The notes below the pieces were generated by a model. It did not search any database and was not told the origin of the DNA. It saw nothing but the letters and a program-made list of their open reading frames with translations. A program made the translations under genes and the position numbers. From Vigna angularis (taxonomy: Eukaryota > Streptophyta > Magnoliopsida > Fabales > Fabaceae), in the NCBI RefSeq assembly GCF_016808095.1, contig NC_068976.1:27946871-28010870 (forward strand): a stretch of DNA of 64,000 nucleotides. The letters are read 5' to 3'. Each line of letters starts with the position of its first letter. The stretch's first letter is position 1. Shown here piece after piece: positions 1 to 64,000 of the stretch.

Positions 1-1203
1 TGCTGTCACAGCACACGGTTTTAATACAATAATATTTTTTTCTTTTTTAAGAAAAAAATATATGTTTTTTATTAGTAGATTATTATAATTATAATGATAT
101 TTAGATACTTTAATCAAGTTTGTTGGTGCTGGTTTTGTGTACAACATTTTGTGTCGAATCTGTTGCAGCAGTTGAGTCCAATAGTTTATGTTCTGTTTTG
201 TAGAAACTCAGCACAATGATGGTTTTGAAAGAAGCAGAAATATTATGGTGGGTTAGACTTTTAGAAGTATGGTAAGTATGAGAGAGATGAGTGAGAGACA
301 CTGTGTTATGGAAGTGTTAGGAGCAATAAATTGGACAAGATCTTAGAAAAGTAATTTAGAAAAGATATCCTTTGAAACATAACAATGAAGAGCAGGATAA
401 TGGTATCCTTCGAAACTGGAGCATTGCAAACATAGACAAGATGATATTATCTCTTACCGATTGTGCTAATGAACTAGTTTTTGTGATTGAAGTTGGAGAA
501 GTTAGGGCCATAATGCCCCCCAGTAAAGCTCGGGCCAGACGGAGGAAGAGGATTATACGCATGGAGAGTTGTAGTTGCTGAGGGTTCAGATGCTGCTGAG
601 ATGGAGGATTATGAAACTGATGCAGAGGTAACTTGGAAGAGAATGGAGAGAAAAAGTTCCCTTGAGAACAACAACTCAATAAAACATGTAGATTTCTATT
701 TTCATCCTTTAGGCCCTGAATTTCTCCATTCAACACAATACTCAGAGCTGCAATATATAGTTTTATGTACAAATATTAAATATTAAATATTATTACATAA
801 TTTAATGTATGAAATGAAAATAACAAATTATATTGATTATAAATTGATTGGATTGAATCATAATGCAAAAAAAATGATAATAAATTGATTGAATGTTAAA
901 TGAAAATATATAATTTTATTTTTTTAAAAACAATGATTTTCTGACGGTTTTGGAAAACCCCTGATAATTAACGGCGATTTTTCAGAAATTCCTGAAAATA
1001 GGGACGGTTCCATAGAACCCCGGTTAATTCCGACGATTCTAGAAACCTCTAGAAATAGGGACGGTTTTGTAGAAAATCATTGGTAATTTTGTAACGCTGG
1101 TTTTTCAGTGGTTTTTGCAACCGCGGAAAACATATTTTTTGGGGATTAAAATCCCAGTAACATAAAAGAATAACCCCTACTAAAATTATAGTTTTTTGTA
1201 GTG
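1..1203. mobile_element. 3' end of a CACTA (En/Spm) DNA transposon
   Basis: The segment ends at 1203 in TTTTTTGTAGTG, the reverse complement of a CACTAC-type CACTA terminus. Positions 935-1140 hold degenerate subterminal repeats alternating ACGGTT/ACGGCGATT with their near complements, as expected for transposase-binding subterminal arrays. The other terminus lies to the left of the window, so the 3-bp target duplication (TTA would follow at 1204-1206) cannot be checked. Positions 356-786 contain short overlapping ORFs on both strands with no domain I recognise; they may be a gene remnant carried by the element. No transposase is visible. Confidence 0.72.
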
Positions 1204-3420
1204 TTAAGAATTTAAAGTTAATATAATATATATATGTGTTTGGAATAATTTATCACACTTTTGATTATTTTATTTATGTCTAAAAAAGGTAGTATGAGAA
1301 TTAATATGATGTGATCTTGAGGTTTGGAATAAATAAAAAACTAAATTGTGAATTTTGGTTTTTATTAAAGTTGTTGCGGATATGATTATATTTATATAAA
1401 TTTCTGATTATAAGTAATGTAAACTGAATGAGCAGTGTTGCTTACAACTAATTTAATAATTACTAATGTTCATGAAAATGTTTTACTTGGGCTAAAAGTT
1501 AAACTAATTTACAATGATTTGTTTTTGTTATTAATGTATGATATCAATTGATAAGAATGAGATGATTATTTTAATTGACTGGAATATATATAAATATTTG
1601 ATATTATTAGAGATATTAAATAATATTATTTTATTTTACCAAAAGTTAAGATAAAATTGGAGGCATTAAAATAAATGTTGTGGTTTTATGTTAATCGTAA
1701 GAGTTGATTTATTTAAGTAAAGTTGAAAAATATATATGTTATACAAATAGTTCCATTTCACTTGTATCATGATGTTGTTAATACATTTGTGTGCTAAGAC
1801 GTTAGACGTCGCCTTAATTGTATATTGCATATAGTAATGATGTGAGTTTTAGTTATGTGATTGTTTGATAATATGAAATAGAATATGTGTTATTGTAAAC
1901 ATGATGTCTGCATATGTGATGTGATTATGTGAGTGAGAAACATGTGTCTCAGCAATAGGTGAGAGGGTTCTAGGAGTTGATCCTTAGGGGCTTTGTTGGG
2001 AGCTTATCTTGAGGACTTCAGTTTTGGTATTTGGGAGAGCAGCGAGGCATGGTGGGCTTGACGTGGTTGTATCAGAAGTGAACTTTGTTGGGGAAGCTCT
2101 TTGGGAGAGTGGTGGGAAGTAACACATGTGTGTTGCGCCTTTGGGAGAGTGATGAGAAGTGACACCTGTGTACTTCGCTGAAGAAGCTCTTTTAGTGAAT
2201 GGTGAAAGTGATACCTGTGTACTTTGCTAGTATATAAGGCTCAAGGAGAAGCAGAGGAAGTAGGTTCTGTTTGGAGACTCTTCGGGAGTAGGAATAAAGA
2301 GTGGTTTTAGCTCTAAAGGTGAGATGGTTTCAGATGAAATGCTACATGCAGGGTTATGTTGATGATTAAACCACCTAGGTTGAGTTTATACGTGTATTCA
2401 TTATTGTTGGATGATACAACAATAATTTTCATTTGATTATTTGTGATTGTATGAATTAACAAAAGATTGAATGAGGCATGTTATGACATGCTATTATTAT
2501 ATATCTGTAACTTTAATTATTATGTTTTCTTTTAAGTTAGCTCACTCTTGCATGTTTGTGATTGTGAGTTTCCATCTGTGATGATTATATGACTTATATG
2601 TTAGTAGATAATGTTACAAATGGTAGTTTGGATGCACAACAAGAGAGAGCGTGAGAATTGCTTTGGGATTGCATTTTCTTTTATTTTGGATGTATTTTTG
2701 ATAAATTTTAATAATTGACTATTTTTAAATGTTTTTTTATTATTTGAAATAAATTTTATTGAGTAGAACATTTATTTGATGAAATAAATGAATGTTTTAA
2801 TTTTATTTTATGATATAAAATAAATACGTTTAGAATATTGAACAAAATTATAAGGAAGATTATGTTTAATTATGACTTTTATAAGTAACTTATGATGAAT
2901 CTTTTCATTGATTTTTCATATCCCAAGTTTTTTTTATAGAATTTGCAATACTTCTACACATTGACATGTCAACTTAGATGTAAAGTTTTATAATTGATTT
3001 TAGTAATAGAGTGTTTTTGAACTTTGTAGTTATTTTCATAATACTTACATGTCTTTTCCCATTTTTGTGAAAAAATTGCAAACATTTTTTAGTCTTTTTT
3101 TTTTTCATTTGTAGTAACACTTTGAGATGAATCAAGAGTTTTAGACGCAAGATCATCAACCAAAATTAGAGGATTACTCTTAGTGTGATCCACGTTTAAA
3201 AAGTTATTGCACATAACTATTCTTTGACAAATTTAAGGCTGAAGAAGAAAAGACAAAAGATGTTCAATAATACATCCCAATCCTGTTATTAAATATAAAT
3301 TTTTTAACATAATTATCAAGTAAAACAATATAGCGATAATAAATAGAGAAAGAAATCCAAACTCTCTAGTTCAGGCATACAATTTTTAACATAATTATCA
3401 ATTACATGCAATTAATAGAT
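1204..3420. other. AT-rich intergenic DNA with possible old LTR remnants
   Basis: No credible gene. Positions 2085-2234 contain three degenerate copies of a roughly 55-bp unit (core TTTGGGAGAGTG...GTGACACCTGTGT). The stretch from about 1950 to 2900 has the look of a decayed LTR (short GC-richer patch, then long AT-rich tail), but I found no TG...CA ends or target duplication, so that reading is weak. Confidence 0.4.
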
Positions 3421-3540
3421 TAAACTAGGAAATCGGAATTTGACATGAAAGAACTAACTACAAAGTACCAAGAGTGAGCCTGCACTAGGAAATAGGAATT
3501 TGACATGAAGGAACTAACTACAAAGTACCAAAAGTGAGCC
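3421..3540. repeat. Tandem duplication, 60 bp x 2
   Basis: Two directly adjacent 60-bp units (3421-3480 and 3481-3540) differ at only a handful of positions. They share the core GACATGAA(A/G)GAACTAACTA. Confidence 0.9.
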
Positions 3541-4128
3541 TACCTGGAAGATTACCGAGGCTATTTATTTAGACTAAGGAAAACATTGCTTAATTTGAAT
3601 CATGCCCATCTCAACACATATGATGATACCCCGTATAAATAGAAAACCAATGATATATATAAACCTAGATGATGATAGTAAAACTTCTTGTTTTAGTTCT
3701 TAAAAGCAAATGGCTATATATTGTTACTTGATCCTTTGACTAAAAGCAAGAAAAGCTAAGAGAAAAATTGAAACAAAAACTGATATATCCATACAAACTT
3801 AGTTGATAGCAACAGTTAATTGCACTGTCATGCCACAAATTTGAATCATATATCCATCTCAGCAAACCAAGAGCAGAAGCAATGAAATAGTGATTTTTCA
3901 AGTAGAAATTTATATAAACAATAAACAACATGTTTGGAAATCCGTTTCCAGCCTCTTAAAATATCAAAGAGTGTCTTCTATGAAGGTTCACTATAGTCTA
4001 AAACTTGCACTAACCAGTATAAGGGAAGTTTTAGCAACACCTTTTTTATTCATTATACCAGCAAAAGCATAATAGAACTACACCAGCAACTTTTAGAACA
4101 TCTTTTTGCATAATTATAGTATTGAGAT
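3541..4128. other. Intergenic, no gene seen
   Basis: AT-rich DNA. Short ORFs on both strands (3740-3931, 3890-4072) have no recognisable domain and overlap each other antisense, so I do not call them. Confidence 0.4.
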
Positions 4129-4181
4129 TACTTTTGACTGCGAGGCCACCAATGTTTCATGGTGAAAATATTATTAGACAG
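4129..4181 (+). pseudogene. LRR receptor-kinase exon scrap (duplicate of the one at 14610-14662)
   Basis: These bases match the end of the kinase exon at 14529-14662, up to the same splice donor (ATTAGACAG|GTATGT). The shared sequence continues into the intron as far as about 4350 (14830 in the other copy). Only the last dozen or so codons of the exon remain, so this is a relic. Its value is as a marker: it shows that this flank and the flank of NLR copy 2 come from one duplicated segment. Confidence 0.75.
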
Positions 4182-5178
4182 GTATGTTATGGTTTCTCTT
4201 CTTGACAATTAAAAAAATGGTCAATTGAGTCAACCTGTTTTAAGCTCTGCACAAGCTAACTTTCTCTAAAAAGAGAAGATTAATTCGTTTCACCTTCTTA
4301 TTTTCTTCTCCATATAAGTGCTTATTAAGAAGTTTATCTTAGAATGACCTTAATCTTTTCGTTTCTTGCTTTTTTATATAAGGTTAATATTTCAAGTCCT
4401 TGACTTCCGTGGTTCTTACATAAAATTTGAAGTAAATATCTAAATATTTGGATAATCACACTCAAAAAACTATTGCAAAGAGGGAAGAATCAAACACTTA
4501 AATACATCACTAAACATATCATATTAACGATACACGATATAAGACTTGGACATATCATAATATGGAATTCCCTATCAAATTCTTGGATCCAAAAACCAGA
4601 CAATAAACACTCAGATAAATATATAACAAGATTCGGCAATGTGTATTTGAGCAGAACAACTGTATTTCTGTCTTTGTATTATTGATTATTTATGTAAAGA
4701 TTTCAACATTACCCCCACACCCAACTCGTCACTGCACTCTGTTTCCCTCCAGCAATTGTTTATACATGGTACTGTAGACACCTGTTTCCAGAATGACTGT
4801 AACCTTTGATTTAAGCTTTAATATGTCTCAAGTGTCACCTGAAATTAAAGAGTTTCATTACTTTTCTAGTTTTGGAGATTTGGAAAATAAAGCAAGATGA
4901 CAGAAAGGTCATTATATTATTTGAAAAAAATGAGTAAGAGTTGAAACTGGTGCCAAGTAATTGAGGAGAATGTTTATCAGATGTGATTTAAGCAGCACTA
5001 CCTCTTTTTATTATCTAATATTTCACTTAACAACATCATATTAATCCAAAGACATTGTAATTGCGTCTAAAAAAAAGACATGAATTTTACCTGGATGTAG
5101 ATATAAACTTGGGGAATACTTAGGACATTTCTTTATTGTTTGATAAACATGATCTTTTAACATAAATCCGTGGTGAAT
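4182..5178. other. Duplicated 3' flank of the NLR locus
   Basis: Non-coding. 4182-4350 matches 14663-14830 (receptor-kinase intron). 4389-4720 matches 31140-31479. 4770-5180 matches 15015-15790 in pieces. It is thus a mosaic shared by three places in the window, recording an old segmental duplication. Confidence 0.7.
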
Positions 5179-8100
5179 CTATTCGAAGTTTGGCAAACTT
5201 ATGAGTGTTATAACTTTCAAGTTTTGTAACAGTACTTGTTTTCCATTCTTACCCATCTCTTCTAAACCACCATCATGAGGGTCATGTTCAAAACCAAAAG
5301 CTTTGTGTAACTGAGAGCACTCTTGTGTTTCCAAACATCTCAGATTGGTAAAATGACTAGCCGAGAGATTATAAAATAGACATTTCAACTTCTTGCACTT
5401 TTTAACATAAATAGTTAAGAGTGTTGGGAAGCTAACTTGTTGGGAAGAATATAGGCTCTCAAGTTGATGTGCATAACCTAAATCAAATATTTGTTTCAAT
5501 TCATCACAGTTACTTATATCCAGATATGTCAACCGCAGTAAATTTGTAACAATTGTGGTGGAGAAGATGGTTTTCAATTTTGGACATCCCAGTATGCGAA
5601 TTTCATAGAGGTTTTGGAGGCTTAGAAAAGTTGTGGGGCCTTTCCACATGAAGTTGAGCTCGGGCAGATTCCTCAATATTAGATACTCTACATCCAAGTC
5701 TAGTGGAATCAGTTCTGTAGTGCCTTGTTCTCCCAGTTGGAATTGGAAGAGACCTTTTATTCTAACATCATTCAACTCTAATCTTCTAAACTTGAGGACA
5801 ACTTTGAGTTCAGTGTTAGACAATGGATCATCCTCCAATTGGTTCAGTGTGTTGTTAATCAACCATAGTATTTCATTCTCCTTTATACACAACACAATTC
5901 ACTGTTAATACTTTAAACTTTATTTCTCAACTTAACAGAATTTATTTATCAGTGGGTCTGAATATAACTCAAAAAATAATTGATCAAATAGATAAATACT
6001 TGTTTATTGAAAGACATAAAAGATTATCCAGTTCACATAATTATGATCAATTCAGTTTATAAATATATTTTTCAACTCAAACATAATAAAAAAATAAATT
6101 ATAATCTTGTTCAGATTAAAAGTAATGATAAAGAAAAAGTATTGTGATATTATTGTTATGCTTAATGCATTTAAATTTCTAATCACATATTAAAAAGGTT
6201 AATTTATGTTTAAAACTCACTATTTTTAACCAATTTAATGAAATAATAATTAATATATTACCGTTGAAGTTGTCTGTTGTTAGATATCTACAACATTCAT
6301 CACCTTATGTATGGACAATTTTGCACAATAACGACAATATAACTTAGTAAGACTTGGGAGATGTGCAGGAAAATATTAAGGCCAAATGGCAATTAGATTT
6401 GGTAAATATATCAACTTCAAAGTGTTCAAATTAAACAAATTTATTCTCGTATTAGTCTGCTGGAAACTTGGGTACCCTAGAACATTATGTCCCTTTTCAC
6501 TGCCAAATACATACTTCAACTTTGGGTTGCAAAAAATCTTCACACTTTTCAAACTTAAAAGCCCTTCGACTAAAAACACAGAGAAAGTATACTCCAAATT
6601 GTCACATTCTTCAATGAAAAGAATTCTTAGTTTTGGGAGCGTTAAAGAAGAATGACTTTGAGTGCTTGAAAGAACGTCATTCTCTTCTTCAATTATGTGT
6701 CTCAATGATCTGCATTTAATTATGGTTAGATTCTCTAACAGCTCTAGAGTTTGGACAACGGATGGCGTGAAGAGAGAAGTTAGCATTGGGCATTCTGATA
6801 TTGAAAGGACCTTCAGATTGCATAGCTTTGAGTTCCTTGGAAAGGATATGCTATATAATTCACCACAATCTTCTATACTGAGCTTTCTAAATTTTTGAGA
6901 GAACATCGCGAAGAGGGATCTCAAAATACCTCTCGAAGGTTATGTAAGTCTTCCAAACTTATGTAAACGAGTGTGGAGAACGCAATTACTTCAGTTTGAA
7001 GCAAACCAAAACTGGTGCTGGTATTGATAGTGCTATCAACGAGACATTCTATCTTTGAACAATACTTAAGTTTCAAGACAATCAACTGATTCTGATTCAT
7101 GCCTTGTGGATCCATGGATGGGATTATATTTTTATAATCTCCCTCAAGGTCTGTCAAACAAAGGAACTCTGCTCTTATAAAAAGATCCTTGATTGATAAT
7201 GATATAAAACTTTGTCCAGCAAAATCGAATCTATTCATTGATAAGCTTTTAGATTGTGCATATTTTTTCTTAATTGAAGTATTATCTTCAAATGATTAAT
7301 AATAACCCCTTTATATAACATACCTTTGTAATCTGGAGAAAGAGACATCATGTGGAAAGGCCCTTTCACAATTGACCAAATGCAAATACAATTCCTCAAG
7401 CTGCAAACATTTCCCCACAACTTCATAAGCTTCAACATTTTCATTTTTGTTAATCCAACATTGGTACAAATCCAAAAGCTTCAACTTTTTTAATTCTACA
7501 ATCCTACCAGGCAAATCATCAAAAGAAGAGCAACGTAAGTCAAGAATCTCAAGTGTTTGCAGTCGTTCCACAAATGATATGTCACCTAAATCATAACGCC
7601 TCAAGCATAGTGTTCGAATGTTTTTTAATGACTTCAATGACTCTTGCAAAGGCAAAACAACTTTATTCCACAGAGGTGACTCTAAGATTGCTAAGGTTTT
7701 TAGCTTTCCCAAGCTTTGAAGACACCCATATGATACTTTTACGCCACCACTCACATTAAAAGAAAGCAAGAGAATTTCAAGTAATGGACAATTTATTTTA
7801 TAATTAAGGAGATGATCATTTTTCAAACTCCATAGAGTTATTGCTTTCATATCCTTCATGACGTCATCATCTTCCAACACTCTTGGATCCACTTCAATAC
7901 AAGTGAAAATTGCTTGACCACTTTTAGACGCAATCCACAAGGCTACATCACGAACCAAATCATGCATTTTTACCTTGTATTTTTCTTTTGCATGCATTAA
8001 CAGAAAACAACTCTTGAGCATGTCAATAGCTGCATCCATCTCTCTCCTTGCTTTCTCCATTGTTCCAAACGTCTCAATTATGTCAAATCCCCTTCCAAAT

Positions 8101-8724
8101 CGAAACAAATCTTCCAAATCTATTTCACAATCCTCTAGAAACATAGAACACAACAATAATAAGGATTGAGCTAACTTGTTTGTCAAATTATTATAACTTA
8201 ATTCAAGACAAACATAAGGACTTCTAAAGCCTTGTGGAATATCTAATGGCTCATAATTTTCTAGCCTTAACAATGCTAACTCAAAATTTGCAATAGTTTT
8301 ATCCTTTAGCGTGCTTCCCAAGGTAACAATTGCAATGGGCAATCCCTTACATTCATTAACTATTTTTCTTGCCTCACCTTTCAAAGCTTCTAAGGAGTCA
8401 TCACTTATGTTTGTATCATGTCTGAACAAAGTCCAAGCTTCCTCGTCAGTCAAAAGATTAAGTTCAATTATACTTTGGCATTGCATAGAAGTGCATACTT
8501 CTTTACTTCGAGTAGTTATCAATACGCAACAAGCCTTACTGCTTTCATCAAGTGGAATACCTAAAGCTTTAAAGTTCAGTCTTTCTCATACATCATCCAA
8601 GATTACAAGAGTTGTACCTTTCCTTAATCTTTCTGATAGTCTTTGTGCTTTACTTATTTTCGATCCTTCCTTTAACTCAAGGGTCAATTGATCAACAATC
8701 TGATCTTGGATACTTCTTATATTT
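5179..8724 (-). pseudogene. CC-NB-LRR resistance gene, copy 1 (5'-truncated pseudogene)
   Basis: Family: RPS2-type CC-NB-LRR intracellular immune receptors, which sense pathogen effectors in the cytoplasm. What remains runs from just upstream of kinase-2 through RNBS-B (ITTRSKEVC), GLPIA, an RNBS-D-like LLCSMFLEDCE, an intact MHD motif (KMHDLVRDVA) and the LRR region. Breaks: the P-loop and coiled coil are missing where the Copia element starts at 8725; the kinase-2 Trp codon is TGA (8586-8588); there are frame breaks near 7311 and 7235-7300 and stops near 6921 and 6376; the last LRR exon (from about 5883 down) ends at a stop where copy 2 has a Glu codon. The exon order matches copy 2, but copy 2 has one more LRR exon. 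Intron about 5896-6264. Confidence 0.88.
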
Positions 8725-9077
8725 TGTTAGAATAAACAATAAACATTTCAGTTGTATCAGTTACATTTTCAGTTCATTTCATGCATATAAAAACTCTATA
8801 ATGTCATACTTTGAAAGTAATGAAATTTTGAGAAGATATTCAGTACCTTGAGTGACTTCATTTGCTCTATGTCTTGTTCTTTGTTTTACTCCAGTGTGCG
8901 GTGGCTCTGGCCGTCTCTGGTGGAAGAAGGTGGAACCCTAGCAGAGCACTTCTCTTTGCCCTCTCTCTAAAACTCTCGACATTTCAAGTTCTCTCTCTTG
9001 TCACGTGGCAACACTACTTTTTAAACATCAAATATATTTGGTTTGGCGTTTTCTCATTTTTGCCCCTAAGTCTAATA
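8725..9077 (+). repeat. 5' LTR of the Copia element
   Basis: It begins TGTTAG and ends just before the primer-binding site at about 9079. The 3' boundary is approximate because the last bases do not read CA. Confidence 0.7.
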
Positions 9078-9235
9078 TGGTATCAAGAGCATAGGTTGTA
9101 TTTCCTGGTGTGTGTGTGTGTGTGTGAAGTGGGTGTGTGATCTGTGACTGGAATTGTGTTTATCCAGAAGAGGAGAAAGAAGGTTTCTTTGGGTGTGTGA
9201 AAATCAAAGAAACTACAAGAATCTAGCAAGAAAGG

Positions 9236-10123
9236 ATGGCGGGAATTGGAGGAATACAGGGACCATTACCAGTGTTTGATGGGAAGCAGTTTGATGACTG
9301 GCACATCAAGATGCAAGCCATCTTTGGCTTTTAGGATATTTCAAAGGTGATAAAGACGGACCACGTGAGTTGAGTGGAAGGGCTTCTGAAGAAGAGAAGA
9401 AGAGTTACAAGATGCAAGTGAAACTGAACAGCAAGGCAAGATTCTTAATGTACCAGTGTGTCAGCCCAAAGATCTTTAACAAGATCTCCAAGGCTACTAT
9501 TGCTAAGGAGGTATGGAACATCCTAGTGAAGACCTATGGTGATGGAGACAAGAACAAGAAGGTGAAATTGCAAGCACTGAGAAGACAGTTTGAGATTCTA
9601 GTCATGGATGAGAGTGAAACCGTGACAGAATATTTTGACAAGGTACAAGAATTAGTGAATAAAATGAGGGCGTGTAAAGATGGGATTTCTGATGAGTATA
9701 TTGTTGACAAAATCCTAAGAACTCTAACATCCAGATTTGACCATGTTGTGGTGGTTATTGAGGAGGCTCGAAATATGGAGACCATGGAGATTGAGGAGCT
9801 GTTGCACTCATTAGAAGCTCATGAGTATCGCATCAATGAGCGCAAGCAGTGCCAAGAACAGGCCCTACAGGCCAGATCTTAGTTTAAAGGGAAAAAAGGG
9901 GTTCAAGAAATGAAGTAAAGGCATCAAGAAAGGTAAAGATTCACAGGAACAACAAGGGGAAGATTCCAATGAATCTATGAAAGAAAAAAACCAGAAATCT
10001 AGAGGAGAATGGAAGTTTGACAAGAAAAAAGTCAAATGTTACAACTGCCAGAAATATGGTCATTATGCTAAGGAGTGCTGTAAGGGAGAAGGGGTGAAAA
10101 ATAAGCCCAAGAAAATGGGCTAA
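9236..10123 (+). pseudogene. Copia gag polyprotein remnant
   Basis: The reading starts at ATG 9236, hits a stop near 9332, shifts frame near 9353 and continues openly from 9370 to 9882. The 9370-9882 part is the UBN2-like gag capsid region of plant Copia elements. After another stop a CCHC zinc knuckle follows at about 10037-10078 (CYNCQKYGHYAKEC, spacing C-X2-C-X4-H-X4-C). Gag packages the RNA; this copy cannot make a full protein. Confidence 0.85.
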
Positions 10124-10163
10124 TCTGGCCTAGGAGGAAGATTTAGACTCTGAAGCAGTAATC

Positions 10164-11264
10164 TTGATGGCCAATACTGATGAAAATCAACCAGAAAATA
10201 CCATGTGGTATTTAGACTCTGGATGTTCCACTCACATGACCGGGAGAAAGGATTGGTTTGTGAGAATGCATGGGGATGGACATGGTAAAATTAGATTTAC
10301 AGACAACAACAGCTTGGCTCCAGAGGGTTCTGGCAGGGTGGTTTTGAGAGGTGAAGATGGAAGAGAGGTGATAATTGAAGAGGTACTATATGTACCTGGC
10401 TTGAAGACCAATTTTCTAAGCTTGGGACAACTTTTGCAGAAGGGTTACATGATGAAAATGGAGAACTATTGCCTCAATGTTTTTAACCAGAATAGGAAGA
10501 TTGTTGTGCAGGCCCAACTGTCATAGAACATAACATTTAAGGTGGCGATGGAGGCAGTAAATGATCAGTGTTTTACTGCAATAGAGAGTAAGGAAGAATG
10601 GCTGTGGCACCTCAGATTTGAACACCTAAACTTTAAAGATCTATCCCAGTTAAGCCAGAAGAGTATGGTAATTGGCTTACCAAAGGTGGACTTCCCAGAA
10701 GCAGTGTGCAAGGAGTGTGTCCAATGCAAACAGACTAGGGGTGTTTTTCAAAAATTGTTACCTTAGAAATCTGCAGAGAAGCTTGGGGTGGTCTATTCAA
10801 ATGTGTGTGGCCCTATACAAGTAGAAAAACCTGGGGGCAACAGGTATTTCTTATTGTTTATTGATTATTGGACCAGGAAATGTTGGGTCTACTTGTTGAA
10901 AAGAAAGGGGGAGGTGTTACAGATGTTTCAGAAGTTTAAAATTGTTGTTGAAAGGCAAAGTGAGAAGAAGCTGAAAGTCTTGAGAACAGATGGAGGAGGA
11001 GAGTATACCTCCACTGATTTCAAAGACTACTATGAAAAAGAGAGAATAGTTCATGAAGTTACCCCTCCCTACACACCACAACACAATGGGGAAGCAGAGA
11101 GGAAGAACATAACCATATTGAATATGGTTAGGTGCATGTTGAAGAGTAAAGGGCTGCCTAGTTTCCTATGGGGTGAGGTTGTGCTGACAACCACCTACAT
11201 TTTGAATTTGTCTTCAACAAAGAGATTGAATGGTATAACACCAGAGGAGGCCTGGACAGAGTGA
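10164..11264 (+). pseudogene. Copia protease and integrase remnant
   Basis: The aspartic protease motif WYLDSGCSTHMTG lies at about 10206-10244. The GAG-pre-integrase zinc domain follows (H-X3-H then C-X2-C: HLRFEHLN...CKECVQC, 10608-10732). The integrase core is at 10788-11264 with RTDGGGEYTS and the GEAERKN signature. Stops at about 10524 and 10766 and the break after 11264 divide it into pieces, so it is inactive. Confidence 0.88.
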
Positions 11265-13191
11265 AACCAGATGTCAAACATCTGAAAATTTTTGGTTCTC
11301 TGTGCTATAGACACGTACCTGATCAATTGAGGAAGAAACTAGATGATAAATGAATTTCATTGATTTTGGTGGGCTATAATGCTACAAGAGGTTATAAATT
11401 GTATGACCCTACATCTGGAACAACTTCTTAGTAGGGATGTTGTGGTTGATGAAGCTGGAAGGTGACAATGGGAATCAAATGAGAAAGAAGAACCAACCAT
11501 TGTGTTGGAGGATGAACCTGCAACAGTGGAGTCAGAGGCATGCAGGAGGGACGAGAATGTTAGAAGATCATCTAGAATCACTCAGCTGCCAACACACTTG
11601 AGAGATTATGATCTACCCTATGATGTAACCATTTCATCATAAGGTAATTTTGTTCATTATGCCTTAATAGAAGAAGTTGAACCTATGGAGTTTGATCAAG
11701 CAGTAAGGGATGAAAGGTGGTACAAGGCTATGCAAGAAGAACTAGATTCAATAGTGAAGAATCAGACCTGGGAATTGACAGAGTTGCCTTCCAACAAGAA
11801 GCCAACAACACTGAAATGGATTTATAAGTCCAAGATAAATCCACAAGGTGTTGGTGATTAGATACAAGGCCAGATTGGTGGCCAAAGGGTTCTTACAACA
11901 GGCTGTGATAGACTATGGATAGGTGTTTGCGCCTGTGGCCAGAATAGAGACAATTAGATTGGTGGTCTCCTTGGCAACATAGTTCAACTGGACTTTGCAT
12001 CAATTAGATGTAAAGTTTGCATTCTTGAATGGTAACTTGGAGGAAGAAGTTTATGTTGTTCAGCCTCAGGGATTTGAAGACAAGAGACATCCAGATAAGG
12101 TGTACAGATTGAAGAAGGCTCTATATGGGCTCAAGCAGGCTCTAAGGGCCTGGAATCAGAGAATAAATGGGTTTATGAGTAGCATTGGGTTTGAGAATTG
12201 TGCTTCTGAACATGGAGTGTATGTTCAGGGTTGTCAGCATAATGGGAGAGAAGAGAAGTTGATAGTGTGTTTGTATGTGGATGATCTGCTAATCACAGGG
12301 AGCAGTGAGGAGAAAATCACTGATTTCAAACTTTAAATGTTACAGGAATTTGAAATGAGTGATTTGGGGCGATTAAGCTACTTCCTTGGGATTGAATTTA
12401 CCAAAACTGATGGTGGAATGTTGATGCATCAGTCTAGATATGCATTGGACATGTTAACTAAGTTTGACATGCTTCATTGCAACTCTGCAAACACTCCAGC
12501 AAAGGTGAGTTTGAAGTTGGAAAAAGACCCTGAAGAAGAAGTTGTTGATCCTACTGAATACAGAAAGATGGTTGGAAGCCTAAGGTATTTATGTAATACT
12601 AGGCCAGACATCAGTTATAGTGTAGGTTTGATTAGCAGGTTTATGCAGAATCCAAGAATTTCCCACTTGAATGCTGTTAAACGAATCCTGAGGTACTTAA
12701 AAGGTATATACACCTTTGGAATATTGTTGCCGAGAGGGGAACCAGGAGGAGAGGTACGAATTAATGCCTACTCGGACTCAGATTGGTGTGGGGATAAGGG
12801 TGATAGGAAGAGTACTGTTGGGTATGTGTTCTTTCTGGGTGGAGCACCAATTTCATGGAGCTCTACAAAAGAACCAGTAGTGGCTCTTTCATCCTGTGAA
12901 GCAGAATACATTGCTGCTTGTGAAGCCACGTGTCAAGCAGCTTGGCTGTGTTCATTGATGAAAGAATTGAAGATGAAATTAGAGGGGAAGGTCAGACTGC
13001 TTGTGGACAACAAGTCAGCCATAGACTTGGCCAAGCATCCTACATCACATGGGAGGAGTAAACACATCGAGACTTGGTTCCACTACATCAGGGAACAAGT
13101 CAGCAAAGGGAAGCTTGAAGTGGTATACTGCAGGCTGAAGACCAGATTGCAGATATACTTATTAAGGCGCTTAAAAGTGAACGCTTTCTAG
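11265..13191 (+). pseudogene. Copia reverse transcriptase and RNase H remnant
   Basis: RT motifs: [11 protein letters not shown] (about 11998), ALYGLKQ and the catalytic YVDDLLITG (about 12274-12300). A stop at 12336 separates RT from the rest, which is open to 13191 and includes the RNase H part (SSCEAEYIAACEA at about 12889; HGRSKHIETWFHYIREQ near 13050). The 11265-11994 part is out of frame in places. The last ~20 residues shift away from the usual ADILTKAL ending. Confidence 0.88.
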
Positions 13192-13413
13192 TTCTTAAAA
13201 AGCAGATCGGAGTAAAATAGGTGGAGATCGGTAGAAAGGGGTTACGAAAACCTAGGGTTTTCGTCGCAGAAAGGAGATCTACTCAGATGAAGCATTTTTA
13301 CCGATTATTAATCGGCAGAAAAGGCATAGAATCGGAGGAGATGGAGTTTTCACCGATTCAATCGGTGAAAAAGTGAGTTTCCTTCGAAAAATCATGTTTT
13401 TGTTTAGGAGGAG

Positions 13414-13560
13414 TGTTAGAATAAATAATAAACATTTTAGTTGTATCAGTTACATTTTCAGTTCGTTTCATGCATATAAAAACTCTATAATATCATACTC
13501 TGTAATATTCAATTGAAAGAAACTTTACTCATTCTTCAGCTATAAGACTTTTACAATAGA
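13414..13560 (+). repeat. 3' LTR (partial) of the Copia element
   Basis: It starts with TGTTAG directly after the polypurine tract. It matches the 5' LTR for about 95 bp, then differs. The right end is set by the TATTT that matches the left flank and is uncertain. Confidence 0.65.
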
Positions 13561-13959
13561 TATTTTTCCTCGTAACTCCTTGTTCATTTAACCTAGTTCA
13601 TTCCAAGAAATTTTTTAAATAAAAATTAATTTTAGTGACAAAAAAATGTTTGAACCAATTTTTAATTAAAAATCAATTTTAAAATTAATTTTTTTAAGTA
13701 GCCAATTAATATTAGTAACTAATTAAATACAATTTTATGACAAAAAGTATAATTAATTTAAAAACTAATTATAACTTTTTTATTCATAATAAAAACTATT
13801 TTAATTATCAATAATTTTTAATTTATAAATTTGTATCTAAATTGATTAATATAATACCTAATTATATTTAATAAGATGATAAAAAGAGTCTGCCTTTCTC
13901 TTGGCTTAAAAAAATAAGTATTAACTCTTTTATAAACACAACAAATCTAGTCAAATTTG
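13561..13959. other. AT-rich spacer
   Basis: Simple AT-rich DNA with many AATTAATTTT-like runs; no gene. The missing 5' end of NLR copy 1 is not here. Confidence 0.5.
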
Positions 13960-14662
13960 AGAAGGAGGCTATGGGAAGGTTTATAAAGGTCGTCTTCTTG
14001 ATGGCACAGTTGTTGCCATAAAATGTGGAGAGGAGGGTTCACTGCAAGGTGAGAGGGAGTTCTTTACAGAAATAGAATTGCTGTCAAGGCTACACCATCG
14101 CAACCTTGTGTCTCTCATTGGATACTGACGAAGAGGGTGAACAGGTAACTTTTGTTTCACAGTTCAAAAATGTAAACTCAAAAATAATTTTTATACGAGT
14201 TTTATTTTTGACGAGTCTTGTTATACTGTCTCATGTTTATTGATTTGATTCCACTACAATGTGGTTTGTACTAAAATAAGATTTTGACTAAAACTAATAT
14301 TAAAATTACAAGGAGTTCTACTAACGCACTGACATACTGGTTACAATGTATTTGAAAGTAGAAAAATCATCATTAAATGCTAAGTAGAATTTACAAAATC
14401 TAGTCAATGTGAAATTTATAATGTATCTAACTAATTCATTGAAAATTATTTTTATATATTGGTTAAGGTTGATTTTCTCCCTTCAATGATTTAATCTTCT
14501 GTTTGTATATGTTGTTCTGCACGTGCAGGGTTATCTTGATCCAGAGTATTTCTTAACTGGTAATTTGACCGATTAAAGTGTGGTTATAGTTTGGGTGTTG
14601 TATTTCTGGAACTTTTGACTGCGAGGCCACCAATCTTTCAATGTGAAAATATTATTAGACAG
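13960..14662 (+). pseudogene. LRR receptor-like kinase fragment (LRR-VIII type)
   Basis: Two exon relics of a plasma-membrane receptor kinase. Exon A (13960-14144) encodes the glycine-rich loop and the VAIK lysine region of a Ser/Thr kinase ([37 protein letters not shown]). It then loses two bases in what should be GYC, giving a frameshift, and ends at AACAG|GTAACT. Exon B (14529-14662, acceptor GTGCAG) encodes subdomains VIII-IX (GYLDPEYFLTGNLTD, then a stop) and ends at GACAG|GTATGT. The middle of the kinase with HRD and DFG is absent, so this is an internal-deletion pseudogene. It lies head to tail with the 3' end of NLR copy 2, as the scrap at 4129 lies next to copy 1. Confidence 0.85.
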
Positions 14663-14830
14663 GTATGTTTTGGTTTCTCTTTTTGACAATTGAAAAAAAT
14701 GGTAAATTGAGTGAACTTGTTTTAACCTCTGCACAAGCTAACTTTATCTAAAAAGAGAACATTAATTCGTTTCACCTTCTTATTTTCTTCTCCATGTAAG
14801 TGCTTATCATTAAGAAGTTTATCTTTAAAT

Positions 14831-15786
14831 TTATAAAATCATGAGTTAAAAAGGACAAGAAAATATGAAAGTATGTTTATTAACTAGATGGAGAATTCCA
14901 TCTATAAAGTAAACAATTTCACAAGAGTCACACATGTTACATTATTTAGATGGCTAGAAAACTAGGATAGACCAGTGGACATAGCACCCAGTTTAAATTT
15001 ATTGGCAATACGTCATACTGTAGACACCTGTTTCCAAAATGACTGTAACATTTGATTTAAGCTTTAATCTGTCTCACCTGAAATTCATGAAAAGAGTTTC
15101 ATTAATTTCCTAGTTTTGGAGATTTGGAAAATAAAGCAAGATGACAGAAAGGTCATTATATTATTTGAAAAAAATGAGTAAGAGTTGAAACTAGTGGCAA
15201 GTAATTGAGGATCATGTTTATCTAGTGCAAAACTGTTACACATCTTTGTACTCTTGTATTAATTTCAGATATGACCAAAATTTCATATTCTTACAAAACA
15301 GATTTAAGCAGCACTACCTCTTTTTATTACTGAGTTAAATAGGCTGAAATATTATCCACATAATCTCCTATTGCTAAATTAGCATAATAAATGTTACCTG
15401 ACCAATTTATTGCAATGCAGATGAGTTGGGTGATAACTTCAGGCATTGGTGTATTGTCCATACCACTCCTTTCTTTTTTAAATCATGACCATATACTTGC
15501 CATACATAACTGATAAACAAAATATAACTATTTAAAATGTTTAAACAAATCATGTCATCCATAATAAGGATAGATGAAAATTGCAATAGTTACGGTAAAA
15601 ACTGAAAATAGTAAGAGCAAATAAAACAGGATTATTTTTATTAAGTACGTAAGTGCCTCCTGACAGGATTTCATCATCGATCACAGTTTAACCAAAACCT
15701 TCTTAATAAAATAATATTTCACTTAACAACGTCATGATAATCCAAAGACATTGTAATTGTTTCTAGAAAAAAGACATGAATTTTAC
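14831..15786. other. Spacer between the kinase relic and NLR copy 2
   Basis: No gene. Blocks of it match 4770-5180 next to copy 1, including a shared stretch around GATGACAGAAAGGTCATTA. NLR copy 2 transcripts could extend into it (the third-exon reading frame continues past the donor to a stop at 15719). Confidence 0.5.
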
Positions 15787-21733
<5,947 letters not shown>

Positions 21734-24240
21734 TTGAATAGACACGTTCCTAAACATGAATGAGTTCACAACTCTTTAGTTAACTACAAAATAGTATCAT
21801 GTCATGTATTTTAGCAAGAGATTATACAATTAAAAAATAAATAAATTAAAATTAATTAACTACAAAATTGTATCATGTCATGTATTCTAGCAAAGAGATT
21901 ATACAATTAAAAAATAAATAAATTAAAATTAGGGCTGGGCATTAGTAACTAAACTATACTAAATTATAGTGACCTATATTTTTAATAAACTAATAGAACT
22001 GAACTATTTAATATAATATATAAACTGTACTGTATAAGAGTTCAATTAAAAAAAATCAACTTATACCAATTAACTAATAACCAAATTCTTTCAAGACTAT
22101 GAGTATAAGTCAGTTTTACAATACTCATTATTTTTCTGTTCAAATTTTCCACGGTCTTTACTGTAGATATTATATTTTGGGTTTTAAATATTATTTTTTG
22201 TTTTTGTCTTTAAGATAAATTATATATTTTTAGAATTTATACAAATCATATAAAATATTATTTCTATCATCTATTACGTGCAGAATATAACTTTTACATG
22301 CTATCTATTAAAAAAAATCACATTTAACAGAAATCATTTATCAGAAGTTAATATAATTTCAAGAATAAATCTAATTATTGGATTGTTTTATTTTATTTAA
22401 AAGTTTACTCTTACCTCAGGAAAATACTTTAGGTTTATTTCAAAATTTATTAAATAAATAAAACTAAATAAATTTATAATATTTTCAATAAAAAAATAAT
22501 AAAAATTAACATATAATTCTAATAAATTTTATTTATTTTTGTTTTTTCTTTATGTTTTAATTCTTTTTCCTATTTTTCTTTCTTCAAAACTTGCGCCCAT
22601 CTCAGCTCCCAGACCAAAAAATTATTTAGTTTAATCATAAATTATTCTTACAAAATATAAAATATATTTAACCTTTTACCTTTAAATTATATTTGTCTCA
22701 CAACCTTTCCTTTTATTTATATATCATAAATTATAAAGACAAATTAGATATATAACTTAGTTTAATCATAAAACTTATTTTCTAAATAATTTGAAAGAAA
22801 AAAAAATATAACGCTTTTATTTTTAACTATGATACCATGTAATACAAGATATTAAAAATATTTATGGTCTATGTTAATTTTTATTTTTTAATAAAATAAA
22901 AATAATAATTATGAGATTAAATAATATGTAATGGATAATTTAGGTAAATGATAGTTACGTTTATGAAATGAAATAATAAATAATGGATTGTCAGCAGTTA
23001 ACTGAACTACAAAAATGGAATAAAAAGACTTAAAAATTGGTCCAAAAAGAATTAAGGAGAGTTAACTTGAGTTCTATTTTCGTTTGATTGGTTATTCATA
23101 CTATCATTTTTGTATGTTAAAATGTGTTTGTTGAGAAAATATTGGGACTTTGTGGTTTTGATGGGCTTGGAATAAGAGTAGGCAACATTTTTCTTATTAG
23201 GTGATTATGTGTGGAATATGGTTTCGAATTTGGAGTATAGAATGGCAAAACATTTCTTTTGAAGATTATAAATGAAAACTAGGTTTTTATTGATGGTGAG
23301 TTGATAGATGCGTTTTTGGTTAAATATTCGGTGCCAAGAAAGATAATTTTTCTTGGTTTTATATATGTGTGTGTTTTGTATGGTATTAAAAATATTTTTT
23401 TTATTAAATTGGTATTTTAGTGGTGAAATTTCATTATTATAATTGAGTAGGGAGCAAAGAGCGATTTTATGTATTGAATATGTGAACATTTGTGTTGGAG
23501 ATGAAAATGAAGCGTGAATATATGAGTAAAAAATAATTGGATTATATTGAATTGAAGCATAATTTTGAGTATTTGTGTAAACATTTGGTTGAATTACATT
23601 TATGAATTCTAAATTTTGGAATTTGAATTTATTTAATGAATAAATTTTGGAATTTTTAGACATATGACAATATCTGAGTGAATTGGAGAATTTTGATATA
23701 TGTTTCTAAACATTGAAATACAAGGAAAAATTCACTTGTAAACAAAACTCTGACACTTATATCTTTTAAGTAAAAGAAAGTGAATATGAAAGAGTTTATT
23801 TTCTTATGAAATACCATGTGCATTTATAGTGTTTCTGGCTATGAGATTTTATTATAAAAATTGATAATATAAAAAAAAATATCAAATGATATGAATAAAT
23901 ATAACAATTTACTGTATATATATGACACTTAGTTGAATAATAACAAAAATGTAATACATTATTACCTAATATACCAAATATGTTGTAAATATATGATTTT
24001 AAGGAATATCCTGACATAAACCAAACTACTGAGATTTAGTCACATATATTGTTAATATATGAATACTTACACCAACAAATATATCTCATAATATCTTCCA
24101 ACCACTTTAGGTTAGTAAAACTGAATAGACTTTGTTGGGCTGCATCATTTGTCATATTTGTTAGGTCAGGTATGTACATAAGCTTCCTAAGCTCAAAATT
24201 TTGATTACCGTATGAGGAATGCTTGTTGTGATGGTAACTC
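21734..24240. other. AT-rich region upstream of NLR copy 2
   Basis: No convincing gene. The first few hundred bases should hold the NLR promoter, but no clear TATA box can be chosen in such AT-rich sequence. Minus-strand ORFs at 23205-23663, 23796-24017 and 24036-24242 are compositionally biased (Tyr/Ile/Asn-rich) and resemble nothing I know. Confidence 0.4.
21781..21932. repeat. Tandem duplication, about 76 bp x 2
   Basis: Two adjacent near-identical units, each starting TAACTACAAAAT(A/T)GTATCATG and ending in an AAAATAAATAAATTAAAATTA tail, lie directly upstream of the NLR start. Confidence 0.88.
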
Positions 24241-24529
24241 ACCCTTTGGCTGAGTCGTAGCCAATTTTACGTTTATAGGTGGATTGACCATTTGGGTGGA
24301 CAATATGTGGTTGTCTTTGACTGCATGAACTTGTTGTTAACTTAGGTAGTTCTTGACCGAGTTGTGGGTGGTCCTCTTTGATTTTATAGGTAGATTAGAT
24401 GTTTGGCTGAGTTGTGAGTGGTCGTCTTTGACCATGGATGTTGTCTTGAGTGCTTTGAATTGTTGACTTGGATAAGATCTGATGTCATTTGTTTGAGCAA
24501 GCTTTGTGTGTGGTTTTGGCTTAGGCAAA

Positions 24530-24720
24530 CTAGGGTGTCGCCTGGGCTTAACTTGTGTTACTGTCTAGGTAACTCGGGTGCCACGTTTGTGGACTTATGT
24601 TGTTGTTCAGGTAACTAGGATGTCATGTTTTTAGGTTTTTGTTACCATCTAGATAACTTGTTACCTTGTTTGAGGGTTTTACTTATGTTACTGTCTAAGT
24701 AACTTGGGGCCTCATTTGAC
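24530..24720. repeat. Degenerate tandem repeat, about 43-bp period
   Basis: The core TTACTGTCTA(G)GTAACT recurs at spacings of 42, 42 and 46 bp (GTAACT/ATAACT at 24569, 24611, 24653, 24699). The sequence is less AT-rich than its surroundings. Confidence 0.7.
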
Positions 24721-25219
24721 GACTTTGCTTAGGTTACTATCATTCCCTTGAGCCTTCCATTGGGGATGAACCATCATTCCCCTTAGACCTCAACTAGAGG
24801 CTTATGTTTCTAACATAAAACCCTAATGGAACACATGTCCAAAGCATACGATATCTCAGTTGAGAAGTGATTGACCCTAACAATGTGTCACTCGACGAAT
24901 TTGGCATCGGTACAATAATAAGAACGAGTTTACCACTCATAATGCACTACAAAGAATTTATTTCTTATTAACAATTTATTTTTAGCATTTATATTAAACT
25001 GCTAAAATATAAGAATGTTTATATCAATTATTTTAGTTGCCATAAATTTTATATTATTTAAATTCTATTATTTTAATTAGGTGTGAATGAGATTATTCCA
25101 CTGACTTTGGTTATGAGGTTTCCTTCAAATAGGTTTGGGGCTTGGGAATTTCGGTGAGGGAATAAGATTTCTTATTTCATGCTACACACGATGATTTCTT
25201 AGAGAAAACTGGGTTGATG
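24721..25219. other. Intergenic, no gene seen
   Basis: AT-rich towards the right; no ORF or repeat boundary that I can support. Confidence 0.35.
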
Positions 25220-25969
25220 AATTCAAAATAAGTTGATACACCTATTGATCCTAATACTAAACTTCTATCAAAACAGGAGGAGCCTATGTTAGGCCCCAAA
25301 CAATATAGAAGACTAGTTGAAAAATTGAATTATTTTACAGTTACTTGTCCTGACATTTCCTTTACAGTTAGTATGGTAAACCAATTTCTTAATTCCTCGT
25401 GTGAAAATCATTGGAATGTAGTTATCCCTATATTAAAGTACATTAAAGATTTCTTGAAAAAGGGTTGTTATATGGTTCCAATAACCATACAAGAGTGGTT
25501 TGTTGTTCAAATATTGATTAGGCGAGAGCTCCTTCTGATAGAAGGTCTACATCTAGATATTGTGTCTCCATTGGAGGTAACTTGATCTCTTAGAAAAGTA
25601 ATAAACAAAGTGTTGTGGAAAGATCTAATGTAGAAGCATAATATAGAGCTATAGTCACTTGTGAGTTTATTTGGCTTAAACAATTACTTAAAGAGTTACA
25701 ATTTAGATGTGTCACTCAAATGACACTTATATGTGACAATCAAATTATTTTTCATATTAGTTTTAATCGTGTCTTTCATAAGAGAACCCAACACATTGAG
25801 ATTGACTATCATTTCATTCGAGAGAAGATTGTATCTAGAGATGTCAATACTGAGTTCATTAATTCAAGTACTCAATTAATAGATATTTTCACTAAGTCTA
25901 TACAGGACGAAAAATTAATTATATTTATAACAAGTTTGGCACATACAATTTGTATGTATGAGGGAGAGT
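25220..25969 (+). pseudogene. Copia retrotransposon 3' remnant (RNase H end)
   Basis: The translated pieces match the Copia region from the RT C-terminus to RNase H: a VDTPIDPNTKLL-like segment, YRRLVEKLNY...CPDISF...VNQFL (about 25300-25400), and then HIEIDYHFIREKI...IDIFTKS (about 25790-25910), the usual end of Copia pol. Frames change and stops occur near 25585 and 25640. A purine tract GAGGGAGAG at 25960-25968 looks like the polypurine tract before a 3' LTR. There is no 5' half. Confidence 0.85.
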
Positions 25970-25988
25970 ATTAAATATATTAGATCTT

Positions 25989-26654
25989 AGTGTTGTCAAA
26001 ACGGGTTGAAATCCGTGAGCCAACCTGGTCTGCCACAGGTTCGGGCCGGGTCGAGTTGAAAATAAATTGAAATTTTTATACGAGTCAATTTTGAACTAGG
26101 CTCACTTAGAATCCGGCTCACTTAGATTTAACTCGTGGTGAGCCGAGTTGGCTCACCAACTCACCTAATTTTTCTAATAAGTACTTTTTGTTAGATTTAT
26201 CATTTTACAAAATATTGAAATGGAAACTTGCGTGAAATTTATTTTGTGTGGAATAATTAGGAAACATGAAAAATTCACAAATCTATACTTAGTATCTCAA
26301 TTTTTATGTAGAAACAAATTTGAATCGCTATAAAGCTATTAAAAATTTTGTTGATGAGATTTTGTGATATCTTTGTGTGAATGAAATCTTATGTTTGATT
26401 GATCATAAATCTAATTTAAGACCTTTTCCCTTCGTCTAGATTTGAATTAGAAATATTTTGTTATTTCTAAAAAAAAACTTGTAATTAAGTTAGCCAGTAA
26501 GCTAACCGTTTAACTCATTAACCCATGGTGGGTCGAGCCGGGTTCGAATTTTTTCGAGTCGCTAATAAGTGAGTCAAATTGAATTGGCTCACTAAATGGC
26601 TAACCTTTGGTGGGTCGAGCTAGGTTGGGGTAGGTAGCCCGTTTTAACAACACT
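25989..26654. mobile_element. Non-autonomous TIR DNA transposon (hAT-like)
   Basis: The ends are inverted repeats: AGTGTTGTCAAAACGGG at 25989-26005 and its complement with one mismatch at 26638-26654. The 666-bp interior is non-coding and has internal inverted GGGTCGAG/GAGCC-type repeats. Direct repeats ATTAAATA occur at 25970-25977 and 26655-26662, but the left one is 11 bp away from the TIR, so the true left end may be at 25978. An 8-bp duplication would fit hAT. It lies at the start of the Copia remnant's 3' LTR. Confidence 0.65.
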
Positions 26655-26755
26655 ATTAAATACCTTTAATAAATATATTTTTTTATCTTTAGTTAGTTTG
26701 TTATTATTATTTATTTGTATTTTGGGCTTAGCCTATATTTCTTCTATTATAAATA

Positions 26756-26928
26756 TGTTAGGTTTATCAAAGGAGGAGATTAATTCATTCGGGAGACACA
26801 ACATTAATGCGACCTAAGTCCAACCATATAAGGAATTAACACCACTTTCAACTCCAAACCTTAAGGCAATGGGTCTTCACCTTTATACGGTGCTCCACTT
26901 TGGGACTTAGACTCACACATTCCTAACA
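26756..26928. repeat. MITE-like repeat, copy 1
   Basis: Begins TGTTAGGTTTAT and ends CCTAACA. It shares with the copies at 27053 and 30914 the blocks GAGACA, TCCAA(C/T)CA(T/C)AT(A)A, TTAACACCACT and a final GACTTA(A/G)ACTCAC. Confidence 0.7.
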
Positions 26929-27052
26929 AGTCTTCCCCTTAAGACTGAGTCACTTTCACATTGGTACACTTCCAAGCATGAGACTTTCGATAGGAAACCA
27001 TATTATACTCGTTTGAGCTGATCACTAAGACTAACATGGGTCTCATACCACT

Positions 27053-27214
27053 ATTAGGTTTATTAAGGGAGGAGTTCATTAAGGAGACATAAGATTAATG
27101 AGAATTGAGTCCAATCACATAAGAAATTAATATCACTCTCATTTCTTTATATGATGCTCCACTTTCTCAATTCTACTGAATGTGAGGCTTAAACTCACAC
27201 TTCGATTTCCAACA
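27053..27214. repeat. MITE-like repeat, copy 2
   Basis: Same family as 26756-26928, only about 125 bp further on. It begins ATTAGGTTTATTAAGG and ends TTTCCAACA. Confidence 0.7.
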
Positions 27215-28331
27215 AATTTTTACCTTAAGATTTAAGTTTATGGGGAAATTTTGTTATGATAAACTTAAATCTAAGGGGTTTATTAGTAATTTTGTTTGAG
27301 TCTTATTTTATTAGTTTGGGTTTAGTAATATTTAGTTTGATTTTGATAGAAATAAAACAGTGATAGGTAATTTTGATTTTCCAATTATTTAGGTGTAGTA
27401 CAATATTATTTTAATTGATTGATATAAAATAGAGATAGATTAATTAGTTGTTTTTTTTGTACTTGACTCAAGAACGTGTTTGCATCTATTTAAGTGCGGT
27501 CAAGATTCAATGAAAATTGAAAAGTTATGTCCTAACGTATGTGTCACGTTTATTTTCTACAAAATACACCCTATGTCCATATTAATACAAGATTTTTGCT
27601 ATATTGGATTCTATTATTTTCATTATTATTTGGTTCAATGATTACTGGTATGGTTATACGTGTGTATATATTTTTTTCTTTTTTTATTTCTTAGGTAGTA
27701 AAATTGTATAGAATTGTTACCATTTTGGTTGAATAAAATGCTAGAATTTTTGGATTTCCGTTATTACCATTTTGATTGAATTGAATACCATAATTTTAGC
27801 TAAAACCTTCTAAAATGACTAGATGATATGAGTGTTTAGCTACATATAAGGTACCCAAGCAGCAACTTAATGCAGAATCAGGGAACATCCTTTAGTACAA
27901 ATGGAAAAAGTCCCTAATTTATATCCGGTACTACTTTTAGTGCAACATTTAACTAATTATAATAAAAACCAACCAATTTATCATGATAATTTATTATTAA
28001 ATAATTATATAAAAGTGTCGTATTCTTCCAATATGGCCTATTTTTTCGGATACACGATTGAGGAATTATTGTCTCTCACTGTCACATTCTGATATATCTT
28101 AACATGGTTTGACAAAATTTGCAAAACAATACAAATAAGAAAAGATAACCACTTAAGCATTGTTTAGATAATATTTTTAATAAACACTTATAGAAGAAAT
28201 GAATAAGAAGCTATAATGAGTTAAAGTTTTTTACAAGTTAGAATCGAATTTTGTAATTTGTATGTGTTATAATTCGGAGAGGATTATTCATTGAGATCAA
28301 GTAGTATGGAAACTTGTTTATAGGAAAGCTA
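27215..28331. other. AT-rich intergenic DNA
   Basis: No gene. A short plus-strand ORF at 27901-28092 has no recognisable domain. Confidence 0.35.
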
Positions 28332-29440
28332 TTCAAAGCAAATTGAGAAACGTATACCTCAAGATTTGTGCAGACAAAATCGGAAGAAGAAGAAAAAGAA
28401 TTTAGGAGAAACCTTGCTACGAAACAGAATTTTAAAGAAAGAAAAAAATAATTAAGAAGGGATATATAAGATGACATATAAGTTAATAGAGAAGTATGAA
28501 GTTCCTGAATTTGGAAGTAAGGTATAGAATTTATAAAGATGCAACTCATTCCTTAATTTTAAAGAATAATTTCTTGTAGTATTAACATTTTAGAAACAGT
28601 AAATAATTATATTTCTTTTATTGATTAAATCAATAACATTTGTCTTGATGTATAACTATACATGTATTAATATTGATTATTACATAATAATTAGTTCACC
28701 GTTATATTCAATGAATGTTTTATGAACATAAACATGTTTTCATATAAAAACAAATAATTATATTGAAACTAATAAAACTGAAAAAAAAATTGTAGATTTT
28801 TGAGAACACTTTTGTTTCAGGTATATTTAAGGTTGTATATTTTTATGTTTTATAAAACTTAAAATTATAAATTTTAAGGTTTTCCCACAAAAAAGAATGT
28901 AAAAAATTCAATTAATGATAGAGGAAAAGGTTTAATTTAACATTCCACATGAAATTGAATAAAACTTTGGAAGAGTTTAATTTATCAAATTCTAACTAAA
29001 TTGATGATATGAATTGAGAAACGTACCTGAAGATTTGTGAAGACACAATGGCAAGAAGAAGAAGAAGAGAATTTAGGAGAAATCTTGCTGCCAAACAGAA
29101 TTTTAAAGAATGGAAAAAAATTGAGAAGGGATAATCGAAGATTTGGAAAGTAATTTGACATCAATAATAATATTGACATGAATATAAAATAGAAGTGATG
29201 ATAAGATTAAAATCTAACTGAATTGAAGATTTGGATTAGAAACGTACCTCAAGATTTGTGCAGATACAATTTCAAGAAGAAGAAGAATTTAGGAGCAACG
29301 TTGTTACCAAACACAGTATTAATTGAAAGGTGTGGAGTTACAATTTTAGAGAATCAAAAAAACTGAGAAGAGATAAAGAAAGAAGTAAAGTTGGTGAGTT
29401 TGGAAGTAAGGTATAGAATTCATAAAGAGGCAACTTTTTC
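28332..29440 (-). repeat. Three copies of an exon-like repeat ending in a splice-donor motif
   Basis: Related blocks lie at 28332-28550, 29013-29135 and 29243-29440. On the minus strand each reads ...TTCTTCTTC...CACAAATCTT(G/C)AGGTA(C/T)G, that is, a pyrimidine-rich leader followed by an AG|GTACG donor-like end. Copies 1 and 3 also share the outer part (TGGAAGTAAGGTATAGAAT on plus). No open frame is conserved, so these may be duplicated 5'-UTR exons of a lost gene or part of an unknown repeat. Confidence 0.6.
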
Positions 29441-29559
29441 CTTTCTTTTTTAATAACTAATTCTTTTTCCAATTCTGTTGCGTTTGTGGTGTCACCTCTC
29501 CACAAGTTAGGAATATACAACAAATCAGGACAAGATGTTTCATTACTTGAAATCATATT

Positions 29560-30719
29560 ATTAAAACTTATAAAATATAAGTTTTCTTATATCATAAAAC
29601 TTATAAAAGAAATGAGACTTTCAGTAGACCACTGAGATTTTCATTGGCACGGTCAACATTTGTCAAAATAGCTTCTTCAGATTTTGGATCAAATCGTGTT
29701 ACTATTACATATTTTAAAATTTCAAAAAGTATGTATTTGATTTCAATCTTCTACGTTTTTCAACATAAAAATCCAATTTTCTTTAAACTTAAAATTCTTA
29801 ATTCAGATAAGATAATTCATTTTTCACTGTATTTCTTAATCATGGTTATATTATTTAATATAATAACTTTTTATAAAGATCTTAATTATAATTTTGAATT
29901 TTATTATCATAATAGAGATTACGACAATGAGAAACGATTTTTATTATGATTGTAATTTAAGAAGTTCTTTATCAAGATTATAATAAATAGGATAATAATG
30001 ATTCAATCTTGACCAATGTGATAGCATTTATTTGATGAATGTTAAGTATTCAATAATTTACATATATAAACACTAAACATTTGCATGTGATCATTGAATC
30101 CTAATTTAAAGGAAATTTTTCAATGATTATATATTATCTTAGTTTGTTAATAGAAAACTCTCAAGAAAAAAAAAATAGATCTTTTCTTTAACATGAAACT
30201 ATCATACTAATTAATAAGTTATTTATTTTAAATCGGGAGAGTTTATGTTATAGAACTTTAGCTGAATGAATATTGATTATAATTGATTGTTATAAGAAAA
30301 GGATCATCTTATCTACCTTAGAAAATGAGTTTATGATGAAAGTAAAACCTTGGCCATGATAATTTGATTTAAGGAAAAAAAAGTTTCAAATTATCAGACA
30401 ATTATACTATATATACTCAAAAGTTAGTTCAGAGCTTATAAGATGAAAAAAAAATATATATCTTCTTTTTTAGTGGTTCTTGAAGGTAAGAGATGTATTG
30501 TTAGATGTCTACTTAATTAATATATTAATTTGATTAATGCAGTCTATGCTTAGTTTTGAGTCTACAGAACCACAAATGCAATATCAAACAAAAGTATTCT
30601 AATATTTGTTAAAGATATTAATATTTGATTGTTAAAGCCATCAACACACGAAGAAGTTACGTAGTTTTCTATATACTGTAGTGTAATTTTATATAGAACT
30701 AGTTTTCCCAAACGGTTCC
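29560..30719. other. AT-rich intergenic DNA
   Basis: No supported gene. The ORF at 29644-29949 is AT-driven and unlike any family I recognise. Confidence 0.35.
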
Positions 30720-30913
30720 ATGAACGCGCAGAGCAACTCTTCCTTTTCATGCCTGATATTTACCAAAGCAAGACGGCTCGAAACGAACTATGTTCCAAAC
30801 CTTGACCAAATTGCGGTGAAGTTGTCAATGGGGTTGGGTGGCAATCAAATTTGCGTTTCATCTCCTCAATCTACCGTTGCTGCATTGTTCTTCCGTCAAA
30901 TAACAGTGATGCC
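30720..30913 (+). other. Unidentified coding-like segment interrupted by a MITE-like repeat
   Basis: From ATG 30720 an open frame with less AT-biased codons (MNAQSNSSFSCLIF...) runs into the MITE-like repeat at 30914. I do not recognise the protein. The higher GC and sharp end suggest a disrupted gene piece, but nothing proves that it is coding. Confidence 0.35.
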
Positions 30914-31091
30914 GTTGGGTTTATTGAGGAGAAAGTTTACTATGGAGACACAAACATCAATGACATCTGAGCCCAATCATATAAAGAATTGACACCACTC
31001 TTTACCCAAAATCTTAAGGCAATGGGTTAATGAATTTTACTTTTTCATTTCTATCCAATGTGAGACTTAAACTCACGTTTAGATTTCCAAC
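30914..31091. repeat. MITE-like repeat, copy 3
   Basis: Begins GTTGGGTTTATTGAGGAG and ends ATTTCCAAC. It shares the internal AATCTTAAGGCAATGGGT and GAGACTTAAACTCAC blocks with the copies at 26756 and 27053. Confidence 0.7.
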
Positions 31092-31129
31092 CTATGCATT
31101 GCACCTATTTTTGAAGTACCAATCATATG

Positions 31130-31479
31130 GCTTTTAGGCAATCAGGATTTCAAGTTCTTGACTTCCGTGATCATTACATAGAATTGCTAACTAGCTATGA
31201 TACGAATTTATAAATATCTAAATATTTGGAGAATCACACTAAAAAATTATTCAAAGAGGAAAGAATCAAATACTTAAATACATCACTAAACATATCATAT
31301 TAACAATACATGATATAAGACTTAAGACATCTCGTAATATCCAATTCCCTGTCAAATTCTTGGATCCATAAACAAGACAATAAACACTCAGATAAATATA
31401 TATGATAGCAGAACAACTGTATTTTTGTCCTTGTATTATTGATTATTTATGTAAAGATTTCAACATTACCCCCACACCC
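31130..31479. repeat. Third copy of the NLR-locus flank
   Basis: Matches 4389-4720 nearly base for base over long blocks (for example ACATCACTAAACATATCATA and CAACATTACCCCCACACCC). It breaks off exactly where the Gypsy LTR begins at 31480. No NLR exon accompanies it. Confidence 0.8.
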
Positions 31480-31827
31480 TGTTAGACCATTAAAAGTGTA
31501 TATGAGGAGGAATAAAAGAAGAGAGAGTTAGTGGCAGGTAGAGGGGAAATCAGTTAGAGGAGAGAGGGTGAGTTTGTTAGAAGAGAGAGAGAGTATAAAT
31601 AACAAATAGTTTGAGAGAGGTAGGGGATGATGATTTTGGAATTAAGACTGGACCTCTTGGCCAGTGGAGGAAGAGAGGCTTCCTTGGGGGAGAGTGAGAT
31701 ACCGATATTCATCTTTTCTTATCATTACAGAGGAAATATCAATACATATACATACATATTTCTTATACTGTTGAGTGTGTGAGTATTATTTGCTGTTGTT
31801 CGGTTCCTTGCATAAAGGAACCTAACA
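31480..31827 (+). repeat. 5' LTR of the Gypsy element
   Basis: 348 bp bounded by TGTTAG at 31480 and CTAACA at 31827, an inverted terminal match. A TATA box (TATAAAT, 31594-31600) is followed by GA-rich and CT-rich leader sequence. The primer-binding region starts at 31828 (GATTTGGTCCGACC). Confidence 0.88.
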
Positions 31828-31870
31828 GATTTGGTCCGACCTGCCGGATCATTTCGGAGGGAAGAGGAGT

Positions 31871-32946
31871 GTGCGTGATCGGAGAAGAATGGAGGGGCGA
31901 ATGGTGGCTGTGGAGTCGACGATGGAGGAGTTGAAGGCAGAAATGCGAGCGATGACTCTTGAGTTTCGACGAGCCCTCGGAAGACGTTCTGGAACCCGCG
32001 ATAGGAGTTCTGAGGGGAGTCGAAATTCTGTCCAGGGTGATCGAGAACGAAGGTCGACAGAGAGCTTTGATGAAGAATCGGAGGAGGACCGGAACGACGT
32101 ACAACGCAGTTGGATGAAGCGAGTTGAGCTTCCAACTTTTGAAGGTACTGATCCAACGGGATGGATAGCGAAGGCTGAGAAATTTTTTGACATCCAAGGA
32201 GTGACGGAGAAAGAGAAGATGAAGTTAGTGTATATCTGCATGGACGGAAGCGCTAACTACTGGTTCCGCTTCTAGCGGAAGAAAACCCGACATCCAACAT
32301 GGAAGGCGTTCATGGAGGCGTTGACGAGGAGGTTCGGCGGATTAATTAGGGGAACCGTCTTTGAGAAGTTGGCCGCGGTGTGATAGAGAGGGGGCGTCGA
32401 TGAGTATATCCAGGAGTTCGACGTACTCGTGGCGCAGGCGACCGGAGTACCGAAGACCAATTGCTGGGATATTTTTTCGCGGGTTTGCAGGAGGGATTAC
32501 GAAACGCTGTGAGACCGCATGACCCACGCGATTTGTTGACGGCGATGGAGAGAGCTAGGGACATCGAACAAGTGGGATGGACGTCGCGAGGAAGTAGTGG
32601 AGTGAGAGGAAGAGGCAGAGCGACTTGGGGAAGATATTTCGCGAGTTCAGGGACGGTGGCGAGGACAGAAACTTTTCGTGGACCGTCAGAGGGATCGGTG
32701 AATGGCGGCGGAGGGCAAGGAATGAAGAAGGACGTTAGTACGAATACTATGGCTTCGAAGGCTGGTAACAGTGGAGGAGGAACCGCGGGACGAGGCATTC
32801 GGACCCTGCCTTATCAAGAATACATGAAGCGGCGAGAAGAAGGACGTTGTTTCCACTGCGGCGGACCTTACAGTCCAGGTCATCGTTGCGTTGAACGGAG
32901 TTGTCGGGATTGTCCGCGGGTGGCCTCTCGCAATCGAACACGATGA
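31871..32946 (+). pseudogene. Gypsy gag remnant
   Basis: The N-terminal gag is open from 31871 (in-frame ATG at 31889) to a stop at 32275. The capsid region continues past stops near 32380, and a second open part (32461-32946) ends with the zinc knuckle CFHCGGPYSPGHRC (about 32849-32890), the type seen in plant Gypsy gag. High GC compared with the surroundings. Confidence 0.85.
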
Positions 32947-33545
32947 AGCTGCAAGGTTGGGTGCAGGGGAAGAGAGTTCTGGTGCTTATTGACAGTGGAG
33001 CTACCCATAGTTTTATATCCACCCGATTGGTGGAAGAGCTGGGTCTGGAGTGCACCGACACACGCCCTTATAAAGTGTGTTTAGGGGATGGACAAAGGAA
33101 AGAAACCAGCGGGTATCACACATGAGTCTCGGTGTTATTAGAAAACTTAGAAGTTAGAGATAAGTTATATCTCTTTGAATTAAGCGGTGTGGACATAATA
33201 TTGGGAATGACCTGGTTATCCTCCCTAGGAGAGATCAAAGTAGATTGGGGACAACTCATCATGAAGGTGGTGCATGGAGGAAGAGAAGTGGAGGTAAAGG
33301 GGGATCCATCATTGACACGTAGGGTAGTGACTCCTGAAGCTCTTATAAAAGAAAAAGGGATTGAAATGATGTCTTTAGTATGGAGCTTAAGCCAAACAGA
33401 ATTGGTGGATGAGAAGACGGAAGAGAGTGGCTTAATGCAAGAGGAGGAGGTAGAGTTGGAACAAATTCTGAGTGCTTTTGAAGGGGTATTCCGAGACCCC
33501 AAGGCCTCCCACCCGAGAGGAGAGTGGATCACAGAATCCCTTTAA
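32901..33545 (+). pseudogene. Gypsy aspartic protease remnant
   Basis: The retropepsin motif VLIDSGATHSFIS is at about 32970-33010. The frame breaks at 33125 and resumes 33132-33545 with the protease-RT linker (VDIILGMTWLSSLGEI). The next frame (from 33524) overlaps, so a frameshift separates it from RT. Confidence 0.85.
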
Positions 33546-36023
33546 AAGAGGGTAGTGAGGTCGTCAATGTGAGGCCATACAGGTACCCTCATGGAATGAA
33601 AGCTGAGATAGAGCGTCAGGTGGAAGAGATGTTGAATTTGGGCATTATCAGGCCCAGTAACAGTCCCTACTCTAGTCCTGTAATATTGGTGAAAAAGAAG
33701 GATGGAAGTTGGAGCTTTTGTGTGGATTATAGGGCATTGAACAGAGTAACAGTGGCTGATAAATATCCCACAGTCATTGAGGAGCTGTTGGATGAACTTC
33801 AAGGTGCGTCATATTTTTCTAAAATTGATTTAAAGGCTGGGTATCATCAAATAAGAATGAAGAGGGAAGACATTCCAAAAACTGCTTTTCGGACACATCA
33901 AGGGCATTATGAATTCCTTGTGATGCCCTTTGGATTAACAAATGCACCAACCACATTCCAGGACATGATGAATTCAATTTTAAGGTCGCTATTGAGGAGG
34001 TTCGTGTTAATATTTTTTGACGATATACTCATCTATAGCAAGACTTGGGAGGAGCATTCTCAACACCTCACTCAAGTCTTAAAAGTCTTGGCTGAACATG
34101 AACTTTTTGCAAACAAAAAAAAAGTGTGAATTTGGGAGAAGACAAGTGAGATATTTGGGGCACAAGATATCGGCAACAGGGGTGGAGATGGACAGGGAGA
34201 AGGTGGCAGTTGTCTTGGAATGGCCAGAACCCAGAAACATCAAGGAGTTAAGAGGGTTCCTTCGGTTAACTGGGTATTATCGCAGGTTCATTAGAGATTA
34301 TGGGAAAATGGCTAAACCCCTTACTGATTTGTTGAAAAAAGGAATGTTTAAATGGTCTAAAGAGGGGGCCATGGCACTGCAGAAGCTTAAAGAGGCAGTG
34401 ACTACAGCTCCAGTGTTGATTCTCCCTGATTTTGAGCAACCCTTTGTTGTAGAATGTGATGCTTCGGATACAGGTGTTGGGGCTGTTTTGTCCCAGAAAA
34501 ACAGACCCATAGCCTTCTTTAGTAAGGCGTTATCTGATTCTTCCTTAACCAAGTCCATTTATGAGAAGGAATTAATGGCACTTGTGCTTGCTATACAACA
34601 TTGGAGGTCGTATCTATTGGGTCAGAAGTTTGTTGTCTTTACTGACCAGAAGAGTTTGCGTTATTTACTGGAACAACGCATTACAACTCAAAGTCAACAA
34701 AATTGGTTAGCTAAACTTTTGGGGTACGAATTTGAAATCAAATATAGGACAGGTGCTTCCAATCATGTGGCAGATGGGTTATCCAAAAAAGGCATGGAGG
34801 AGGAGGAAACAGATAAGATGCTACGGATGATATCACGACCATATTGGCTTGAATTTCAAGAGATCATGGAGGAGGTGGAAAAAGATGAGAGTTTGCAGAA
34901 AGTGTTGGAGGAATTAAGGGTAGACCCTAACTCTCATCCAGCTTATACGTTGGAGCATGGAAGATTACATTACAAGGGGAGACTTGTCTTATCAGCAAAA
35001 TCTGTTTGGATCCCTCGCTTGTTGGCTGAATTCCATAGTAGTGTCACGGGAGGGCATTCTGGGGTTTACAGAACCTATAGACGGGTGGCCCAATCTTTGC
35101 ATTGGATAGGAATGAAGAAAACTGTTACAGATTTTGTGGCTGCATGTCTAGTATGCCAACAACATAAATACTTGGCAACTTCTCCCCAAGGATTGTTGCA
35201 GCCTTTGCCAATACCCAAAGCCATTTGGGAGGAGATTAGTATGGATTTTATTGTAAAATTACCCAAATCTCATGGGTTTGATACTATATTGGTGGTGGTG
35301 GACAGACTTAGTAAATATGGCCATTTCATCCCAGTCAAACACCCTTATACAGCCAGATCCATCGCTGCATTGTTGGTGAAGGAAGTGATTCGGCTTCACG
35401 GGATACCCATGACCATTGTAAGTGATCGCGACTCAACATTCATGAGTGTTTTTTGGCAGGAGATTTTCCGCCTGCAGGGAACTCAGTTGAACATGAGTAC
35501 TGCTTATCATCCAGAGTCAGATGGCCAAACGGAGGTGCTGAATAGGGTGCTGGGAACGTATTTGCGTTGTTTTAGTTCTGAACAACCAAAAAATTGGAGT
35601 ACAGTGTTGCCTTGGGCGGAATATTGGTACAATACTAGTTACCAAGGAGCTTCAAAATGCACACCTTTTGAAACTGTGTATGGAAGACCCCCTCCAACTC
35701 TCACACGTTTCATTCCTGGAGAAACAGTGGTGGAAGCCGTTGCACAAGACTTACAAACAAGAGATGAGGCTTTGACACAACTTAAATATCATCTGGCCAG
35801 AGCTCAAGATCAGATGACCCACTATGTCAACAGGAAGAGAATGGACACCAAGATCAAGGAGGAAGATTGGGTATTCTTGAAAATCCGGCCTCATAGACAA
35901 ACTTCTATGCCCACACGCTTACACCCAAAACTTTCTGCACGGTATTTTAAAACCCGCGGATACATATGGATACCCGCGGATACCTGCAAATATTTAAAAA
36001 AATATATTTTTATAAAATATTAA
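33524..36023 (+). pseudogene. Gypsy reverse transcriptase, RNase H and integrase
   Basis: [15 protein letters not shown] (about 33825), MPFGLTNAP and the catalytic FFDDILIYS (about 34012-34038), a common variant of YVDD. A run of nine A near 34117-34126 shifts the frame; the following frame is open from 34098 to 36023. RNase H: VVECDASDTGVGAVLSQ (about 34450) and YEKELMALV. Integrase: zinc-binding HSGVYRTYRR...CLVCQQHK (about 35060-35165), the D,D-35-E core (MDFIVKLPKS, VSDRDSTF, YHPESDGQTEVLNR). The last ~24 residues come from the inserted hAT-like element. Confidence 0.9.
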
Positions 36024-36376
36024 AATAAAATTAAAATAAAGTTATAAAAAATATATAAAATATAATATAAATTAAATTAAATTTAATTTAAAATTTAATT
36101 TTAATTAAATTTAACCTTATAAATATAAATTAATGTTAATTTTAATTAAATTAAATTTAATAAATATAAATTAAATTTTTATTTTTTATTTTTTGCGGAT
36201 AGCAGATATCCGCGAGTACGGATACTATAATACCCGCACCCGACCCGTTTATAAGCGGGTATTAAAATATTCGCTACGCGTAACCCGCGGGTAGTAAATA
36301 TCTGCGGATATTAACTATCCGTCGCGGGTTTTATCCGCAGATATCCACGGACGCGGATGTTTTTGCCATCCCTAGC
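35948..36376. mobile_element. Small hAT-like non-autonomous element
   Basis: GC-rich outer arms full of (A/T)CCCGCGGATA and GCGGGTA repeats in inverted arrangement flank an AT-rich core. The right end TTTTTGCCATCCCTAG is the complement of a CTAGGGATGGCAAAAA-type terminus, a common hAT end in plants. The left terminus lacks the matching GGGATGGCA, so the left end is incomplete or was inserted as a truncated copy. Confidence 0.65.
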
Positions 36377-37600
36377 GTAACCCCACCCCCCTCCACCCTC
36401 CTCCCCCATCCACCCTCCTCTACAAACTCTAACTTTCAAACTTTTCTCCTCCCAGATCAGATTCTTCCAAATTCCTTTTCTCCTCTAGTTCTGTTTTTTC
36501 CCAACCCTTTTTCTCCATAGTAGTTTCCATTTCATTCGTTCTTTCTTCTCTGTTTCAATCTCCTGGTTGTGCGGTGGTGTTGCGGTGTTGGTACGATGGT
36601 GGTGCTTTGTGTGTGCGTCTACTGTGCACATTTTTTCTTTGGTCCACGAGAGAGGTTGGTCATGATAGACATTTCATTTTAATTTTAGTGTATTGGAATA
36701 TGTTGTGTGTTGGATGTTTGGTCCCTGCCTGTGCGTTTTCTATGTTTGGTAGTTGTGCATTTGGCCTTGAACAGATGTTGATATCCGTCTACGGATATTG
36801 ACATCCGGTTTAAGAGTCCAACGAATACCTACATCCTTCTCCAGCGAATACCCACATCCGTTTACAGTTATAGGTTTATATATTAAAAAAACCTGTGAAG
36901 AACGCGGACCACCTTCAACTACAAGAACCTTCTTGCACCTTTTTTTTCTTGCACCACTCTAAAGCTTTTTTGCTATTTCCTCTAATCACTGGAGAACCTT
37001 CTTCAATCAATGCTATCTCCAACCAAACACACCACAATATCTCACGCTACACCACCACATTTTCAGCAAACAAAAATTAAAGAGAAAAAGATCCAAAGAA
37101 ATTTCATTCAACGGAATCAGTGGAATGTTGTGGAGATGCATTGATACAGGGACATTAACGAAAGTGGATAGTTGTTGGGTAAAAAAATTAAAAACATAAC
37201 TTAAATATTACTAAGAACAAAAAGGGAACAAGAAAGGTGAAGGAAGTGATGCGTGGTAGTGGAGGGAGCAACTCCCTGGTCACAGCTCAAACTGGGTCAC
37301 TAAGGCATCGAGCCCGGATATGTACTGAGTCCTTTGCGATAGGATTGTGTTTATAATATTATATAATATGAACATGATTAACATATGTGCAAGAAGTTTC
37401 TTCTTTACATTTTGGAATTAAATTGTGTTAGTGAAATCTCAAAAAATTGAAGGACTGAAAATTTGAATCGATTTGATTCCAATCTTGTACGTTTATCATA
37501 GTATAAAAAAACTCTAATTTTCTTTTAAGTCAAGAAAATATGTATGAAAAAATTTATTCCAAAAATAATTTCATTTCATCATGTATGAAAATATGTGCAA
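36377..37600. other. Intergenic, pyrimidine-rich then AT-rich
   Basis: 36377-36560 is strongly C/T-rich (CCACCCCCCTCCACCCTCCTCC) like a leader or promoter-proximal region. 36780-36870 has ATCCG repeats reminiscent of the neighbouring hAT-like arms. The ORFs at 36574-36801 and 36895-37080 have no domain. I call no gene. Confidence 0.35.
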
Positions 37601-37800
37601 CATGATAGAACAAAAAGCATGTGAAGATTGATAGACATTTCATCAAAGAGAAGCTTGAAGCTGGAATAATTTCATTTCCTTTTGTAAGATCAGAATTGAA
37701 GTTGACTGATGTTCTCACCAAAGGAGTGTGAAGAAAATTGTTTAATGAGTCTCTATTCAAGTTGGGAATGTGTGATATCCATGCACCAACTTGAGTGGGG
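37601..37800 (+). pseudogene. Copia pol 3'-end remnant
   Basis: The plus strand, read across frames, gives HDRTKSM... RHFIKEKLEAG..., LTDVLTKGV and KLGMCDIH, the conserved end of Copia RNase H. A purine tract GAGTGGGG precedes the presumed LTR at 37801. Everything upstream is gone. Confidence 0.75.
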
Positions 37801-38000
37801 TGTTAAGATATTCCAAATATTCTATTAACAGATATTAGGCAATCAAATATTGTGTTAGTTATAATTTAGATATTATTATAATTTGTGCAAATTTGTGCAC
37901 CTATCATTCTTTTAATAGATAAAGAATTATATGATCTTGTATGTATATATATGATATTATACTATTTGAAATAATACATCAGAATTATTCTTTAAACCTT
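37801..38000 (+). repeat. Likely 3' LTR of the Copia remnant
   Basis: Starts TGTTAAGATATTCC directly after the polypurine tract. No second LTR is present to fix its end; about 200 bp is a guess from the change of sequence character. Confidence 0.5.
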
Positions 38001-38052
38001 TTAATACTCTGTATAAGGATATTCAAACAACCAATTATTCAGTCCACCAAAT

Positions 38053-38172
38053 ACAACCTTAAGGAAAATATTCTCTCTAACGTACTTAAAGTAAAACCTT
38101 AAAGAAAATATTCTCTCTAACATACTTAAAGTACAACCTTAAAGAAAATTTTCTCTCTAACATACATAAAGG
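38053..38172. repeat. Tandem repeat, 40 bp x 3
   Basis: TTCTCTCTAAC(G/A)TAC occurs at 38071, 38111 and 38151, an exact 40-bp period. Units differ by one to four bases. Confidence 0.92.
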
Positions 38173-38540
38173 GAATTCTTCCATGATTGATTTATTTATA
38201 TTCAAGCTCTAATTTAAAATGTCCCAAAAGTTTTGATGAGGAATTAAAATACCTCTACACAGTCATGAACAACACTAATCATAATTTTTTGTATCCATGT
38301 TTATTTTACACATTTATCTTTTAAATATTTTTTTAAAAATTAAAATAATTATTTTATTAATTTTACCACTTCTTTGGAGGTAACCGTTTTATAAAACTAT
38401 CTATAAAATAAATAAAAAATAATTATTTATATTTAATTTCATAATTAAAATAATAGCATATATATCTATACTTTTTGGATTTTTTTGTGTGTTTACGTTT
38501 GTTTTTTAAATTTACCTTTTATAATTATAATAATAACAAT

Positions 38541-40965
38541 TGTCAGAATCCTTAAAACCCCAATTTAGTGGAGTACATGTGTCCGAAAAAAAAGAAAAAT
38601 GAAACTCATTAAGTGGAAGACAAGTGTGTGATGCAGAGTGGACAATCAGTATTTGACGGTAGTATTTAAAGCAAAATTTCAAACTCCGTGCCACTTTTTC
38701 TGCATGCATCATCTCTTCTCCAATTTTCTGAAAACCTCATTTTCTCCTCCTTCTCTCAAGCTTTTCTCTAAATTTCTTCTTCTTTTCTCTACAAACTCTT
38801 ATCTTTTCTCCTTCCAATCATCAATCAGGCAACGCCTGAGTACTCCTGGTGTCAAGGACTTCACTTTGCACCGATCAATTTGTGATTCTGAGCTGGTAAG
38901 TCCCTTCTCTTTCTAAGAAAACTGGTTTCTGGCACATGCAAGCCAAAGTTATGGTTGCATGTGTTCATCAACTTCATTTTAACCAAATCCTGATCATATT
39001 ATGGTCTTTTAATTGATTTTTCCTTATTATTCGGTGGGTTAGGCATTCTAGAAAGGTTGGTGTTTGGTGGACACATTCTGCTGTTGATTAAGTAGCTTTG
39101 CTGATTAAAGAGGTAAGGGAAGCTTATACAATTTAATTAAGATTCTTGTTTTGAATAGTTGCATGTTGATTGATTGTTGAATGAATATGAAGAATAGTTG
39201 TTACCGCATTTTTTTTGCTGTATGAGTGTATAAAGGATGAGGAACTGAGTTGACATAAGGTTTGATCTTAAGTTTGTAGTTTTTTGTGTAATTCTGTGTT
39301 TGTCACTGAAAGTCGTTATTGACAGTTCGGTTTTCCTTTGAGCATTCAGTCTGGACTGGATTCTTCCTTTGTGGTGAATTTCAGTTGATAACCGATCGGT
39401 TTTATCTTAGTATACTTGTAAATAAGTGTTCGGTCTAAGTGTAGTTGTCCCTTTATATTTGGTAATAAGTCTAGGACAGTATTCCATATTACTTAAGCAT
39501 ATATTAGTATATTTATCCTCCATTAAAAACAAGTTATTTGTATCTATATTATATATATACGAAACCTTTATTCTATAAGTTCAGTAGTGCTTGGTCATAA
39601 ATCAAGTGCTCAGTCTCGTTAAATAATCTATTATTACTATTTTAAAATAAGAGTGTTCGGTTAAACTCAACAGTGTTCGGATTCTACAGTGCTCGGTCTA
39701 AGACTAGCACTCGGTCTCTTCAATGTTAGTCTCAGACCAAAAAGCTAAGTATTATTAGTGCTCGATATCATACTAACTCTCAGCTTCTTCATAGTATCTA
39801 GTCTGTTACTAGTATTCGGTGTCAAACAATATAAGTCTCAATAAATGGTGTTCGGCTTAGAGTCTTAGTATTCGGCCTAGACTTAGTAGTATTTGGTTTA
39901 CACTATTAGGAGTCGGTTCAGTGAAGTGGTTAAATTGGTAATTAGCGTTCGGTCCTGTTAGTTACTAGGGAGTGTTATTCCATTCGGTCTCTTTCATAAT
40001 CAGGATAATAACTCTTTCGGTTCTGTTCTGTGTATAAGTGGGAGACCACTCGGTTTTCACTCTAAGAGTTCAGTTTTGTCTCTGGAGTGGATGTTATTGT
40101 TCAGTTTAAGTGTAAGATGGGTTTTGTTTCTATTGGTTCGGATTGATGTATTGATAATGAAGTATGATGGAATGTGGTATGAATAAAATAGTATGGATAT
40201 GAAAGAGTATTCTAGGGAGGAATATCTCATGATTTAGTATTGAAATGGTAAAGTATGAATGTGGACAAAGCTTAGCTGGCGTTTATCCTAATATTCTGTG
40301 ATTACTCATTCTCACGTAGAGAAGAGTAACTCATGTGTGGGAATGACAGGAGGTCCTAGTCCATAATGTGAATTTGGACGGAACGGATTAACCCCGGGTG
40401 GCATCTGTTGAGGGCATCCCAGTTACTACATCACCCGGGTGCACAAACGTCATAGCTACACAGAATTCATACAGTCCGGACAATCAGAGTCAAGTGGTCT
40501 ATCTTTGCATGCAATAATATATGAATTATGATTAGTTGTTGTTTGATCGAATCATGGAATTATATGTTTTACTAAATTAATTAAATTACATAAGCTTACC
40601 CTATTTCCTGTCTTGTCTGTGTTGTCCTTTCTATTGTTGTTTTTCGTTGCAATGATCATCCGTGTGGATGTGAGCAGAAGGAGAGGAGTTGCTGGAAGAA
40701 GCTCTGGAAGAAGTGGAAGTGAAGGCCGAACCTTAGGACCGTTCGATTATTATCTTTGCTTCTATTTTGTAGAACCGTTCGGTATAGATGATTTTGGAAA
40801 TCATTCGGTCTAGACTGTATACTGTAATAGTTTAAATTCTGAAGTTATTTTTGTAACGCCGTTCGACCATACTCCTACCTTTTTTCTTTGTAAAACTGAG
40901 CTGTAATATTATTAATATGTAATTATTCTCTTATATGATTTTACACTGTATTTTTGGATGTTACA
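38541..40965. mobile_element. Solo LTR of a large Gypsy-type retrotransposon
   Basis: 2,425 bp beginning TGTCAG (38541) and ending GTTACA (40965), flanked by the perfect 5-bp duplication ACAAT (38536-38540 and 40966-40970). No internal retroviral domain lies inside, so this is a solo LTR left by recombination. About twenty (G/A)TTCGGT or CTCGGT motifs lie between 39300 and 40870. ORFs inside (38638-38916, 40613-40813) are not genes. The superfamily is inferred from its great length. Confidence 0.82.
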
Positions 40966-40970
40966 ACAAT

Positions 40971-42720
40971 TATTATTATTATTATTATTATTATTATTTA
41001 TTTATTTATATTTTATTATCATAAAAAAAAGTAAACACATTTGTTTTTAATGGTATATTATAATATAGTTTAAATACATTTTTAATTTTCAATAAAATTA
41101 TATTCTTTGAATTGAGTACCCAATATTACTTTATAAAAAATTTCATAGTTTTAATATTATTATATTTTTTTCTTTTGTTCATTTATCACCTTTCGTAGAA
41201 AACAAGTTTTTCACATAAATTATCTCTTTTATTTCTTTTAATGAATGTTGAAATATTTTTCTTTCTTTTTTTCTTCTATTTTTTTATTTATTTAGTCTCT
41301 CCTCTTCGCTTCATGCTGGAAGGAGAGATATCACAGACCACACAACGAGGGGGTAAAGGAAGTAACTACCCCAGCGACATAATTGCAACCTTTCTATCCG
41401 ACCAAGAAAAACTAGCTGACTTGTCTATGAGAGAAAAAAATGCACTTATGCGCATTAAACCTGAAATGTGGAACCCTAACTGTTCTGCTATTATTCTAAT
41501 AAATAAAAAAAAAAAAAAACCTAGCAATAGGTAGTAAAACACATTGATGAAAAGATTAAATCGAACAAATATTAAACAACTATTGTTCGGTTAAATATTC
41601 AGAATAGCACAAAATACACTTAAAACATTATTAAACCAATTAATATTGATTTATGAACCCAAACTAGTTTGAAAGATAGGTTAAAGTGGCTAAATTGATA
41701 ATTTATTGAGATATAAGTGTAATAGAATGATCCGTTAAAGTGTTCATAATTATTAATGATTGAATTTAATGTTTATTCAATACCTGTATATATATTTCCT
41801 CTAATTTTTTATTGATACAGGTATATTTTGACATATTTTATTTTATTTTTTAATAAAAATTGAAATTCTTATAATTATTTATAGAAAAGTGATTTTAAGA
41901 TATAACATAAGACAAATAATAAAATGCACCAAACAAACATATAGTTGAAAGTAAAAAAAAAATTGTCAATAAACTATTTGATCAATAAATTAAATTATAG
42001 GAATTTTATTTTATTTAAAAACTAAAATTAAAATTCTCTGAAATATACCTTTATCAACAAAAAAAAAACCTATAAAGAAACATATGAAGATAACTATTGA
42101 TGTCATTCTATTTTTCTTAACTCTATTTAACTTTTCAATTAGCGTAGTCAAATATAACATTGGTCAATTATCATTTATCTCAATTACATTTTTTAATTAA
42201 CATTACTCGAACTTGAAGTTTCATTTACATATATATAAATTTTCATTTAGACTTATGGCACATTGATACTTCGCTTCTATTCAAATACAAGAAAAATATT
42301 TAGTGTATTTAAAATAAAATAAACTTTAACCATTTTAATTTGATGTGATCTCATTATTCTAAAAACTCTATTTTTTTTAAGATAATTTGCAAAACATAAA
42401 TTTATTTTGTGTGATTCCAATAAAATCAAATGAACTTAATTAATTTGAAATTAATTATTATTTTATTTTTTGCACGCATTCAGATCAAATAAATAGTGAA
42501 CAGATGTGCAACCATGCATTTAGTTTGAATTTTAATAATTTATGGATATTTATTCTTATTTTGTTTACCCTACACATATAAATTAGTTTAAAAAATATAA
42601 CAATTATGAACAGTTTTTATTAATATTTATTCATTTTTGTCTGGATTTGAGTATCATGCAAAAAGCAACACATTTCTGTTTTGAAAAATTAATTGAGACA
42701 TAATTACATATAATTAAATT
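40971..42720. other. AT-rich upstream region with an (ATT)n run and a poly-A segment
   Basis: An (ATT)n microsatellite occupies about 40969-40998. A GC-richer patch at 41300-41500 ends in AATAAATAAA followed by about 15 A (41505-41519), like the tail of a retroposed transcript; its short ORF (41241-41534) is not recognised. The rest is AT-rich with no gene. Confidence 0.45.
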
Positions 42721-42855
42721 TATTGAAGTATTAAATAAGAGAAATTGGTGAGAGAAGGTGAGCGTTAAAGTCAACCTGGAGAAGCAGTAAGCTTAATGTA
42801 AAGAGAAGGGAAAAGAGAGTGATAAGGAAAACCTGTTGTTAAGGTTAGCGGTCTC

Positions 42856-42951
42856 TGCATGCCTTTTTCGCACTTCTCTTCAACCTTTATTATGTAAAAC
42901 GGCATCCTTTTCTAACTTTGCATGCACACTCTTTCTCTATATATATACTAA
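42856..42951 (+). promoter_or_regulatory. Putative core promoter of the B3 gene with RY motifs and TATA box
   Basis: TATA-like CTATATATATACTA lies at 42938-42951. Two RY-type motifs lie just upstream: TGCATG at 42856-42861 and TGCATGCA at 42919-42926. RY (CATGCA) is the site bound by ABI3/VAL-type B3 domains, so self-regulation is conceivable. The distance from TATA to the ATG (about 210 bp) leaves room for a 5' UTR with a possible intron ending at TTTGCAG, 43158. Confidence 0.5.
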
Positions 42952-43162
42952 TTCTCTTTCTCTCTCATACCAAAGCACCACAACAATAGTTCACATTTCC
43001 AAATTCCTTCGCCAGTGTAAGTGTATTGTTGTTGCAGCACACAGAAAGCACCTCAGAGTTGTTTTGTTTTGAGGATGGTTTTGTTGTTCCTATTTATCTC
43101 AAAATCTGTGTCATTTTAATTCGTTTTTGTGTTGTTTCTAGGGTTTTTTGAGTTTGCAGTGG

Positions 43163-45947
43163 ATGGAGCTCGATGTTTGCATGAATGGTGCTTGCAAGAA
43201 TGGCTATGCGAGAGAGTGGAAGAAAGGGTGGCCTCTGCGATCGGGTGGATTCGCTAGGCTCTGCGATAAGTGCGGGTAAATTTGATTTATCTCCCTTTTC
43301 TTTTTCTGTGCTGAATTTTGATGGATTTTTTCGTTGTTGGGCGATTTTGTGAGTTTGACTCTTTTAAAATGAATGAGTATTATTTGGTGACCACAGTTTC
43401 TGAGGTCAAGGATTTTACAGTGTTTGTGACTGTAACTGTGACTGCGTGAAATTCCTTAATGTTCACTTTGTTTGCTTTAGATCTGCATATGCCAATTCAA
43501 TTTTCTGTGAAAAATTCCACCTGCATCAAACTGGTTGGAGAGAGTGCAACTTTTGCAACAAGGTAAAGAGTAAAATATCTTTTTTTTCTATTTAAATTAT
43601 ATTCAATCCTTGTCTTTCTCTCCTTAGTGTATTTTTTGACTTGGTTTGCAGTCTATCCACTGTGGATGCATAATATCAAGGTTTTCTTTTGAGTACCTTG
43701 ATTTTGGAGGTATAGGTTGTTCAACCTGTTTGAGGGCTTCTCCATTTCCTTTGGTAAGGTTAATCTGAGTATTTATTTTTGAAGGATGATATCCAGGCTT
43801 ACAGTTTATTTTCTTAGTAACTAATATGGTTCTAGCAATGTATATTTTAGTCAATCTCATATTTTTGCCGAATTGTACTTCTACAACTGTACATGCATGT
43901 CTAAATATCACAGAAATTACTCTCTGACAAATGTGAATACTGTTGTTGAAATCGTAAGGATTGAATGCAGCCTTGTTGCTATACCTTTCAAATAATTGTG
44001 AAGTTGTGATTGTGTTATAAAACAGAAAATGTAATGCCAAATGATGCAAATAACCCTTTCAAGTTTAGTGACTTAAATATGACCTGTAAAAAGAAGCAAA
44101 TATAATGTCACTCATGTAATGTAATGTTGTTCTAATTTTCTCCATCCTGTCATATAGTTCATTTTCCAATTAGGTTTAGCAAATTGTTTCACCTTGCTTG
44201 CTGGTTCCTCTTAGGGATACCTGGTCTTGATCTCCTGTATGTTTAATTTGATATAGTGTGAGATGTAGCTAATAAAATTTTTGAAGAGTTTATTAATTCC
44301 CTGCTGCTATTATTCTCATTATTATTTGATGTTTTGTTGCAGATACAGGAGACTGGAAACTCTATTAGGTCTATTAGATCAGTAAAAAATCATGCTAGTG
44401 ATCGTCATACAGAACATATTGATGATAGGCTATTCCTTGATGGTTCTAGCAAAAGAAAACCTATGCACATGCGTAGAATTGTGGATGGTAGAGAATCCAG
44501 CCGTTGGCCTCAAGTTAAGAGAGATGACATACATTCCTGTATTGATCTAAGCAGAGAAGAAATGAGATTTTCAAATGTGATGAAACCGTCTAATCATTCA
44601 TTAAAGTTTACTGCATTAGAAAATAACAGACCAACATGGGAGAATAGAAGTATGCACAGATCAAGTTCATTGAATATTTCTCTGGGAGCCTCATCAGGAA
44701 ACCCTGTGCTACCTTCTGCTTCAGCGGTTGCAGCAGAAGGGAGATTTGATGGTAAAACATCATCTTCTTCCTTTCATCAAGGGCAAAGATCTCTCTCCAT
44801 TATGCCTAAACCATTGATGAATGCAATAAACATAAATATGGAATCAAGCAATGGAATGATTTCTCAAGAGCGTGTTGCACGGCCACCTACTGATGGGAAA
44901 GGCAAGAATATGTTACTTTCTCGATACTGGCCAAGGATTACAGACCAAGAGCTTCAGCAATTATCCGGAGAGTATCCTTTATATTTATGCTAAATAGTTT
45001 TTTTTAGCCTCTGCATTACATATCATAAATGCTTATTTTTATATAATTAAAATTCACAATAAACAAATCTTTTTAAAAACTGTAGTATGGATTTACAATG
45101 ACCAATTTAAACTAATTAAAGGTTATTTTTATTTTCCGTTGACAAATTTATGTAAAAAAAGCATAGGAAGAAATACAAATGACAGTATGGAAACCAAGAT
45201 GAAAGAATTGTAGTTTTGAGTTTCTGAAAGGGTGAAAGAGAAATATTTTATGTTGTCCACTGTCGTCTAAAAGGTTGAATCATCCACCAGGATTTCATTT
45301 TTTATTAGGGACTTTTTCAACTCCATTTGACAAGAGACATACAAATTTGTTGGGGGTAATATTTTCTTATTAATAAATTTTTTTATAAAAATATATAAAT
45401 AAGTTTATTTATTACTATGAATAATTGAAAAAATAAAAATTTGTGTAATAATTTATTTCACAGTTTGTGTTTGACTTAACTAAGTATATTGTTTAGGATT
45501 ATATATACATATATATTAAAAATTTGTTTTGGTTTACATCTATACTATGAATAAGTTGTGAACAAATTTTATACAATGGAATAGCTGAAATTGGCTAATT
45601 CTTAATTTAAATACATTTAAAAAATTCTAAATAAATGTAACTGCAGCCATGAAGGTGGAATTGGTAGAACATTTATAAATCTTGCATAATTTATTTATAT
45701 GTAGTACCATCTGATGTACATATGAATTGAGACCAACCTTGTCTGGCAGAAGGAGGTCCTCTTGTTCATGATGAAATCCAGATTGATCCTCTTTAACCAG
45801 TAAATCAATAATATCCCTAACTTCAGGTAATAGATACATTTATTCCAGGTAAACAGTTTCAACCTTGTTTTTACTCCTCTAATAAAAATAATATCTCAAA
45901 AAATGTTATTGAAAAATATCAGGTACATTCTAAACTTATTCTGAACT

Positions 45948-45981
<34 letters not shown>

Positions 45982-48900
45982 TTTTTTTTGTGAAAAACTC
46001 TTTCTCACTTTGAATGGCATTAGTTGCTCATTTTAATAGAAACAATACTATGTATAGCATCACTCTTATATAATTTAGAAGTTAATTCTATAACTTATAT
46101 ATCCTTTGTTTGCTGATCACAAAACTCTTATATAATTTAAAAGTTAATAACATCCACTAACATAGAAAGTTTTGTCGTAGGTCCAAAATAGTTGTTATAT
46201 AAAAATTGTATTAATGGTAAAAAAATATGATATTTAATAATAAAATCAATTCAATAAATGAAAAGTGAGTGAGTATACACTTGTATTCCATATGTGGAAA
46301 GAGATTTCTTTTGCCTATACTATAATGTTGTCTAATTTGACCAAGATCGTAATGCATAAAGTGAAATAATTTAATAAAATGTTGGGAAAATACTTAAAAT
46401 AAAAATATAAGCGTTGATATGTATCTTACTACTTTACTACCGTTTTTAATTATATATATTATTCACTATGGTTGCGTTTCACAAATCATTTTTACTGGTT
46501 ATAATTTTTTTAATAATTTTTAACATCTTTTATATACTATTTCAAGTTGCTTTAATTTTAAAGTGCCAGTTTTTTATATTTATTTATTCTTGTCCATATA
46601 AACTGTCTATTAATTATTTCTTCTGCTCTACATAACCTTTTTTTTTAATCAGCATCTACTCTACATAAGGTAATATGTTACTATATATTATTTTTCTATT
46701 ATTTTATTCATACCTGTTAAATAGGATTGAATTTTCATATTTTCACAAGTTTTTGATAATGACGGATAATAAATTTATTGCATTTAACGATTATTTTTTA
46801 AAAATACTTTTATATAATTCTATTTATTATAATTACTATATCATTAACAATATTTATTTTATTATTTCAACATTATACTTAAATATATTAATATTTATAT
46901 ATAACTTTATTTTGTGATCGTAACCGCAAGTAGCCGAAAAGATAATTAGTAATTGAAAACTGTTAAATTGGTAGTTTATTAAAATAAAGTATGCAGTAAA
47001 ATCATCCATTAAAGTACTTAATAATTATAAAGTAATAGAATTGAACATATTTTTTTATTTTATGTTATCAATAAAAGTATATTTTTACTAAAAAAAAACA
47101 ATAAGAAGAAAAAAAAATTGAAAGAGGGTTGATTGAAATGAACAGACCCTAAAGAGGTTTAGGTATACAAATAAAGATGAAAGACACGTAGTTTGAGTTT
47201 GTGAGATGGTTGAGAGAGAAAACTATTTACTAAGCTGGCAACAGTAGTGTGTGGAATACACTTGAAAAAGAGAGAAGAGAAACAATACTTAGAATCTCTG
47301 ATCAAATTCCGACTCATGTATTCGAATTTACAATATTTACACATCATCTGCATTAAACTTTGTTATAGGGATAATTCATTATACCCGTTTCCTTAACTCT
47401 ATATCACCACAGTTTGAAGTCTACTATAGTGCCTTTATTTGAGAAGGTACTGAGTGCCAGTGATGCAGGTCGAATTGGTCGTCTTGTTCTGCCAAAATCA
47501 TGCGCTGAGGTAAGCTTTTATTCAATGAATTTCTGTCTCTATGTTTGTGCACATGTTCATGCATGCAGTTGTTGTAAAAAGTTTTCTATTGAAGAAATAT
47601 GTTACCACCTTTTAATTGCAGCATATCTGATGTAACCATTTGCACATGAATTTCAGGCTTACTTTCCTCCTATTTCACAATCAGAAGGTCTTCCTTTGCA
47701 TATGAAAGATGTGAAGGGCAATGAGTGGACATTTCAGTTTAGATTTTGGCCTAATAACAACAGTAGGATGTATGTATTAGAGGGAGTAACCCCATGCATA
47801 CAGGCCTTGCAATTAAATGCTGGCGACATTGGTATATAATTTCATCTGGGCAGTGATCTATGCACATACTTGTTTCGTTGCTGTTTAATACTTTACTAAA
47901 AAAGTTTATTTGGTATTCTGATTTTCTTTGAAAATGTGATCCGAAGTAAATGTGTTTTCATGGCTATAAACGTTTTTGGTTCCTTCAATTGTTTTAATCG
48001 CTTATGGCTTGTTCGATATGGGTTATGTACTATGATCTTTTTGCTGCAGTGATATTTAGTCGAATAGATCCTGGAGGCAAATTTGTTTTGGGTTTTAGAA
48101 GGGCATCAGATTCTACAGATACACAGGTTGTGACATTATTTTCTATTTCACTGTCCGTTGTCTCTTCTTTTGATAATGCGTTTACGATGTTTCTTCTTTT
48201 GATAAAATTAACAAATGATCATTATTGAAACAGGATGCTTCTGCCGCTCATTCCAATGTTTTATCGACAAAGGAAACAACCTTTTCTGGTGCAACTGCAG
48301 GCAATAGTTATCATGATCTTCTCCAGACAAGGAAAGGGAATGGTGATCCTTACTTAAATAAATGTTCAGAGCATTTCCGTTTGGGTACTGCTGGCATTGC
48401 TGAGCGTCTTCGAACTGAAAATTCTGAGATTGTAAACAAAGATTTGGTGCAACTACCAATTTCAGTTTCAGAGAAGACTCAAAATATTGGACCTATGTGC
48501 AAGAGGTTGCTCATACACAATGAAGATGCCATGGAGTTGAGAGTTACATGGGAAGAAGCTCAGGACTTGCTTTGTCCAGCGCCTAGTATCAAGTCCAATA
48601 TTGTAACAGTTGAGGACCAAGAATTTGAGGAATATGAGGTAAGTGTCAGTGCCACTGCCATGGCTGTGCATCTTTTTATTATATTGGTTTGCTTATTTCC
48701 ACGAGAACAAGGAATGGAATTATATATAGGGTGTGTACTTTGAAGCATTACATTCAAATTTCTGTTACTCAGCTAATATATGACTTCATTTTCATTTTAT
48801 TTAGGAACCCCCGGTCTTTGGGAAGAGAACTACAATAAATGCTCGTTCATCTGGGTAAGATTCAACACATTGCATAAATCTTATTTACATTTAATCCAGC

Positions 48901-49872
48901 AGAAAACTTTGATTGGGGAGTGACAGTTTTATGATAAGTTTTTGTAGCTTGATCTTGTCTTCAAATTTTTCATTCTGTTTTCTTGCATTATTCGATGTTA
49001 AAGAAAGTGTAGTGGATTGCTTCCTCGGGCAATTAAGGTTGAGGATAAGTGGTTGATGAAGTTCCTTGTCTAGTGTTTGGATCTGAGTTAAAAAATAGGA
49101 ATATAAAACATTGTAAGACTAAAAGATAGCAAGAAGTAGTCATTCATACAAGAAATATCCTTTTCGAATCCTACTGTGATCTACTTGTATTTCATGCATG
49201 GTCTATGGTTCTTACTGACAATGGTTTTTCAGGTCTTTGAGCTTTGCATCAGAGGAAATGAGTCCAAAGGAATTAGATAATATTCCAGTTATCAGAAAAG
49301 GTGTGATGATCCTACACCTTTTATATAATATTCTCTGTATTTGCTTTGTATATTCAGATTCTAAAGTTGTAAAGCTCCTGCATTTTGTGAACATTGAAAT
49401 AATAGGTCATCTTTTAAAATACCACGTAGTAATTTTTTGGTGATAGAAATGTCCATAGATTCATTCTTTAGTCCAGTTGATTAAACTGAAACTTAGACAA
49501 TTAATTGTTGAATGTGCAGGAGTTTTGGAAGATGATGTTGCTGACCGTGGTGATTCATCAGCTGGAGCCACCACCAAATATCCAAGGCACCGTTCAGGAT
49601 GCACTTGCATTGTGTGCATTCAAGCCTCAAGTGGAAAAGGGAGACATAGCCCTCCCTGCATCACCGTGGAACGCCGTTTGGACACCCTTCTGACGCGTAA
49701 GAAGCAACGCCTTGGTACCCAGAAAGATGAAGATGAAGGAGATGGTGCATGTCTCTCTGAGAAAGAGGGAAACATAAACAAAGGTTGTCTTAAGAAGGGT
49801 GAACTCAGTGCAGGACAGATAGACCTGAATTGTCGTCCCAATCTCGATGAAGACATGCAAGTGGATATATGA
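43163..49872 (+). CDS. VAL: VAL/HSI2-type B3-domain transcriptional repressor
   Basis: Nuclear repressor family that binds RY motifs and silences seed-maturation genes together with chromatin modifiers. Exons: 43163-43275, 43481-43562, 43652-43753, 44343-44971, 47413-47509, 47657-47831, 48050-48126, 48234-48638, 48805-48854, 49233-49300, 49520-49872. All introns are GT-AG, all phases join, giving 2,151 nt (716 aa). Domains: N-terminal PHD-like Cys-rich domain (residues about 6-95, CMNGACKNG...[13 protein letters not shown]...LCDKCG), B3 domain (about 290-425, [29 protein letters not shown]), conserved [11 protein letters not shown]...PPVFGKRT block, [14 protein letters not shown] block, and a C-terminal DLN/EAR motif (IDLNCRP). 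The CW zinc finger expected between FGKRT and PRHR is missing; only a Cys-less remnant ([13 protein letters not shown]) remains in exon 10. The protein ends soon after the EAR motif, shorter than typical family members. Confidence 0.93.
44972..47412. other. Large intron 4 of the B3 gene
   Basis: 2.4-kb intron between GGAGA|GTATCC and CACAG|TTTGAAG. AT-rich, with a (TA)n run at 45951-45978. ORFs at 45627-45839 and 46675-46917 are chance. Confidence 0.85.
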
Positions 49873-50551
49873 AACCATAAATTATCCTTTAACGCAGCAA
49901 TGCATGAACCAAAATGGCCTAAAACTTTGATCCTGAACTGCAGTTTAGATCGCTCCTTTTCACTTAATCTTCTGTATTGAAGTTTTCTCCTTTTGAAAAT
50001 GGGTTTGTCAGTGCATTCGCTTTTTGTAGACATGGGAGACTTGCACAAAGTTTTCTCAACGTGTGTCTTTGCTTCCTTGCAAACACAACGATTCTCACAA
50101 AAGCGTTGGGACCTTAAACTGTCACAAAATACCTATATGTCAACTTCAAAACTATGATTTGAATATCTTTCAAATAGGTCTCTAAATACTTCGAAAAATT
50201 TGCCAAGAATATAGTGTCATTCTTATTCTTTAGATATTTCGATTAAAGAGGTAACGTGCTAACCTCATGTTATAGTTTTTTTACATAAATAGTACACTTT
50301 TTCACATAAATTACAAAATTTGGCAAAATTAAAAGAAGTTACTACTTTTTAGATAAGTTGTGTATGTCTAGGACGACTTCTCTATCATACTCTTTACACA
50401 CAATTTCTGACTAATAATATAAAAGGACTTGAAGTCGTGAGAAGAGAACATAACATTAAATTGTACATTTTATCAAATGATAAATTGACTTTCAATTTTT
50501 TTAAAATTAAATTTCATACATGAAAAAAAGCAATTCCAGTGACATAACATT

Positions 50552-50582
<31 letters not shown>

Positions 50583-50639
50583 GGTACGTTTGATGTAAAT
50601 TCTTTTAATAAAGAGAAGTACTTCATCCCCGTTATTAAT
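49873..50639. other. 3' UTR and downstream spacer of the B3 gene
   Basis: No further ORF of interest. (AT)n microsatellite at about 50556-50582. No single clear polyadenylation signal could be chosen. Confidence 0.5.
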
Positions 50640-51775
50640 GATTTTTTATGTTATGGACATATCTACTTACAACATGAGAAATATATGTCGGTGAATGCGA
50701 AGTTTATATAAAGGAAGTAGAAAGACAATTAGATTGAAAAGTGAAAATCATAAAGTTAGATAGAGGTGGTGAGTATTATGGAAGATATGTGAAAGTGGAC
50801 AATATCCTGGTTTATTTGCTAAGTTCATTGAAAAACGTGATATTTGTGCTTAATACACAATGTTAGGCACACCACAATAAAATAGTGTGTCAGAGAGGTG
50901 TAATCGAACCTTAATGGATATGATTAGGAATATGGAAGATATGTGAAAGTGGACAATATCCTGGTTTGTTTGCTAAGTTCATTGAAAAACGTGATATTTG
51001 TGCTTAATACACAATGTTAGGCACACCACAATAAAATAGTGTGTCAAAGAGGTGTAATCGAACCTTAATGGATATGATTAGGAATATATTAAGTAATTCA
51101 TGTTTATCCTTATCACTGTGGATGTATGCTTTAAACACTATCGCGTATTTGCTGAATAATTCCTAGTAAGGTTGTTCAAAGAACTCCTTTTGAGTTATGA
51201 ACAAGTAAGAAACCAAGTTTGAGACACTTGCATGTTTGGTTGTCAACAAAAGTAAGAATGTACAATCTGAAAGAAAAAGAAACTGAATGAAAGAACAATC
51301 AATGGATATCTCATTGATTATCCAAAAAAATAAAAAAAGGATATATGTTTTACTATCCTACTCATAGTACAAGAATCATTGAAATTGAAAATGTTTAGTT
51401 CATTGAGAATGGTTAAATCAGTAGGAATGAAGATTCACGAAATATGGAGATTAAAGAAGTTAGAGTACAAGTTATTGTAGCTAGTACCTCTTCTTCAATA
51501 ATTGTTGTTCCCTATGTTGTAGAATCACACAACAAACAAGAAAAATGACAAATTAATGATCTTGAGGTTAATTATGAGCTGATAGTAAAACAACCACAAA
51601 AAATAGTATTAAGAAGATCTCATAAAGAAAGAAAGTTTGTCATTTCGAATGATTATGTGATTTATCTACAAAGAGTCGCAAAATGACTTGAGTATTGATA
51701 ATGATCCAATTTCATTTTCAGATGCTATGAAAAATAAGCTTAAATTAATGAGACATAATGACATATGGGACCTTG
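50640..51775 (+). pseudogene. Copia retrotransposon remnant, integrase to start of RT
   Basis: Read across frames, the plus strand shows the Copia integrase core (LDRGGEYYG at about 50756) and, near the right edge, the start of the RT domain (SDAMKNKL...HNDIWDL, 51718-51772). It is interrupted exactly at 51775 by the CACTA element; the reading resumes at 58262. Many stops; a 154-bp internal tandem duplication lies inside (50778-51085). Confidence 0.82.
50778..51085. repeat. Tandem duplication, 154 bp x 2, inside the Copia remnant
   Basis: The block starting ATGGAAGATATGTGAAAGTG at 50778 recurs at 50932 with only two or three differences and covers the integrase segment twice. Confidence 0.92.
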
Positions 51776-51809
51776 CACTACAAGAAAAAATTGAATTACA
51801 TACAGTCAA

Positions 51810-52105
51810 AATCCGTATATAAGCTAAAATCCATATATAACACTTGGTTACATACGACTTATATACGGACAAAAATCCGTATATAAAACTATCGTAGATA
51901 AATTATATACGGATATATCCGTATATAATTTATATACGGATTTTTTCGTATATAATTATATACAAAAAAATCTGTATGTAAAATCCGTATATAAATTATA
52001 CACGAAAAAATCTGTATATAAAATCTGTATATATATTATATACGGAAAAATCCGTATGTACAGTCTGTATATAATTTATATACGAAAAAATCCGTATGTA
52101 ACTTA
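51810..52105. repeat. Left subterminal repeat array of the CACTA element
   Basis: More than a dozen copies of ATATACGGA or TCCGTATATA in both orientations. In CACTA elements such arrays bind the TNPA-type protein. Confidence 0.85.
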
Positions 52106-52414
52106 TGGTTTTATAAAAAAAAAATTGAATGATCTCACATCTACACCCAATAACTAATAGTTTCATATACTGATAAAAGTCAAATAAAACTGTCAAATTA
52201 TAAAAAATAATACCAAATATCTGTCAATTTTTATTAAAACGTGATGTTTACAACTGGATGGTCCTACCTCATTGTAACTAGATTGTCATCGGATATTACA
52301 AAAATTAAGGCAGAGGTAACTGACTATGCAATATATACTATTATACTATTGAGACAAAAGTTAGTCATGTTATATTCTACTTTGATCCATTGCAAAAGTT
52401 ACAAAACCATGAAA

Positions 52415-53712
52415 CTATGGTCGAACTGGTAAAGCTTTGGGCAAAGCCTCATGAGCAGTGACTGACAGAGTCTGAAGCTTGCAATAAGAGGAAATGAAGG
52501 GAGAATAGTCTCCACTTCCATCTCCAAGTTCTTCTCCATCACTCCAACCATGAATCTCAGCCTTAAGAAGTGAAGGATCTCTGCATATCAGATCCCACAA
52601 TGGAAAGTTCTTCCTTGGCATCATAAAGTCCTTCTCTTTCAACCTCAAACTTGGACAATAGTGTTGGAACAATCGGTACCGTTATAGAGTCGCGCAGCGG
52701 AATAAAGTAAGATAACGGAAAGCGTGTAACGATCACAACACAAGTTAAAATAGTCGGTTTTAAAAATTGATTTTCTTAGCGAACTTTTATCGAACAGTTG
52801 ATGTGCTAAGAGTTTAGGGATCAAGAAAATCAACACAGAATTTTTATCCTGGTTCGAATCAAAAGATTCTACGTCCAGTCGTTAATCACTATAAATAGTG
52901 ATTAACCTTTTTCACTAAAAATATAGTTGTACATATTACAAGATAAATGAAATGAGCAAAGAATAGAAAACACCTTCCTTCGACAAACGAACCGGAAGAG
53001 CTTCCTTCGACGCACGAACCGGAAGCAACAACTCTGTCAACTTGAAGAGGACTGCTCCGACCTTTGACACACAAAGCGCGAGCTTCTCCTATTCACAAGA
53101 CCAGACAAGAGCACTCTAACACTTTGAGAACTTCCTCAGACAAACTGTATTCTCAAAATGGCATAAATCCTTTTCACTCAGAGAGAGCTTCCCTTAGGCA
53201 CAAAGCTCTAATACTCTCAATTGAAAAGTTCTTTCTAAGAGCTGTGAAGACCTCTATTTATAAGCCTAGTTTCGTGCAGGGTCAAAAAAACTGAAAAGAC
53301 ATCTCCCAACTGTCATTGATAATCGATTATCAAAAGTGATAATCGATTATTCAAGTCCGTTACAGGGTTTTCAAAATGTAATAATCGATTATATAATGTG
53401 ATAATCGATTATTCCTGTATGACTCTGTGATAATCGATTATTGTCATTCCATAATCGATTATTGCAGTTAAAAATGCAAGTTTACAAAGTTTACAAGAAT
53501 TTCCTACTACATTTAATTTCTACAAATTGCTTTTAACTAATTCTAATATCTTCTTCAACTAAAACTTCTTGCAACATCATCAAAACAAATTTCTTCATGA
53601 TTTACCAATACTCCTTATTGGTAACAAATAGTCTCCACTTCCATCTCCAAGATAGATCAACCTCTTATCCTCTTCTGATATTGAATCTTGGATTCTCTCT
53701 ATCACTAAACCC
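52415..53712 (-). pseudogene. Captured HAD phosphatase exon (PPsPase1/thiamine-phosphate phosphatase-like)
   Basis: Last exon of a HAD-superfamily phosphatase of the PHOSPHO-like family. On the minus strand it begins after an intron acceptor (GATTGCAG|GG, 53713) with LVIERIQDSISEEDKR, then LIYLGDGSGDYCPS, LRLKEKDFMMPRKNFPLWD and AEIHGWSDGEE. The DGSGD motif is the conserved Mg-binding part of the family. A solo LTR splits it after the Tyr of GDY (53627/52661); skipping the LTR and one target duplication restores the frame. Beyond SDGEE (52529) the family sequence is lost: GDGSGDY recurs, followed by unrelated residues to a stop at 52415. Non-functional as a phosphatase. Confidence 0.85.
52662..53626. 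mobile_element. Solo LTR nested in the captured phosphatase exon
   Basis: 965 bp from TGTTGG to GTAACA with the perfect 5-bp duplication AATAG on both sides (52657-52661, 53627-53631). It contains no coding domain. Six copies of the 12-bp palindrome ATAATCGATTAT lie at 53319, 53339, 53381, 53401, 53430 and 53451. ORFs at 52889-53074 and 53064-53294 are by chance. Confidence 0.92.
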
Positions 53713-54964
53713 TGCAATCATTCACACAAAATAACGTCTTTCAATCTTTGATAATTAAAGAAGCTTCAACCCAACATTTCATAATTTTGTATTTATTTGG
53801 AACTATTGGTGGGGCCTATGTCAAAAATAATCCTTATTCTGTATTTCAATCAAATCCTATGGGCTCATACCAAAGACAAAACCAGAATGGCATGGTTGCT
53901 TGGTTAAGAAAAATTTTGATATTTTTTAAGGCCGAGAAATCAAGAAACAGCACTCCACAGTTAGCACTTGTCAACATGATTAAAAATAGAAAATAATACT
54001 TTCCCAGAAACTAGAGTCAGTTAACATCAACTTGAAAACAATATCTGGAAATGTGTGTAGTTGCCAACTGCATATACCACAATACAAACCTGTAATATAT
54101 ATAAACACAACTATCCATCACAATAGTTTTCATTCAACACCATACCAAACATTTTACATTTAAAATAGATATATTACATAAACAACTTAACAAAATATAC
54201 TCAAACCTATTAATGAATTATTGAACACTTACAATATCAAATTTACGATTTTTCATACAATCAAGAGGCGTGAAAAGATTTTGTTTGGATAATGATATCT
54301 CTTCCAATACATTGTTGAAATTGCACACAAATTCTAATTTTCACTTCAAGCATCTCAATTACACTCCTGAAAAGAGAAAAGTACTATTAAAATTGGTCTG
54401 TTACTGGATTTTCTCTAGCTAAATTTTAAAATTGAGACATAGTGATTGTAGACCTATAACCCACAAAAGATGGCAGCACATTCTGAATGGGGTACAAGGC
54501 GTCCAATGAAGCTAGAAGAAATAAAACACGACATACTTCAATTAAATTTTTCCAAAATAATAAAAAAACTTATATTGAGATTTACAATGAAACACTTGCC
54601 TCCAATTGAAATTAAACTAAAACTAATTTGAAAAAGGATACTTACACTTCATAAAATTTGCAGTATATCAATACATCAACATGGAACTTTAATTAGAAAT
54701 CCTAGGAAGATGATAAGGCAATGGGAATTTTAAAAAAATATTTCTAGGATAAAACTAAAGAAAACATAGAAAAATCACACAGATAATTAATTAAGAGCTA
54801 GTCAGAAAAAACTTGATAACTAGGCAAACTAATAAAAGTGCAGTAAAAAAAAGAAGCTAAATCCGTGAGTCATCTTTGGAGGATGTGGTCAAAAAGCTTT
54901 AGACATAACTAAAAATGTATATACAATTTTTTTTCACATGTCTTAGATTAATAAAAACGGTGGC

Positions 54965-55085
54965 ATCAATATACCATTTTGCTTCTTCGATTGATCTCTC
55001 AAGATTTAATATAAGAACAAACTTCTTATCCAAAGGCCACTAAACTTTAATTCTGCAGCCAATTAGATCTTCAGCATCACTTTCA
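54965..55085 (-). pseudogene. Captured PDS5-like Tudor-domain fragment
   Basis: The minus strand encodes DAEDLIGCRIKV, a stop (TAG where Trp is expected), WPLDKKF and then VLILNLER. Plant PDS5 cohesin-associated proteins have (D/E)LxGxRIKVWWPxDKxFY at the start of a Tudor domain and a VLxLxxERWE strand near its end, so the middle appears deleted. Identification is from motif memory over about 25 residues. Confidence 0.6.
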
Positions 55086-55965
55086 CCTTTCTTTGTTGTA
55101 CACTATAGGAAAGTGTAGAACCACTTTACTTTTTAATCTTATAGATACAAAGAATGTGAGACAGTAATGTCCCATGATATTCACATTAAAATGACACCTA
55201 TGTTAAAGTTGTATTTTTTTTCCTTTTTATAATTACCAAAGACGAAGATATTTCTTCGACTACAATTAAAATATAATGAAAAGGTACGTTATTTCACTTG
55301 TTTAAAAACTTCACTTATTTCGTTTTGACCCTTTTCTCACAGTAATGATGTTACAATGATCACAGACAAAGAATTTAAGATCCAAGATAATCAAATAAAA
55401 TATAGATTTATTATGTGTTAAGTCTAGGGGTGGACAAAAATCCTTTTTCCCCATCGGATCAACTTTTGCACTGTTTTGATCTATTTAGAATTCATTTCAT
55501 CAAATCTGTTTTTCGGTGACTAATTGGGTACCAGGAGCCTCTTTGGATGAGCTTCTTTATAAGCTCTTTTTAAAAGAGAAATATAAGAAGAACCTTTATC
55601 ATAAACTAAAATTAATTTATCCATATGTTACTTTGCAGAACCTTTATCATAATTCCTCTAACTTCTTATTTTTAACTCATGCATAAACTAAATTTGGAAC
55701 TTGTCAAGTAGCTATACAAACAAGTTTAAGTAAAAAAAAAATTAAGACTCTTTATATGCCAAGGATTATGATTGAGCATTTAAATATTCATGTGAATTAC
55801 ATCACCCCTACCTAATTTTGGGCCACACAGTGATAAATGGCATCCTTTGCATTATAAGAATACAAACACACAACCTGATTTCAATTCATGATGATCAAGA
55901 GTTTATTACTTGAGCATGGCAATACCTATTCAATTATAACTGCTTTCACATTAAAAATGTCTCAC

Positions 55966-56023
55966 CTTCTTAATAAAATCTGTCAGGAGAAATAACAGGT
56001 CCATTGGGTAAGGTCTTCCCATC
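55966..56023 (-). pseudogene. Captured phosphatidate phosphatase (PAH/lipin) exon piece
   Basis: After an acceptor (TTTGCAG|GAT) the minus strand reads DGKTLPNGPVISPD, matching the lipin motif DGKxLPxGPVVISPDGLFPS with one Val missing, then diverges to a stop. A GTGAG donor-like end follows at 55965-55961. Lipin-type enzymes make diacylglycerol from phosphatidate; this scrap is far too short for activity. Confidence 0.65.
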
Positions 56024-56720
56024 CTGCAAATATATGAACTTTTAGTATCACCTAAAGGTAGGGAATGTACCAGCTAACAGATATAATTCTGCTTTGAATG
56101 ATATATTATTCACAGTTTTTCTCCTCTTCTTGAAACCAAATCAGAGGATAATTTTCTTGGTAATTTGTATTTGACACAATTTGATTTCATAAAGTAAGGC
56201 TACACACTAAAGCTACTTTTTTAATACAAGCCACAAAAAATTATATTAAATACAAGTTCACCACACTCGACATATACCTCATTGCACCAAAACTAAATAG
56301 ACAAGTATAAAATATGCAACCAAACGTATGAAGAAGAGTCAACATAACCAAAATTCTCAAATCAACTTTAGGATGGGAAGTTTGGAAAGATTTGTTAAAC
56401 AAAGATGCTGAGTTAAAAGGCTAAAATATCTTATTATATAAAGATGAGGAACCCAAAACTTTCATGTTCGACAGAGTAGACAACCCAATTTTTATGTTGA
56501 ATCTAGCCTACTTGGGTTGTACTGCTACGCCATTTCTCCAGGTAGTCTTAACTATTTATAGCTGATATAGAAAAGAAATTTAAGGTAAAATGGCTTATTA
56601 ATTAATAACCAAGTTCCAGATAACAATCTCAGTGGGGTCAGGTGCTCAGAACAAAATAACCTTAAAGATCATTCTATTTTTCCTGTACATTCCTTCCAAA
56701 GATAGCCTTAAAGTAAACAA

Positions 56721-56912
56721 CTAATTCTCCTGAGATTGATGACCACAACGGGTACATGTATAGAAAGTAGTTTGTCCTTCATCTGCTGATCTCATCTGAA
56801 AATAGAATGATTGAAATAAATAATTCTGGACTATAAATAAGATTCAGATCAAATTTCCAAATATACATTATAAAGTCTAACGATACCTGTCGTGGTGAAG
56901 CAGTAGCCTTCA
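56721..56912 (-). pseudogene. Captured RNA polymerase I subunit RPA12-like zinc-ribbon fragment
   Basis: Two exon pieces joined by an intact small intron. The upstream piece (about 56912-56887) reads KATASPRQ where the family has an (A)xYYTRQ-like segment. The intron is 56886-56796 (GTATCG...TTTTCAG). The last exon (56795-56721) reads MRSADEGQTTFYTCTRCGH then QSQEN and a stop. This is the C-terminal TFIIS-like zinc ribbon, with the SADE catalytic-loop residues and a C-X2-C pair. Retention of the intron shows DNA-level capture rather than retroposition. Confidence 0.82.
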
Positions 56913-57204
56913 AAATAGAAATTGGGAGAAAGTGATGCAAACCAATCTCTCCCCATTACATAACTCCATGAACATTCATACAATCATTTCATCAAAAACC
57001 TAGAGTTTGTTTCTCTTCACATTTTAGGTACTGTTATAGGTTGGATTGGTTTACAAATAGTTAATATCCACATTTTATACATTCTCATCACTCTATACAT
57101 AACATTTGCATTTCAGAATTAGAATAGAAGAAAACAAGAAATAGTCTTGCGTTTGTGACTCATTCAATAATATTCTCAATCATAAAACACATAAAAAAAA
57201 AACC

Positions 57205-57437
57205 TTAAAAGCCCTCTGAATCTTCCCTAAACGCAACATCGGTAATATAAATATCATTGTATGAAGGCCTGAAGGCGCGATTTAAACTGTAATGAGGCTC
57301 CTCCGGTGAAGAAACGCAGCGGAATGATGTAAATTGGGAAGAGAACTCGAGACCAAGAGCCGAATCAATGGCGAACGAAAACAAACCCTGAGAATCCAGG
57401 AATACTCCAAAAACGGAGAGGATTCGACGTGAAGAAC
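57205..57437 (-). other. Unidentified open frame at the 5' side of the CACTA cargo
   Basis: A stop-to-stop frame of about 76 codons on the minus strand includes FSFAIDSALGLEFSSQFTSF and SYNDIYITDVAFREDSEGF, with balanced, non-repetitive composition and higher GC than nearby DNA. No ATG in frame. It could be a first-exon piece of a fifth captured gene or part of the element's own gene; I do not recognise it. Confidence 0.45.
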
Positions 57438-57984
57438 CCTAAAATGGATCGATTAATCGGTGTAAATGATGCTAATCGAAGAATCAATCGGTGGAAAGGC
57501 TTTTAATCGATAGGAAAGAGGATTTAATCGGTTGAAAATGAAGAAAATGGTGAAAAGAGGTTGGAGCCCTAACTAGAGATGTAGACCGACTAATGAATCG
57601 GTAGAACAAACGTTCTATGGTTGCAAAGGCTATGGAAAAACTAAATATGAAAGAAGAAGAAGATTGTGTGAAGAGAAATGGCTTGCGAATGAGGAGCTCT
57701 CGAGTGGAAAGAGGAAACTCGAGGAAGACGAAATGTGAAAGAAGAGAGCAAACCTGAATGGAAGATAGCGTTCAAGACGAAGGAGAAAAGCCACACGCAC
57801 GCACTGATGAAAACGAAGAAAAAGCTCGAAGGAGGGATCAAGAAGTTCACGTCGAATTGAAGAAGCATGAGGAGGAGTAAAGACTGGGAAGAAGCTTAGA
57901 GAAGAGAGGAAAGTGAAGAAGGTTAAGGAAAGAGGGTTCCAGGAAAGAGGCTGAAACTTTGATTTTTTTTTTAAATAATGATTT

Positions 57985-58258
57985 TCCAAATCCGTATATA
58001 TTATAGGTAAATAAAACTTGTTTTTAGTTATATACGGATTACAACAATTACATACAGATTTTATCCTTCGAAAATCTTCCCGCCATCACACGCTAAAATT
58101 ATATACGGATTTTATATATAGATATTCAGTAGATAAAAATCCGTATATAATATCCGTATATAATTTATTTTTCAAAATCTGTATATAATATCTGAATTAT
58201 ATACGGATAATAATCTGTATATAAATATCCGTATATAAATGTAATATTTCTTGTAGTG
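57985..58258. repeat. Right subterminal repeat array of the CACTA element
   Basis: Many copies of ATATACGGAT / ATCCGTATATAA in both orientations, mirroring the left array. Confidence 0.85.
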
Positions 58259-58261
58259 TTG

Positions 58262-58682
58262 TGAAATTTCCAAAAGGATGCAAAAGAGTTAGGTGTAAAT
58301 AGGTCTTTAAGACTAAACGTGACTCTCATCACAATATCAAACATTATAAGACCCAACTTGTTGCCAAGTCAAAGGTTTTACTTAGAAAGATGACATTAAC
58401 TACAAGGAAACATTTTTACCTATTTTTAAGGAAGATTCCTTTAGAACTATCATGGCATTAATAGCTCATTATTTTTGAATGGGAATTTAGAAGAGAATGT
58501 TTATATGAACTAACTGGAGGGGTTAAAGGAGCACATGGTGTGAACTTAAGAAATCAATATATGAACTTAAGCACATGCTTCTCGGCAATGATATCTTAAG
58601 TTCAATGATACTTTTAAGGAAAATATTTTTTATCGGAATATATATTTGAAGGTTAGTGAGAGTAAATTTATATTTTTGATTT
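58262..58682 (+). pseudogene. Copia remnant, RT domain, first part after the CACTA insertion
   Basis: The frame interrupted at 51775 resumes with VKFPKGCKRV, then KTKRDSHHNIKHYKTQLVAKS, the RT N-terminus of Copia pol, followed by stops and by DNA reading ...SESKFIFLI up to the MULE insertion at 58683. This continuity proves the CACTA element landed in an already existing Copia. Confidence 0.85.
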
Positions 58683-59047
58683 GGTTTAATGATTCGGTAG
58701 GTCCTTTTTTGTGGACAAAATCTCAAATAGGACCCCTATTCATTTTTTTCTTAATTGGGTCCTTAATTTTGAAAAATTGAAACCAATAGAGTCATGCCGT
58801 TAAATTGGACTAATGTCGTTCGACTGGCGTGTACGTGGCAAGTTGATGGTGTTTTTTTTTTTAATGACGTGGCATAGGTTATATGGTTAGTAGGTGATTG
58901 TGACATGTAAAATCATAATTTTTAATTAAAGAAATTGGTGAAAATTGAATTAAACTCAACCCCTTTCTTGGAGTGAATTAGAGAAAGTGGAGAGTAATTT
59001 TGGGAAATTAAGGTTTATAGCAGAACCCCATTTTTGCAACCTGTGCG

Positions 59048-59644
59048 TTGGCGCATGCGGTGATATTATGCGAGAGAAAAGACACAGAGGAAGAAGACGA
59101 CGATGAAGACAACAGAGAAGTAGATCGGTATATATATTTGAAGATTTCAACCATGATCTGGGAGAGGCAATATTACACGAGGTTGTTTGGGTTGCATGTT
59201 GTTGTTGTCATACGCCTTCGAAGATTCTTCAACACAGATGACTTTGTTTTAAAGTTCTTCTTGCCTGTAGATTGCAATGATAATGAAGAGCCGAGAAAGA
59301 TGCTCACATCATTGTCCATCATTATACAAAGGCTTTGTCGCAGCTTGCGAGTTATAAGTGAAAAGGAATTGGAGGAAGCTAACTTGTCAATTGATGAAAT
59401 TATTTTCCTTGTAGATGGTGGATTTGATAGGACTGCAATTTTTGAGGAACTTCAACACAAAGGGATGGTTGCCTCATTGGATAATGAAGAAAAATTAAGT
59501 GAAACTATTGGTACAAAGTTCTCTGACCTAAGGCAACAACAAGAAAGTCCTCTTTTAAAAGGAAACCTTGATTGTGTCAGGAAGTGTTCTACTTCTGTTC
59601 AGGGTAGCTTATCAAGTGTGGGAAAGAGTAAAATCGGTGTTTGA
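59048..59644 (+). CDS. Unidentified ORF inside MULE 1
   Basis: 198-codon ORF with non-repetitive composition: an acidic stretch (EEEDDDEDN, near residue 15) and a helix-rich second half (SEKELEEANLSIDEIIFLVDGGFD). I do not recognise a family. Possibly a captured and fused host fragment; the acidic stretch lies right where the inverted repeat ends, so the N-terminus may be element-derived. The track-style start gives GCATGCGGTG context and is not certain. Confidence 0.35.
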   Translation: MAHAVILCERKDTEEEDDDEDNREVDRYIYLKISTMIWERQYYTRLFGLHVVVVIRLRRFFNTDDFVLKFFLPVDCNDNEEPRKMLTSLSIIIQRLCRSLRVISEKELEEANLSIDEIIFLVDGGFDRTAIFEELQHKGMVASLDNEEKLSETIGTKFSDLRQQQESPLLKGNLDCVRKCSTSVQGSLSSVGKSKIGV

Positions 59645-59869
59645 TCATCACCATTGTGGTCCTCCCCCGAAACCAAGCGCGCCTTCTTGGCGGCGGTTCT
59701 TAGTAACAAGTTTTCCACCTCTTGCTCGTCGCTTCTGTCGACTTTCTTCCTCAAGTAGAACCACAAATCACAAAAATTACCAAAGCCCTAAAATCTCTTA
59801 ATTTGAAATTCGTATAAACCATAATTTCCCAAAATGAATACCTATTTTCTCTAATTGATTCCCAATTTT

Positions 59870-60060
59870 TTCGTCAATGAACCCTAATTCGAAGAAACAA
59901 CTTTTACTTTCTTTTCGTAATCCCTAATCCGAAGAAAGTTATGAGTTTAATTAACTTTTTCAACATTTTCTTTTATTATCCATTTTCGCCACTGATTCCT
60001 AATTCAAAGAAGCAAACACTCACTTTCTTTTCACAAACAAATCCTAATTCGAAGCACCCT
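59870..60060. repeat. Imperfect repeats in MULE 1
   Basis: CCTAATTC(G/A)AAGAA(A/G)CAA with CACTTTCTTTTC follows itself three to four times at about 59880, 59920, 59997 and 60047. Confidence 0.6.
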
Positions 60061-60362
60061 CACAATTTTTCCCAATTTGTTTTCGCAAATGTGAATTGGA
60101 AGGAAGAAAGGGTTGCGTTGAATTAAAATTCCCCAATTTCTTAATTAAATAATTACAAATTACACATCACATTATGTCACATCATTAGAAAAACACAATT
60201 AGCATGTCACGTATACGCTAGTCTAACGATGTTTGTCCAATTTAATGGTAGGGCTTTATTTGTTTTAATTTTTCAAAATTAAAGACCAAATTGAGAAAAA
60301 AATAAGTAGGGGTCCTATTTGAAATTCTGACTCAAAAAAAGGACATGTCGAATCATTAAACC

Positions 60363-60470
60363 TTTTGATTTTGTATATTGATGATATCTTGCTTGCGGCT
60401 AATGATCTTGGTCTACTAAGTCAAACTAAAAGTGTCACTTAGTAGAAGAATTTCAGAAACGTAGAACGTC
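60363..60470 (+). pseudogene. Copia remnant, RT catalytic motif after MULE 1
   Basis: After the MULE and its target duplication the Copia RT frame resumes as LYIDDILLAANDLGLL, the catalytic YxDD box. The MULE thus sits immediately before the active-site codons. The similarity fades by about 60470. Confidence 0.85.
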
Positions 60471-61041
60471 AATAAAACATATTAACATTAATCTTATGAT
60501 TATTAACCAACGTTATTGCTAAAATTGTTTGTTGGCCATATAAAGAATATGGACATTATGTCTACTAGTGAATGTTGAATATTAATGTCATTAATGTTTA
60601 TGTGATACTTTGAGCTCTTTGATGTATAAGTTTTTGAAATTTTGTTTTCTTCTTTATGTTTATGTATGCAAATTATGATGAAGAAAAAAAAAGTATGTTA
60701 TTGAAATGATATTATGTTTGAACTTATTATGGATCTCTCATTCTAAAGTCACATTAAGGAGAAATGGATGATACACTAGTACATGGAATGGAACATGTGA
60801 CAGATGTGCAATTGTCATTACTTTTGTTATTTTTGAATCTTTGATTATGAATGATGATGAAATCAATTTATGTAAGGGTTTTTAATGTTCATTATGATTT
60901 ATGTATTAAATTAAATAATGTTATAACATTATATGAGTTAAATGAGAGATATTAGAATTAATTGACGAATTATTTTATTATTTGACTTATTTGAATTATT
61001 ATGATGTATTCAAATATAATTTAATGAAATATAAGGACTTA
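60471..61041. other. AT-rich spacer
   Basis: No gene or clear element boundary. Confidence 0.4.
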
Positions 61042-61051
61042 TTAATTGTTA

Positions 61052-62478
61052 GGTTTAATAGCCAACTTTGTCCCTAGTTTGGTTGACAAATCTCAATTTA
61101 ATCCCTCTTTAGAAAAATGTTTGAAATTGGTTCTTACTTTTAAATTTTTGAGTCAAAATAGTCTCTTCCGTTAAGTATAACCAAACGGAGTTAATGGGTT
61201 AATGATGTGACACTAATTATTGATTACGTGTCAAAAAATGTGCTTACATGTTGGTTAATTAGGAAATAAATTAGGGAAGAAAGGATTTTATTCAGAAAGG
61301 ATTTTTTAATTGGGGAAATAAAATAATTTGCAACTGTTTCATTCTTTTTTTCTAAAAAAAAAATAATATCTCTTGTATCTCGGCCCATAACCCCAATCTA
61401 TCTTGATCCTCTTCTCCCCTCTGCGCCACCCATATCAACACATAACCATCATCATTTCCGTACCCCTTCTTATGCTGCCACCAACCATCACACTCTTCAT
61501 CCTTACGTACCTTCATTCACCAACATCTCTTTAACCTGCACCCAGAAAGCTAAGCAATATCCAGAGAAGAAAAACATTAAGTGGAGAAGACTAGCCAATA
61601 AACATCACACTCCCCAAAAATCAAATTCAATCTGCTTCATTTTCTTAATCCAATAAAAAAGGAGGCAGAATCTACTCTCATCATCTTCATCAAATTTTAA
61701 CCTAGGAATTCATTCCCCATTTCCCCAATTTCTTTTTAGTACGCAAACCCTAATCCGCACCCTTTAGTGAAGAAATCCGTTGTCCAACGATAACGATAAC
61801 AGAGATCGATCCTTATTAGATGATTGGTGCGTTCATCCGCATTACCGGTGTCGAGGTTGTTGCGGCGAGTTCCCTCGCCCAGAAGATTGGTTCCTTCTCC
61901 ACTCTGAACCGCGGCGTCGGCGACGACAGTCCGCGGGTAGTATGGTGGTGCTCTTGGTGGCAGCGTCAGCGTGAGTGGTTGGCTGCTGCAACCGGCACGG
62001 GTCTCAGCCAGCCGGAGGAGATGCAGCGGATCGAGGCGGAGAATCGCGACGGTGGTGATCCTGGTTCATGTCGTTGGCGTTGCAGGAATAGACGAGACTC
62101 CTCTCGCGCGCGAAAAGCGGGGATGAAGGTTTCGACCTGCTGCGTCCAGCGTAGGTGGCGTCGTCGGTGATGCTCTTGGCCGGCAGAAAAGAGGTGCGAC
62201 GCCGCGAGTGGGGAGAAGATGGCTGCTAAATTAAAAAACCCAATTTCTGAATAAAATCCTTTCTTCTCTAATTAACCAACGTAAGAATATATTTTCACAC
62301 GTAATCAATAAGTAGTGCCACATCATTAATCAATTAACTCTGTTTGGTTATACTTAACGGAAGAGACTATTTTGAGTTAAAAATTTAAAAGTAAGGACCA
62401 ATTTCAAACACTTTTCTAAAGAGGGACTAAATTGAGATTTGCTAACCCAAACTAGGGACAAAGTTGGCTATTAAACCT
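61052..62478. mobile_element. Mutator-like element (MULE) 2, 1.4 kb
   Basis: Terminal inverted repeats of about 250 bp, starting GGTTTAATAGCCAACTTTGT and ending in the complement, with well over 85 percent identity by eye. Flanks TTAATTGTTA (61042-61051) and TTAATTATTA (62479-62488) are a 9-10-bp target duplication with one change. The interior, about 61780-62215, is strikingly GC-rich with overlapping open frames; no transposase. Possible Pack-MULE. Confidence 0.9.
61820..62170 (+). CDS. Unidentified GC-rich ORF inside MULE 2
   Basis: 116-codon frame rich in Arg, Trp and Ala. Two frames are open here (61780-61974 and 61820-62170), as often happens by chance in GC-rich DNA, so coding status is uncertain. 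The GC jump relative to flanking AT-rich arms suggests that this segment came from elsewhere in the genome. Confidence 0.3.
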   Translation: MIGAFIRITGVEVVAASSLAQKIGSFSTLNRGVGDDSPRVVWWCSWWQRQREWLAAATGTGLSQPEEMQRIEAENRDGGDPGSCRWRCRNRRDSSRARKAGMKVSTCCVQRRWRRR

Positions 62479-62488
62479 TAATTATTAT

Positions 62489-62689
62489 GAAAAATTATAA
62501 TAAAATAAAATAAAGATAAAATAAAATCTAAGACATGAGATTATTTCATTGTAAGCCATAAAAGCAATGAAAGAAGAAAAGAAAGACATAGATAAATTAA
62601 AAACAAAATAGAAATTAAAAATTTTATTTTTATTGAATTTCTCATTACTCTTTTGAGATCTTATAATAGTCTTTTAGAATAAATTAATT
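62489..62689. other. AT-rich spacer between MULE 2 and the LTR
   Basis: No gene. Confidence 0.4.
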
Positions 62690-63269
62690 GTTTCAGTTGA
62701 AATTGTCCGAGGGTCGGTCGTCCTTCCTTGCTCTGCTATCTTTCAATCGTCCAATCCTCTCTGAGAATGCAATCCACTCCGATGAGTTGTTGACATGCAG
62801 AAGACACTCTGATGCTCAAGTCAAATATGTTTCATAAAAACGTCTCTATTTTAATTAGAATAGATTCAGGTTATTTTACCTGGACGTCAATAGTATATTT
62901 ATAGGGCTTCTAGCAGCCACGGACATTGATTAACCATTAACGCAATATATTTTTAGGCAATCAAATCCAATAATATATGCTAATATACCTGTTTACTGTC
63001 CATAAATGACCATTAACTCTGATTGGTATATTTCAGATAGTAAATAAGTCCCTCAAGCCCAAGCAAGCTCTTTATTGGAAGAGGTGCACAGGGATTATTA
63101 TGAGCTTAAGAGAGGTCGCTCATGTTGTGTTAGGGAGTCTATTTTCGATGCACTTTAAGTCTTCATTCCTTTCTGTACTAAGCGACGGACTCTGGGAGTT
63201 CTCTTTGGAACCGTTCCCTAGAAAATGCTAGGAGTTCTCTTTGGAACTTTTTCCTATGCAATAAATTTT

Positions 63270-64000
63270 CACTCCAAAAAATATGTGTTAAACAAAATTA
63301 AGTAAACGCTTCAATATTTTACTTTTATAATGAAAAGGCATTGGAACCTGCCAAGGCTGAACGTAGGTGGTCCGAGTGGGAAGGGACTGAACCTGTTGAG
63401 CGACGACTGATAGGAGTTCTTTTTTGAACTTTTTCCTATGTTGAGCGGAGGCATTAGAAGTTCTTTTTTGAACTTCTCTCCAAGTGGCGAATGATAGGAG
63501 TTCTTTTTTGAACTTCCTACGTTGAGCGGAGGCGTTTGTAGTTCTTTGTGAACTTCTCTCCGAGCGGTGAATGGTAGGAATTCTTTTTTGAACTTCCTAC
63601 GTTGAGCGGAGGCGTCTGATGTTCTTTTTTGAACTTCTCTCCGAGCGGTGAATGGTAGCAATTCTTTTTTGAACTTCCTACGTTGAGCAAAGGCGTCTGA
63701 AGTTCTTTTTCGAACATTTTTCTATGAAGATATTTTCACTCACAAAAATGTATATGGGTTAAAAAAAATATTTAATATTTTATAATCTTCTTTTATATGA
63801 AGAGCCATTGGAACCTGACAAGGTTGACAAGGTTGAACGTTACTGGTCCAATCGACCCTGCGGTAAGAGATTGAACCTTCATGTGCATGATATTTTTACT
63901 CACGAAAATATGTGTTAAATAAAATATTCAACATTTTATTTTTATAATGAGATGACATTAGAACCTGATAAGGTTGAATGTTGGTGGTCCAACTGACCAA
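63270..64000. repeat. Spaced repeat, three copies, flanking the 80-bp array
   Basis: A block reading AAAATATGTGTTAAA(C/T)AAA ... ATAATGA ... GGAACCTG(C/A)(C/T)AAGG(C/T)TGAACGTTGGTGGTCC occurs at about 63280-63375, 63745-63850 and 63905-64000. Confidence 0.78.
63400..63725. repeat. Tandem repeat, about 80-bp period, 4 units
   Basis: AACTTCCTACGTTGAGCGGA recurs at 63511, 63591 and 63672 (periods 80 and 81), with a more diverged unit before. Each unit contains GTTCTTTTTTGAACTT, itself an inverted repeat (AAGTTC/GAACTT). Confidence 0.88.

What the first reader, a model, noticed from the sequence alone, without database searches (positions are those of the whole stretch)
51776..58258. CACTA transposon carrying pieces of at least four unrelated host genes, all in one orientation
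Seen: exact CACTA ends, TTG target duplication and subterminal arrays. Inside, on the minus strand and in this order, are motifs of an RPA12-like zinc ribbon, a lipin-type phosphatase, a PDS5-like Tudor domain and a PPsPase1-like HAD phosphatase. Known: plant CACTA elements, such as soybean Tgm-Express1, can transduplicate gene fragments. Inference: a single minus-strand transcript from the right end could splice these exons into a chimeric RNA or a source of antisense/small RNAs for four unlinked parent genes. This particular cargo combination may be undescribed.
Basis: partly seen in the sequence, partly recalled or inferred. Interest (0 to 1): 0.86.

Follow-up and report, generated by a model that had tools for sequence, protein, structure and literature searches.

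The report
Bean transposon carrying seven loci's pieces
A cut-and-paste DNA transposon of adzuki bean carries stretches that match seven other places in the genome, six of them recognisable genes that all point the same way; its core recurs at nine places, and annotation databases list pieces of sister copies as proteins; the stretches were likely stitched in by DNA repair, and no function has been shown.

Summary
Confirmed and extended. The element 51776-58258 (6,483 bp) has exact 12-bp CACTA ends, TTG duplications and subterminal repeats confined to its ends; joining the flanks restores a copia reading frame. The host assembly (Vigna angularis) shows more: the interior matches seven outside loci on six chromosome-sized contigs: a PF06888 phosphatase, a CDC6-like gene, a PDS5/RDM15-like Tudor gene, an unidentified locus, a carboxylesterase intron, lipin and RPA12. 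The six recognisable genes all lie one way. The core (phosphatase, CDC6-like, start of the Tudor block) recurs at nine places; five of nine carry all seven blocks at least in part; six of nine show both ends with their own target duplications. Three adzuki annotation proteins come from sister copies, two of which fuse a CDC6-like exon to the phosphatase exon; that frame is open in six of nine copies, but substitutions look neutral. Three block junctions abut without CACTA remnants, and the phosphatase exon holds a templated filler. It is a non-autonomous Pack-CACTA, like soybean Tgm-Express1: a new member of a known kind. Transcription, splicing and small RNAs were not tested.

The parts
51773..51775 (.). 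left target-site duplication TTG
51776..51787 (+). left terminal inverted repeat CACTACAAGAAA
51776..52250 (.). left backbone with subterminal ATCCGTATA/TATACGGAT repeats; 52067-52249 shared with many other places in the genome
52383..54077 (-). block matching a PF06888 phosphatase gene pair (C9:2.02 Mb): intron piece (74-76%) and complete terminal exon with native stop (83-84%); solo LTR not counted
52415..52661 (-). second part of the phosphatase terminal exon, to its stop codon
52504..52528 (-). templated filler: copy of exon sequence at 53627-53651, replacing about 45 nt of the parent exon, with short shared bases at both edges; exact in 7 of 9 copies, remnant in the other 2
52662..53626 (.). 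965-bp solo LTR (TGTT...AACA) with 5-bp duplication AATAG, inserted in the captured exon; absent from this position in the 8 sister copies
53627..53711 (-). first part of the phosphatase terminal exon, after an AG acceptor
54065..54194 (.). backbone segment also present at about 78-80% in related CACTA elements L033-L036
54182..54441 (-). block matching a CDC6-like gene (C6:21.706 Mb), exon 54233-54366 with AG acceptor and GTAAGT donor; 81%; 2-bp deletion near 54334 in this copy, L009 and L010
54445..55112 (-). block matching a PDS5/RDM15-like Tudor gene (C6:30.66 Mb); 84-90%; second and third Tudor exons missing
55022..55102 (-). first Tudor exon, in-frame TAG at 55040-55042, donor GTAAGT changed to GTTTGT
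55194..55359 (.). block matching an unidentified locus (C7:34.89 Mb), 87%
55515..55922 (-). block matching an intron of an Abhydrolase_2 (phospholipase/carboxylesterase) gene (C4:36.12 Mb), 80-81%
55921..56088 (-). block matching a lipin-type phosphatidate phosphatase gene (C2:43.45 Mb), 81%; exon 55966-56023 with AG acceptor and GTGAGA donor, frame broken
56093..56912 (-). block matching the RPA12 gene (C11:21.487 Mb), 92%: end of penultimate exon, intron, last exon 56721-56795 with stop, 3' flank
56913..57244 (.). sequence repeated at four other places at 79-80%, not identified
57382..58258 (.). right backbone shared with other CACTA copies, with subterminal repeats 57990-58238
58247..58258 (-). 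right terminal inverted repeat
58259..58261 (.). right target-site duplication TTG
51596..51775 (+). left flank: copia polyprotein frame, continues at 58262 (DIWDL|VKFPKGCKRV) when the element and one TTG are left out
   Evidence: family named by motif (recalled)

Best explanation
The interval is a non-autonomous CACTA transposon (a Pack-CACTA) of adzuki bean whose interior is a mosaic matching seven host loci, likely copied in one after another by repair synthesis with template switching inside an older element, and then presumably carried to other sites by transposase supplied from elsewhere. Shown: ends, target duplications, empty site, seven matching loci, one orientation for all six recognisable genes, a core shared at nine places (six with both ends and their own duplications), the filler, and annotated proteins that come from sister copies. 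Inferred: that the seven loci are the donors, the repair route and order of capture, mobilisation in trans, and transcription from the right end toward the left with host exons spliced as cassettes. No protein function is likely: the captured phosphatase part lacks the N-terminal exons, and substitutions among copies look neutral.
For: Exact ends, TSD and end-confined repeats. No transposase family in six frames. Seven matching loci on contigs C2, C4, C6 (two), C7, C9, C11 at 74-92%; those that could be read keep neighbouring exons of the same gene. Gene orientation known for 6 of 7 blocks, 6 of 6 minus. Nine places share the core, pairwise 0.967-0.994 over the part aligned, about 52380-54660 without the LTR; 5 of 9 (window, L009, L010, L014, L015) carry all seven blocks at least in part; 6 of 9 have both ends with matching distinct TSDs TTG, AAT, CAC, TGT, ATG, AAA. 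Three junctions (near 54441, 55921, 56088) abut with about 0-7 bp between blocks; no subterminal repeat in the interior and one weak end-like 12-mer. Filler copied from the same exon, exact in 7 of 9, remnant in 2. None of the seven source stretches fetched has a CACTA end (<=1 mismatch; 0-3 scattered repeat-like 9-mers each). P0030 matches L013 and P0001 matches L015. P0030's longest contig, 42,641,100 bases, equals the length of C4.
Against: Later internal deletions, which sister copies show, could have removed CACTA remnants between blocks, so direct junctions do not exclude capture by neighbouring insertions. Only three block junctions were aligned to both sources. Four of nine copies lack the lipin and RPA12 blocks (L011, L012, L013, L016), and three of nine lack two recognisable ends in the stretch fetched. 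The one-orientation pattern (6 of 6, two-sided sign test 0.031, my arithmetic) is suggestive only. The CDC6 assignment rests on Pfam hits below the curated cut-offs (6e-4, 0.0017, 0.0087) and motif reading; two PDB searches gave nothing. No RNA data; no autonomous partner was sought.
Confidence: 0.85

Rival explanations
1. The gene pieces were enclosed by two neighbouring CACTA insertions that then moved as one element (the model proposed for Arabidopsis Pack-CACTA), with repeated rounds and later internal deletions bringing the blocks together.
For: Model described in PMC8903248 and PMC13317346 (passages). Internal deletions are common among sister copies. A backbone segment (54065-54194) lies between the phosphatase and CDC6-like blocks.
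Against: Blocks come from six contigs and three junctions abut within a few bases; no subterminal repeats remain in the interior; no CACTA ends near any of the seven sources in the stretches fetched. A filler copied from the same exon points to template switching.
Confidence: 0.25
2. The element works as a source of new genes or regulatory RNA: the right end drives a transcript whose spliced product (CDC6-like exon fused to the phosphatase exon) or small RNAs act on the parent genes.
For: Three adzuki annotation proteins come from sister copies; donor and acceptor of the fusion intron kept in 9 of 9 copies, frame open across the fusion in 6 of 9; one model is named isoform X2; Tgm-Express1 exons are spliced into chimeric RNAs in soybean (PMC1947982).
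Against: 7 synonymous and 20 nonsynonymous distinct substitutions, as expected without selection (p = 0.64); window, L009 and L010 share a frameshift, and the acceptor of the CDC6-like exon reads CAAG instead of CAGG in L010 and L016; the window exon is split by a solo LTR; the Tudor exon has a stop codon. Models may be unsupported predictions.
Confidence: 0.12
3. The cargo is an old chimeric pseudogene cluster into which CACTA ends were placed, or an assembly artefact.
For: None found.
Against: Nine places with the same core, six with both ends and distinct TSDs; empty site in frame; protein models under three different naming schemes contain the sister sequences.
Confidence: 0.02

Closest known systems
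Tgm-Express1 (soybean CACTA in the wp allele of F3H1)
   Same: Legume CACTA of 5.7 kb with exon/intron pieces of five unrelated host genes; the exons are spliced as cassettes of one transcript, which implies a common orientation (my inference; PMC1947982 abstract and three sections read).
   Different: Different cargo; here seven outside loci, a core at nine places in one genome, insertion in a copia relic and not in an expressed gene; no RNA evidence here. End sequences were not compared by any search.
Pack-CACTA / Pack-TYPE elements (Arabidopsis, rice, maize)
   Same: Non-autonomous, CACTACAA ends (the search seed in PMC8903248, passages), captured coding DNA, material from more than one locus, some misannotated as protein-coding genes.
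   Different: Direct gene-to-gene junctions and a templated filler here; the published model is capture between neighbouring insertions (passages).
Tpn1-family elements of Japanese morning glory
   Same: CACTA elements that carry host gene pieces (recalled; only a listing of the I. nil genome paper was seen).
   Different: Not compared by any search.
pvCACTA1 of common bean
   Same: Abundant CACTA family of a related legume (PMC4938662, start of abstract, passages).
   Different: The passages seen do not give its ends or any captured genes; not compared by sequence.

Membership tests
CACTA superfamily | Terminal inverted repeats starting CACTA | tested here: met
   12 of 12 at both ends
CACTA superfamily | 3-bp target-site duplication | tested here: met
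   TTG here; AAT, CAC, TGT, ATG, AAA in five sister copies
CACTA superfamily | Subterminal repeats in both orientations | tested here: met
   20 matches, ends only
CACTA superfamily | Encodes TNP2-type transposase (autonomous members) | tested here: not met
   No transposase family in six frames; a non-autonomous element is not excluded by this
Pack-CACTA | Carries host coding DNA that matches loci elsewhere in the genome | tested here: met
   Seven loci
Pack-CACTA | Moves as a unit (copies with independent TSDs) | tested here: met
   6 of 9 places with both ends and distinct TSDs; internal make-up varies, 5 of 9 with all seven blocks at least in part
Pack-CACTA | Mobilised by a related autonomous element | not tested
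   No search for an autonomous partner was made
Tgm-Express type exon cassette | Captured exons spliced into chimeric RNAs | not testable with these tools
   Only splice sites and annotation models seen
Functional chimeric gene | Purifying selection on the fused frame | tested here: not met
   7 syn / 20 nonsyn in the phosphatase exon of nine copies, expected syn fraction 0.216, p = 0.64; low power

The most novel reading that the evidence does not exclude
This CACTA lineage is an exon-stitching machine: after excision or breakage its gap is filled by polymerase switching between unlinked genes, and only pieces whose splice sites point the same way as transcription from the right end survive, so the family keeps building and dispersing new multi-exon chimeric genes (CDC6-phosphatase here, a multicopper oxidase piece in the L013 sister) and sense RNA of a PDS5/RDM15-type silencing factor.
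Probability: 0.15. Interest if true: 0.78.

Novelty: new member of a known kind. Interest (0 to 1): 0.5.

Why it matters
Gene-capturing CACTA elements are known, but how they acquire their cargo is still argued from few cases (my reading of the passages). Here one element has seven traceable source loci, nine places to compare, direct junctions and a filler of known origin, so capture by template switching versus neighbouring insertions becomes testable by comparing Vigna genomes. It also shows that three adzuki annotation entries are transposon-borne and not ordinary host genes. If the orientation bias holds across the family, it would suggest that splicing-compatible cargo is favoured.

Tried and rejected
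Rejected: chance motifs (matching genes found); a pre-existing cluster or assembly artefact (nine places); a separate two-exon 'fifth gene', as P0030 first suggested: its first exon matches intron sequence of the PDS5-like gene and its second the CDC6-like gene. No signal: purifying selection on the phosphatase exon.

Led nowhere: PDB searches of the long phosphatase exon part, the lipin piece and two CDC6-like exons; Rfam scan of the window (0 families); Pfam on the L027 and L019 neighbourhoods (0 families; for L019 five of six frames were given); Pfam on related element L038, three plus frames only (0 families). Paper searches: CACTA + Vigna + gene capture, 0 papers; the annotation locus names, 0 papers; CACTA + adzuki bean + transposon, 4 papers, of which the adzuki genome paper names CACTA once, in a list; a broad adzuki/Pack-TYPE search held 713 papers and does not bear on the point. 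The source of 56913-57244 was not settled. That this cargo is undescribed rests only.
Full report
WHAT WAS CHECKED. The finding describes a CACTA element at 51776-58258. The ends CACTACAAGAAA / TTTCTTGTAGTG are exact and are the only two perfect copies in the window. TTG flanks both sides. Repeats related to ATCCGTATATAA give 20 matches, all in the first 330 and last 270 bases of the element, where 0.29 are expected in the whole window. Leaving the element and one TTG out joins ...NDPISFSDAMKNKLKLMRHNDIWDL with VKFPKGCKRVRCK..., a continuous frame that I recognise (recalled motif) as a copia polyprotein, with stops further out on both sides. So the element inserted into a retrotransposon relic.

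THE FOUR FAMILIES. All are on the minus strand in the order stated. RPA12 and the phosphatase are significant alone. The Tudor piece matches 7de9 at 3.4e-4, which PMC8184781 identifies as the Arabidopsis RDM15 Tudor domain (passages only). The lipin piece is weak alone, but the one protein returned, P0121, a willow phosphatidate phosphatase, hits the 64-kb window best at this place (1.5e-4 against 0.87 for the next). A six-frame Pfam scan of the element found the phosphatase and RPA12 families in minus frames, nothing in plus frames, and neither lipin nor Tudor.

HOST AND SOURCE LOCI. The genome tool answered six searches. The window lies at C7:27946871-28010870 of a 448-Mb assembly. The adzuki protein P0030 is listed with a contig of 42,641,100 bases, the length of C4, and its residues 84-169 are encoded without a difference at L013 on C4, so the host is Vigna angularis. 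Local alignment gives the mosaic, in window order: phosphatase gene pair on C9 (52383-54077, 74-84%), CDC6-like gene on C6 (54182-54441, 81%), PDS5/RDM15-like gene on C6 (54445-55112, 84-90%), an unidentified C7 locus (55194-55359, 87%), an intron of an Abhydrolase_2 gene on C4 (55515-55922, 80-81%), the lipin gene on C2 (55921-56088, 81%) and RPA12 on C11 (56093-56912, 92%). The source loci were read: the first phosphatase gene shows four coding exons with an N-terminal DFDKT motif that the captured part lacks; the lipin gene shows the exon and three neighbouring ones, and its read-through into the next intron agrees with the element; the PDS5-like gene shows three Tudor exons, of which the element keeps the first (my reading); the CDC6-like gene has a P-loop piece and a Cdc6_C-like piece on the same strand, both below Pfam's cut-offs. 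A backbone of left end, a 130-bp segment (54065-54194) and right end is shared with other CACTA elements that have other interiors.

ORIENTATION. For six of seven blocks the direction of the source gene is known, and all six lie on the minus strand of the element; the seventh is unidentified. In the sister L013, which shares the phosphatase and CDC6-like blocks but differs beyond them, a multicopper oxidase piece (1.4e-17) is also on that strand. In the related element L034 a weak GTP cyclohydrolase match (0.004, below the cut-off) would lie the other way. A sign test on 6 of 6 gives 0.031 (my arithmetic); this is suggestive only.

COPIES. Nine places match at least 896 of the 904 bases of 53717-54620, and all eight sisters also have the phosphatase exon, L011 and L013 with deletions in it. 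Beyond this core they vary: window, L009, L010, L014 and L015 carry all seven blocks at least in part; L011 lacks lipin and RPA12; L012, L013 and L016 lose most of the middle. Partial copies lie elsewhere. Six of the nine, counting the window, have both ends and matching distinct duplications; for L011, L012 and L016 both ends were not found in the stretch fetched. Pairwise identity over the aligned part is 0.967-0.994. The solo LTR (965 bp, duplication AATAG) interrupts the exon only in the window copy.

ANNOTATED CHIMERAS. The database search with the phosphatase exon returned 254 proteins (best 120 listed), mostly plant phosphatases by their names, and among those listed three adzuki proteins. 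P0001 (VIGAN_04053100) and P0030 (LOC108332078 isoform X2) join the CDC6-like exon, in P0030 preceded by a piece of PDS5-like intron, to the captured phosphatase exon. P0001 matches L015 at 100% and P0030 matches L013 (100% over residues 84-169; its first residues match L013 only partly). P0028 (LR48_Vigan05g079000) has residues 1-82 at 96% in L013, about 540 bases inside the right end, and residues 120-207 at 97% in the phosphatase exon there: a model that starts within the element and reads toward its left end. Whether any has transcript support is unknown here.

HOW IT WAS BUILT. Three junctions were aligned to both source loci; blocks meet within about 0-7 bases. The interior has no subterminal repeats and one weak end-like 12-mer, and the seven source stretches fetched have no CACTA end. 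Inside the phosphatase exon about 45 nt of the parent are replaced by a copy of sequence from about 150 bases upstream (LTR not counted), with short shared bases at both edges; it is exact in 7 of 9 copies and partly deleted in the other 2. These features fit repair synthesis with template switching better than enclosure by neighbouring insertions, but later deletions could mimic the junctions.

DOES IT DO ANYTHING. The GT and AG of the intron between the CDC6-like and phosphatase exons are kept in 9 of 9 copies; the acceptor before the CDC6-like exon is altered in L010 and L016. The fused frame is open in 6 of 9 (130-158 residues within the stretch read) and closed by a shared 2-bp deletion in the window, L009 and L010. 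Twenty-seven distinct substitutions in the phosphatase exon divide 7 synonymous to 20 nonsynonymous, as expected without selection (p = 0.64, low power). I therefore think it a passenger transposon with exon-like cargo, as in Tgm-Express1, whose exons are spliced into chimeric RNAs (PMC1947982, abstract and sections read).

NOVELTY. Pack-CACTA elements with several captured loci are known (PMC8903248, passages). No paper on this element was found in the searches named in Tried and rejected. It is a new, unusually well traceable member of a known kind.

Noticed in passing
   Followed up: partly
L013 (C4:24122900-24129900), 3790-3987 minus: Sister element with the same phosphatase and CDC6-like cargo but a multicopper oxidase (Cu-oxidase_3, 1.4e-17) piece further on, same strand.
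   Followed up: partly
L033-L040: Related CACTA elements with the same backbone and largely shared other interiors; L034, L035, L036, L038 (3.7-5.1 kb) have matching TSDs.
   Followed up: partly
L034 minus: Weak GTP cyclohydrolase I match (0.004) in a related element, possibly another captured piece in the opposite direction.
   Followed up: no
P0038 (Vigna mungo V8G54_010418): Phosphatase-like protein 91% identical to the captured exon over 65% of the query, whose last residues resemble the translated 3' flank of the captured exon; may descend from the true donor.
   Followed up: no
window 5179-8585 and 15719-21676 minus: Long leucine-rich and nucleotide-binding frames repeated about 10-12 kb apart: likely an NBS-LRR gene pair (recognised by motif, recalled).
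   Followed up: no
window 9298-13191 and 31826-36023 plus: Copia-like and gypsy-like retrotransposon frames (recognised by motif, recalled).
   Followed up: no
window 58683-60362 and 61078-62450: Two large inverted repeats (174-nt arms 82%, 170-nt arms 90%) right of the element, possibly further transposons.
   Followed up: no
window 50777-51087; 63411-63715: Two copies of a 154-nt unit at 98%; an 81-nt tandem array of 3.7 copies.
   Followed up: no
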